From: Morinoia aosen
Lineage: Eukaryota > Arthropoda > Malacostraca > Amphipoda > Talitridae
Assembly (NCBI GenBank): GCA_030386875.1
Contig: CM059563.1
Coordinates: 29,240,139-29,304,138, forward strand
Reading direction: 5' to 3'
DNA length: 64,000 nt
A model generated the notes under the pieces. That model worked only from the letters and a program-made list of their open reading frames with translations, ran no database searches and was not told where the DNA came from. Both the position numbers and the translations under genes were made by a program. Positions within the stretch are counted from its first letter, which is position 1; the number at the start of each line of letters is the position of its first letter. Below are positions 1-64,000 of the stretch, in pieces.

Positions 1-936
1 TCACTTGTCCGAGACGACTGCTGAAGCAAATTCAGTCGAAATCCTTAGTTGACGCAATTTTGATTCATAGCATCCTACAGAAAAAATCAATGAAGAAATT
101 TGCGTATTTGGAACAGAGCCGGTTGCAAATGTGTCGCACTTACCAAGACTAAATAACGCAAGCAATCACTGCGTGACGACGGTCATAGGAAAGTGCTTCT
201 GAGCGCATCACCACCTGCTGCACAAATAAGCTTTAGACTCAATTCAAATTGAAAAATAGATTATGTTGTGAAGAAGCTTATATGCACGATTGAAAGGACA
301 AAACATTTTAAAACGATTTGTTGTCAGCACACGATTTGTTGTCAGTTTAAACGAACAACAACGTCAGAACGTTTACATTTTTTCTTCCCGACGGAGCACT
401 GTTACTTTTACAAAAGTTTCCTTTAATTGTAACTCTTTCATGAACTTCTGATTTATGTAGAAAAAGGCGCTTTTCTGAGCCACGCAGAAATTAATACAAC
501 TGGGTTTGTGTCAGGTATATGACGTTTCAATATATATTTTGCTCGCACAAGTGATTCTTACTCATTCATTTTTGAGTATGTTCTTATTGATGTATGATAC
601 CGCATATCAGTTCAATTCTAATACATTCCTTCATCTTTTAATCACAAAATACAAGCTAACCAACCAGATAGAATAATATCGTATCACAGATACAAAGGTT
701 TTTATATTGGATTGGCCAAACAGTTTTGAATGTACGATGTAACAAGAAGTGCAGTTGGCGATGCGACCGACGAAAATCGGCCATAACCTATTTCTTAATT
801 TTGCATTTCAGTCAACACAAGATGGATGCAACTCTTTTTTTCTTAACAGTGAAAATTAACTCTGAATTCCAGCTTCCATGTAGAAGTTAAGACGGTTTGT
901 CACTCGTCCTAAAGCTGCTCTTCAATTTATTTACCC
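1..936. other. AT-rich DNA without recognisable feature
   Basis: I see no coding frame of note, no tandem repeat and no recognisable element here. The stretch ends where the 3' tail of the LINE begins. Confidence 0.5.
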
Positions 937-1342
937 TGTGTATTTAAACAATTTTAAACAATTTAAACAATTTATTTACCACAGGAGATACAGAGGTAGA
1001 ATGTTTCTTAAGTCTAACACAATGGTCAGAGTTGAGTATAGCTACCTGTGGGCCCGAATAAGTTCAGCGACTTCTAGGGCATCCTACCATTACATTATTC
1101 TAGGGCGTACAAAAATGTTTAACCTAATTCACTTAGCCTAGTTTCGCATTAGACTGATCAACAGGATAATGAACTCGATATTGATGTTTAATTTTACAAT
1201 ATAGGTCATATGGACAATATTTAACAGTATATTCGATAACGATTTGGGAGCAGACTGAAAATCGGCGATATTACTCATGGCAAATTGCATTATTAGGACC
1301 AGACATGTAGGAGGCAGGATTTGACTTGGTGATCTTACACGA
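937..1342 (-). other. LINE 3' UTR and short-repeat tail
   Basis: Non-coding end of the LINE. About 190 nt of it (948-1135) align by eye to 32866-33060, including shared TTGAGTAT, CTACCT and AAGTTCAG blocks. The extreme 3' end is a short tandem of a TTTAAACAA-like unit, as expected for primer recognition or slippage in CR1-type LINEs. Confidence 0.7.
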
Positions 1343-3061
1343 CTAGTATTCTGATAAGAAGTGAGACTCAAGATTTCTTTTAAATACCTTGTAAGAATTA
1401 CTTTCACGGATCTCCGCAGGTATTGAGTTCCAGGTTTTAGTTCCAACGAATAGTATACTATGTTGCGAGCGGGCCTTTGAATAATAAGGAAGCATGAATT
1501 TACTTTTATTTCGTGTTAAATGGTCGTGATGACCAGTTTGCGCAGTTAATAACTGTTGAAGGCTATTGTCGCCATCATTAGCTAATGTTTTGTAGATGAA
1601 ATTGCAGATGGAGATTTTGTAGAGATCCGAGAGTTTAAGTATTTGTAAATTTTTGAATGAATCATTTGTGTGAGCATTATATTCTAGGTTCTTTACCGCT
1701 CTGATGGCTCTTTTTTGCAGAGTAAAAATTATATTGGTTTTATTTTTATCAGTTCCATGCCATGCTTCTATTCCGTATTGCAGGTACGGTGAAATGAGCG
1801 TTCGATAAAGCATTAGTAAGGCTGTTTCAGGCAGGAAATTTTTAACTTTATTCAGGATTCCGATGGATTTTGATAATTTAGAACTAATATGAGTGATGTG
1901 CTCTTTGAAGGTCAGATGTTTATCTATTATGATGCCCAGAAATTTACATGAGTTGGTTTCTTTGATTTCACCTTCGCCAATTTTAATGGATGGTAGAGAT
2001 ATATTTTTCTTGTATGAGAACGTAGTATAATTTGTTTTATCGATATTGAGGCTTATTTTATTAGCTTTAAGCCACAGTGAAACCTTATGGAGTTCATTAT
2101 TTATACTCTCCGCAACCGTAGTGGGATTTTCGTTCGGAAGGACCGCAGAAAGCGTACTGTCATCGGCAAAAAGTATGAATTTAAAAAATGATGTAGATTT
2201 AATAATATCATTGATAAAAATCAGAAAAAGGAGAGGCCCAAGAACAGATCCTTGTGGAACTCCATGGCTAATTTTTTGTGGGTCCGATTTTGCGTCGTCA
2301 ATGACAACGTATTGCTTCCGATTTGTTAGGTATGATCTGAACCAATCATGGGCAACCCCACGAATGCCATAACAATGAAGTTTCGAGAGTAATATGTTAT
2401 GGTCCACACAATCGAATGCCTTTCGAAAGTTAAGAAATACAGAGAAGACAGTCTTTCCGTTATCTATATTAGAATAAAGGAATTGTAAATGATTTAATAT
2501 TGCCTGTGTTGTTGATTTTTTACAGCGAAAGCCGTATTGTTTATCATAGAGAAATGATTTTTGTTCAAAATAAAAGTACACTTTTTTATACACAATTTTC
2601 TCGAATACCTTGCTAATAATTGGTAACATGGAGATAGGTCGATAATTGTTTACACAGGTTTTTTCACCATTTTTGAAGATAGGGGTTACTCTAGCAACTT
2701 TGAGGGAGTTCGGGAAAGTGCCTAGTAAGAGAGACTGGTTAATAATATTGGATATCAGCGGGGCCACAATATCAGCAATTATTTTAAGTATTTTAGTTGG
2801 AAACGTTTGTAACCCACTCGATTTATTTTTCATGTTGTTTATGCACGCAATTACATCGGAGGAGTTTGTAGGCGTAAAGAAAAAGGAGTTGTGTTCTCGA
2901 ATATGATCCATAAATTCCAGGTGATCAGTAGGTTCACTTGGAATACCATTGGCTATAGTTTTCCCTACGTTTACAAAGAAGTTGTTGAAGAGATTAGCAA
3001 TTTCATTCTTCTCATGGTATTTTACATTATCTTGAGTGATATAACCAATTTTCTTTTTTTT
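1343..3061 (-). pseudogene. LINE ORF2, C-terminal part: reverse transcriptase
   Basis: The first ATG of this frame is at 2911, but translation upstream to about 3061 still gives coherent protein (for example ANLFNNFFVNVGKTIANG), so the ATG is not the real start and the domain is continuous with the endonuclease. Counted from that ATG, RT blocks are NYRPISMLP near residue 89, QYGFR near 125, motif A VFLNFRKAFDCVDH at 158-171, GVPQGSVLGPLLF at 217-229 and FADD at 248-251, followed by the usual thumb-like tail. Motif A normally has Asp where this copy has Asn161, which should abolish polymerase activity. The stop is TAG at 1343-1345. The damage points to a dead copy; related active copies may exist elsewhere in the genome. 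Confidence 0.88.
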
Positions 3062-4346
3062 CGGCGTTATTCGGTTTATAACAAGAGTTAAGGAGGCGCC
3101 AAGTCTTTTTAACGTCAGCTTTGAATTGAGTAAACTTGAGGGTAAAGTAGCTCTTTTTTGATGTTCTTATCTGGTTTGTCACATAGTTTCTGAATCGGTT
3201 ATATGTTTCTCTAGATATTCGCCCTTCGCAAAGGAGGGCTAGGTACGCTTGGCGTTTCTTTATATTTATCACGATGTCTCTAGTAATCCAGGGCTTTTGT
3301 TTATTTTTCGGGGTAACTGTACAAGTTACAATTGGGCAACACTGATTGTATGCGGTCATTATAGTTTCAGTCAACTTTACTACTGATTCATCAATGCTCC
3401 TTGCATTATTGTTTTGTTGGGTGATGTGCAATGTTGGCATTAAATCTTCTAGAACGGTGCGCATTTCTTCTAAATTTGATTCGTTTATTTTACGATATGA
3501 ATAAGTTTCAGCCCGTGCTTTGGTGCACGCAAGATAGACATTTTTCTTAATAAGAAAAACTGGAAAATGATCTGATAAGTCAGAAGTAATTATTCCAGCA
3601 AGAAAATCACTTGGGTCTGTCATAAAGATATTGTCAAGCAGCGTGGCACATTCTGAGGTTATTCGTGTTGGCTTTGTGATGATCGGAAGGAAAGATTTAG
3701 AATGAAATGCATTTAAGAAATTAGAGATTGGTTCATAGCTTTCATGTTTCAGCAAATCATAGTTGAAGTCACCGCATATTGTTATGTCATTGTAGAAGGA
3801 CCTGTTGAACTGAGAAATAATTCGATTAAGCTCATTAAGGAAGGATATAGGACAGGCTGTAGGCGGCCTATACACCGTTCCAAGCACAATTCGTTTGCCA
3901 TCTCTAGACAGTTCTACGAATAATGATTCTATATGATCCTGATTCAGTGTTGCACTTGCTATGATTCTCGAATCCATGTGCTTAGAAATGTATGTACTGA
4001 TGCCCCCGCCTCGCTTGTTTTTTCGTAGCGAATGGTAACTATGATAATTTTCAAATTTAATCATGTCTTTGGTCGAGTCATCTAGCCAGCTTTCGGTGAA
4101 GCTAATCACATCTAAGGTATGCTTAAGTTCAGTAATAGTGCATTGTATCTCTTCCAATTTTGGATAGAGTGACCTACAGTTCCAACACAGTAGCGAAAAA
4201 TCCTGCCGGGTTATTCGTATAGATTCGTTGAATTTTGATATATTAGTATATCTGCAGTTTTCAGAGTCGTTTAGGTTTGGAAATATTCTGTTCAAATGAT
4301 CGAGATCCGGGTCGATTTCATCTAATATATCAGCGTGATCAGTCAT
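3027..4346 (-). pseudogene. LINE ORF2, N-terminal part: EEP (APE-like) endonuclease domain
   Basis: The 439-codon frame starts at an ATG and carries an exonuclease-endonuclease-phosphatase fold that would nick target DNA to prime reverse transcription. Visible motifs are LLCWNCRSL at about residues 52-60 (metal-binding Asn), TESW at 84-87 (catalytic Glu), RGGGI at 112-116, GTVYRPP at 156-162, GDFN at 192-195, LLDNIF at 236-241 and SDH at 258-260. These are the endonuclease signature positions in the right order and spacing, so this domain looks intact. The frame leaves the true reading frame at the A8 run (plus 3054-3061) and ends with about eight out-of-frame residues. The coding sense continues in the frame of the next entry. 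I infer one original polyprotein of about 1000 residues. Confidence 0.85.
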
Positions 4347-6611
4347 TCAAAATTAGTAAACAGTAGGCAGTAAGTACTATTGTACAACTTAAAACGAAAT
4401 ACAGAGTCAAGATTAAAAGGATATATCTATCTAAAAACTAGCTTAGAAAGTATAGAAAAGAGTAAGAAATCTAGCGTGATTTCGTGAGTACACTCAATAC
4501 TCAGCCAAGAGCGATTAATATTGGAGTTAAATATACAAAATTGATGCGTACAAATTGCTGAAGGCTTTGTTACAAAGTTCACATACAACAGGTAATAAGT
4601 TTAAAAAAAAATAAAAATAAATAGAAAAAAATTTAGCGACGATGATAATCTAATCAGCTAATATGTTTTACACATAATAATAGTTTGTTGGAAAAAATTA
4701 CATACAATTTACGAGGAAAGGTGAACAAGGTGGATATCAATATTCCATCATAATATTGGTAGGTACAAATTGCTGGTGGTGTTGTTGCAATTTCCAATAC
4801 AGTTGTCATAAATGTTCATATATATCTGTCATAAGATTGTCAAAATTGAGGTAAAACTGCCGTATATATCTTTAGAGGTTGGAACTGATTCATGACATGA
4901 AGTTATGCAGTTTGAAGATCTAGTGTAAAGTTATAGAATTCTAGGCGTTATTGGCATACGAGTATATAATTTGACACAGGTACATGTATATGATGTTAAT
5001 GCAAAAAATACCTTAAACTCTCGTGTATGTCCTTTCCTCATCACTTGAATTGAACTGTTTTCCTCCATAAATTTCTAATTTTCTTCTAACAGGGGTATTC
5101 TACCTACCGAGTGTTGTAATAGACATGGGTGAGAGGTCACTGGTTAGAATAATATTATTGTCCTATCTGCATTGTTTTGTTACATCGATAGGTGTCCACA
5201 TGGCTAAGTTCTTCGCTAATCTCGTATCGAAATTTTACTGCAGTATGGTTGTCGGTAGCTTATTTCCGTGCAAATGTAAAGTTCTCATCTGGGCTCTGTC
5301 TCCTCTTCGAGCTCTTACAACTCTTTTATATTATGCGAGGGCATAAAATTGTAAAATGTTCGCATATTGAAATCTGGTAACACTATCGATTGTTGTAAAC
5401 CCAACTCGAAAGTTCTATTTTTTCGTTGACGGTCTGCATGTCGCAATCAATTTCAACTTCACGCTTGATCTGCTGTATTCTAAAAAGCAGACCCTGCGCT
5501 GATAGGACGCTGTTCTGTTTCTGTGTTCTGTGTATTCACGTTGCAATGCATCAATGCAACTTAAATCATTTATATGAAACCGTCGTACACTCCAGAAAAA
5601 GGATTCAGTATCTGCCGCAATGAAGATATATGCGCGCACTAACCTCAAACGTAAAGGTATAAGTTTTCCTCGTACGGGCTTTTCTGAATGAATAGTGACA
5701 AGGATTTTTTCTATACCATAACAATAAAATTGTGTGAAATCTTCTGTAATTTAAACCTTATTTTCGTACCATTTGATCTAAAGGTTTTCTTTTCTACTAA
5801 GTTTTTTCGTAAAATTACGAGTAAGAAATGGAAGCCCCACTGTTTGAAAAAAGAATAGAATATTTCTGGTTTGACTGCATAAATCCTCAGCAGAAACGGT
5901 CTGTCTGAGTAGGCAGCGAAGTAGCTGAGGGCTCAAGAAAAGCTCCTCTCACTGCATAAAAGAAAAGCCTGGTCGACTATTAGAGATAAAAAGGAAAATG
6001 AAGAATTCTAGAAATTTCGTAATGAAAGAACGTTGTGTTTTAGATATGCTGAGATTTGGTGCAGGATCATTGTTAAAAGTTTTGAAGAAAAAACTCGTTG
6101 CTTCAAGTTTCAAAGAAAAAATATTTTTAATAAACTGTGAATTTTGAATGCTTAGGTCCGTTCTATTTGGTGAGTCACGACTTTAGTTCAGCAAACTGTG
6201 ATGCCGAATCAGAACCAGTTACTGACTTCTGAAATTACAAGAAAAGTATTTAATAGAAATGCCAAACCCTATACAAATGTGCAATCAAGATTTTTATTCA
6301 AATGGATAAGTTCTCATAAATCATTAGAGAACTAAACTATTAATTAAACAGGTGCTAGGGCTTTCGGTATATCAGAAAAGAGAACTCTGCTCCAGAAGAT
6401 GGCGATGTGCATTCTAAATCTATGCTATAATCAGATCCGCGTCTCTCTGTTCGAAGCGGGCCGAAAGTGTGTGATGAGCGTATCTGTGATACAAGCTTAG
6501 GAAATAGGAGCGTGTGTCATGTGATTTGTCAAACATTATTATACATTTTTGCCGGGCCGTGTGCACTCGGCATCATCAACTCTCGAAAGATTGAATTGTT
6601 TTATTTGTTAA
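4347..6611. other. Region without supported genes, possibly including LINE 5' UTR
   Basis: Directly upstream of the LINE endonuclease frame I see only AT-rich DNA. The few frames of 60-77 codons at 5125-5648 overlap on both strands and resemble no family I know. The only structured piece is a GC-rich stretch at about 6545-6600, which on the minus strand reads like a PLE 3'-end motif and is listed separately. Confidence 0.4.
6550..6600 (-). other. Possible decayed PLE-tail motif
   Basis: On the minus strand the sequence has TTGATGAT followed by a GCCG...CGGC stem, the first half of the hammerhead-like motif found in the other PLE tails of this window. The expected GAAAC after the stem is absent (CCGGCAAAAAT instead). 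It sits just outside the target-site duplication of the PLE dimer, so it belongs to older sequence. Low confidence. Confidence 0.2.
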
Positions 6612-6625
6612 GGCCTTTCTTTCAT
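6612..6625. repeat. Target-site duplication, left copy
   Basis: ggcctttctttcat, identical to 9151-9164, bounds the inverted PLE dimer on the left. The last six bases also match the end of the right inverted arm, probably by microhomology. Confidence 0.85.
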
Positions 6626-6677
6626 CAGGAATAAAACCACAAACAGCGGAATAAAATTCATTTTTCTAAAATGGGCA

Positions 6678-6717
6678 TTCAGACTAGCGCTAGTTTCGAA
6701 TATTCATTATCAATGAA
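6678..6717 (-). ncRNA. Hammerhead-ribozyme-like motif in PLE tail (left arm)
   Basis: Mirror copy of the motif at 9021-9060, on the minus strand of the inverted arm, with the same stem I, core, stem III and C at the expected cleavage position. The two core deviations are shared, so they predate the dimer or were inherited by both copies. Confidence 0.5.
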
Positions 6718-6786
6718 AGCTCTGAAAATAAGATCAAAAAATATAGACAAATTGATATTTCAATAGTTGCTAAGGATATATACAAC

Positions 6787-7947
6787 CTATATAATATACA
6801 ATTGGCAGGCACTTTGATCACAGTTAAGAACGGGTTTCTGCTTAAAAATGTACATTGATTCTAAAATCCGGAGATCGCTATTACACGTAGAGTCTAAAAT
6901 TGAAAAATCATCTACCGAGAAAATATGGTTGGTGCTTTCACAGTGAAGTCTAGGCGAAGACTGAGGTGGAGTTGCTAGCGGCCTATTAGTTCTAAATGAT
7001 TTGCCTAGATGTTGGTAAAATCTAATCTTTGACTGTTTCAGAGTGCTCCCTATGTAGGAACTCTGGCAGGTTCCACACTGATATTTATAAACAATACTAG
7101 AGAGCAACTCTTTCGGCAGTCTGTCTTTATACTGGAAAAATGATTTTATTTGGAAACTATTGCGAAAAACAAACTTGAAATCGATTTGGGGGTAAAATTT
7201 TCTCAAATTCCTAGTTAAATATTGTTTTAGCTCATCAGAAGTTGGTCCAATATACGGAAGCGATACATATAAAGCACATTTGGAAACTGTAGCTACCGTG
7301 ACCTGTGGCTTATCGAACATTTTGTTTAAAAACTTTTTAAGAGTATAGTCAAAAATATATTGAGGGTATCCATTGGTAGCAAAAAATGTTCTCAAGTAAT
7401 TTAGTTCGTCGCAAAACTTATGATAGTTTGATGACAGGTGAAAGGCTCTGTGAAAAAGTGTTCTCAAACTATTTAGTTTAAAAATGAAAGGGGTAAAGCT
7501 GAAGAAACTATTTCCTAGACCAGTGAAAGTCGGTTTCCGATAAATGCCTAGTTGAAGATGATTGTCAAAACGTTGAACCCTAACGTCTAAAAACGGCAAA
7601 ACTTTATCATTTTCTACATCCATGGTGAATTTGATATTTGGATGTTGACTATTAATATGATCTAGAAACAGATTGGCATGAGTGACATCATTAAAAATAA
7701 CAAAAGTATCGTCCAAATATCGGTTATAAAAAACAGGTTTGAAAAAATCTGGACAAGAAGACAGGTACTTATTTTCCATATTGCACATAAATATGTTCGC
7801 CAGAGTAGGGGCTAGAGGATTACCCATTGCCAGGCCATCTATCTGTTTGTACAAAATATTATTGAAATAAAAACACGTTTCGGTAACCGCCAGCTTCAAC
7901 AAATCCAAAAAAGACTTTCTGCCCAAACCATGATGGTATTCATTAAC
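6787..7947 (-). pseudogene. Penelope-like RT plus GIY-YIG endonuclease, 5'-truncated (left copy)
   Basis: An uninterrupted frame from the inversion junction to the stop at 6787; no proper ATG start exists because the 5' end (RT fingers and motif A) is missing. Counted from the TTG codon at 7926, RT motif B is QIDGLAMGNPLAP at about 28-40 and motif C is RYLDDT at 69-74, both typical of Penelope-like RTs. The C-terminal GIY-YIG nuclease has VYKYQC near 279-284, SSYIGST at 289-295, Arg302 and a conserved Glu in RILESMY near 358. PLEs use this nuclease to nick the target. The frame has no internal stop, so the loss is by truncation only. It is 97% or more identical to the right copy by eye. Expression as a functional protein is unlikely. 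Confidence 0.88.
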
Positions 7948-7949
7948 AT

Positions 7950-8951
7950 CCTCTAGCCCCTACTCTGGCGAACATACTTATGTGCAATATGGAAAATAAG
8001 TACCTGTCTTCTTGTCCAGATTTTTTCAAACCTGTTTTTTATAACCGATATTTGGACGATACTTTTGTTATTTTTAATCATATTAATAGTCAACATCCAA
8101 ATATCAAATTCACCATGGATGTAGAAAATGATAAAGTTTTGCCGTTTTTAGACGTTAGGGTTCAACGTTTTGACAATCATCGTCAACTAGGCATTTATCG
8201 GAAACCGACTTTCACTGGTCTAGGAAATAGTTTCTTCAGCTTTACCCCTTTCATTTTTAAACTAAATAGTTTGAGAACACTTTTTCACAGAGCCTTTCAC
8301 CTGTCATCATACTATCATAAGTTTTGCGACGAACTAAATTACTTGAGAACATTTTTTGCTACCAATGGATACCCTCAATATATTTTTGACTATACTCTTA
8401 AAAAGTTTTTAAACAAAATGTTCGCGAAGCCACAGGTCACGGTAGCTACAGTTTCCAAATGTGCTTTATATGTATCGCTTCCGTATATTGGACCAACTTC
8501 TGATGAGCTAAAACAATATTTAACTAGGAATTTGAGAAAATTTTACCCCCAAATCGATTTCAAGTTTGTTTTTCGCAATAGTTTCCAAATAAAATCATTT
8601 TTCCAGTATAAAGACAGACTGCCGAAAGAGTTGCTCTCTAGTATTGTTTATAAATATCAGTGTGGAACCTGCCAGAGTTCCTACATAGGGAGCACTCTGA
8701 AACAGTCAAAGATTAGATTTTACCAACATCTAGGCAAATCATTTAGAACTAATAGGCCGCTAGCAACTCCACCTCAGTCTTCGCCTAGACTTCACTGTGA
8801 AAGCACCAACCATATTTTCTCGGTAGATGATTTTTCAATTTTAGACTCTACGTGTAATAGCGATCTCCAGATTTTAGATTCAATGTACATTTTTAAGCAG
8901 AAACCCGTTCTTAACTGTGATCAAAGTGCCTGCCAATTGTATATTATATAG
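7950..8951 (+). pseudogene. Penelope-like RT plus GIY-YIG endonuclease, 5'-truncated (right copy)
   Basis: This copy starts at the PLAP residues of RT motif B (codon at 7950) and has an ATG at 7980 that is internal to the ancestral protein. RT motif C RYLDDT and the nuclease VYKYQC...SSYIGST are present. Compared with the left copy it lacks ten residues just after YLDDTFVIFN (a 30-nt in-frame deletion) and has a few substitutions: LQLG to RQLG, SSNYH to SSYYH, MFDKP to MFAKP, and RILES to QILDS. The last replaces the conserved catalytic Glu of the GIY-YIG family with Asp and may disable the nuclease. The frame ends at the same place as the left copy. Confidence 0.88.
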
Positions 8952-9020
8952 GTTGTATATATCCTTAGCAACTATTGAAATATCAATTTGTCTATATTTT
9001 TTGATCTTATTTTCAGAGCT

Positions 9021-9060
9021 TTCATTGATAATGAATATTCGAAACTAGCGCTAGTCTGAA
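9021..9060 (+). ncRNA. Hammerhead-ribozyme-like motif in PLE tail (right arm)
   Basis: Reading 5' to 3': stem I strand TTCA (9021-9024), core TTGATAA (9025-9031), one T, a weak stem II GAAT/ATTC, GAAAC (9041-9045), palindromic stem III ACTAGCGCTAGT (9044-9055), C (9056, expected cleavage position), stem I partner TGAA (9057-9060). This is the type I hammerhead layout, and PLEs are known to carry such ribozymes. Two core positions differ from CUGANGA (first C is T, the G is A), so self-cleavage is doubtful in this copy. Confidence 0.5.
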
Positions 9061-9118
9061 TGCCCATTTTAGAAAAATGAATTTTATTCCGCTGTTTGTG
9101 GTTTTATTCCTGATGAAA

Positions 9119-9150
9119 CTTAGATTTCCAAGACACGTACCCATCTCAGC
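9119..9150 (+). other. 32-nt unique extension of the PLE dimer
   Basis: Sequence between the end of the right inverted arm and the right target-site duplication that has no counterpart on the left. The two other inverted insertions in this window have an extension of similar length (33 and 41 nt) on the same side. Confidence 0.6.
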
Positions 9151-9164
9151 GGCCTTTCTTTCAT
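9151..9164. repeat. Target-site duplication, right copy
   Basis: ggcctttctttcat, identical to 6612-6625, follows the 32-nt extension on the right of the PLE dimer. Confidence 0.85.
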
Positions 9165-10569
9165 TTCGCCTTCTTTCTTATTTCATATAAAGGGGGGTGG
9201 ATTACATGTACTCTGCTTAAGTTACCGGATGCTATCTTTACAATGTACAAAGAGAGAACATAAAGTTCGCTGCAGGATGGCACTAAGTCAGCAATAAGCA
9301 AGTGATGTTAGAAAACCAGATGTCAGAAATTAAAAAGTTTAAAACACTGTTCATTGGGCTGTAAGAAAACACAAGTATACTGTAACACAATTTTCTAACG
9401 AGTTAGAAAATTGACGCGTCAATAGAAGATGGAGAGTAAAACTAAAATTAATAGCATTCAAACTTTTTGTACTGTATAAATGAGTCGACGTCTTGTGCTA
9501 CACTAATAAAGCTTTTGTTTGTACTTTCGTTGTCAATGCATTTTATACGAAGCTGAAATGCGCCCGGAAATTTTGTTCTGCCATGAAAGTACAAAGAAAT
9601 AAGATGTTTTAATAATAATATACATAGTTTGGATTTACTTCTGGGAAGTATACCCCGTTTTTTGTTTTAAAATGAATTGATGAATTTATAATTCTATAGA
9701 ATTATTTTATTCATTCGATGCAACGCTAATACGAGAAAAACCTAATCATAAAATACTGCTTTGATTTGATTCGTTAATTTATTTTTACAAGAATGGTAGC
9801 TTTAGCTTTCGAAATTTTGAAATACATCGTTCCCAGACGAAGTCAGATTACGGCTCTACCTTTGTTATTCAAATACTTTCATGCGTTGATGGCGTGAGAA
9901 ATCCCCTCCCTTCTTTCGAAAACCTTTTATTCAGAGAAAAACACACTTATTTTCGTCTCACTGGGACTTTTAAGGTCGTGTTTGAGAAATGCCACCGTCC
10001 TCAGAAATGACAGCAATTTTTTCAAGTGTTATGACATTCGTTTTTATTTCTACAGTTTAGGGGTTTCTCCTATCGTTTCCTGACACTCAAATTTTCTGTT
10101 GGGATTTAATATACCTTATTTCAGAGTTTATTGAAAAAGTCAATTCAGGAAATTCTGAAGAACCGAAAAAGTGAAAGTTTTTCTTACGGTTAGTTCATTC
10201 CAGTGGACTTTATGTACTGTATATTTCTTGTGCATAAGCTTCTCAAATTATTAAATCTAACACTAAGATGTAGTGAACGTTTCTGCCATTCGAGTCAATG
10301 CCCATTTCAAAACACGAGTAGAAAAGTAAATTGCAGAACTTCCATCTTTTTTCGAAGAGGCAAAAACTCCACTCTCGCGCTGCTGAATTTTGAACCCTCA
10401 ATTCACTCAAACGTTGGACAAATGTTGCCAACCACTAGGCTTTTGTCACACATTTGAACAAATTTTTTTTCTTTTTTCACCTTCAAGAATTCTCAAACAG
10501 CCAATCCTTGCTAATGTCGTCGGAAACTTTCATACACATTGGTGAGATGTATGTTAAATACGGAACAAT
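9165..10569. other. No recognisable feature
   Basis: AT-rich sequence without coding frames that I can defend. The frames of 62-84 codons near 10.2-10.45 kb overlap each other on opposite strands and show no motif. Confidence 0.4.
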
Positions 10570-10574
10570 AATCG

Positions 10575-10950
10575 TAACTAAGTGCTTGACAATTTGTATT
10601 AAACACGTACTCTCATTATAGTATCCATATCACACAAAGATAATGCTGAAAAGAAAACCCCCACCTTTTTTAAATGTGAGGACTTAATTAATCAAAAACG
10701 TTCAGGTATGACTAACGCTGAGAAACTATTCACAAAGTCCGCAAGGAGAACGATAAAGAGAAAATAAACCATGACCTCTTCTAAATATGCATTAGGTCTT
10801 ATTCAAACGCTTCTCAGGAAATACTGACGCTGATAAAGTATCCCAAAAATAAGCAAGGATAACGATAAAAAGAAAACCATGAACTTTTCTAAACACAAGG
10901 ACTTATTCAAAAGCTCCTCAGGTAAGACCGAGGCTGCGAAAGTATCACAT
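10575..10950 (+). repeat. Diverged ~108-bp tandem repeat, about three copies
   Basis: Blocks of the type CCATGACCTTTTCTAAA, then GGACTTATTCAAA and CTCAGG, recur at about 10661, 10769 and 10876, a spacing of 107-108 bp. The first copy (from about 10575) is also similar to 12405-12530, sharing ACTCTCATTATAG and TCACAC. Confidence 0.5.
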
Positions 10951-10959
10951 CGAATAAGA

Positions 10960-12404
10960 ATGAATAATAAGACATCGAATAGGAAGGAGCTCGAACAAGA
11001 GGGTCCAACTCACTTGGAGGCCAGGCAGGCACACATTAAACAAGCTCCCAAACTCCCTAACTCACTTCAAACTCCTCCTGTTTGCACTTCGGGCCCATGA
11101 ACGGCTTCTCGTGAGCGCTGTTTGCACTGCTGAGCTAAAGACTCGACGGTCTTCTAATAGCTTTAAACGCTTCTTTATTAAGGTTTACTAGCACTGCCTT
11201 AACATCGCTCTCATCTGTATGCTAATCGAGCTGCAGAGCTTAGTTTTTCGTTCAAATGGCGTGAAAAATTGTTCAAACTATTAGCGAGCTCAATGAAGTT
11301 AAATGCTTATATTTTTGAGATCATTTTTTTTCAAGGGAAGCTGTGGTTGTGTTTGCATTGAGAGGCACGATTCACTGCAGAGATGATGTCACAAGTGAGG
11401 AAAATGACTTGTTTGAAGAAGGTGTGATGTCATTTCAGGGTTCAGGGAATCCAGAGTAAACTTTAAAAACAATTTTAAATCCGTTTTGCACGTGTTCCGT
11501 TCGGCGTCGAGTCAAATAACCTACATGGAGAAAAATATAATTCTGAAGAGGAAAAGAATGCGCAAAGTCTATCTTCGCCGTGAAAAAAAGGATGTGTAAA
11601 GCCTATTATCGTGAAAAGGAGAAGGATGAGTTAAGGCTAAGAAAATGTACTTGCGTTGCCTACATGCATCATTCAACGTCAAAGCGAAAAGCTTAAGTAG
11701 AAAAAAATGCCTTCGTGAAGAAGAAAAAAATGTGTAAAGAATGAAGGCTTGCTTGCGTAGCCTCTCTCGGCGACAAACTCTACGGACTTTGCTCCCCGGA
11801 AACGACTTCTTTGACTGGAAGGAATTAGATAACATGAATTCACTACAATAAGCGAGGGCTTCTACACAACAAAGCAATGCCTGGAATTATTCTACAACTC
11901 TCTAGCGCTGCTCGGAACCAGTTGAGGTGAAAATGTGCTAACATCGTGAGTTCACTATAATATTTTCGATGCGCGCTTATCACGGTGAATGTTGTTGAAA
12001 CTTCAATGAATGTTCAAATGGAAGCTTCATAGCAAAACATGTTTGCCAATATCCACCCTGGGGGTATAGTCATCTGAAAAGATCGTAAACTTAGCGGTGA
12101 TCATTTTACCATTTCTACTATGCAGTAATATTTGGGGATTTTAGTAAATCTTTACGAAACTCCGTTTCTTCGTAGTTTAAATTGCTCGAAATGTTATAGT
12201 CTCTCTCTGTTGTCGATGTTGATAACATGAACTTAAAATTTGATAATTACACACATTGTATGGATACATCATTTGAAATAAATCAAAGTTTCCAGCAAAC
12301 ACATATGAGCTATGATTTACGCAGCTGTACATCATAAGTTTAGCTGATCTATATAAGAGCTTCCCATAAACTTTTGTCGAAAGGTAAAACTGATAATTAT
12401 AGCT
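10960..12404. other. No recognisable feature
   Basis: I see only AT-rich DNA with small overlapping open frames lacking motifs (for example 11569-11877, minus strand). Confidence 0.4.
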
Positions 12405-12530
12405 TGTATTAAGTACTTGATAGTTTGTACTAGACACATACTCTCATTATAGCATCCTTATCACACGAGGACAATGCTAAATGAAAACCACGACCATTTC
12501 TAAACATGAGGACTTATCAAAAACATAAGG
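12405..12530 (+). repeat. Dispersed copy of the 10.6-kb repeat
   Basis: Aligns by eye to 10575-10690: a tail of the CTTGATAGTTTGTA type, then CATACTCTCATTATAGCATC, TCACAC, and AAACATGAGGACTTA. I cannot assign it to a known family. Confidence 0.5.
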
Positions 12531-13829
12531 AAGCGCAGATATATAATCTGCGTCCCATGACAAATTCATTGTTTTCAATACATTCTAAGCGACGTACTGG
12601 CAAACGCCATGACTCGAGGATTTCATATCCGAGCATGCTTTGCAGGACGTATTTTAGGTGAGGTGTTATCGAGCTCACTTCTTGTTTTTTGAGCGTCGCT
12701 GTCAGATACAGCGCACGGAACACGATCAGATTCGTAGCTGCATTTAGGTGGCTTTTTTAGTTGGGACTCTGAAGTAGGGAAATGTTATTAAGCTAAACTC
12801 TGTTGCTTATGATTGCTTTTGAGATTAAGCTTTCTCGAATTATGTTAGAAGTGCAGAGCTGTTAATTGTTAAAGGATTTTGCGGGATACGTAATGAGCTC
12901 TCGGATTAATTACAGTTATTCATACCGATTACAATGCTTTTAAAATCACCTCCTCACTCAAATGAAGATTCATAATTAGTGAAAAATCTGTTGTTTTCTC
13001 TATTCCTGCCATTGATTGTTTATCATTATTTCGAAGTAATTTATTTTTAATAGCGTATCAATAACAATGGAATATAAACGTGCCACTTCTGTCAAAAATC
13101 TCCTGACAAATAAGATAATATGAGATACTCTCAAGAGTTAGTGTCCGAAGGCTACAAAGCTAACGGTTCATTTCACTGCTCGTCGGCTCGAAATTTTAAA
13201 GCGACCGAACGTGGTCCTCGAAGTTACCAAACTTGAACTTTAAACTCGAAATTATCAAGTTATCCCACTCGAAATTATCGAAACCGTCGGCGCACAGGGT
13301 CAAAGAAGCCCAACTATGTCAATGGGTAAGTTGGGATTTACAAAATGGATTTACAGGGAAAAGCGTGAGGAAAATCATATAAAAGCGTTACGATGCCAAA
13401 CCATCAGTAGCTTACAGACCTCTACTGTAAACGGAAATCTGACAGGATAATGCAAGTTTGAGCAAGTTCAAGGAGAATACACTGACAGATGAAGTCCTGT
13501 TTCAAGATGAGAGACTTTTCAGTGATGAAGTGAAATTCAACTGCCAATTTGATGCATTGCGAAGGAAGATATCTCTGGCTCTTTCTGTATGTAGAAAGCA
13601 GATCTCGGGTATCAAAAATCGCCTTTCTCGTTGTGTTCGTTACCTTATTCATATTACAAAATTTTCTTCTAATTCTGTACTACAAGGTTCAGAACTCAAC
13701 ACAAATCTGTTTATATGTGGAATATATTTTTATTTCTATTGTTAAAGAAGCTACATGACATGCGTTTCAAAAACAATTTGATCTTTTCCCAACAGGACAG
13801 TCTTCTCCCACCAGTCAAATTTCCCACAA
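12531..13829. other. No recognisable feature
   Basis: AT-rich. A short patch near 13180-13290 repeats CTCGAAATTATC-like words two to three times. No supported gene. Confidence 0.4.
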
Positions 13830-14335
13830 ATGTGGTGACAGGATCATTTTCTTAACAAAAGTGGTGAGAGGATCATTTTCTTAATGAAAGTGGTGACAGG
13901 ATCATTTTCTTAACAAAAGTGTTGACAGGATCATTTTCTTGACATGAGTGGTGACAGGATCATTTTCTTGGCATGAGTGGTGACAGGATCATTTTGTTAA
14001 CAAAAGTGGTGACAGGATCATTTTCTTGACATGAGTGGTGACAGGATCATTTTGTTAACAAAAGTGGTGACAGGATCATTTTCTTAACAAAAGTTGTGAC
14101 AGTATCATTTTGTTAACAAAAGTGGTGACAGGATCATTTTTTAGGATCATTTTGTTAACAAAAGTGGTGACAGGATCATTTTCTTAACAAAAGTTGTGAC
14201 AGTATCATTTTGTTAACAAAAGTGGTGACAGGATCATTTTCTTAACAAAAGTTGTGACAGTATCATTTTGTTAACAAAAGTGGTGACAGGGTCATTTTCT
14301 TCCACAAGAGTGGTGACAGGAACATTTTCTGCTGG
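13830..14335 (+). repeat. 29-bp minisatellite, about 17-18 copies
   Basis: The unit contains GTGGTGACAGGATCATTTTC followed by TTAACAAAA or TTGACATGA variants. Variants alternate to give 58-bp higher-order dimers: one type about 13.95-14.06 kb, and another (GTTGTGACAGTATC alternating with GTGGTGACAGGATC) at about 14.07-14.29 kb. One unit near 14140 is truncated. Confidence 0.9.
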
Positions 14336-17300
14336 CTTTGTGGTCGGGAACGGCCGCCTCCTGCTGCTAGCTTGTCTTTACTGAATCAATTCTTCAATTT
14401 ACCCCACTCTGAAATCTGAAGCCTGTGCTCTATCTCTTTCTATAACTAAACCCTAAAGTTCACCCTGAAGAGAAATTAGAGCAAATTCGCAATGAAAGCT
14501 TTAATTGCTTCATAATCTGCCAAGTCATTGGTTTGGTCTACCAACGAAAATGTCATCTCTGTAATAGTAGGAAAAATCAAGCCTCACTTTGAGAATTATT
14601 TTTTCTGTAAATGGTTACCTCTTCAACAAATATATTCTGCTCGATAGTTTAAGTTCCAACGACGGAATGCTGCCGAGTTTGATACGTCTAGAATTTTTAC
14701 CTAAGAGAACTTAGCTAAAACACAACAACTTTACCGTACCACAGCGTCTTTTACCCTCATCGCCTCAGAGCGAGTCGCACAATTTGCTACATCAGAGAAC
14801 CGCGTACGCAAATAACTTCGCTCAGGTCCGCCGAACTCTCCCTATTAAAATCGTAAACAAGAAAATTTGCGTCCAAGTCCTACAAAGCCAAACTGAGTCC
14901 CATCACTAACCATTTCCGGGGAAAGTTCCAACAGTTCCCACATCAGAGGCAACAATTCCCAGGAAAATTCCGGTTCCCAGCCGCACATTCCCGCTCTAGT
15001 GGCGTAAAACTGAAAGCGTCTGAGCCTCTAACATGATTGCAAAGAGCTGAGGAAACTCTGCGTATCAGAGATCAGTATTCTGGTGCGGCAGTCCCTTTAC
15101 CGCATTTTTTGAGACTTTATGTAAGAGTGCGATTGGTTCGGGTGGAGCCTATAAAAATACAGGAGCTTTCTTCAATCCTGAGCAAATTAGCACAGCTAAT
15201 TGATAGCGCTCTCCCTGAAGCCAATGCTTTGAGTTAAGCTGAAGATTCTAAATTGAATACAGCAAGTGGCTTGAATTAATTATAATTTTAAATTGGCTAT
15301 CAGTAATGATGCTCGTTTGGTGCTATGAAATACAAAGGTCACGATTTTATTCTGCAAGACAAAAATTGAGCTTGTTGTGAGCAAAACTGAGCTGACGATA
15401 TAGTTTTTCAACGTAATTTCTACGCCATCTTCCTTCATGATATACCTCCATTCTTTAAAATGGTACGCGTGCATGTTAGAATATAACAACACGACAATTA
15501 CGAACCAAAGAATTATGAATATTTTACAAAAAGTAAAATATAAAAGTTGACAGCTTGAAGAACGTATCATGAACGTCGGAGTTTCTTTCATTTTTATAGG
15601 AAAAATTAGATGCAGTATCAGACTTATTTTCTCGTGCCAATTCTTATGCGTTCCCCTTGTACATCGGCGTATGCTCTTCACTGAAAACAAAGCCTCTCAT
15701 GTGACACTTACAAGGATATTTGATTCAACGTTGTCACCGCTGTAAAGAAAGTGATCAACAGGTTTTTAAAATTCGTTATTCAACACCGTTGGCGAGGCTG
15801 CCTCTAACAAAACTCCACAAATTGTCCTTTTGATGTAAAAGCGGGATTGCGTTTCCCATCTGTCGAGACTTTTAGCAATTACGGCCAATTTTAATTGCAT
15901 CGAGTTTGTTTTCAAATCTGACGTCCCTCGGAAATTTACATTAGTCGCCAGTCAAAGCTCGGTGTCATTAAACCGAAGCGACTTATGCGATTACGAAATG
16001 CTAGAAAATGAAAAATTTTTACCAGAAATTACATTTCGAATTACGTTCACTACGTCAAATGAAATTGCATGCTATGACGTAATAGGAGAATGCAGAATTT
16101 AGAGTCGTATATTCCTTTTCATGTGGATATGAAAGAAACGGCCGGTATCGTTTAGAACTGTCCAATTATTTAAATTGAACGGGAAATAAAGTGATAATTC
16201 TAAAAACTACAGTGATATTACAAAGATTTTAGGATACTAAAAATAGTGAAAATATATTTTGAAATAACAGAATAAAATAAGGTCAAAGTCTTCACCAAAT
16301 ATACTTCAAAAAATTTGCTTGCGATTTTTTTACAATAAGTGGCAACAAAAAATTCAAATTTAAAATCGAGCAACATGCTAAAAGCTTTTCTGTCTCTGAA
16401 TTTATAACCGTACGAAGACGAACCGTGTATTACAAAATACGTGTTTGAAAAACGAGTGTTGTTGTGACATCCATGAATGAAAGAAAGAACATCTGCAACA
16501 AAAGGAAGACTTCAATCGTGACACTTTTACGTCTCTGTAAAGTTAGTATATCTTGAAAATAAATACTAAACCCGAATAGAAGTGTGAGAAAACTTACAAG
16601 AGCGTTTAAAAAAACTGTGAGATCCAGGACAATACGATGATTTGATCAGAAACATCCAATGTTGCAAGGTCCGAAAGTGAGTTTCAGTTTTTATTTTGCC
16701 ACTTTTGTTAGGATGCATCCCATAGCTGTTATATAGCGGTTTCTAATTGGAATTACCATAAGCTTGTTGCAAAAACTGTCTTCTCAGTTGAATGACCGTC
16801 CGCTGTGGGGTGTGGTTTCAAAGCATCAAAGGGACGCAGTGCTTTGAAGAAATATTGAGTGAATTCATTATACAGCAGAAAAATGGTCATAACCGAGAAA
16901 CAAGTCACAAGGATCGTCTGAACAAAAAATCATGGCGATAGAATAACTTTCCTTTGCTACTTTACAACGCAGAAAACATTCTTTTAAATATGAGAGCAAA
17001 GAAGTCAACATTGTCTAAGAACTTTACAGTATATAAAAGAACGTGGTAAGGCTGTCGCAATAAAAGGATCAATACAACACGAGGTGAAGATACATCAATT
17101 CTTCAACATTCAAAAACGGTACAGCTCGTATATCACAGGATTTAAGCAAAGATACATTTTTTGGCCCCGTAAGCACAAATAAACGGCCTCCCACATCGTC
17201 AGATCTTAACGCTTTGGATTATTTATGAAGTCGGATTTTGGTGCTGAATCTAGTCAAGTTTCTAATATTAATACCTCGCTGGAAAATTGAACAAAGTAGC

Positions 17301-18814
17301 GATCATGTTTCTACGTAAACTACTTATGCCGTTTTAAGTGTCTGAAATCTTTAAGGAGTAATGGAAATTATTGAAGAACAAGAAAATTCATTCATGGAAA
17401 ACTGTTATCTAGTGTAGCACAATTGCGTTGAAATCAGAAACTTTTTAATGAATCGAAAGCGGTGTTTTGAATCAAGATTCACTTCTTAAAGCTACGTGTT
17501 TTCCATACACAAACTAGATGTTGGTTGTTATAGATGTTGGTTATTTATTAATATTATTATTGGTAAGTAAATGCTTTAGTGGGGAAAATGGACAAGGTTG
17601 CATTCAAATAGCCTATCAGCGGCATCTTCAGCTCCACTCATTGAATGTATCACTATAACACAACCAATATTTTGCATTGAATTTTTGGATATAACGTATC
17701 CAAATTCAGTTCAACAATGATTTATCGATGTTATTAAAAATTAAAAATACTTGCACGTTAACATTTTCTTGTATATTCTTGAACGAAAATACTTGTGGAC
17801 CGAATTTAGTGTGGAGATTTATGAAGGAACGTATTCAAATTCATTTCAGTCATAGTTTGTCAATGCCGTAAAGAAGTAAAAAATACCTGCAAGTTGAAAT
17901 ATTCCCGAATATTTTTGAATACTCAAGAATATTTCTTGAATATTCGAGTCGGGAAAACTTAATTTCTTCGAAGAGCTGCCCTGCGAAGAAGAAGACTCAG
18001 TGCTTGCGTTCAACTAAGCAACTTTTGACGAATTTCTGACGAAGTTCTGTTCAGTCGACGTGAACACGTCTTTCAGTTCCCATGGGAATAATTCCCCGGT
18101 GTGCAGAAAATTCGCAAGAGCGCTCTGGAGATTTGGACAAACTTTGACGCATTGTAAAGATGCACCCCAAATAAACTTGGGCTTTGAAACCTTTGAAAAC
18201 GCACAGGATTTTGAAAGACAACTCCTGGAAATGCATTCAAATGATCCAAAAATGCTTTCCCTATTGTTCGTCTCATAAACCGAGAGAATTTATTACAACT
18301 TCATGCACTGTAATGGAAGTCATACTTCAGATATGAGCATTATTTCTTTCCTTGGAAACTACTTCCAATTTTCATCGAAAAAGAATGCAAACAAAAAATA
18401 AGAATATAAAACAAGAATCGTAGCATTTGCAGGGTTCATATGATATGACCGAAATAACTGTTCCGGTAAGGAATCTAGGCAAGAAAATTTTCTGTAATCT
18501 TTTATGCATGAAAATATGCATCGCACTTCTGTTACACAGTTTGGAAATTTTTGGTGCTCCCAACACAGAGGCAAGCAAATTTTTAAATTTTGTGCACGTA
18601 TTGGTAAGAAAGGCAAAAAGATGACTAGCATATAAATACCCACAGAGGAGATCTGGTATTGCTCCACTGTTGCGCTATAGGAGAGTGCAGGAAGTTTAAG
18701 TATCTTTATCGCTGATGCAACATTCAAAATTCATAAGATATTCGATTAAACTGACGAGTCGACGGAAGGGAATTTAACCCCATTAGAAGTTGGATCACTG
18801 CAAAGCATCTATGA
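14336..18814. other. Long stretch without supported gene
   Basis: AT-rich DNA. The best-looking frame is 15037-15237 (plus), 66 codons starting at TTG; its amino-acid composition is protein-like but it matches no family I know and has no ATG. A TATAAAAA lies inside it near 15151. I do not call a gene. The rest shows no tandem or inverted structure I could see. Confidence 0.35.
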
Positions 18815-19105
18815 CGGATCTTACACTTCACTTATTATCGCTTAAGCTTTCTCATTCAAATATCTACTTTTCCAGAATTCTATGACATGAAAAATCCGTA
18901 CATAATAGAAGCGATGTTTTTAAACCTGTGTACGGCATTTACTTATTGAACCAGTTCACTGCGCCCACAACGGTACTTCCACTTCACTTATTATCGTTGA
19001 AGCCTCTCATTGAAATTTCTATTTTTTGCAGAATTCTATGACATGAAAAATCCGTAAAAAATAAAAGTGAAGTTTATAATGTCATGTACGGCTTTCATTA
19101 CACAG
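18815..19105 (+). repeat. Two diverged copies of a ~156-bp tandem repeat
   Basis: CTTCACTTATTATCG occurs at 18826 and 18982, and GAATTCTATGACATGAAAAA plus TCCGTA and a TGTACGGC block recur with the same offset. Confidence 0.75.
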
Positions 19106-21740
19106 GACGAGCGCTCAACGGTGAGGTTTAATTCAAGTTTACAGAAGCAAAGTTCTGAAGTGGACGGTAAGCTCGGCACTTGGCAGGCATCGAGCACGAT
19201 GCAAAAGGCGCGCTGAAACGCACGTATTCTAGCAATTGACCACCTCCTACAGGCACTGTTGGCTCTGTGTGTTCTTCTGTGGTACGAGAAATTTAAAATT
19301 ATTCAGTACGTGAATTTTTGGCCTTGACGCCAGCATTTCGTCGAATTTGAATGAATAATTTGTATTTTGTGCTCTGACTCAAGCCCGAAAATGAAATGAA
19401 TGAATGATTTTTTTTCAAAAAATAAAATTTTATTGTTTAAAAGATATATTGTAGGGGACTTGGAACGCTACGCGTGGTTTTTATGGTCATAATCCACAGG
19501 TATTAAAATAATGTTCATGGAAACTTGGGCTTTGTGCATCTGGTAACTCCCACAAATGCAACACACGAGTAATTTACGGTTGTTTAAATCATGCTGAGAT
19601 TACATTCTGTTTTAATAATTTATTCATTGTGCAGAAATACGTAATTTGAATGACTTTATAATCACCTATATAGCACATTAACCGTTAACTCCAATAGAAA
19701 ATTGATTAAAAAGCAGTATGAAAAAAATGCAGAATAAATGAGATGATTTTTTTTGATAAATTGTTGGTAAATTATGGTAATTATTGTTTGGTAATTAATA
19801 TATGATTATTATGGTTGGTAGTTAACATATTAAAACGGTTGGTGAATTATGAAATCGGATCTGAAAGTAAGATCTTTGTCAGTTCTGTTGGGGATGATAA
19901 TATCATCTTCAACAAGCATGATGAATATCCAATGCATCATTAACCGAACGCTCAAATTCAAAAATAATCATTGTGTGTTCAAGTCTTCATTCTGGTAGTT
20001 TTATGGACATATTTAAGCAATATTTTCACGGTAAATCTGATAAACTTATTTCATTGTTCTTTTAAAAAATTTTTTCATGTGTTAAAATTTTTTTTATTAG
20101 TAAGCTATTCGAATGTATTCAATGGCATCGGGGCTTTAGAATTTTTTTTATAGCGAGCTCACATCCTCGGGATGACTGAAAAGATTTCACCAGCAGCTGA
20201 TGTTCTAGTTCTTGATTTTATTTTTTCTTTAACTCATTATAAATAATAAAGTCTAGATATTGAACGTCATATAATAATATTTCTCCAAAAACGTAATCAT
20301 TGTTTTAAATTTTAAGTTATCTAATTTTTAATCAAACAATGAATTTTCGGTTACTCGATTTTACTAAGAACTGGGGTTTCATTTTTAATCTTTTATCTAT
20401 TTCGAATTCAATTTGATAGCGTAAATAACTTGTTGCTTGGTAGCCTTATGATCTAGAATACACGCGTACTTATCAAAGATTTAATTCTTAAATTATGAAT
20501 GATAACCAAAAGTATACATAATTTCAAACCAAGTTGTGAAGAAACTGAAAATCTTTCACTGTAAAATTGACGTTTCAAATTTGAATGAATTTCAAATTTT
20601 TGTATCAGTGTTACCAATTATTCATTGGAAGATATTTTCATTTTCCGGTTCAGCTTGGAGCATTTCACGAATATTTTTTCCGGGACTAAATTTTGAACAA
20701 CACCAAGCAGAACTCAATGCGTGAGCTTTTGCAAAAGAGGGCAGTCAATACTCTGCTAAATTTCTGCAATTTTCACGTGACAGTTTTATTTCATCCTACT
20801 TTTAACTCAACGAAAAAATTATAAAAGTAGCAAAATATTTGCTCCTAAGTTCCCATTTAAAACAGAAGCAAGGCCAGCTTGTGAGATAAAGTTCTTTGTT
20901 CCTTACTGGACGAAAAATTTAACATTATTTAATGTTTGGATTTTGTGCTTTGGGGCAAGCATTTCATCGGATTTTGTGCTTTGACGTAAGCAGTTCAGAT
21001 CTGAATAAATAAAATTTTACTGAGTAGAAAATATAATGTATGAACATAAAACGACTCTGCTTTAAATGTTTAAGATCGTCGATTTTAAACAAAAAAACAA
21101 TGATTTAAACAAAAAAAAATAAAATCGTACATTTTAAACTTATTGTTTATGGTACTGAAACATAAATCCGCATGAATTCGTAGAAATAGGCGAATATTTT
21201 AACAACAAAAAATCAACAAATGTTAACTAAGGCATTAAAAGTTAACAAGTTGTGTCTGAAAAATCAAAGAAAAACATTTTCAAAGCTCGGATAATTTCTT
21301 GAAGATATTAAACGCGGGAAGAATAAAAACAACTTTCCTTTTAACCATTAAGCGAACTTTTGAAATAAAGAAAGAACCCATGTTCCATCTCCCTCGAGGC
21401 CCAAACGTGAATGCTCAAAAAAATTTTCAGTGGCAAGAAAACCTTGAAACTCTCGCGCAAAAAAAAACGAAACGACCGACCGTGATTTGGTGCTTCGCTC
21501 CATGCAGGCTTCTCTCGCGTCGGCTGAAGCACGTCTTCTCTGCAGCCTCCTGAGAGTTTGTCAACTTGTTGAAAGTTCCTAACGAAAAAACTTAGTCCAG
21601 GAATCGGGTTTGATACAGGGCGGAGTGGCGACAAGAATCGAGGAGTCCCTAAAAATATCAGCTCGAGTGAGTGCACCGCCTAGAGCTGACGAAAGAGGAA
21701 TTATTGAGATGAAACTTGCATGGCTTCTGCTATTTTCTAG
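19106..21740. other. No recognisable feature
   Basis: AT-rich sequence; 19740-19860 has short imprecise GGTAATTA-type words. Open frames at 21299-21676 overlap on both strands without motifs. Confidence 0.4.
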
Positions 21741-21746
21741 TTTTCT

Positions 21747-21925
21747 ACCTAGCAGGCTTTTTTTAGGTTTCTACTTAGCAGGCTGTTTTCTTGGTTTCTA
21801 CTTAGCATGCTGTTTTCTGGGTATGTAACTGGCAGGCTATTTTTTAGGTTTCCAATCAGCAGGCCGATTTCTAGGTTTCCGATTATCAGGCTGTTTTCTA
21901 GGTTTCTATATAATTAGCAGATTTT
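21747..21925 (+). repeat. 27-bp minisatellite, about 6-7 diverged copies
   Basis: Unit of the form CAGGCTGTTTTCTAGG plus TTTCTACTTAG, with substitutions rising toward the right end. Confidence 0.8.
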
Positions 21926-22905
21926 TTTCTTTGCAAATTGTTGAGAAGTAAGACATCGGACAAAAAAAATTGCCTTGAAATATTAGTTTTTCTTCTATAA
22001 AGTATATTAAATGTACACCCCTTGAGCATTTGAAATAATCACAACATATGTTCTTCTTAATATGAAATAGGTAAGAATACCTAATAAAATATCTGTGGAC
22101 TGGTGAAAATTCTTCCAGCCGTCAGCGTTATGGAGTGGAAGATTTTAGTTTGCTAAGTATTTACATGTATTCCTACAATTATTTACGGCATAAACAAGGT
22201 TTTTTGACCATCTTTGAACGATTTTACAACCATAAACAATTTAGTAAAAGATCAACAGGTTCTTTGTTCTAATACGTCGAGTTACGGACTTAATTTTCTG
22301 TCAAAAGTTTGCTGAGTTGACACTTAGAATTCGATAGAACTACATTCTCTCCGTATGTATTATAAATACCTTTTGGAATACTGTGTTTCTCATGGATATA
22401 CTCAATTAAATAGCACTTGTAGTGTACATAAAATTCAAGCACAATTCCAAGTACTGAAAACTAAAGTTTAGACACAATTCCAGATACCGACAAGCCACTA
22501 CGTATAATCATAAACACGAAGATTTTTTAGAGCAAAGTTAGGCTTGCGCTTGCCATGATCTGAGTTCCTATAAGCCGGCACACAATCACCTCTGTGAACA
22601 GAAACTTACACAGATGACAACGATGAATGTTCGGTTTTTTACTGCATTGAATGAAAAAAACTGAATTATTATATTTTTACGGGTGCTTATTTCAATAGTT
22701 ATTAATTGCGAGAGAATAATGTCCTCTATGGTACTTAATATTTGGTACAAAATTACAGTTTTTCGAGTTTTTACTCCTCACAGAGGAGTGTATCATGAGT
22801 GGTAAAGTCTCTTGAGAAGGTAATGTTGTGCCTGCATAATACATCGTTACTTGGAGTTATATTGATGGTAACACCAAAGTCATGTTCGGGTGATTGGAGC
22901 TAAAG
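21926..22905. other. No recognisable feature
   Basis: AT-rich, no frame or repeat that I can support. Confidence 0.4.
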
Positions 22906-22907
22906 AA

Positions 22908-23095
22908 CATTACGTACAATCCCGGGAAACATTACATACAATCCCGAGAAACAATTCACACAATCCCGGGAAACATTACACACAATCCCAGAAATATTAC
23001 ATACAATCCTGGGAAACATACAATCTTTGAAAACATTAGATACAAGTTGGGAAAAAATACAATCCTAGAAAATATTACATACAATCCCGGAAAAC
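22908..23095 (+). repeat. ~22-bp minisatellite, about 8-9 copies
   Basis: Unit AACATTACATACAATCCCGG plus GA, with shortened units toward the middle. The open frame across it (from 22894) is repeat-derived, though its last 40 codons to 23256 lie outside the array. Confidence 0.85.
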
Positions 23096-23629
23096 TGTGC
23101 AGGAAGGTGCTTAAAAGTTTCCTAACTGACTCCAAGAAAAATGCACTCGCAGTCTCACTTTTATTTCCGGACCAGAGCCGCTTGTTGCAGCGAGTTCCGC
23201 CGTGTGAACAATGTGGCCAAGTGGAGCCTCTCTTCGAGCGTAAAGCATCTCGCTAGACCTAAGTCGATGTATTTAAAAATCGACACAATATTTTCAGTTG
23301 GGAGCGAAATCCCCTCAAGCAAAAATGTCGTATTGGGCGATGTTATTTACAAAGAATATCAGCGATTTATGGTTTTTAGATACCTGAGAAATTTGAAGGA
23401 AACTCAAGAACATTTGGGCTAATGACTACGAAAATACTTTATTGTGCGGTGTTATTTCCACAGAAAACCAGGGACGTCAGGTTTTTAGATACACGAGAAA
23501 TTTAAAGAAAACTCAAAAACATTTTGACTAATGTCTCTCTCCCGAACTTTGACTCAAGAAGTCGTGGTTGCAGGACCGATGATTGCTAAAGTTATGAGAC
23601 AAATTTTCTCTTCTGCTTAGTCCCACAAA

Positions 23630-23770
23630 AACAACCAATAAAAACAATAACTCTACAAAGAAAAATAATGACAAAAAATAAAGAATAATAAATAATGTTA
23701 AATAAATAATAATTAATTAACAACAAATAAATAAATTATATTGAATAAACGAAAGTAAATAAATTGATAT
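23630..23770. repeat. AATAA-rich low-complexity tract
   Basis: Dense runs of AATAA, AAATAA and ATTAATTAA words without other bases of note. Confidence 0.8.
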
Positions 23771-25679
23771 ATGAGGAAAAGTTACAAACATCTATTTATA
23801 ATATTGCTCAGTTTTATTTTATTTACACCGATATATTTATGAATCTAATTATACGCGATCCCTTGTGTCAAAAACGAATACCCGTGGCTAGAGGAGTTAT
23901 TTTCAGAGCCGAATTAGATTCGATGAAACATTCAAAACATTTCCTCTCGAGAAACCAAGTGACAATTATTTTTATTTAAATTATTTTTCTATTTCTGGGA
24001 TCAGTCAGCTGCGCTAAATAATGGAAGAAAGAGTAAAGGCACATATTTATTGAAGTATATAAGTAAGTTCTACTCCGACTCCTCCATCCAGCGCAGGCAT
24101 CCGTACTTGAACCAAATAGGGCCGCTAGACATATTTTTTCAAATAAAATTTGGTTAACAGCTCTTCATTAAGAAAATTCACTCAATTCTGACGCAAACTA
24201 GAAATCCATACTTACTTTAATTTGGTATTAAAGCGGCTTAGGTTAAAAAGTTTAAATCGATTTATTTTCTGTGTCCGTACTCGAAGGGCAAAAAATTATA
24301 CGTCGCTGCGTAAATGACTTGGCGAAAAGAATTTTCCTCGAAAATATTTCACATTTACTCTTCCTGAGAAAGCAATGTTTGACTAAGTGGAAAACTTCAG
24401 ATCAGAAATATTTCAAGCTTACTCTTTCTGGGAAACCAATGTCATACCCTGGGGCTCTGCCTCACGCACACACACCCTTCCAGACAGAAAAGAGAATGAG
24501 CAAGTAGTGTTACTCAAGAGCGGCATGCACCGCGTCCGTGCCGCCATTGCGAAGTACGGGTATTGCGTTACAGGTCAAGTGCACAGCGGGCTCAAGAATT
24601 GCTATGACAGCGCGTCAATGAAAAAATACAAGGTTCTTATGCACTGAATTACATGCAGAGCTTATAGCAAATGAATGTGTACCACTTGGGTACATGTTAA
24701 TTTCAAGGAGAGTTCACTGTTGTGCCAGTTTTGCGCGCGATGCTTACGTTATCATACAAAAGTCGCGTGTGTATGTGTGTGTGTGACGTATAATTCGTAG
24801 CACTCCTGCTGGTTGTGCAAAGAATTCAGGGATTAAGGGTTAAAGAGTTGGCAAATTATGCGCTCAAGTACGAATATTATAGACGATGTGGAAATGGGAT
24901 CTGACTCTGTGAGTTCAAGCAGATCGCGTTCTGCTGATGTCATGTTTCATTTTGAATTTTCATTTTGTTTAAATGTCAAAAGTGATCACGAGTAACTTTC
25001 GGGAGAATTTGAATTTTTAGTTACTTCCCGCATTTTTAATTTCAAATGTTGAAATGCCTTTTGTGATTTAAATGAATTTTCGCGAGGATTTGAATGTTTA
25101 ATTTCTTCAAGTATTTTCAATGAATTACAAAAAAACTGTAAAAATTTGGTGCTCTGGTAATTAGGAAAAAATATAGTACTACGTGAACTTGTAAAAGTAA
25201 TCCTTATTACCTTGCTAATACCTATAATTGATTCTTCAACTGTTTTTAATGTATCACAATGAGTAACTAAAAATTAAAAAACTTGTCAACAGAATTGAAT
25301 TTACAAAAATATCTCCAAATGAAATCATAAGTAACCGTCTTTTCAGTTTGTTCTCATCAATCCAAATGTCTCGAAATTTCCCGCTTTGAAAAGACGTAGG
25401 CCTCGATGTCACCAAGATAAACTTCTGGTATTTTGTGGCGCTGAGGACAAACAAGAAATAAAGTTCAGAAAATGCGCAAGTGTTGCCGGCGATAGCGGAG
25501 CTCTCGCCGAGATGCAATTGGATATGCTAGAATAAACTCGGCATCACAAGACGTTTTCTTTGGAAGCGAAAATTTACGATGCTGAAATGTGAGGGCAACT
25601 GGTATAGGATTGCCGCAGCAGTTGTTGGCAAACTGCGAGTTCTTCTTCACAGATTCTGTCACTTTACTGTGCATTTAAG
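23771..25679. other. No recognisable feature
   Basis: AT-rich DNA, with one short (GT)n run near 24766-24785. No supported gene. Confidence 0.4.
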
Positions 25680-25935
25680 TGAATTTTAGGGTGAAATGCT
25701 ACGCCACGCTAAGGTATTTTTGCCCAAATTTCAACGAAGATAGGCTTTCCTCAATTATTGTACTTCTAGCTTTCAAATGAACTATAGGGTAGAGTGCTAC
25801 GTCTGCTGGAGTATTTTTATCAAATTTCAACAACGATAGGCTTCGTTTACTTAATTGTGTTTCTAGCGTTTAACTAAACTTTAGGGTAAAGTGCTACGTC
25901 TACTTCGGTATTTTTACCCAATTTCAACGAAGATT
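25680..25935 (+). repeat. ~98-bp tandem repeat, three diverged copies
   Basis: AGGGT followed by TGCTACG occurs at 25688, 25786 and 25883. Each copy also has a GGTATTTTT/GAGTATTTTT block, CAAATTTCAACGA and GATAGGCTT. Confidence 0.8.
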
Positions 25936-27194
25936 GGCTTCAAGTTCTTATTTTTTGTTTCCATACTTTCTTCTGTAAATCATTTTGGTAGAACCAACAG
26001 GCTCTCGAACTCATGAACGCACATGAATAATTACTGAATTTGTTAGAATATAAGCAGAGTTATATGTCAATATTAATTTAGTGTGAACACCTTAGAATGA
26101 AAATATTTAAAACAGAACTGTTGATTTTGTTGCATTTGGTATTCAATATAAATTTAGCCGAGCCTAATGAATCATGTGAACAAATGCTAACTTTACATAC
26201 TTGTATTTTCAAAAAATTCGACGTAAAATATAAAAGCAAATTTTTGTGCAGTGAAGAGCTTTCAAGGCAACACTAGAAACTGAATGCCGAAATTGGGCAT
26301 TCATTTTTTGTCCCTGTATTAATGAAATAGTTACAACTTCTTGCACAAGGAAAATATTGTACTTTGCTATGAATTTTTTGCCTTCAAAATACTGATAAGT
26401 TAGTCGAGTGAATTTGAGAAAAATTACTATAAAGTAAAATGCAGTATATCTTGATTGAAATACAAATTTTGCTAAGTGGTTTGATTCTCTCTTCTAATTC
26501 ATAAATGTATTGTTCAAAATCGATTAATTTTTCACTAGTTGTAGAGAGTAATTAACGTTTTCCTATTAATATTTTGTCGCTTGATAACTTCACTGATCAA
26601 AATTGTCTTAAATTCGATAACGTAACATATTTTTACATTCAGCATCTCTGGATAACAGTTTTTTTATTCATTCCCATTTGCATCAAGAAATAACAGAAAT
26701 TTAAACATTAAAATAAAGAAATTGATGCCTTTAAAGGAGTTTATACTAGGTTGTGTCGTCATTATACGACTAACTTCTCAGAATTTTCTTTTTATTCATG
26801 TATAAAAACTACATTTTCGATGCATGTTTCACGAATCTCATCATATTCCCCAAAATATTAGACATAAGATCGTGCTTTATTGCAATTAGCCGCCCACCTG
26901 AAGTTACCGAGAGTTTGATACTTGTTCCGTAATCGCCGATCCCAATTTTTTAGCAACTTTTCGCTCAGCAGCGGAGTTTTATCGCTTGTCCGCTTTTGCC
27001 TCCCTGCTTTTTTGTTTGATTTTCCGGTCAATGAGCCTGAGGCCAAACTTCCATGGCTGAAAGTTATGGTTCTTCTCCCGGACTGCCCTCGTGAGATGGG
27101 AACTCGACCACTTTACGGCTGGGTGGTAAAGCCGTCCCTCTCTCTTCCTTCCTCAGGTGGGTGCGAGCGATGCTGTAGATTTTGCTATAGCGGA
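25936..27194. other. Mostly featureless; GC-richer island at about 26880-27190
   Basis: The island is less AT-rich than its surroundings and is open on both strands: plus 26922-27218, and minus to 26858 with a basic, protein-like peptide starting from TTG at 27046. A pyrimidine tract ending in CAG near 27155 resembles a splice acceptor. No domain is recognisable and I do not call a gene. Confidence 0.3.
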
Positions 27195-27310
27195 GCTACC
27201 AAAACTATTTTCTCTTGAGCCAACTCTAATTGCAGCTGTTCTGGAATATAGCTGCAACATTCGAATGTCATTTAGAGCATTTGTTATAGCTCTGCTGTGT
27301 TCATAACAGA
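27195..27310 (+). repeat. Dispersed repeat, copy 1
   Basis: About 110 bp nearly identical by eye to 34613-34728, sharing CCAAAACTATTTTCTC, AATTGCAGCTGTTCTGGAAT, ATAGCTGCA and CTGTGTTCATAAC. Same orientation. Family unknown. Confidence 0.8.
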
Positions 27311-27519
27311 ATCCTCATCATCTTTGGCAAACCTCGACTTTCACAGATAAACGCTATTTTCAGCTATTTTCCATCATTCATAACTTGAAACGTGTTAAAC
27401 ACTTCGAGTTAATTCAATTGCTGGGCTTAATTTGTACGCGGGCGAGTTGCGGGTCGCATATGATATTTTTTTGAATGAAATTGATACTAAAGATAGCTGA
27501 TTTGAAAATCGTTTTAAAT

Positions 27520-27560
27520 GATGAACGTTTCGGCTTTTGGCTCAAGCCATTTTCAACACC
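27520..27560 (-). ncRNA. Hammerhead-like motif, left arm
   Basis: Minus strand: TTGAAAA core (plus 27550-27556), one T, stem II GGCT...AGCC, then GAAACGTT (plus 27524-27531). The core deviates from CUGANGA. Its position near the outer part of the arm corresponds to that in the other PLE-type insertions. Confidence 0.4.
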
Positions 27561-27623
27561 TGTATAAGCGAATTGCAATACAGAAAATACAATATGGCTG
27601 CATTTTAATTTGTTTCTACAGGT

Positions 27624-27658
27624 GTTGATAATGACTTGAGCCTAAAACCACAACGTTC
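27624..27658 (+). ncRNA. Decayed hammerhead-like motif, right arm
   Basis: Plus strand: TTGATAA (27625-27631), T, a weakened stem region, then ACAACGTTC in place of GAAACGTT. Clearly the inverted partner of 27520-27560 but decayed. Confidence 0.35.
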
Positions 27659-27759
27659 ACTAATCAAAATTATTTTTAAATCAGCTATCTTTACCGTCAT
27701 TTTCATTTTAAAACTGGTTAAAGGGCTCTAACCTAAGTTAATTACACGTGATATTTTTT

Positions 27760-30700
27760 ATATTAAGGGTTAACTGCACTTGTTTTAGACATGACACAGC
27801 GCATCATGCTTTAATATTTTATTCCTCCATGTTACCGAAAGGCATTTCACTACTCAAAATCAAACTCATTTGAAAAATTCTTCGTATTAATAGAGAAAAA
27901 AAATTCAATGCACCAAAGATTTAAAAAAATTTTCCGCTTTAAGATAAAAATTGCATGGTATAATTAAATGTAAGTAGATACATACGTGTGTCACAAATGA
28001 TCGATAAAAAACAAGTTCATTAACATCCAAAATAAATGTTTACTTAGGAGCGTATTACCACACTATAGTTTCCAATCATAATTTAGAGTGTTACTTAGCA
28101 TAATTTACATCATAGGTTGTGTTGGTAGCCGGATTTGGACTTCTTCGCGAATTACTTCTCCTTTATCTGTTTCGTGGGCGAAATGTTGCTCCCTAGAAGT
28201 ATTGCGCTGCCTAACGATTAATAAGCTATCATTTGAACTTGTGTGAGTTTAGTTGGTCATAAATGAATGTTAATGTTTTATTCCTTTTATGTGTAGACAC
28301 TGGCTTAAATTTTCGTTTATGTTCGTGTGCAGGCCGTCACCAAATCCGAAATTATAAACAAGCACAGCTTGGTTTTGTCAACTTAATTCCTTACGATGGT
28401 ATGCAATATTATTTTATAGAATCGAACTTTTTCTTACTGTTCTTCTATTAAATTTCATATCACATCGTTGATGTTCATCCTCAACTTTTTATATATAGTT
28501 AATTGTGGACGTAATTTGCCCCAAAGAAATGGTTTTCCAGCGGCCCACGCCCATAATGCTTAATCTAACTAAGGGCAAGATTCATGCCGTGACAGATTGA
28601 ATGACAAATTTTGTTCAGCCAGCAGTAAACATCTGCAATTTTCTTTAAAAATCTTGGAAGAAACTCAACTGGTACTTGTTGCTAAACACGAAAGCCCAAG
28701 TTTACTCATCCCATATAGATAAAAACACCGTTTTTAGCATGACAACTAATTTTTTATGGATTTAAATTCTATTCAGCGATGTTGACCCTAGAATGGTAAC
28801 CCTCGTGGGTGAATTGCATCATCCCCAAATTCACTAGGGAGAAAATCACCTCAGGTTAACGTTCTAGGATTAAAATACTGCATTACAGATAATTTCCTAT
28901 CAAACAGGATCCGGTAGATTATGTATCTAATATTTTCAACGATTTCTCAGCGTCCAATTCTCCTCGATCTTGTGCAGAAGAACAGCTTCATTATTCAAGA
29001 CCCTTCACGCTCTCAGTGTCGCTCACAATTGTACGGAGCTCTTACACTTTTGATCCAGTGTCGGAAAAAATTTAATTATGCGAACGGTACTTCCTCGGAG
29101 TGAAAAATACATTAATTTGATGAAGGAAAGAGACACGAGCGGCTTCACTCGTCTCCTCAATAAACTAAACGCGGTGGAGGAAGCAGCGGAGAAAATTGGC
29201 CAGGACGAGCCACTGTAATTTCATCTCTGCACGAGGATGAGCTCGGAGAGGGGATGTCGCCGCGAGGTTGCCGGAGAAAATGAATATTAAACAGAAGGGG
29301 AAGTTTCAACATCGGGGGAGTGCTTCGGAACAATACGAATGGTGTTGTTTTTAAGTGACTGCGAGAACTGATTGGAATGGAATTTCCTAGAGTCTCGTGA
29401 GGTTGGATGTAATAAAAGAGGCCTTGCTAGGATGTAGGAACTGAATTATTTGGGGCGAACTTGTTGTGAAAAATATTTTGAATTGGAGTGAAACATTTTT
29501 GTACGCTAGTGAAGGGAATGATGCAAATCTAATTCTCAACACAGCACGAATCAAAATTTTTAACTATTCAGAAAAAAAAACACAGCAGTCCAGTAGGCTG
29601 TGTTGTAACTTTCTTGTTATAATACACATTTATTTCTGCGGTATTACTTTTGGATAGAAATAATATCTTTCTAGTTTAAATGCCTACTCTTATCCTCTAA
29701 AAGACAATGAGTTACGTTCATACGACGTCCAGCAAAGGTTGCGAAGTTTTTGGTTTTAAATCAAAGTAATTAAAACACAGGGAAAATCGCTAGCTTACTA
29801 CACGAATGCGATTGGAAAGCAACATTCAGACATACTCCGCTCAAGTAGAAGTTGCTTCACGCCACTTTTCAATTAAGCAACTCATGTCCATATCGCGGAT
29901 TAATTTGTTGTGGAAAAAGCATCGACTGTTTTGCAGCAGCCACTCTTTGTCTTTCTTGTTTCAATAGTCTGTATATTTCGAAACTTTTGTCGCTTACAGT
30001 GTATCACGAAGCATGCTCCATTAATGTACAGATTTTCCGGTGTAAAATATCAAATGGCATCGTTGAGATACTAAATTAATCAAGGAGAAGAAATATCGAG
30101 AAAATAAACTGCCATTGCACTGCGTATCAAATACCGAGCATTTCCCCTTTAAAAACGGTAAACAATTATGCTCCGAAGAATTTACTAAAAATTTTTAACT
30201 CAATATCATCAGGGAATCAGCTGGACTTGGTCTGGAAATGAATGAGTAATTTTCCTCCGAAATTTAGTTTTACTTGAAATTCGACTTATTTTGTCTTGTC
30301 TTCATTTTCTTAAAATTTGGCTGCAGGATTGAACCATTGAGGCAATCTTTCGCCATTGAACTGTTTTCGTCCGAAAAAGCCCCATCCGTTCAGCATTTAA
30401 CGGTGGCGCCGCTAACTAATTTAGATTCAGTTCTTGACGATCCCGTGAACCGTAAATTCTCCCATCTAATTACGATGAGCTGAAAGCGATCTGAATAAAC
30501 TTCATAAACTTTCGAGAGGCGCTTGAAAAATGTGGGGACGGTTAAGCGATTAACATCCAATATTGATTGGACTGAGAATTCTGCTCTTTGAAGCCAAAAT
30601 AGCTCATTGCCGTGCCAAAAAAAGATAGAAAACCTATATAATGTTTAGCTGAACTCTCAATTTATTTGCAATGGCTGATTCAGAGTTCTATCAGAGCTAT

Positions 30701-31099
30701 TTTACTGACTCCTAGTTCAAAATTTACCACTAACTCATGTTCGCATGAAAAGAATGACGTCGTACGAGAGTTGCTCGTTGCAAACAAAAATTAAAGCTGA
30801 TCTCTTCTGTCTACCATGCTTCATGCATGCATTACCAATCCAGTTGGCCGGAATTTGACACTTTTTCAGGAATACTTCATTTCTCTGACTTCTAGGCAAC
30901 TTATCAGCGTTGAATCATTTCATCCATAGCTTTTCAATTGCCTTTGACTGATGTTTTTCGAAAGAAGTGTGATACTTTTCTTCCAACATAACATCACGTT
31001 GAACTGTATAATATATTTGCTATTAGTCATGTGTCTGATGTCTCTTGTAACTATTGTGATGCGTAACTTTTCGAATGATTTTTATTTCAATCAAACCTG
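27760..31099. other. Long stretch without supported gene
   Basis: Mostly AT-rich. Two GC-richer patches stand out. At 29080-29290 there is a 32-codon ATG frame, listed separately. At about 30330-30485 the plus-strand frame beginning at 30274 ends in a balanced amino-acid composition but shows no motif. Neither is good enough to call an exon. Confidence 0.35.
29120..29218 (+). CDS. Candidate small ORF, function unknown
   Basis: ATG at 29120 and TAA at 29216-29218 give a 32-residue peptide beginning MKERDTSGFTRLL and ending in an acidic, probably helical segment (AVEEAAEKIGQ). It lies in a GC-richer island within AT-rich DNA. No signal peptide or known motif is visible. It could equally be part of a longer spliced exon or chance; the support is weak. 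Confidence 0.15.
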   Translation: MKERDTSGFTRLLNKLNAVEEAAEKIGQDEPL

Positions 31100-31336
31100 A
31101 TACATTGCATCTTGTACATTTATTTTTCGAATGCTCTGCAGCGAACATCAAGACGCAATGAAGGTCCTCCTCCAGTCAAGCTGGCACCTATTTCCGAATC
31201 CTGGAAGGAATGGGAAAGTACGGCGAAATTCTTCCTTTTCCTAACGGGGACAATCCCATCCCGGCATTGCTGGGATTCGAACTGGCGACCCTTCCTGTGA
31301 AGGGCAGGAGCTCTTAACCACTCGGCCACGGTGTCC
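31100..31336 (-). mobile_element. tRNA-derived SINE
   Basis: On the minus strand the head starts at about 31336 with a tRNA-like pol III promoter: A box TGGCCGAGTGG (plus 31318-31328) and B box AGTTCGAATCC (plus 31273-31283). A five-pair anticodon-like stem TCCTG/CAGGA lies between them. The acceptor and T stems do not pair and the base before the anticodon is C rather than T, so it is not a working tRNA. An unrelated body follows to about 31100. The A-box sequence resembles tRNA-Ser/Leu. Ends and target-site duplication were not resolved. Confidence 0.7.
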
Positions 31337-31394
31337 AGTTACCTGTTGGTTGTTCAGTGTGATGAATATTACGCTACTCAACCTAGTTTGAAAA

Positions 31395-31780
31395 GAAGGT
31401 GAAAAAAATGAGTCTCTATTTAGGAGTGAGTTCTGTGAATTGTATTTTCACGATATCAAGCTAGCGAAAAAAAAAGTTCAGAGTATTACATTTTTACAGC
31501 ATTGGCAAAGTGGAAAGAAGTAAATAATAGGAAATAGACGCTTAATTTAGGTGTTAATTCCATGTATTGTATTTTTACGACTCTGACTGAGTAGAGAAAG
31601 ATAGGAACTAATAAATAAAAACAGCATTTAAGTGTTAATTCAATGTACCATATTTCTACGACATCCTCCCTGCGAAAAGAAGTTTAAAATGGCAAACCGA
31701 AGCATCATTCAAGTGTAGCTCAGAGTATAATAGACAACGACAGCCTCGTAATGAGGTCCGGTAAATAATGAATAAGTGTT
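31395..31780 (+). repeat. ~110-bp diverged tandem repeat
   Basis: Repeating order: a TTTAGGTGTTAATTC-like block, then TGTATTGTATTTTTACGA, a GCGAAAA or GAGAAAG patch, and AATAATAGG-type words. About three copies. A further copy of the same unit appears at 33110-33290. Confidence 0.55.
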
Positions 31781-32278
31781 GCCCCAATTTGTATCGCACA
31801 CCCGAACACTGGACCTGCCATTTCATAATTCATGTAGCAGACAACAGCTTGTCTCATCGTTCTCTCGTTTCTATCAAACGAGAGAAAATACTTCTAAATT
31901 GGTAGCACCGTGGGAACAACCATACGGGGGATCAAGATTGAATCTCCTCTAATAATAAATAGAAGGTAAGTATTTCTGAAAATGCCATGAGTTATTTAGA
32001 CTTGAACAGTTCGCGTAGAGTGGTGATATCATGCAGATGATGCATAGTATAGTACCTACTCATAAGTGGTGAAAATAATTAATGTCTTGTTGAGAAAATC
32101 GAGGGAGATAAAGATAACGCAAGTTAGGGATGAAGATAGTGTAATAAACATCAATGATTCAATTCAAAAAGATTACAAATAAACAACAAAAGGGATCTTA
32201 AGTCTGAAGCACGTTGGGAACTTATTAATGGGTACAAAGTCGGAAACTGGTGAACTCTGCAGCGGCCAACTATCTACC
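31781..32278. other. No recognisable feature
   Basis: AT-rich sequence between two arrays; a GCGATATCA-type word and short purine tracts only. Confidence 0.35.
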
Positions 32279-32815
32279 TCATCAACAATCGCGGCAATAT
32301 TTTACATCAATAATTTTGGAGATATTTTACATCAACTATCGCGGCAAAATTTTACATCAGTACTCGAGTAAAATTTTACATCAGTAATCGCGGCAATATT
32401 TGACATCAGTAATCGCGGCAATATTTTACATCAGTAATCGCGGTAATATTTTACATCAGTAATCGCGGCAATACTTTACGTCAGTAATCGCGGCAATATT
32501 TTACATCAGTAATCGCGGCAATATTTTACATCAGTAATCGCGGCAATACTTTACGTCAGTAATCGCGGCAATATTTTACATCAGTAATCGCGGCAATACT
32601 TTACGTCAGTAATCGCGGCAATACTTTACGTCAGTAATCGCGGCAATATTTTACATCAGTATTCGCGGCAATATTTTACATCAGTATTCGCGGCAATATT
32701 TTGCATCAGTAATCGCGGCAATATTTTACATCAGTAATCGAGGCAATATTTTACATCAGTAATCGCGGCAATATTTTACATCAGTAATCATCAGTAATAT
32801 TTAAGTCAGTAATCA
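32279..32815 (+). repeat. 25-bp minisatellite, about 21 copies
   Basis: Unit: CAGTAATCGCGGCAATATTT plus TACAT. The CpG-rich GCGGC core is conserved. Variants TACTTTACG occur in a scattered subset; degenerate units lie at both ends. Confidence 0.92.
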
Positions 32816-32865
32816 CAATCACAGTAACAATGGAGCAATAACGCAATTGCGATGAGAAGTAAACA

Positions 32866-33060
32866 ATTGAAAATTAAACAATTTAAACGGTTTTTTACAC
32901 TGTATATTTACAAGTGATACATCAGTAGATTGTCACTCTACTCACGTACAATGGACGCATTTGAGTATATCTACCTTTGGGCCAAATTAAGTTCAGTAAC
33001 TTTTATGGTATCTTATCATCAAGGTTATTTTAAGGTGTACAATTATGCTTAACCTAAAAA
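32866..33060 (-). mobile_element. 3'-end fragment of the same LINE family as 937-4346
   Basis: Aligns by eye (roughly 70-75%) to 948-1135: AACAATTTAAAC tail repeats, then TTGAGTATATCTACCT, TTGGGCC, AAGTTCAGTAACTT, and a terminal TTAACCTAA. Same orientation, so this is a severely 5'-truncated insertion, typical of LINE replication. It abuts the 25-bp minisatellite. Confidence 0.7.
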
Positions 33061-33109
33061 TAGCGGCCCCATTTAGAGGTATGTCGGTATCTTGTACTTA
33101 TATCCCATC

Positions 33110-33290
33110 CGCTTGATAAAAAGAAATAAATAATGAAAACTAATGTTCCTATTTAGATGTAAATTCTGTGTGTTGTATTTTTACATCATCCCAATAGCGA
33201 AAATATAAAATAAAAAGCGTCTTAGTCCGAGTTTGTTCAATTTGATGACATTCACTTACTAATAAGAATTAAATAATAGGAAAAAGTGCC
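33110..33290 (+). repeat. Detached copy of the ~110-bp repeat of 31.4-31.8 kb
   Basis: CCTATTTAGATGTAAATTCTG, TGTTGTATTTTTACATCA and AATTAAATAATAGGAAA match the 31.4-kb array in order. Confidence 0.5.
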
Positions 33291-34190
33291 AAATGTCAGG
33301 TCAGTGAGACGCGCAATTCCAAAACTTTACTATTTTTCCCTTTTTTTCTTTTTTCCTTTTTTTACACTTGCGCAATATTACAGTAACGAATTGTGGAAAA
33401 ACAATATTATTACAAAAACAAGAGTGTGATACCTTCCTGAAACCTCGAGTCACACAAACACCAAGCTGTAAAAACCGTAGCGAAGTAATGGTGGCAATGA
33501 TGATCGGGATTTCTATTTGATCTTTACGTCTTACGAATACAACACTCTTCGAGACATTTATAAAATAAGATTCCCGACATTGTTTTATTTCTCTGGGTAC
33601 AATAACCTTTAGGTAAATTCAAAATCCATGGATAGCATTATTTTATGCAATGCCATTTTTTATCGTGAAACGAAGAAGTTATTTTTGCCTTGAATTTAGC
33701 TTGCAACGACATATTTCCAATTGTAAAAAGTCCATAGAAGTTTTAAAAATCGGAGACGCTTGTGGCTACAATATCGGGAAAGGTAGATAACGAGAGATTT
33801 ATCGGGTTGATGGAGACTGATTACTACTTCATGTAAACATCTTTAAAAGTATGTAGGTGTTGTCAATCATAGTAAAAATTTATCTATTGTTGTAGGTGAA
33901 CGTTTGCATATTCATGTCATTTGCTCTTCAGCAAGAATAGGATAAATAATGAAAAATTTACGGTTCAATCAAAAATTTGAATGTTTTAGGTTTATTGTTC
34001 TCTCTTCCATTAAATGAGAATCCGTGACATTTCAACGATTCAAATTCTCCCGTTGTTTTGCAGGGAATCTCAAGTTAGAAAAACTAATCTTCGCATGAAA
34101 TTTTCCAGTAGTTGATTTAATTAAGTTTACTGCTCGTTCGTAGAGATTGTAACTAATTTCAACAGTTAAATAAAGGAGCAAAAATCAATT
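33291..34190. other. No recognisable feature
   Basis: AT-rich, including a T/C-rich tract near 33325-33365. No supported gene. Confidence 0.4.
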
Positions 34191-34325
34191 AGAATGATTC
34201 AATACGTCTACTTATAATTGAAATATTCTAGAATGATTCAAAATGGTCACTTATAATTGAAATATTTTAAAATTATTGAACACGTTCAGTAATATTAAAA
34301 TATTCCAAGAGAATTTAACATGTTC
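34191..34325 (+). repeat. 39-bp tandem repeat, about 3.5 copies
   Basis: AGAATGATTC occurs at 34191 and 34230 and in decayed form near 34269, each followed by TATAATTGAAATATT or a derivative. Confidence 0.75.
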
Positions 34326-34612
34326 AGACAAAATTATATTTTTCTACGATATTTCAATATTTTCGCCAAAAGCCAAAAAGAAATTCATGCAAATTTGAGG
34401 CCCAAAGCATTTTAACTCTTCTCGCGCAGAATTTTATAAAGCTCCCTTTCGTTGATTCATTTTCGCGCTAACGAAGTTAAAGAAAGCGCAGAAAACATTT
34501 TAGGCTCACCTGTGACGAACTTTAAACTTGCCTGACTTCCAACAAGAGACTGATATTGCGCTGCAAAACCTCTCATCTTAATACAGTTCGATACGCAGTC
34601 ATTGTTCACTGT

Positions 34613-34728
34613 GAAACCAAAACTATTTTCTCGTAAGTCAACTCCAATTGCAGCTGTTCTGGAATATAGCTGCAGCATTCGAATATCATTTTGAGCATTT
34701 TTTTAGCTCAGCTGTGTTCATAACGAAA
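34613..34728 (+). repeat. Dispersed repeat, copy 2
   Basis: Partner of 27195-27310; same orientation and extent. Confidence 0.8.
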
Positions 34729-35284
34729 TAAATTATGAAATAGTTTAGTATCTGTGAGAAAAGCAACCGGAACCAAAGTTTAAAACATGTTTACATTTTC
34801 TATCACCAGCGCTGCTCAAATACTCTCTCATCGTAATTAATGATGAGCTAAAATCCACCTCTGGTCTAAGCATTAGAGGCTTCAAACCCGCATCGCGCAG
34901 CATTGAATTAGTCGAAAATTTCCTCTCCTTTTTCTTAAAATCGTTCCAACCTGGAAAAAAATGAACGCAGCGTGTCAAAATTACCCGGCCGTAACTTCAT
35001 TCTGGCAGGCCTTTTGTTGACAGGGAGATCCGAGAACTCATTTAAAGAATAAGAAAAATAAGAGAGCACTACTTGCGAAGAAGTTTTAAAAGAAGCAGTC
35101 CATGCAGCAGTAATATAGCGGCGGAAGCAACAAGACTTACGACATTGCCCAAAGTCGTAACAGCGCGGAGCACCAAAAAGTTTGAAGCAAGTTCGTGACC
35201 CATGTTAGTGTCAGTGCAGCCTAGCGATGTCAATAAGGCTAACGAGCTCAGCAATATTCTGCCTCGAGTATTGGGCAGAAAGGC
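34729..35284. other. No recognisable feature
   Basis: No repeat or supported gene; frames of about 60-77 codons on the minus strand lack motifs. Confidence 0.4.
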
Positions 35285-35655
35285 TTAGAGCTTTTGAAGC
35301 TCGAATGCATGCAATCTCTTTAATTGGAATGAGTGCATGCAATACTTTCGAAGCTTGAATGCACGCAACCTCTTTAATTGGAATGAGTGCATGCAATACT
35401 TTCGAAGCTTGAATGTACGCAACCTCTTTAATTGGAATGAGTGCATGCAATTCTTTCGAAGCTTGAATGCACGCAACCTCTTTAATTGGAATGAGTGCAT
35501 GCAATTCTTTCGAAGCTTGAATGTGCGCGATCTCATTAATTTAAAATGAATGCATGCATTTCTTATGAAGCTGAATGCATGCATTTCGTTAATTAATTGA
35601 AAGTGAGTGAATAGAGCATTTTTGAAGTGTGAGTGCATGCAATCTCATTAACAGG
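35285..35655 (+). repeat. 54-bp minisatellite, five good copies plus decayed ones
   Basis: AAGCTT-containing junctions at 35297, 35351, 35405, 35459 and 35513 are exactly 54 bp apart. Units contain GAATGAGTGCATGCAAT and CTCTTTAATTG. The GCATGC palindrome is present in each copy. Because 54 is a multiple of three, frames on both strands stay open; these are not genes. Confidence 0.9.
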
Positions 35656-36149
35656 AAATAAGCTCGTCCAATTCTTTTTCCATGAGAGGAATAACACAAC
35701 GAAACGAAAACCTTGATTTCACACTTAGATCACTGCCACACTTAATTACATTTTTCAATAGTATCAAATTCTCACAGAAAAAGGTGACTCGGGACTCATT
35801 ACGTATGCAGATATTAAATAAAAGGTATCAGTCTTTCTGTGAGTTGAAATCCCTAGTTTCGTAGATGAGACACTTTCCAATTTTCCCTTATGTTATGGAG
35901 AGAATTCTTCGGTTCGTCTGCTGAAAGCTCCGAAGCTCCAATGCTCAGAGTAACTCATAGCTTGCCACTTGCAATTCAAAACACTGAACGTAATCCTAGA
36001 ATGTTTTATTTTTCGAAAAATCTCGTTATCTTCATTTATATTGACCCTATCTAGAGCCAATTTTAATTGGGTGCTTTTCATTAAGCACAAGTACGATCAC
36101 CTCTTTTTCTGTTGTTCATAGAACAATTCGCTGTAATGCAATATAATGA
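35656..36149. other. No recognisable feature
   Basis: AT-rich; no supported gene. Confidence 0.4.
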
Positions 36150-36402
36150 AATACTTCTCTTAATGACGAGAAACACTGAAAAATGACTAGTAATCCCCCA
36201 CATAAAACGAGCCTTGCTGTAAACACAGAAACTATTTCTATTTTCGTATTTTCGAAGCTGTCAGGAACAGAACTGACTTCTCTCAAGAACTGGAAACATT
36301 GAAAAATGACAGATAATCCACCACATGAAACGAGCTTTGGTGTAAACACAGAAATTATGTTCATGACCACTTCGCGTATTTTCGAAGCTGTCAAGAACAG
36401 TA
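36150..36402 (+). repeat. Two copies of a 123-bp tandem repeat
   Basis: GAAAAATGAC at 36178 and 36301, with CCACAT(A/G)AAACGAGC, GTAAACACAGAAA and TATTTTCGAAGCTGTCA at the same offset. Confidence 0.85.
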
Positions 36403-36494
36403 TACCGACGCTCCACGCTAACAGGATACTGAAAGCCGCTGGTTGGAGGTGAGTGACAGCGCCCGTCGGTCGAAAAGGGCTGTTCGCTGTTCGA

Positions 36495-36529
36495 CTAAAG
36501 ACGAACAGCTCTTCCCTGTTCGTCTTTAG
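36495..36529. other. Perfect 14-bp hairpin
   Basis: CTAAAGACGAACAG (36495-36508) and CTGTTCGTCTTTAG (36516-36529) are exact reverse complements around a 7-nt CTCTTCC loop, inside a GC-richer patch. Nearby copies of GCTGTTCG (from 36479) add partial alternative pairing. Function unknown. Confidence 0.7.
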
Positions 36530-36654
36530 CTAACAGGACAACTTCTGAACGCGTCTCTCCGCAGCCTGACCATGTCACTCCGCCAGTCATGCCCGTCTAG
36601 CGTTTGTTACCAGACCAGGCAATTTCTCAGCCGTATTTTGTATCTTTTCTGAAG

Positions 36655-36900
36655 AGAGTACGTTGCAGAGTCATTGTCTGGCTATCAGATATGTGATTAA
36701 ATTAAACAAATGCTGCCAACAACGTCGTAGAGTTATTGTCTAGCTTACGGAAATGTGATTAAATAAACAAGTACGACTAAAAACGTCCCAAAGTCATTGT
36801 CTGTAAGTTATACTCGTGATTAAATTGAACAAATAATAATAAAAACATCGTAAAGTCATTTTCTGACTATCAGATATGTGATTAAGTTTAAAAAATGTTG
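36655..36900 (+). repeat. 62-bp tandem repeat, four copies
   Basis: (A/G)AGT(C/T)ATTGTCT-type blocks at 36668, 36730, 36791 and 36853, each followed by GTGATTAA and AAACAA. Confidence 0.85.
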
Positions 36901-37619
36901 GTATTTTCCCGTGTGAAATCAAGAACCAGGCCTAGTACTATAAGGGAACACAACAGGTATGGTAGGCACACCAACCTTGCAACAACAGACTTGCACACTA
37001 CACTAGATCCCTCATTACCGGAGCAAACAACGCACAAGCTTCGAAGTCATAAATTGCTCCGGTTAAAAGCAGTCCAACACCAACAAACTTGATTGAGTTC
37101 GTCGACTAGGGTTCCTCAGAACGAACAGTAAAGCGAAGTAATGGGCTTCTGAAGTTACAGCCAAGTAACACCGGGTGTCCAGGGTGCGAATTCGGAACTT
37201 TGACCGACGACAGTTTGTCTGAAGTTAATCGTAGAGTTGGTGAGAGGGACAACTTGAGAACAACGATACCTGTAAGGCTTCGTTCATTCAGCAAATTTAC
37301 TCGATGGTGTTCCATGGGTTGCATTTCCTTTAGGAGCTCTAAAAAGTATACAGTAATTGAGAATGGGGAAATATTGATGACATTTTTTGCAGAGAACAGT
37401 ATTTTCGCAGTTGATATTTTTTGAATGTCAAATTAACCTAACAAAAATTATAAGACACTATTATAGCAACATAATAAACAATAAAATTCCAGATCTGATT
37501 GTAATCGTTCAACCAAGGTTGAAACGTTGATGGTAAAAGACATTTAAATCGATTTTCGAACGTGTTCGAAACCTCGCACAAGCCCATTGTCAGTTAAATT
37601 GCTAAAAACCATCACTTTC
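36901..37619. other. No recognisable feature
   Basis: Slightly more GC near 36.9-37.3 kb with short open frames on both strands; no motif. Confidence 0.35.
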
Positions 37620-37639
37620 AATTGCGCTGCCATTATCCG

Positions 37640-37800
37640 GGCCGTCTAAAATTCGAGGATCGCGCGTAATGACGTCAGTTTTACAGGCGGCTGATTTCCA
37701 AAATGAGACTTGGAGCAGCCTCCGCGAATTCGATCCTCGGCACCGCACAATGGAACTGTCCTGGAGCCATCGGCCGCATCCATGACTGAATTACGGGCCC
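37640..37800. promoter_or_regulatory. GC-rich patch with consensus CRE site
   Basis: A full palindromic CRE, TGACGTCA, lies at 37670-37677. It is bracketed by a perfect 9-bp inverted repeat, CGAGGATCG (37654-37662) and CGATCCTCG (37731-37739). CREB/ATF binding to TGACGTCA is established; use here is an inference from sequence alone. Confidence 0.3.
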
Positions 37801-38170
37801 ACAAATTGGTTACGTGAGCCTGGAATAAGAAAGAATTCCAAGCACCAATTGTGTTTGCTGCGTGGTGGGGATTACAGTGAAATTGGTGATTCATTTTCGC
37901 CATAGAGATAGTGTTGGTGTTTTACAAATTGGTTACGTGAGCCTGGAATAAGAAAGAATTCCAAGCACCAATTGTGTTTGCTGCGTGGTGGAGATTACAG
38001 TGAAATTGGTGATTCATTTTCGCCATAGAGATAGTGTTGGTGTTTTACAAATTGGTTACGTGAGCCTGGAATAAGAAAGAATTCCAGCACCAATTGTGTT
38101 TGCTGCGTGGTGGAAATTACAGAGAAACTTGTGCTTCACATTCGCTCTGGAGATAGTGTTGGTGATTCAT
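37801..38170 (+). repeat. 123-bp tandem repeat, three copies
   Basis: ACAAATTGGTTACGTGAGCC at 37801, 37924 and 38047. The first two copies are nearly identical over the full 123 bp; the third diverges after its middle. Confidence 0.95.
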
Positions 38171-38734
38171 TAAACTCTGGGATGCTCTTTGTCGCAGTAA
38201 TTTTGTTCACGAACTTTGAAAAATTCAAAACGATTAGAAAGAAAATTCCAATGTTATGTTAGTATGGTGATACATGGGTTCCCCCTAGCGAGCTCTTGAC
38301 GTGAGAGTTTTTGATCATGCAGGCATGAGCCTATTAGGGCGTTTGAACCGAGGACTTTCCTGTCGTTATTCCTATCCATGTGATAGGTTCATGGTGCCGG
38401 CAATACTCCATGAATCTAACTTCTGGAATGTTTTTTCGAACTTCGCTCTTGCGTGGATGCAGGACATACATACTCTTTCGCAAATAGACGGCACGGGATT
38501 ATTTTTCGAGGAAAAGCTTAAAACTTCATCATAGATCACTGAATTAACGATGGGTGGAAAGAAATTCCTGTCAGTATTTCCATATAACGGGAGTGCTAGT
38601 GACATGAACCCTGAGAGTGCACTTTGTAAACCTAGAGCTTTTGATGGTTCATTTATTGCTACACTCAGGCTGTCAATTATAGTAAAAAAAATTCATCGCT
38701 ATTCGTTCAGGAAGACATTGTCTGAAAGCTAGAA
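38171..38734. other. No recognisable feature
   Basis: Overlapping frames on both strands (38301-38605) show no motif. Confidence 0.4.
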
Positions 38735-39090
38735 TATTAACGATAAAATATCATTTTCACTGTTCCTAGTTATGTCACGAAGAAAAATATTGCTAGAAAG
38801 TTTGAAAAATCACGATTTTTTCTTCGATGTACCACAAGAAATTATACAGCTTAAATATTCACGATAAGATACCATGCTCCTTTTTCCTCGCTGCATCACA
38901 TGGAAAAACATACCTTGAAAGTTTGGAAATTCACAACGATGTACCATATTCACTTTTCTTCACGGAATCACGAGAGAATATACAGCTTGAAATTTCACGG
39001 TAAGGCACCATGTTCACTTTTCCGCGCTGTATCACAAGGAAATACAGCATATACCTAGAAAGTTTGAAAATTCGCGACTATGAACCTTTT
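38735..39090 (+). repeat. Diverged 65-75-bp tandem repeat
   Basis: Recurring words TACCAT(G/A)TTCACTTTTC, ATCAC(A/G)A(G/A)G, ACAGCTT and GAAAGTTTG(A/G)AAATTC across four to five weakly conserved units. Confidence 0.55.
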
Positions 39091-40380
39091 TTTTACGAAT
39101 TGAAGCCTCGCGGCCAAACTCTGCCTGGAACATCGGCGCCAGCGAGCGCATTTTGCGGCAAGCGAAAATTTGCGAGCCAAGTCATTTGCCGGCGCCGAGC
39201 TCTCCCTTTGAAGACGCCACCGACAATTTCCACGGCATCAAAGTAATTTACGGAAGCTTCCTTCCTTTCAGCTCTTTTAATTTGCCTTCAATAGACTTTC
39301 ACTGACGGCTTCTACTAACAAGGCTTCCAAGAGGAAAAAAGGGAGAGTGTAGTCACTCCATTTCAGTCATCGCCTCGCACATGTTACGATTGAAAGAATT
39401 TAATTGCCGAGTTTTATTGTGCTTTTTGAAATTGGAATGAAGCTGTAGGAAGCGACACATTGAGTGGATTTTTGTCGGAACGATTTGGACTACAAAGTAC
39501 GCATTCGTTAACAATTCGATCGCTTCACTTTAAATTGCGATATTCCTGTTGATTTGTTAATCATGCATAAAAATTGGACAAAAAAACGTTAAAATTTCTT
39601 TACTCGTGTATTCGAAGTTGAAGGATAAATGAACATTATCCATGGCTGCTTTGAAATAAAAAAGAATCACAATTTCAGCTTTGAATTACGCAAGCGAACA
39701 GAAACCCATACCTGAAGAAATTTTGAAGGTGCGCGGAAAGTTTGCTTCTCTGGTTGGGACGCGATTAAATAAGTGTCTATCAAATGTCATTTTGTCTTTA
39801 GTGCACGTGTAGAATGGAGTAAGATAGAAGTGAGTACTTTTGGTGTCTGCTGTGGCTTTTATTTATTACTTCCGACTCCACAACTGCTGGCTCTTTATGA
39901 AAACTCAAAGTTCGTGCATAACTTGATTTATTTAAGTCTGTTTTCGGGGGTAATCAAGATACGGCACCTAGTTAACAGAACGTCGAAGTTACCACAATAG
40001 AATCCTTCATAATAAAAAACTAAAAAACTCTGCCTTTGTTTGCAGCATGTATGTCTAAATTGTAACTGAGCAAATTGTGTGTGTAAAAACGAAGTGTGAA
40101 ATATTTTTATGCGATATTTACTTTTTGAAAGAAGGTTGATGTTCTATTTTTTTATTTACGAGCTGTGAATGTACTAATAAACGCAGAATTACCTGAAAAC
40201 GCAGTCAAAAAGGACTATCAAAGATAACCTTAACTTGATTAAAATCGTAGCTCAATTTTCAGTTTCACTCATTCTTTTCCCGAACGCTGAAGTTAAATGC
40301 ATCGTAGAACATTTCAAAAACGTTTCTTAAGACAATCCAATGATAACAGATGAATAAATGACTCGAGTGAATCAATAATA
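39091..40380. other. GC-richer island at 39095-39250, otherwise featureless
   Basis: The island contains GGCGCC and several GCG-rich words. A plus frame from 39010 passes through it and ends at 39246, without motif. The rest is AT-rich. I see no gene. Confidence 0.35.
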
Positions 40381-40505
40381 ATAGATGAACGAAGTACCAC
40401 ATCTTCGCAACTCACAGGGCGTGAAGAATCAAACAATAATAGATTCGAATGAATCGATAATAATAGAAGTACGAAGTACCACATCTTCACAACTCACAGG
40501 GCTCA
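40381..40505 (+). repeat. 82-bp duplication
   Basis: GAAGTACCACATCTTC followed by CAACTCACAGGGC occurs at 40391 and 40473, preceded in both by AATAATAGA. Confidence 0.85.
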
Positions 40506-40596
40506 AAGAACCAAATCCCATGTCTGTAGCACATGGCCTGTGGCAATCAAATTTTTGGTGTGAAAGTGGGTCATTGCAAAGCGAATGGAGGTGCTT

Positions 40597-40641
40597 CGTC
40601 GTCTCCCTGAGTCAGACACTCAGGGGGATGCGCAGACGACG
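40597..40641. other. Two-part hairpin of 8+8 bp
   Basis: Outer stem CGTCGTCT (40597-40604) with AGACGACG (40634-40641); inner stem CCCTGAGT (40605-40612) with ACTCAGGG (40618-40625); 5-nt loop and an 8-nt bulge on the 3' side. It sits in a GC-richer patch. Confidence 0.65.
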
Positions 40642-41074
40642 GGCCGAGTCGTGTCTCATCTCATGCTGACTCTGCCATTTCGAAGCGCCCCACATTGGCG
40701 GGGGTCTTTTACCTCCTTTCCCCTCACTACGACCCTGCAGACGCGGCAGAAATCAAGAAAAACACCGACTTCTTTCAGCTGACAAGAGTTCGAATCTTTT
40801 CCTTGCATGCAAAAATGACCAGCGGCTGTCATAGCGACGCGTTACTGAGAGGTAAAAAGGTATTGTTTTCTAGCGTGTGAGCTAAGCGTTGAGGACTCTT
40901 ATGAATTGAATCGATCATTTTATGTATTAATTATACAATTTATTGAACATTTTACGAACATCAAAGTTCTTCAAGCACTCTTTCAAGTTATTTGTATTTG
41001 AAGTTCATTACGTGTTAAAATTCTCAGCAAATTGCTTATCATTTTACTAATTCACACTATAGTCAATAGGTAAA

Positions 41075-41109
41075 ATGCAACGTTTCAATGCCACTGGCAT
41101 CATCCTCGG
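41075..41109 (-). ncRNA. Hammerhead-like motif, left arm
   Basis: Minus-strand mirror of 41775-41810. The core is CCGAGGA here, one change from the other arm; stem II and GAAACGTT (plus 41079-41086) are kept. Confidence 0.45.
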
Positions 41110-41774
41110 GCTGAAAAGACGAAAAGAAAACTGGTCACTCTATAGAAATGATACAATCACACAGGCAAAAATAAAGACCATTAATACAGAAACACACATG
41201 GATGTAAAATACCAATACTCTAACTATTCTCAACACATGTTCACTTGGCCGAAGAATAAAGCGAAATGGTGGACTGCAACGATTGTTCCAACAATTTACG
41301 GCGCGGTTCTCTTAAACAATTTCAAAGCAAAAAACTCGTTCATATTTTCATTGAGGGAAGGCTTGAGTTCATGGATATGTAAGGCTTCAATAATGTGAAC
41401 ATGCTGCTTTTACGGACATTATACAATACTTTAGTAGCTGGATAGAGATCTTCATTAGAGGGCTAAAAAACAACATATTCACATTATTGAAGCCTTACCT
41501 ATCCATAAACTCAAACCTTCCCTCAATGAAAATATGAACGAGGTTTTTTGCTTTGAAATTGTTTAAAATAACCGCGCCGTAAATTGTTGGAACAATCGTT
41601 GCAGTCCACCATTTCGATTATTCTTCGGCCAAGTGAACATGTGTTGAGAATAGTTAGTCTTGGTATTTTACATCCATGTGTGTTTTTGTATTAATGTCAT
41701 TAATGGTCTTTATTTTTGCCTGTGTGATTGTATCATTTCTATAGAGTGACCAGTTTTCTTTTCGTCTTTTCAGC

Positions 41775-41810
41775 CTGAGGATGATGCCAGTGGCATTGAA
41801 ACGTTGCATT
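41775..41810 (+). ncRNA. Hammerhead-like motif, right arm
   Basis: Core CTGAGGA (41775-41781) fits the hammerhead consensus CUGANGA exactly. It is followed by one T, stem II GATGCC-AGT-GGCATT (41783-41797) and GAAAC (41798-41802), then GTTGC. Stem III would be only AC/GT, and stem I is weak. Best core in the window, but folding and cleavage are unproven. Confidence 0.5.
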
Positions 41811-41932
41811 TCACCTATTGACTATAGTGTGAATTAGTAAAATGATAAGCAATTTGCTGAGAATTTTAACACGTAATGAACTTCAACTATATCGTGATGC
41901 TGATAAATTAGTAAAGAAACAAGTTATATATA

Positions 41933-42954
41933 CCTACGTATTTTGAAAAATAGAGAACCTATTATACTGCATGTTTTTATCCAGTCTCAAATATTCTTTA
42001 AGGAATCAGGATTCCTATTTCAAATATTTAACGAGGCATTAATTTCATTAAGTTCTGAACTATATTTAGAAATGAGTCACGGGAATTACTTTTTTCGTTC
42101 AATATCGCAAACCATGGCTCGTATGACGATACCCGTGTCTTAATTGCATTAAACTCTCGAAACCGAGAAGAATGATGATCGACTCTAATTTTAAACTGTT
42201 CTCGCACACTCTGCATGAACTAACACAAATCTCGTTTTGTTCATTTCAGAACTCGATAAATTATACAAAACTGAAAAGCTCGACAAGACTCAAAAGTTTG
42301 GCAGCCCATTAAAACTTAATTAAGTTAATTAAGACTCATCCTTAACAACGAAACAAAAATATCCACAAATAGTAATTATTTCCACAGCAAATAAAATTGT
42401 AATACGCCTTATAAAGGCGTACTACGTTTTTGTGATCACTTCCATTCAATGCTAGCAGCTACGATATGCTACCTAGCGAAACAAAATAAAGCAATGCTTT
42501 AGATTCACCTATTAATGGCCATAACTATTTGATACTTAAATTCCTAGTATAGAAAGAGTATGTGTTTAACTTTGTGCTGAGCTGATAACTGTGTAAACCA
42601 TGTCGGAAATGATGGAGTGTATCATTAATTGCCCTCTGCATGCGAGAATGATAGCAGCCAAAGAATCATTCATGCTGACAAAGGACTTGCACTAACAAGG
42701 GTGCTCTATTGGATAGCTCATGCTTTGTTCATCGGCAGGGCAATCTGGAAAATGTGAAAAGTAAGGAAGATTTCAGTGAATGGTGTAGACGTTTCTCATG
42801 ATAACACAGCACGAAAAATGGGAGAAAGTGCAAACGTTCTTAAATTATGCCGGATAGGAAATTATCGAAACAGTTTGTGAGCACACGATGTCCTACTAAA
42901 AGTACTAGCCACCCGTATTTGTATTAAGATTTTTTCTTAATTCTTAAAAGGATA
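41933..42954. other. No recognisable feature
   Basis: AT-rich; no repeat or supported gene. Confidence 0.4.
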
Positions 42955-43200
42955 TGCACAGAATGCATACTTTTATCCAAAAGTATTCTAACCAAACGCA
43001 TCCTAACAAAGCCTACGCTAACCAAAACTCTCCTAATCACACCTATGCGAATAAAATCTATTCTCACCAAACTTACACAAGTTAAACTTGCCCTAACATA
43101 ACGTATCCTAACCTATTACCATAAGTTTACTTATTTTTTCTTAAACAAACCTACCCTAACCTATTTTATGCTTATCTATGTTATCTTAACATATCCTACA
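42955..43200 (+). repeat. Degenerate CCTAAC-rich tract
   Basis: Words such as CCTAAC, CTAACC, CCTAATC and CCCTAAC recur every 10-12 bp with heavy substitution. Arthropod telomeres use TTAGG/CCTAA, so a decayed interstitial telomere-like or simple repeat is possible. Confidence 0.4.
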
Positions 43201-43914
43201 CACTAAGCATCAACTTATGTTGGAAACAAAGTACGAGTACACACTCCCACTGTGCATCAGTATTGTGGACCTAATAAATGAGTACATATATCCAACTGAC
43301 ACGCCCTAAAAAATATCTTTGAATTGAGAAAGCTGCTCGTAAAAAATCATGGCATTCGTACTAGTACGGTGATATTCGATGTAAATAATTTACTGCTTTG
43401 AATAAACGGCATGGGATTCCATTTCCAATCACATCGCTCACTGGGAAGAACGTCTCAAGTCAAAATTCTTGACTTTTCAGGAGGTATGATCTTATCTTTG
43501 CTAACTGCTTTACGGAATTAGTTTTGATCGAAAAAAAAAGGAATCCTTCCATGTACTTGCGCACTGGTGAAACTCGTATTACAGATGCGGTTATTAAGCA
43601 TCCATATGAGCGTCACAGACGCACCTACCAGCCAAGCAAGCAACAACTGTGCATTATTATTTAATTAATTATGAAACGAAAGTTTTTTGAAAAAACTTGA
43701 CATCTTTCTCATCACGATAAGCTGCATTTTATTAACAGTAGATTTAGTTTTCAAACAACATTCTTGACTTGTAAACAAAAGTGAGTAGATGCCAGGGTTT
43801 CTAAATCATTCGAGTGGTATCTATGATACCAACCAAGAAAGTAGATCCCCATTGTTATAACATCGGAAAAATTACGTACAAAAAATAAATATCTATTTAT
43901 GAATTCATGGAGAC

Positions 43915-44091
43915 CCACAAAAACCCGAACCGAGTTTTATTTTCCCGTATCAGTATTACAATCATAAGATTACCATACGCATTCAATTTCTAGCAAAATT
44001 ATACATTAAAATTAACCAATAGAAAAGGTATTACTAATTATGACGGTATTACTGGTACGGGAAAACAAAAGCTCGGCTTGAATTTTTGGGG
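43915..44091. mobile_element. MITE-like foldback, 177 bp
   Basis: Imperfect terminal inverted repeats: CCGAG...TTTTCCCGTATCAGTA on the left pairs with TACTGGTACGGGAAAA...CTCGG on the right, and weaker pairing continues inward to about 85 nt per side. No coding capacity. I could not identify a target-site duplication, so the superfamily is unassigned. Confidence 0.55.
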
Positions 44092-45464
44092 GTATGCTGT
44101 ATATTGTTGATGGCTTCTTTTCTTTCTCTGTTGGACGCGCCAGAACAAAATTGTATTAACTCATGCTTTTGACAGAATTTTTTATGACCGTCATGAGGGA
44201 CGAATTCATATTCTCCCAGCCCTCTTGAGGTATCAGCGAGTAACTAGTATACGAACTAAACTTTTTTGTCTCTATCTATGTCTAGTTACATTTACGTTAA
44301 TATCGTGAATAATATAAATATAATATAATAATAAATAATAAGCAAAGAAAAATTTTGAGACGGATAATCAAGAAGGCGAACAATTTTCTTTGATTCGTAG
44401 ATGTTGCAAAAAGCGTTGTCACTATCCATGAATACGTTACCCAGTATTTAATTATATTAAATATTAATACGTAACACATTATAAAATCCAAAATAGTTAC
44501 AGTCAAAGGAATTTTGCCTAACTATGAGTGTTGCGGCTGAAGCGAACACAGCCGAAAGCTTAGGCACTTACAAATTTGTTTTGTTGTGTTCTACAAAGAA
44601 AGAATGAACAAGAATTACATAAGACTTCCATTATTTTCTTTATTGCATTCAATGGTAGCGTACACGTTCCTTTTTGTTCAGTAAATACTAAATAAATCGC
44701 AATTTTATTTCGTAACTCACTCACCCCTACTTTTAACAAAGAATATCAAGAAATGCTAAATCACATCTCTGATTGACTATTCCTATCGCTTCATCATCTA
44801 TCCATTTTTGAAAGAGCTTGAATATTTCCACTAAAAATGCAGATGCTATCACCGTGAAACTCTCATGCATCCTCCATTCTCTTCAACCCCCAGACTGCGC
44901 GCCGAAAAGGTCGTCTATTCTGCCATGGCTCTTGAAAATTCATCAAACTACTCAGACAAAATCCCATGACTTTGGGTCTTGTTTTGCTCGCAAAACCTGA
45001 TTGATCTTGGTGTTTTCGCTCTATTTTCCTCGAAGGCTACCCAATTTTTGCTCGATGTTTGCTTCACTTCACGATAAAAAAGTATCGTGAACACAAAATA
45101 TTCAATAAAAAATCGCAAAAAAATTCTTATATGAGGAAATTAACAACCCCAGCCTATACTAAAACATAGTTCCAATTAATTACAGCCAGGAGTTCTCAAA
45201 TTAATAAACATTAGCTTGTGGAAGTGTACCACCCTCGAAAATAAATTCCGCCAAGAACATTTCTGCGTTCGTGCTTAATCAGAGAAAAGGAGAGCGGATT
45301 CCGACGGGAAGCATTTTTTCATTTTCATTCCATTTTATTTTAATGGGCCTGTCAATCTGTCAAGATTAGAAGCAATCAAAAACGAGGCGTCTATAGAAAC
45401 TCTCGACCTTCGTCTCCTCCGGCGTCGACTTAAGGCCAGTGACTGAGCTGGGTGTAAGGCAACT
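44092..45464. other. No recognisable feature
   Basis: AT-rich with AATAATA-type words near 44310-44340; no supported gene. Confidence 0.4.
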
Positions 45465-45720
45465 TTTTTAAATTCCGAAAATACGAGTAACTTTCTTTTT
45501 TTAAGTTCTTGCCTGGACTCTGAGGATGCGTATGAATTATTTTTTGAATTTCGAAGATAAGCTTAAGTTCTTTTTTTGAACTCCGACGACGCGCGTAAAT
45601 TCTTTTTTGGGCACCGAAAATAAGTGTAAGTTCTTTTTTGAACTCCAAAGATTCTTGAAAGTGTTTTTTCGAACGCCGAAGATGCGCCTAAATTCTTTTT
45701 TGAACTCCGGAGATACGTAT
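45465..45720 (+). repeat. 31-bp tandem repeat, about 8 diverged copies
   Basis: GAACTCCG-type blocks at about 45515, 45546, 45578, 45609, 45640, 45671 and 45702, each followed by GATGCGCGTAA-like sequence and a T-run. T-run length varies. Confidence 0.7.
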
Positions 45721-46194
45721 TAGCCCCTTCCTGTGTTTCCCAGATTTTAATGCGAGCTTGACGTGCCAGAATTTGCCTTAGTCATCGCATACGGTGATTG
45801 ATTAGGAGATTCACTTAGCCATTCGTGAAAAATTAAAAACAGCGATATATACAATTATCGGCAGTAGCTAACTTGATCTACATCGTCATTAAATTAAACC
45901 ATAATGATTAATTAACTGTGAGAATACGTATGAGTTGAAATGCAACTTATGTGATTGGCAACATAAATTCGAAATGCAGTTTGAAGTTAGTACTGTATTT
46001 CTGCAGTATAGGTTTAGAGTGATACTTTTTTCTATAATCCTTGAATAACAAGTAGGTCAAGACTTGACCGACAAACAGGTCAAGACTTGACGCAATACTG
46101 GCTTTGAACAACAACATTCCGTAGCGTTTCTGTTACACAAAAACTTTAAGAACATGAAGCACACTCCAATAAGTATTGTATGGGAATTGTAGTG

Positions 46195-46510
46195 CCCTAC
46201 CTTAGTTCACTCTGGGGTCACCGAGTCACTCTGGGGTCACCAATTATAAGGAGCAGGCGAGGTAAACCCGATGGTGAATCCGCGGCAGTATTGCGGCGTT
46301 CTCCAGTTCTGGAACTGCTAGGGTCACCAGTTGTGAGGCCTGGTGTTATTGCTGCTGCTTCAGTCGTTCGAGTCACTCTGGGGTCACCAATTGTAAGGCC
46401 ATGATGGTGTTGCTTCGGGTGTTGAGTTCCGTTTGAGGCGAGTGAAGCAGCGGCCTTACATTTATACTTCTCCGGCTGTAGGTATCGGTGATACGCGGTG
46501 GAGAAGTTGG
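46195..46510. other. GGGGTCACC-bearing, hairpin-rich patch; possible LTR-element remnant
   Basis: TCACTCTGGGGTCACC occurs three times (46208, 46225 and about 46374), and GGGTCACCA once more near 46319. In three of the cases it is followed by an ATTGTAAGGCC-like word. TGTAAGGCC (46392-46400) and GGCCTTACA (46452-46460) form a perfect 9-bp inverted repeat. A nested hairpin follows: ACTTCTCC (46466-46473) with GGAGAAGT (46500-46507) around GTATC/GATAC. I suspect a fragment of an LTR retrotransposon or other element but cannot identify it. Confidence 0.3.
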
Positions 46511-46726
46511 AACTTTTTTATTGGATAAATTCAAATTAGGACATATTAAGGTTACTGAACAGTTGCATGACTAGAAATAAGATTTTATGGGTAACTAAGG
46601 TAGAGCACTAGAGAATGATAGATGGTAAAAATTACTTAAAATTGTCATATTTCCTTTAAAAAAAATACCAACCAATAAATAACTAGTCACTAGAACAGCA
46701 ATAGCTTCCTCCTGGAGTTACAGTTA

Positions 46727-47105
46727 CCATAATGCTTCAGTAACCGTTATCTGCAACAAGTATCTTGATGCTTCAGTAACCGTTACCTGCAGCAAGTACC
46801 TTGATGCTTCAGTAACCGTTACCTGCAGCAAGCACCTTGATGCTTCAGTAACCGTTACCTGCAGCAAGCACCTTGATGCTTCAGTAACCGTTACCTGCAG
46901 CAAGTACCTTGATGCTTCAGTAACCGTTACCTGCAACAAGTATCTTGATGCTTCAGTAACAGTTACCTGCAGCAAGTACCTTGATGCTTCAGTAACCGTT
47001 ACCTGCAGCAAGCACCTTGATGCTTCAGTAACCGTTACCTGCAGCAAGTACCTTGATGCTTCAGTAACCGTTACCTGCAGCAAGAGCCTTGATGCTTCAG
47101 GTACC
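46727..47105 (-). repeat. 36-bp minisatellite, about 10.5 copies
   Basis: Plus-strand unit TGCTTCAGTAACCGTTACCT plus GCAGCAAGTACCTTGA. Because the period is 36, a minus-strand frame (46724-47224) stays open and would encode repeats of LLQVTVTEASRY. Without any supporting non-repeat domain I treat it as repeat DNA. Confidence 0.92.
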
Positions 47106-47629
47106 ATAATGAACCTGCACAGCCCTTCTGTCCGCTCCAACACTTCAGCACGCACCTCCAACCCACGGTAAAAACTTTTTTTGCATTTCAGTTGACTCCT
47201 CTTACTTTTCGTCATTGACAACACGAATTTGACTCTAACATCGGCATTGACTTAATTTTTGGAAAACTTCATATGATGGTTAATCTTTAAAGGAAGGGCA
47301 GAAGAGACATTCTGTCTATGAAACCTTTTGCCTAATTCCAGCATTATCTTCGCTCATCCTCAGTAGGTAGTCTTTGTGAAAAGAAAATATAAGAATTCAA
47401 ACGACAGTGGATCAATAAAAGCTGTTTTGCAGCAGGAAATAAAAACGCTGGAGTTAACACGCGGGATTCTGTTGTTCGTTCAAAATTCCAAGTGACATGG
47501 AACTATATTGATCGTTGAGAACGTGTCGATGTCTATGATCGAAAACATTTCTCGCAAATTTTGTGTCTGTAGTTGATGATGATGACATGAAATCGAAATT
47601 TTTCTTGAGCATGGGATGCATTGTTTCGA
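47106..47629. other. No recognisable feature
   Basis: Short flanking region between arrays; no supported gene. Confidence 0.4.
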
Positions 47630-47865
47630 TTAAATTTAAAATCAATTATATTAATTGATTCTATTCTATAAACTGAGATTCATTGATTATATTAATTGAT
47701 TCAATTCTATTTAAATGAGATACATTTATTCTCTTGAATTAAAAATCAATTAAATTAGTTGATTCTATTCTATTAAATGAGATACATTTATTCTATTAAA
47801 TTTAAAATCAATTATATTAATTGATTCTATTCTATTGAATGAGATACATTGATTCTATTCTAGAA
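47630..47865. repeat. ~60-bp AT-rich repeat with palindromic core, about 4 copies
   Basis: Each copy has AATCAATTATATTAATTGAT (a palindrome, with variants), then TCTATTCTAT and AATGAGATACATT. Confidence 0.75.
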
Positions 47866-48359
47866 ATATCAGTTAGTTGGTGAATCTAGAAAGTTATCCG
47901 TACGAGGCAAGTTTAATAATCGAAATTTGACATCGATATACCAGTCACACATGTTAACTCTGGGGTTTTGTTCCTCTGTCGTCAAACGTTAGCACTACAT
48001 CATTTTTTGAGTGATCGCCATTATATTTTGTATTGTTTCCCATTTGCAAGCTACTTTATGAATATGAGTATTATGCTAAACTTTTTAGAAGCAGAATATT
48101 TCTTTAGGCCTTCCTTCTACCATTTATTATTAGGTGAGGATTTTGAACATTTTATCTTCCATGAGAAAAACAATCAGTTTATTTGTTTCAGATTTACCAA
48201 TTTTTGTCGTATTTATTAGCAAAATTGTCCTAAAAAGTTTAAATATTTCACTCCTTTTGCATTGGCTTTTCTGACTTAACTTTAGTTGTCCTGTGCACCA
48301 AATCTCCCTTGATTTTTGGCTCTTGTGAGCCAATATTTCAGTGCCACCGTGTTTTGAAT
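47866..48359. other. No recognisable feature
   Basis: AT-rich; no supported gene. Confidence 0.4.
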
Positions 48360-48605
48360 GTTATTTTGCAGGAATTTCAACATTCTGCCCTGAAGCAACT
48401 ACAATTTCTACATTCAGCACTGATGTAATTACACTAATATAATTCAGAAGCAATTCAATTCTACTTTCAATTCCTGCGTTCAGCACAAAAGTACAAAGTA
48501 CAGTACAATTCAACGCTACAATACCTGCACTCAGCACTAAAGTGTTCAGAATGCCTACATTCAACTCTAAAGTACATTTTCTTATATGCAATATTTAAGT
48601 ACAAT
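48360..48605 (+). repeat. Degenerate flank of the 30-bp minisatellite
   Basis: Decayed units such as TTTCTACATTCAGCACTGA and CTGCACTCAGCACTAAAGT recur at roughly 30-bp spacing and lead into the homogeneous array to the right. Confidence 0.65.
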
Positions 48606-49822
48606 TCAAAGATTAAGCTCTTAAGCATCGACACTTCCTACATTCGGCTCTGAAGTATCGACATTTCCTACATTCGGCTCTTAAGCATCGACATTTCCTA
48701 CATTCGGCTCCGAAGTATCGACATTTCCTACATTCGGCTCTCAAGCATCGACATTTCCTACATTCAGCTCTGAAGTATCGACACTTCCTACATTCGGCTC
48801 TGAAGTATCGACATTTCCTACATTCGGCTCTTAAGCATCGACATTTCCTACATTCGGCTCTGAAGTATCGACACTTCCTACATTCGGCTCTTAAGCATCG
48901 ACATTTCCTACATTCGGGTCTGAAGTATCGACACTTCCTACATGCGGCTCTGAAGTATCGACATTTCCTACATTCGGCTCTGAAGTATCGACATTTCCTA
49001 CATTCGGCTCTGAAGTATCGACACTTCCTACATGCGGCTCTGAAGTATCGACATTTCCTACATTCGGCTCTGAAATATCGACACTTCCTACATTCGGCAC
49101 TGAAGTATCGACATTTCCTACGTTCGGCTCTGAAGTATCGACACTTCCTACATGCGGCTCTGAAGTATCGACATTTCCTACATTCGGCTCTGAAGTAACG
49201 ACATTTCCTGCATGCGGCTCTGAAGTATCGACATTTCCTACATTCGGCTCTGAAGTATCGACACTTCCTACATTCGGCTCTGAAGTACTGAAGTATCGAC
49301 ACTTCCTCCATGCGGCTCTGAAGTATCGACATTTCCTACATTCGGCTCTGAAGTATCGACATTTCCTACATTCGGCTCTGAAGTACTGAAGTATCGACAC
49401 TTCCTACATGCGGCTCTGAAGTATCGACATTTCCTACATTCGGCTCTGAAGTATCGACATTTCCTACATTCGGCTCTGAAGTATCGACACTTCCTACATT
49501 CGGCTCTGAAGTATCGACATTTCCTACATTCGGCTCTGAAGTATCGACACTTCCTACATTCGGCTCTGAAGTATCGACATTTCCTACATTCGGCTCTGAA
49601 GTATCGACACTTCCTACATTCGGCTCTGAAGTATCGACACTTCCTACATTCGGCTCTGAAGTATCGACATTTCCTATATTCGGCTCTGAAGTATCGACAC
49701 TTCTTAGATTCGGCTCTGAAGTATCGACATTTCCTACATTCGGCTCTGAAGTATCGACACTTCCTACATTCGGCTCTGAAGTATCGACATTTCCTACATT
49801 CGGCTCTGAAGTATCGACAATT
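48606..49822 (+). repeat. 30-bp minisatellite, about 40 copies
   Basis: Unit TCGACATTTCCTACATTCGG plus CTCTGAAGTA. Units with ACATTTCC and ACACTTCC often alternate, giving a 60-bp dimer. Two identical 10-bp insertions of the GAAGTACTGAAGTA type lie about 100 bp apart (near 49285 and 49385). Minus-strand frames of 169-239 codons (CRKCRYFRAE or TSEPNVGNVD decapeptides) are by-products of the 30-bp period. Confidence 0.95.
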
Positions 49823-50799
49823 TTGTTTTGAACTGCTCCCGTGTCGTTTTCATTTATTTCTCTGTGTTTTGGAGTCAGCAGATGTATTTGATCAATAATC
49901 CCCGTCAGCAGATTCATTTGCTTTTATTACTTGCAAGTATGATACATTATTTGGCAGACTCTCTCACTCACACAAGTTGATGCAATTAAAAAAAAAAAGC
50001 TGATGCAATGACAACGCGTGCTACGTTTTTGAACCTGCAAGAAATTCTGTACCGGCTTTTCACCTAAAGCATCAATCATTTGACAACACTATCGGGCATT
50101 GTTGCCGCTCATGCTGGGTTGGCAGTATGTGAAAAAGAAAAATTCAAATGTAGGAGACAATAGAGCAATAAATGCTGTTCTGCTATAACCCACAAAGAAG
50201 GTACTTCTGAGTTATCTGTCACCAATTTTAATTTATGGTTTCCTTATGATGTTACGGTAAGGTTAAGTTAGGATAGCTTAATTCAGGTATTATAAATTTT
50301 AATTATTTTTAATTATTGTTTTGTTCCATTCATACTTTCCAGAACTTCAATTCGATATTCAAAAACAATTATATTTTTAACTTTTTCCTCTAAAAACACT
50401 TTTTCTCCTAAACAAGTGGTGACAGATAACCCGCAAGTACCGATGGGAATTTTTTGTAAATATCTAGCGGGATTTATTTAATTTAAATTTGGTTTCGTTT
50501 GGTTAACTTGGTACAGTTTTATAGCTAACCTCCATAATTTCAAAAAGATTCTTGACGGGGTCTGCGAACTCAGGGTATACGTTCCTCAGGAAATACTCAG
50601 GATATATCTATGCTTTTTCGCTGTTATTTACGTGTTATTATGTACGTCATTTACTGCTAAGTTACTCTGCTAGTCAGATAGCATCGCTCGTAATACAGCA
50701 GGGCTTCACTGGGCTTATTTTACCAGTCCTATTCTCCAGGCAACATCATTGTGCTACAATTTAAAGCTCCCGAAATCTTTTGACCTTGAGCTACGCAAT
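49823..50799. other. No recognisable feature
   Basis: AT-rich; 50440-50530 is loosely similar to 51880-51950 (GTTTCGTTCGGTTAACT-like words). No supported gene. Confidence 0.4.
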
Positions 50800-51325
50800 G
50801 AGAATTTTTCTAGCTGCAGAAATTCGGTTTTTGCCCCGCACTTTATTTCAGTCTGCCACAGTTGGAGGAATGTATGTCCAATTCTCGATAGAAATTTGCG
50901 TTTTAACGCACTCTGTGCTACAGTCTGCAACACTTGGAAGAATCTATTTCCAATTCTTGATAGAAATTTATACTTTATCGCATTCTGTATATCAGTCTGC
51001 TAAACTTGGAGCAATGCACTTCTAATTGTTGATCAAAATTCACGCTCAAGCGCACACTATATTATAGTCTGCAACGATAAAATTCTTGATCGAAATTCGC
51101 TCTTTAGACGCACACTGTGTTTCAGTCTGCAACACTCGAAGTAATGCACCACTTTTGATTCTTGACCGTAATAATCGGTTTGCCTTTAGCTGTATTATAG
51201 TCTGCAGCGATTGAAGCAATGCACATCCAATGATTGATCGAAATTCGCTCTTTAGTGCACACTGTTTCAGTCTGAAACACTTGAAGCAATGCACTTCCAA
51301 TTCATGATCGTAATTCTGTCTGGAA
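50800..51325 (+). repeat. ~72-bp tandem repeat, about 7 diverged copies
   Basis: GTCTGC at 50851, 50923, 50995, 51067, 51125 and 51200, with GTCTGA at 51270; first spacings are exactly 72. Units carry CAATTCTTGATCGAAATT and GCAC(A/T)CTGT blocks. Confidence 0.8.
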
Positions 51326-54300
51326 AATTTGCGATGTCTGTGCACTACCAGCATCGTAGGTGCGTGCGTTATATCGAGAGTGACGAGAATTAGAATGGAA
51401 GCAGTTCGAGCAGTTGCAGCCTCGGATAACAGCGGTACACTTTCATCGAATTTCGATAGGCTTCCTTCCACTGCACCCCAGTGCTATTCGAGGACACTTC
51501 ACCTAAGCACCTGAAATGGTTCGTTCTATTTGCCATGGAGCGCATATGCCGTCTCTCAAGCACTTGCTCTCGCATGCTCCGTCGGAAATAAAGGTTCACA
51601 TCCCCTCAATTCTAGTCGTTCAGGCTTGCTGAAAGAGTCGATATTATATTTTCTATGATGTTCAGATACAGGATTTGCTCATTTAAGGAATTGGTTTATT
51701 ACAGGGCTCGCTGCTAATTGACAGCTGAAGAATGTATTTCGGGTATAAATTCTACTTTTCTGTATTTCATAAATTCGAATATGGGATACGATAAGTGTCT
51801 AATACTTTGTTTTAATAATAAAAATCTTTCGCATAACAAACCTTTTGCAATTATTCATGAAATTGTTTGCCAAATTTATAATGCGATTTGGTTTATCAAT
51901 TCAGTTTCGTTCGGTTAACTAGATACTGTATTATAACTGACTTCCCCATTTTAAAAAAGAGCTCAGAATTGAGGAGCTTCTCCCAGGTGCTGCAAAAACA
52001 AAAAAGTTCAGTTGATTTTTCGCTGCCTCGGAAGGATCAGAGACAAACGTAGTGGAAAAGTAGCCGAAACCTTTCAACAAAACGCTGCAATTATTGTGGT
52101 GTCAAACGCCATGTTGATGTCTGGGGCCAGATGGCATCCACACGCAGTACAGCTAGTGTTCCCTCGCTACTTCGCGGTTCAATTATTGCGGATTCTCGAC
52201 TTTGCAAAATTGATAATACATGTTTATTACAATAACAATCTAATTTTTAGTTTTAAGTGTTGCTGTGTTACTGCAATACCTTACCAACCGATTTCATAGT
52301 GTGAAACAGTTGTCCCTGTCATTGATAGAGTAAACGGTGGGTCGTTGACAGCACAGGTTGGGTTCAAAATCGTCCAAATAATTCAATAAGTATGGTGTCC
52401 AAACTTTGCGCGAATTAAATTATGGCAGACAGTCTTGAAATTATCTCCGGCGATAGACGAGGGTTCAGTGTATTGCGTATAATCTAAGCACAAAATTGCT
52501 AAAAATGGCAAAATATATTGATAGCACGCCCATATATCCAACGAGCGTCGAAACTGTGCACTCAAAATAGTGTGTGTGTTCGAATGTTGAAATGTTTTCC
52601 GAGAATGCAATAAGTCAACTCATATTTCGAGTGTAATAGCATGTTTTGAGGAGCATCTTGGTGATTTCAAGAACATATATGTATTGGCTTTCACAACGTC
52701 CAAATATCAAGAAATATTGCTGGAATGAAGTAGTTAGCACTCCTGTGAACTTACCTTCATTTATCTTCCACTAGTCTTACAAGAACGTAAAACATTCTTG
52801 ATTGAGGAATAACAGAATGATGTCCAAAGCGTATTGCAGAAACGTATTATAAATTCTGTACTGAGATTCACAGCGAGCGTAAGAGTTAAATAATTATTGA
52901 TCGTACATCAAAAACTCAGTCCTCCAGAATGAATCACTTTCTCTTCAGTAAAATGCTTCTTCAGAAGATGAAATCATAACATCTAGCACCACAGTTTAAT
53001 TGAATATTTAAAGCACATTCAGAAAAAATCCATTTCTGGCTACGAACCGCCACTAACAACTTTTCTCAGCTTACAGAAGTTTTGCAAAAGAAATGGCTAA
53101 AAATTCTCGTCCTAATTAGCACAAATGCTTCACGAATCCATTTCAACGCAGTTATGTGTTAGCAGCAATGAAGGCGGAAACTGAATGGTGTAACTCTTTA
53201 GAATTATGCACTGCGCAATATTCTTACAGTTCACAATATCCTGTAAAATTAGTGAATTCACTTAGAGTTTTTCTATTTTTTGTTAAAAGACAATGACCAC
53301 TTGTAGGAGATGGCACTTCTGCGACAACGTACTGAAAATTTACGCCCTTTTGTTGTATTATGATAAAAAAAATATTTTTTCGGAAAACAAAAATTTTTTA
53401 AATTAGAAAAGTGTACATAAGATTTTTTTAATTGCTTAGCCTGTTGTCAAATAACCTAAGCTACATTGAAGTTACGTCTTAGTGGTGAACTTTGTACACT
53501 TCTTGAAAAAGAACTTCGCAAACCTCGTTACAATTTATTTGAATAACTTTTTCCAGATGCTCAAAGAAATGAATAGGCTTTAGATCTGACCTAGATTTTT
53601 GAAAACAAGGCGTAGCTGTTAAGACTCTATTCATAATTAAGAGAAAGTATGAACTGTAACTTTCATTGCAAACTCCTTTGTCAAAAGTAACTTGCTTTTG
53701 CTCTTAAAAACACATTATGATTTTATCAGATATAAAACTGAAAAATTCAGAATTTATCTTTGAGTTCGATTTCTTTCTTACTAATATAAAATAGGAAAGT
53801 AAGCGACGTGTGTAAAAATAAAAATAAGTTTTTTAATACGGTCTTATTTAACTTATAAACAATGAATAAAACGAATGGTAAAGTAGAAAATTAATCTATC
53901 AAAAATAATTCTTCCGCTACTTTCTGAAAACTGCGTTTATTTCAGACTAGAACAGTCCAACTATAAAGCTATGTCGGAAATAGAGCCAACGAGCCGTACA
54001 AAACTGGTAAAGTGACGTATTGCCCTTGCTGAAGTGAAGTGATGAATCCCTTACATAGATTCACAGTCAACGTTAAAGTTGAACAGTGATTACGTGAAAA
54101 TTATGATCCTCATAAACGTATCTTCCTCAACCCTCAAACGAATGCTAATTTTGATGGTGAAATTGTTTATTTTTATTAGCTATTTCGCTGTGAACCCATC
54201 GGAGCACATAGTTTTTTTTAATTAATAGAATAGAACTATGATTCTAGACACCAATAATAATGTTATCTCGGTTGGGAATTATGCAGGGATGTTATTTTAG

Positions 54301-55009
54301 TGTTAATAATAATATAATGTTAATAATATTTAGTGTTATAATATCGTTAATCTCCATCAACTTTAATGCATTAGTTTTTTACCGTGCTTGTAAGTATTCA
54401 ATAAATGAAGGTAAAAAATAGACTGAATAAAATAAAATCAAACCAACTTATATTCTCTCATCATTTCAATCGGCTAAAAAATGTTGTGAAATCGTCGTAT
54501 TATTGGCTCAGTCATCATTATAATTTGAAACAAACATTCTGCTCGACGATGTAATGATAATCAACAAACTATTACTGGCAGGTGACATAGTGAATTGTAA
54601 AACTACTTTCAACGAAGGAACAATAAGCGGTCATCCGTGACGATTCGTATCAATTAATTTAGATATCGATTTTGTGATGGGAATCCGGGGTCAATTGCTA
54701 ACTTAAATTATATGAAAATTAACCTTCAACTAAAATCATTTTTCATACCGAAACGGGGCTACTTAATCGGAGCAAAATAAACAGCAGCGTCAAGCCTAGC
54801 CGATTTTCTATGAACTCCTGGTGAATAAATTAAATAGCAAACTAAGTCTTTCAAATCTCGCCTTTTAGGAAGCATTTACTGCAGAGTCAGTGAGCCTCGG
54901 ACAAAAACCAGCCAGACTAAGAACTCCATCCTATTTTTGCAGCCGCTTTGGGAAGGACTTTTGTTAGCTAACTCCCTCTTTTGCTGGATGCAGATGAGCT
55001 TATGCCTCA
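51326..55009. other. Long stretch without supported gene
   Basis: AT-rich. Frames at 51329-51599, 52012-52299 and 52383-52610 lack motifs. Nothing structured seen. Confidence 0.35.
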
Positions 55010-55090
55010 ACACCTCTCTCTCTCTCTCCCTCTCTCTCTCTCTTTCTTACACACACACACACACACACACTCTCTCGTTCTCTCTGAGGA
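55010..55090 (+). repeat. Compound (CT)n(AC)n(TC)n microsatellite
   Basis: Runs of CT, then AC from about 55049 to 55069, then TC. Overlapping open frame 54937-55128 is low-complexity. Confidence 0.95.
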
Positions 55091-55899
55091 CGACTCTGTT
55101 CAAAAAGAAAAGAAAGGTTTTCTTTTAACGAATATTTTTTTCCAAAAATAGATTTTCGACGGGACTACAAAACCGTATTTCGATGGGACTGGAAAAAAAT
55201 TTGTTGGGAGATCGACGGACGTGCATTGAAGCGCCCGAAGGAACTTTCTCTAAAAGATCTATTTTTGAATATTTGGTAGCAGTAAAAATGAAAGCAGATA
55301 TCTTTCATTGCATCTGCAGGTGACAATCGAGGGGATTTACACAAGCTAACAAAAAACTAACTTTTATAAAACGAACCAGTTGATTTAACTTTGAATTAAC
55401 TGACGGAACGCTTCCCCCAAATTCGTTGAGTACCTGTTTTGAATTCCACGCTGTTTGAACTTTGAACGAATTTCAAGACCAGGGAAAATAGCTTCTTCTA
55501 TGCTTCGAAAGTGGCTCAAACGAGTTTGACGCGTGAAACGAATTGTGACATTCAGAGCGTTATATTGTTGTTGTATTAAAAAAATGATACCGCTCATTTT
55601 AGTACATTTTGAATTCAAAATACGTCAAAAAGAATTGAAACTCCCTTTGAAAAGTTTCAACTAGTTCGAAATGCTATTGGAAGAAACTTGTAACATTTTG
55701 TTCGGTTTTTTGAGAGAAACTGAGGACTCCTTTTTTTAAAGTTTTTAAAAATTTCCTTCGCGCACAAAAAACGAGAAGTACTTCAAAACAAATCTTTAGA
55801 CTACTCCACCTAGAATCTCTTTAAAAATCATTATTACACTTTTTCTAAGTTTTCTTTGAAAGCTGTACAATTTTTCAAATGTTGCTTTTCCTTTCGAGA
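55091..55899. other. No recognisable feature, one inverted 13-mer
   Basis: ACTACTCCACCTA at about 55800-55812 is the exact reverse complement of TAGGTGGAGTAGT inside the PLE remnant at about 55916-55928. I see no extension of the match beyond this. Confidence 0.35.
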
Positions 55900-56653
55900 T
55901 ATAGAATTCAACTTTAGGTGGAGTAGTTGCAGTTTTTTTAGTTTTTGCACCTTTCGATTCAAAATGAACGGTATTAAAACGCTATTGTCAAGGGCCTTTG
56001 CAGTCAGTTCTAGCTGTAGCAATCTTCATAAGGAGTTTACTTTTCTAAAAAGGTTTTTCCACTCCAATGGTTTTCCAAAACAACTTTTTGAGACTACTCT
56101 TAGGAATTTTTTCAATCGAATGTACCACCAAACTTCGGCTGTTGCTACTGTAGAAAAGAAATATTTGTTTTGTATTCTCCCTTTTTTCGGTCAGCAATCG
56201 GAAAAAATGAAGAAAGAATTGTACGTACTTTTATCCAAATATTTCACTCATGTTAACTTTCATTTTGTGCTTCTTAATAAATACCGAATTGGTTCCTTTT
56301 TCAACTACAAAGATAAACTTTCGAAAGGTATGCTCTCTTCTGTAATTTAGCGACACAGTTGCGCACAGTGTGCGTCGGAGTATGTGGGTTCTACAACTAG
56401 AGCCTTACATATTCGCGTTGCAGAGCATGCCGGCCGAAGTTATCGCACGAACCGTCCTCTTGCTGCTCCTTCACACTCAGCCATACGAATCCATGCTGAA
56501 AGAGGTAATCTTCCTATAAAATTAGAGGACTTTAACGTTTTAGCAGCTGCTTCAAACCTCGTTGATCTGCGCATTATTGAATCCCTTTATATTTTACAAC
56601 GAAAGCCTTTTTCAAATGACTCCCAATCCGCTTTTCCTTTGCAAATAGTTTAG
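55900..56653 (+). pseudogene. Penelope-like RT C-terminus plus GIY-YIG endonuclease, with in-frame stop
   Basis: From about 55930 the frame reads SFFSFCTFRFKMNGIKTLLS, matching the SFFSFTPFIFKLNSLRTLFH region of the larger PLE. It continues through FFHSNGFP, FFNYKDKLSKGMLSS and then hits TAG at 56348-56350. The same frame resumes immediately with CAQCASEYVGSTTRALHIRV and RTNRPLAAP, then RIIESLYILQRKPF (conserved Glu) to the stop at 56651-56653. The TAG sits where the larger PLE has Tyr in VYKYQC, i.e. at the GIY part of the nuclease motif. A probable one-base shift in the T-run near 55932-55938 separates it from upstream homology. RT catalytic motifs are absent. Inactive. Confidence 0.8.
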
Positions 56654-56741
56654 GAATTTGATTTATTTTTAAGTTTTTCTTCCTGTTAAGTTTTCATGTT
56701 TTCTCGATATTGTCAATATGTAAATATTTTTTTTTTTCAGA

Positions 56742-56782
56742 GAATTTTGTTGAGAATGACTCTTTGAGTCGAAACGTTCAAT
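56742..56782 (+). ncRNA. Hammerhead-like motif in older PLE tail
   Basis: TTGAGAA core (56750-56756), one T, a clean 5-bp stem II GACTC-TTT-GAGTC (56758-56770), GAAAC (56771-56775), GTTC. Same order as in the other PLE tails here; the core has the same two deviations (first C to T, G to A) as the 9.0-kb copy. Stem III is minimal. Confidence 0.45.
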
Positions 56783-56800
56783 TTCACCGGTAAAGCTTTT

Positions 56801-59800
56801 AATATAAAATGCTAGGTTTCAAAGCCTTATTCCTCGCTATTGTTTTCGTAGTTAAAATTTGTAAAAATACAAACCGATATGTGCTTCCAAATCGTAACTC
56901 TTGGAGTAAATTGTGGAGCATTTTACACCAAATAGTGTGTAATTATTTGATTTTGATTCTGAATGACTCTCAAACTATTAGTATACGTGACACAGCACAC
57001 TTCTGTATGATAATTGAAGAGATATCGAAAAAATATACCACAAAACTAATTATTCTACTAAATTTGTGAGTACGTATTGTAAAGGCCAATTTATTCAGTT
57101 CCTTCGTATTCAAACTTACCTTCAAAATTCTGTTAGCAATTGCCTTCTTACAGAACAACGAAAACGTATTTCAAACTAGGCTACACGGCGACACGCGCTT
57201 ATATCAGACAATAAATTTTATTCAAAAAACTTCCTTTTTAAATTACTGAGAGAGAACATCAAAGTTCTGAGAACCCTTTGGATCAATTTTTTTTTCATTA
57301 TTATTTGTTATTTTATTTTTATTCATTTATCTTTTATATATTTATTTTTATGATTTTTTTCAGTGGTTTAATTTCCGAAAAAATTCAGAATTTTAAAGAA
57401 AAACTTTCGCTTTTTCCTTTAAAAAAAATTAAATTGTAATTTCCTTCTTTACTAAAGCTAGCAAAACGTTGCTTGAAATGCTCTTGCGTGGCGTTGGTTA
57501 ACGCAGGCACTTACCTGGATTGTGGATTTCTTGGTTGTTTTAATTTTTTTACTATTTTACTATGTATTCTAAGATCCCGGCACAAGTTCAATAAATATTC
57601 GCTCCACTCTCCGTTCCTTGGAATATTTACACATATTTTGCAGAAGCTACCCGAATAAACTCCACTGCCAAACGACCATTAAAAAATCACAGAAATATCT
57701 GTCTTATTCTTGCGCACCAGCCGCTTGGCGTTTTATTCGTCAGCTGTTGTTGTGGAAAGTAGAGTCTGATTTTTACAGAATTTCGAAAGCATGTAGAATT
57801 TGCGCGCTGAGTTTGGAATGAAATTTATGGCTTTCCATTGGGCTAGCTAAAATCTCACCGGCTTGTGACCATTTTTTATTGCTGGGGGAGTGGAACGCAA
57901 AAACGTTGTGCAGAGCTGCGAGGTAAAACTAATTCACTTCTTCTACCAACTATTCTAGGGAATTTTGCGATGAATTGCTAAGAAAAATTCGGGCTTCTTG
58001 TTAAAAAATGGCAAACTAAACTTAGTAGAAAAAAGTCAACAAATATTATAGAAAAAATTGGTATAGAAGTGGATATTTTTTACTTACATAAATTAAGTTA
58101 GATTAAAATGAGATTACACTCGCGTCAAAAAAAGTAGACGGGCAAAAGTTGCTGCTCAGGGCCTGGAGACTGCAGGGAGGAAAAATGCCTTCCATGTATA
58201 GGCTTTGAGATTATAATCTCAGTCAACTCTGTAGAGGTTGACGAAAGTCGAAATCATAGCCAGCAATGTATCGAAGAGCTTGAAAGATGCTCATTTTAAC
58301 GCTTAATTTCTTCAACTTAACTAAAATGCCCCATTGTGCATTTCTTAGCTTGGGGTTACACTATCCTCAGGTTTTCCTCTACTGCTGGCTACCTGTTTCG
58401 GTAAAATTTTAACGTTCCTTCACTCAGAAAATCGCTCAAAAGTTTCAATCTTTCATTGAATCTTGAGCCTTATTGATCACATCTGTTCGTTTTTGAGCCA
58501 CGCATAATTATCAAATTTCTGATAAATTAAGTTTAGGTCATTACTCATGATAAGAGGTGTAATTTTAGAATTCTTCTTTCAGATTCAAAAGAGCTAAATT
58601 CTAGGAGCCAATCCCATGGAAGTTTAACAGATGTGGGATTTAGTATTGTAATTATTCACAGCTCGAAGTCTATTTAATGAATTTGCGTATTATTTTCATA
58701 CTTTGTTTAAAAACCATGTTTTCCACCTATCGAAAGTTTAAATGCGGACTTAACTTTTCTAAATTTGTAAAATCTACCGAGCCATTTTTTATTAGCTACA
58801 CTGTTTATCAATTTGTTTGTAATATAAAATTCTCGTTATTAGATTGCTTAAAATTCTGATATATTCTGCCGTACACTAGAGCATCATTTATTTCAAACCC
58901 CATTCGATTGCCCTACATAAATCGCGCACAAAACCCTCTCCGTATCGTTTCACATTGCAGAAAAATTATAGTTCCTCACGTTCCGTTAGAAATCATTTTG
59001 ATGTAGCCAGCATGCCATTAATTCGGCGTTGGCTGTTCGCTAATTAGTTCTGCGCGGGACAAGCATTATCGTGGCCATCTTTAGGCATCAATTTGCTGCT
59101 GATGGATCTCTAGAATCTGAGATGAGCCAGCCAGCGCGCGGCGCTACATTATCGAATCTGCCAGAGCTGCACCGGACTCTGCCCAAATCTGCCGCTAATG
59201 AGAATGAGGTCATTTGTTCAATTAATTTCCTACTATCTTTGCCGACAATGCAGACGCTAGGCTCACACCGTGGTAGTCTGCTCAACTGAATTTTGCATTT
59301 TTGGTTGAGTCTAAGATGAAGTGCACGTTGTAATCGAGTTTGTCCTGCACTATTTTTGCTTCATTCAAGTCCCTACTCAAACACTTCTCTTTTTACGCCG
59401 CCAACTTTTTGAATGGAGAATGTTGATGCAAGAGCGGCAGCCTGAATTACGTTCTTATATTTTGTGAACTTCAACTGAGAGGGCTAAGTTTTGTCATTTA
59501 AATTCACGACGCAGGTTCGCTGAATTTTCTGATATGAGTGTTTTTTTACCGTCTCCGTTTCATAGGAACGGGAATTTTTCAATAATCATCATCATTGATA
59601 CTTTGACTGCGGCAAGTAAATATTTAGTTATATATTCAACTCACATTTAAAGTCGATTGTAGAAAACCATTTTTAAAATAACAAACATGAATTGTATCGT
59701 GCTTTCATTTAGATTTGAGTGTTTATGGAAATTGAGTTTGTGACGACTGGTCGGGTAGCAGCTTTTTGAAAATCCCCTCCGTGTACCAGCGGTGGCTCAC

Positions 59801-60085
59801 GCCTCAGTCAAAATGTTGAGTGCATATTTTTAAAATCACCTATCTGTATCACTGTGTAAATTGCTTAGTTGTACACCGGCATAAAAGAAAAGCATTTCAT
59901 TTATTTACTACCCTTTCAGAATTGATTTTAGCATATGTGGTAAAAATTTTCACGCTTTTTAGACAGGATAGGAATGAATTCGAGTAGTACAGTCGGTTTT
60001 TCAATTCTGCAATTCACACAACCTAACCGAACTAACTGTAGCTCTGTAGCTACCGCACAAACGTTGCCAAGGTGTTAAACCCCTC
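56801..60085. other. Long stretch without supported gene
   Basis: AT-rich, with a T-rich tract at about 57285-57365. A GC-richer patch at 59040-59290 is open on both strands (plus 59071-59289, minus 59088-59285) but shows no domain. I see no convincing exon. Confidence 0.35.
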
Positions 60086-63000
60086 AATGTTGACTCAATG
60101 TTCCAACTCTCCAATGTTGACTCTATTTTTCAACTTATCTATGTTGACTCAATGTTTCAACTCTTCAATTTGACTCGATGTTTCGACTCTCCAATGTTGA
60201 CTCAATGTTTCAACTCATCTATGTTGACTCAATGTTTCAACTCATCTATGTTGACTCAATGTTTCAACTCTTCAATTTGACTCAATGTTCCAACTCTCCA
60301 ATGTTGACTCAATGTTTCAACTCTCCAATGTTTACTCAATGTTTCAACTCTTCAATGTTTACTCAATGTTCCAACTCTCCAATGATGACTCAATGTTCCA
60401 ACTTATCTATGTTGACTCAATGTTTCAACTCTCCAATGTTGACTCAATGTTTCAACTCTCCAATGTTTACTCAATGTTTCAACTCTTCAATGTTTACTCA
60501 ATGTTCCAACTCTCCAATGTTTACTCAATGTTTCAACTCTTCAATGTTTACTCAATGTTCCAACTCTCCAATGTTGACTCAATGTTCCAACTTATCTATG
60601 TTGACTCAATGTTTCAACTCTCCAATGTTGACTCAATGTTTCAACTCTCCAATGTTTACTCAATGTTTCAACTCTTCAATGTTTACTCAATGTTCCAACT
60701 CTCCAATGATGACTCAATGTTCCAACTTATCTATGTTGACTCAATGTTTCAACTCTCCAATGTTGACTCAATGTTTCAACTCTCCAATGTTGACTCAATG
60801 TTTCAACTCTCCAATGTTGACTCAATGTTTCAACTCTTCAATGTTTACTCAATGTTTCAACTCTTCAATGTTTACTCAATGTTCCAACTCTCCAATGTTG
60901 ACTCAATGTTCCAACTTATCTATGTTGACTCAATGTTTCAACTCTCCAATGTTGACTCAATGTTTCAACTCTCCAATGTTTACTCAATGTTTCAACTCTT
61001 CAATGTTTACTCAATGTTCCAACTCTCCAATGTTGACTCAATGTTCCAACTTATCTATGTTGACTCAATGTTTCAACTCTCCAATGTTGACTCAATGTTT
61101 CAACTCATCTATGTTGACTCAATGTTTCAACTCTCCAATGTTGACTCAATGTTTCAACTCTCCAATGTTGACTCAATGTTTCAACTCTCCAATGTTGACT
61201 CAATGTTCCAACTCTCCAATGTTGACTCAATGTTCCAACTCTCCAATGTTGACTCAATGTTTCAACTCTCCAATGTTGACTCAATGTTCCAACTCTCCAA
61301 TGTTTACTCAATGTTCCAACTCTCCAATGTTGACTCAATGTTCCAACTCTCCAATGTTGACTCAATGTTCCAACTCTCCAATGTTTACTCAATGTTCCAA
61401 CTCTCCAATGTTGACTCAATGTTTCAACTCTTCAATTTGACTCAATGTTCCAAGTCTCCAATGTTGACTCAATGTTTCAACTTATCTATGTTGACTCAAT
61501 GTTCCAACTCTCCAATGTTGACTCAATGTTCCAACTCTCCAATGTTTACTCAATGTTCCAACTCTCCAATGTTGACTCAATGTTTCAACTCTTCAATTTG
61601 ACTCAATGTTCCAACTCTCCAATGTTGACTCAATGTTTCAACTTATCTATGTTGACTCAATGTTTCAACTCTCCAATGTTTACTCAATGTTCCAACTCTC
61701 CAATGTTGACTCAATGTTTCAACTCTTCAATTTGACTCAATGTTTCAACTCTCCAATGTTGACTCAATGTTTCAACTTATCTATGTTGACTCAATGTTTC
61801 AACTCTTCAATGTTGACTCAATATTTCAACTTATCTATGTTGACTCAATGTTTCAACTCTCCAATGTTTACTCAATGTTTCAACTCTTCAATTTGACTCA
61901 ATGTTCCAACTCTCCAATGTTGACTCAATGTTTCAACTCTCCAATGTTGACTCAATGTTTCAACTCTTCAATTTGACTCAATGTTCCAACTCTCCAATGT
62001 TGACTCAATGTTTCAACTCTCCAATGTTGACTCAATGTTCCAACTCTCCAATGTTGACTCAATGTTTCAACTCTTCAATTTGACCCAATGTTTCAACTCT
62101 CCAATGTTGACTCAATGTTCCAACTCTCCAATGTTGACTCAATGTTTCAACTCTTCAATTTGACCCGATGTTTCAACTCTCCAATGTTGACTCAATGTTT
62201 CAACTCTCCAATGTTGACTCAATGTTTCAACTCTCCAATGTTGACTCAATGTTCCAACTCTCCAATGTTGACTCAATGTTTCAACTCTTCAATTTGACCC
62301 GATGTTTCAACTCTCCAATGTTGACTCAATGTTTCAACTCTCCAATGTTGACTCAATGTTCCAACTCTCCAATGTTGACTCAATGTTTCAACTCTTCAAT
62401 TTGACCCGATGTTTCAACTCTCCAATGTTGACTCAATGTTCCAACTCTCCAATGTTAACTCAATGTTTCAACTCTCCAATTTGACCCGATGTTTCAACTC
62501 TCCAATGTTGACTCAATGTTTCAACTCATCTATGTTGACTCAATGTTTCAACTCTTCAATTTGACCCGATGTTTCAACTTTCCAATGTTGACCCAATGTT
62601 TCAACTCATCTATGTTGACTCAATGTTTCAACTCTTCAATTTGACTCGATGTTTCAACTCTCCAATGTTGACTCAATGTTTCAACTCATCTATGTTGACT
62701 CAATGTTTCAACTCATCTATGTTGACTCAATGTTTCAACTCTTCAATTTGACCCGATGTTTCAACTCTCCAATGTTGACTCAATGTTTCAACTCATCTAT
62801 GTTGACTCAATGTTTCAACTCATCTATGTTGACTCAATGTTTCAACTCTTCAATTTGACTCGATGTTTCAACTCATCTATGTTGACTCGATGTTTCAACT
62901 CATCTATGTTGACTCAATGTTTCAACTCTTCAATTTGACTCAATGTTTCAACTCTCCAATGTTGACTCAATGTTTCAACTCATCTATGTTGACTCAATGT

Positions 63001-63837
63001 TTCAACTCATCTATGTTGACTCAATGTTTCAACTCTTCAATTTGACTCGATGTTTCAACTCTCCAATGTTGACTCAATGTTTCAACTCATCTATGTTGAC
63101 TCAATGTTTCAACTCTTCAATTTGACTCAATGTTTCAACTCTCCAATGTTGACTCAATGTTTCAACTCATCTATGTTGACTCGATGTTTCAACTCATCTA
63201 TGTTGACTCAATGTTTCAACTCATCAATTTGACCCGATGTTTCAACTCTCCAATGTTGACTCAATGTTTCAACTCATCTATGTTGACTCAATGTTTCAAC
63301 TCATCTATGTTGACTCAATGTTTCAACTCATCTATGTTGACTCAATGTTTCAACTCTTCAATTTGACTCGATGTTTCAACTCTCCAATGTTGACTCAATG
63401 TTTCAACTCATCTATGTTGACTCAATGTTTCAACTCTTCAATTTGACTCGATTTTTTAACTCTCCAATGTTGACTCAATGTTTCAACTCATCTATGTTGA
63501 CTCAATGTTTCAACTCTTCAATTTGACTCGATGTTTCAACTCTCCAATGTTGACTCAATGTTTCAACTCATCTATGTTGACTCAATGTTTCAACTCTTCA
63601 ATTTGACTCGATGTTTCAACTCTCCAATGTTGACTCAATGTTTCAACTCATCTATGTTGACTCAATGTTTCAACTTATCTATGTTGACTCAATGTTTCAA
63701 CTCTTCAATTTGACTCAATGTTTCAACTCTCCAATGTTGACTCAATGTTTCAACTCTCCAATGTTGACTCAATGTTTCAACTCATCTATGTTGACTCAAT
63801 GTTTCAACTCTTCAATTTGACTCGATGTTTCAATTCT
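60086..63837 (+). repeat. 27/26-bp satellite-like array with higher-order structure, about 140 copies
   Basis: Basic unit CTCAATGTTTCAACTCTCCA plus ATGTTGA (27 bp), with variants TTCCAACTC, CATCTATG, TTTACTC, and a 26-bp version ending TTCAATTTGA. About 60290-61430 is pure 27-mer with mixed point variants forming larger blocks. From about 61430 the 26-mer recurs every 80 or 107 bp (sometimes 134), that is two, three or four 27-mers plus one 26-mer. The 27-bp period keeps frames open (up to 438 codons); these are not genes. Confidence 0.97.
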
Positions 63838-64000
63838 TCAACGAGATCATCCCAGGCCCCTGCCAGGCCCCAGTCGCTCCGATGGTCATTTCTCATATTT
63901 TTGTTGGAAAAGGACCCTTAGGTGGTGGACTATTCATTCCTAAAATTTTATGGCGCTACGGACAGTAGATCCCCCCCCCCCAAGGGGTGGGGGGGGAAGG
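63838..64000. other. Unique sequence ending in a C-run/G-run
   Basis: After the array comes GC-richer unique DNA (CAGGCCCCTGCCAGGCCCC near 63853), then a run of about eleven C at 63971-63981 followed by AA and G-rich sequence to the window end. The latter could be a real poly(C)/poly(G) tract or a sequencing/assembly edge. Confidence 0.5.

Follow-up and report, generated by a model that had tools for sequence, protein, structure and literature searches.

The window analysed here is a 64,000-nt stretch of the Morinoia aosen genome (C8:29240139-29304138; the genome searched comprises 1.99 Gb in 29 contigs), and it contains four tails, at 9.0, 27.5, 41.8 and 56.8 kb, which carry a hammerhead-like motif, two of them behind frames of Penelope-like elements (PLEs). 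The features are listed below with window coordinates and strand, the basis of each assignment being given in brackets.

9018..9063, +: candidate pseudo-LTR hammerhead at 9.0 kb (sequence, descriptor, genome copies)
9018-9024 with 9057-9063, +: its helix I, 6/7 pairs
9025-9045, +: TTGATAA-T-GAATATTC-GAAAC, with the core TTGATAA (U3, A8) at 9025-9031, U10 at 9032, stem II at 9033-9040 and GAAA at 9041-9044
9044-9055, +: its helix III palindrome ACTAGCGCTAGT, then H17 = C at 9056, with predicted cleavage after it
6681..6720, -: inverted duplicate of the 9.0-kb hammerhead, its core running down from 6713 (inverted repeat I1, sequence, descriptor)
7947..8951, +: PLE reverse transcriptase/endonuclease frame, 5' truncated, upstream of the 9.0-kb hammerhead (ORF, weak RVT_1)
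6787..7959, -: inverted duplicate of the 9.0-kb PLE frame, preceding the 6.7-kb hammerhead (ORF, 95% identical)
27516..27564, -: candidate pseudo-LTR hammerhead at 27.5 kb (sequence, descriptor, model R1 E 6e-05)
27560-27557 with 27523-27520, -: its helix I, GGTG with CATC
27556 down to 27527, -: TTGAAAA-T-GGCTTGAGCCAAAAGCC-GAAAC, with the core TTGAAAA (U3/A8) at 27556-27550, U10 at 27549, stem II at 27548-27532 and GAAA at 27531-27528
27527-27525, -: its CGT, then H17 = T at 27524
27617..27665, +: decayed head-to-head partner of the 27.5-kb hammerhead (inverted repeat I4, model R1 E 0.27)
41767..41813, +: candidate pseudo-LTR hammerhead at 41.8 kb (sequence, descriptor, model R1 E 0.0051)
41773-41774 with 41806-41807, +: its helix I, GC with GC
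41775-41802, +: CTGAGGA-T-GATGCCAGTGGCATT-GAAAC, with the core CTGAGGA (C3, G8) at 41775-41781, U10 at 41782, stem II at 41783-41797 and GAAA at 41798-41801
41802-41804, +: its CGT, then H17 = T at 41805
41071..41117, -: head-to-head partner of the 41.8-kb hammerhead, core U4-to-C (inverted repeat I2, sequence, model R1 E 0.042)
56742..56786, +: candidate pseudo-LTR hammerhead at 56.8 kb (sequence, descriptor, covariance model as a training member)
56747-56749 with 56779-56781, +: its helix I, TTG with CAA
56750-56775, +: TTGAGAA-T-GACTCTTTGAGTC-GAAAC, with the core TTGAGAA (U3, A8) at 56750-56756, U10 at 56757, stem II GACTC-TTT-GAGTC at 56758-56770 and GAAA at 56771-56774
56775-56777, +: its CGT, then H17 = T at 56778, with predicted cleavage after it
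55931..56650, +: PLE frame remnant interrupted by an in-frame stop, preceding the 56.8-kb hammerhead (42-43% identity to the frame at 9.0 kb)

The window also contains a non-LTR retrotransposon remnant with endonuclease and reverse-transcriptase frames (1343-4346, -) and tandem arrays at 13753-14356 (unit of ~29 nt), 32295-32894 (~25 nt), 46653-47156 (~36 nt), 48470-49850 (~30 nt) and 59983-64000 (~27 nt, running on at the window end).

Direct reading of the window confirmed that all four tails follow the order YTGANRA, one T, stem II and GAAAC, as a preliminary description of this DNA had claimed, and that the extra T, a single U after A9, is constant. Each tail also contains a helix I and a cleavage site, which that description did not list. 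ACGT lies within GAAACGTT in three tails, and the palindrome followed by C takes its place as helix III in the 9.0-kb tail; GAAAC is gone from the plus-strand partner (27.63 kb) of the 27.5-kb tail. The hammerhead core, namely CUGANGA or a compensated 3-8 pair together with GAAA and H17, is present in the four tails and genome-wide. Bases 3 and 8 are reported to pair, and U3/A8 is described as a natural variant active in vitro (PMC3088659), after which the U3/A8 tails (three of the four, with C3/G8 in the other) were counted as compensated. The earlier YTGANRA consensus thus describes covariation of the 3-8 pair, not looseness. Stem II does not directly follow A9 in any of the tails, one U lying between, which weakens the term 'canonical' and leaves 'hammerhead' intact because one natural hammerhead is known to have a single extra base at this place. 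The 9.0-kb tail has a weak stem II (GAA/UUC enclosing two bases; with a loop of four, no more than two pairs can form in practice), and the 41.8-kb tail has a helix I of two pairs only and a stem II closed by a G-U pair.

The 9.0- and 56.8-kb tails sit after the 3' ends of reverse-transcriptase/endonuclease frames which are mutually 42-43% identical, and a tblastn search found no PLE frame near the inverted-repeat copies at 27.5 and 41.8 kb. Matches of the frames to RVT_1 were weak and below the curated cut-off, at which strength the reverse transcriptase was counted as present, and the match to GIY-YIG (PF01541) was marginal (E about 0.09 in 2/3 members). Because of this, the Penelope-like name rests also on domain order, on characteristic motifs and on layout. 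The GIY-YIG motif of the frames was recognised by eye. As for layout, the pseudo-LTR arrangement of PLEs was found both as tandem units and as head-to-head inverted pairs, and the same two arrangements are described for rotifer elements (PMC3846280). Among 60 loci fetched by the motif alone, some of which overlap as head-to-head pairs, 52 contained PLE protein sequence, which was upstream on the same strand in 44.

In the genome, the 56.8-kb tail gave 42 matches among the 40 candidates scored of 758. Units of this family follow each other head to tail at 2,672-2,673 nt in the two arrays measured, and with a repeat of ~2.67 kb one transcript can hold two ribozymes. For the 9.0-kb tail, 40 scored copies were 99-100% identical, which indicates that this family has spread recently together with the motif. 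It comprises window positions 8952-9120 and the PLE frames at 6787-8951, and it has a 12-nt palindrome as helix III. Helix I is broken by one base in the window copy; 9/12 fetched loci of the family have A at that place, which gives seven unbroken pairs. These copies bear on whether the ribozymes are fossils, inherited with old copies and inactive now in this genome. Copies in the window are truncated or inverted, some with core damage, and those of the 56.8-kb family are mostly 91-94% alike, as fossils would be, but the recent spread of the 9.0-kb family with its motif speaks against this explanation, which we consider quite unlikely. In addition, both tails have copies at 99-100% identity 632-638 kb upstream on the same contig (C8:28608543, 28664751), pointing to either a large segmental duplication or an effect of the assembly.

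How readily such motifs arise by chance depends on how much of the hammerhead is demanded. In the window, enrichment of the bare CTGANGA..GAAA pattern is no more than mild (16 matches vs 8.24 expected; 1/100 shuffles as high), which is what a chance likeness would predict, and core, stem II and GAAA with one insert gave 7 matches vs 1.4 expected. The full descriptor, which demands also helix I, helix III or ACGT, and H17, retrieved five sites only in the 64 kb, namely the four tails and the inverted copy at 6713 (-), all of them with one inserted T. In 300 Markov sequences it found 0.16 one-insert matches per 64 kb (maximum 3) and 0.003 of the GAAACGTH type. Since the descriptor was written after the sites had been seen, genome-wide counts are the weightier test. 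There, the U10 motif had 13,290 exact matches with C3/G8 against 1 for the backward-pattern control and 2,179 with U3/A8 against 4, while the mismatched combinations U3/G8 and C3/A8 numbered 276 and 341 (control 1 each), corresponding to a cross-ratio of ~308 for the 3-8 pair. These counts are not independent events because copies are related, and all U3/A8 families may derive from a single switch. Even so, they exceed the backward-pattern control hundreds-fold or more. Elsewhere in the genome, C6:1159655-1650243 harbours a dense cluster of one hammerhead family in which numerous variants with point changes in the core and at position 10 lie side by side.

We further examined pairing in alignments. 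Sequences of equal stem II length were aligned because a MAFFT alignment restricted to the four tails put stem II out of register; the resulting alignment (A4) comprises 18 sequences, several of them close relatives, from fetched loci and the window copy. Paired cells reached 92.4% vs 64.7% in shuffles, the covariation score 0.831 vs 0.295, and cells changed on both sides 50 vs 17.7, none of which was attained in 500 shuffles. The pairing signal was destroyed by sliding the partner one to three columns. Two coarser measures were not exceptional in this alignment (pairs changed on both sides, 159/500; further pair types, 104/500). Across 24 families of stem II, 90/96 stem II pairs form vs 62 when shuffled (0/5,000 shuffles). 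In helix I, pairs 1 to 3 are present in 21, 20 and 17 of the families vs 13.5, 9.7 and 10.0 (0, 0 and 11 of 5,000), and pairs 4 and 5 are at chance level. Families were defined by stem II similarity (equal length, at most 3 differences), a grouping that may separate relatives and that includes a few decayed copies, and matches <40 nt from a locus end were left out of the pairing test. As the loci were fetched with patterns fixing the core, U10, G10.1, C11.1 and GAAACGTT, the fixed columns, including the 10.1-11.1 pair, carry no weight in these tests. Helices I and II are supported by covariation. The preliminary description had pointed out that the stem II sequences differ yet pair and had named pairing in a wider family alignment as a test; both hold, and the hammerhead-like motif that it saw in PLE tails is borne out by parts in register, genome counts and covariation. 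Together, the genome-wide counts and the covariation of helices in the 24 families and the 18-sequence alignment refute a chance likeness, whose probability we regard as negligible.

For helix III, the 12-nt palindrome at 9.0 kb is able to fold as a hairpin, and elsewhere there is ACGU only, with which helix III is possible in a dimer. Without constraints, RNAfold and RNAcofold failed to recover the hammerhead fold in most of seven sequences, and the monomers lack a stable helix III. A covariance model of our own (R1, with the 56.8-kb copy as a training member) matched the 27.5-kb (E 6e-05) and 41.8-kb (E 0.0051) tails and the decayed partners (E 0.042 and 0.27), and it missed the 9.0-kb site, probably because of the longer helix III there. 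Rfam at gathering thresholds detected no hammerhead in the 64-kb window, and at E<=10 it detected none in the 9.0-, 41.8- and 56.8-kb tails, the 27.5-kb tail being covered by the gathering search. The absence of a hammerhead-model match, which the preliminary description had named as a refutation, thus holds for Rfam. At gathering, however, Rfam also matched 0/20 motif-bearing genome loci (16 C3/G8, 4 U3/A8), so its silence refutes nothing. Nothing useful came from PDB searches. Overall, we consider that the tails are minimal hammerheads with U10 in PLE pseudo-LTRs, for which dimeric cleavage to unit-length RNA is predicted, with a probability of roughly 0.8.

The extra T occupies position 10, which separates A9 from 10.1. 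In C3/G8 motifs with G10.1, U10 occurs 13,290 times vs 351 for A, C or G together (control 9), and motifs without an insert number at most 92 (control 6), of which ~65, counted by eye, have GG after A9 and may be T-to-G variants. In nature, the plus-strand hammerhead of chrysanthemum chlorotic mottle viroid has an extra A at position 10, and in that hammerhead C or G is reported to be harmful and U to raise the trans-cleaving rate 3-4-fold (PMC3705267). The inserted position is therefore not new. By analogy with the viroid hammerhead in vitro, U10 may be a tolerated or favourable bulge beside stem II.

Alternatively, the extra T could be kept because A9-T-G10.1 provides an ATG with which the PLE ORF, or an ORF upstream of it, begins. 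An ATG is present there in all four tails, and in PAc, a lizard PLE, the ORF reportedly starts where stem II does (PMC11167929). However, the long frame of the 56.8-kb family starts 30 nt past the cleavage site, a stop follows within six codons of the ATG in 3/4 tails (by eye), and U10 is kept with A at 10.1, where no ATG results, in 83 motifs vs 1 in the control (genome count covering U10 only, with identical families recurring). On the frame start of the 56.8-kb family and the A10.1 motifs we dropped a start codon as the cause of U10 and regard it as very unlikely. U10 would instead be held by RNA function.

Hammerheads in PLEs are a kind already known (PMC6155905, PMC7761336, PMC11167929), and they are described as minimal and possibly acting as dimers (PMC6155905, PMC7229834, PMC7761336). 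In the mechanism that we propose, two ribozymes would pair through the palindrome ACGU and thereby complete helix III, and cleavage after H17 would release unit-length RNA whose 5'-OH end would lie ~30 nt ahead of the PLE ORF, a distance measured in the 56.8-kb family. Such RNA might be usable both as messenger and as template for reverse transcription. The experiments on PAc leave room for another function, in which the fold would be kept because it binds protein or marks the start of reverse transcription, and not for cleavage: the PAc hammerhead cleaved in vitro only with its protein, its mutants left insertion in vitro unaffected, and no RNA-seq reads were reported to start or end at the cleavage site (PMC11167929). 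Moreover, the hammerheads of Terminons are thought to expose telomere-like repeats (PMC6431247). Against this explanation, retention of the catalytic core bases, of the 3-8 pair and of H17 matches what catalysis would require, although GAAACGTT was fixed in the patterns. We judge it unlikely, somewhat less so than fossil ribozymes, and favour minimal hammerheads that would cleave as dimers.

The minimal type I PLE hammerheads of Cervera and De la Pena (2014) and Lunse, Weinberg and Breaker (2017), as described in citing papers, share with the present motifs the place in the pseudo-LTR, the minimal or missing helix III and the suspected dimeric action, and differ in that U10 is near-fixed here and many motifs are U3/A8. 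The viroid hammerhead likewise has one extra base between A9 and 10.1 (PMC3705267), with A in nature where this genome has U, and with a different host element and helix III. The same compensatory 3-8 change, with activity in vitro, was reported earlier by Perreault et al. 2011 (PMC3088659), whose several U3/A8 examples compare with 2,179 exact motifs, with U10, in this genome. PAc of Anolis carolinensis likewise carries a pseudo-LTR hammerhead near the ORF start, but its ORF begins at stem II (PMC11167929), whereas that of the 56.8-kb family begins ~30 nt past the cleavage site.

We also looked at contigs of a viral collection. Among the matches listed, some from scans requiring T, full motifs with U10 were found in L071 (twice), L006, L043, L108, L184 and, less surely, L001; motifs with C10 in L252 and, less surely, L084; and motifs without an insert in L083, L105, L131 (twice) and L160. 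The L071 motifs, at 12920-12954 and 13280-13314 (-), are 360 nt apart, and that of L006 lies at 11740-11774 (+). Sorted by inserted base, stem II plus helix I of at least 4 pairs occurred in 0/48 distinct matches for A, 2/52 for T, 2/43 for C and 0/9 for G, numbers too small to call U preferred. Rfam found no hammerhead in five viral loci or in one short L071 stretch, missing at gathering the U10 motifs of L071, L006 and L043, and PLE protein scans of the viral contigs found none.

Beside the core, 18/24 families (loci L280-L359) have a pyrimidine tract and YAG within 16 nt before it, compared with 1-5/24 when the same test was shifted 40-240 nt upstream; matches <300 nt from a locus end were left out. 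All four window tails have CAG before the core (9014-9016, 27560-27562 on the minus strand, 41771-41773 and 56738-56740). The tract looks like a 3' splice acceptor whose putative exon would begin with the ribozyme. Judged by the open literature, the fixed U10 form and the acceptor-like tract in 18/24 families may be new, and in one review the role of PLE hammerheads is called unknown (PMC7761336). We offer, as a possible though doubtful extension, that U10 hammerheads may be a distinct lineage missed by RNA models, near-fixed across the PLE families here and also present in contigs of the viral collection, and that in PLEs they may be joined to a 3' splice acceptor, so that a transcript would be either spliced onto the ribozyme exon or cut, setting messenger against template.

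With more than 15,000 exact motifs, covariation of a core pair and one or more very young families, this genome offers ready material for tests. Should U10 forms prove widespread, genomic ribozymes are being undercounted by hammerhead models that miss them, and a splice acceptor next to the ribozyme would hint at a way in which cutting and translation are kept separate.
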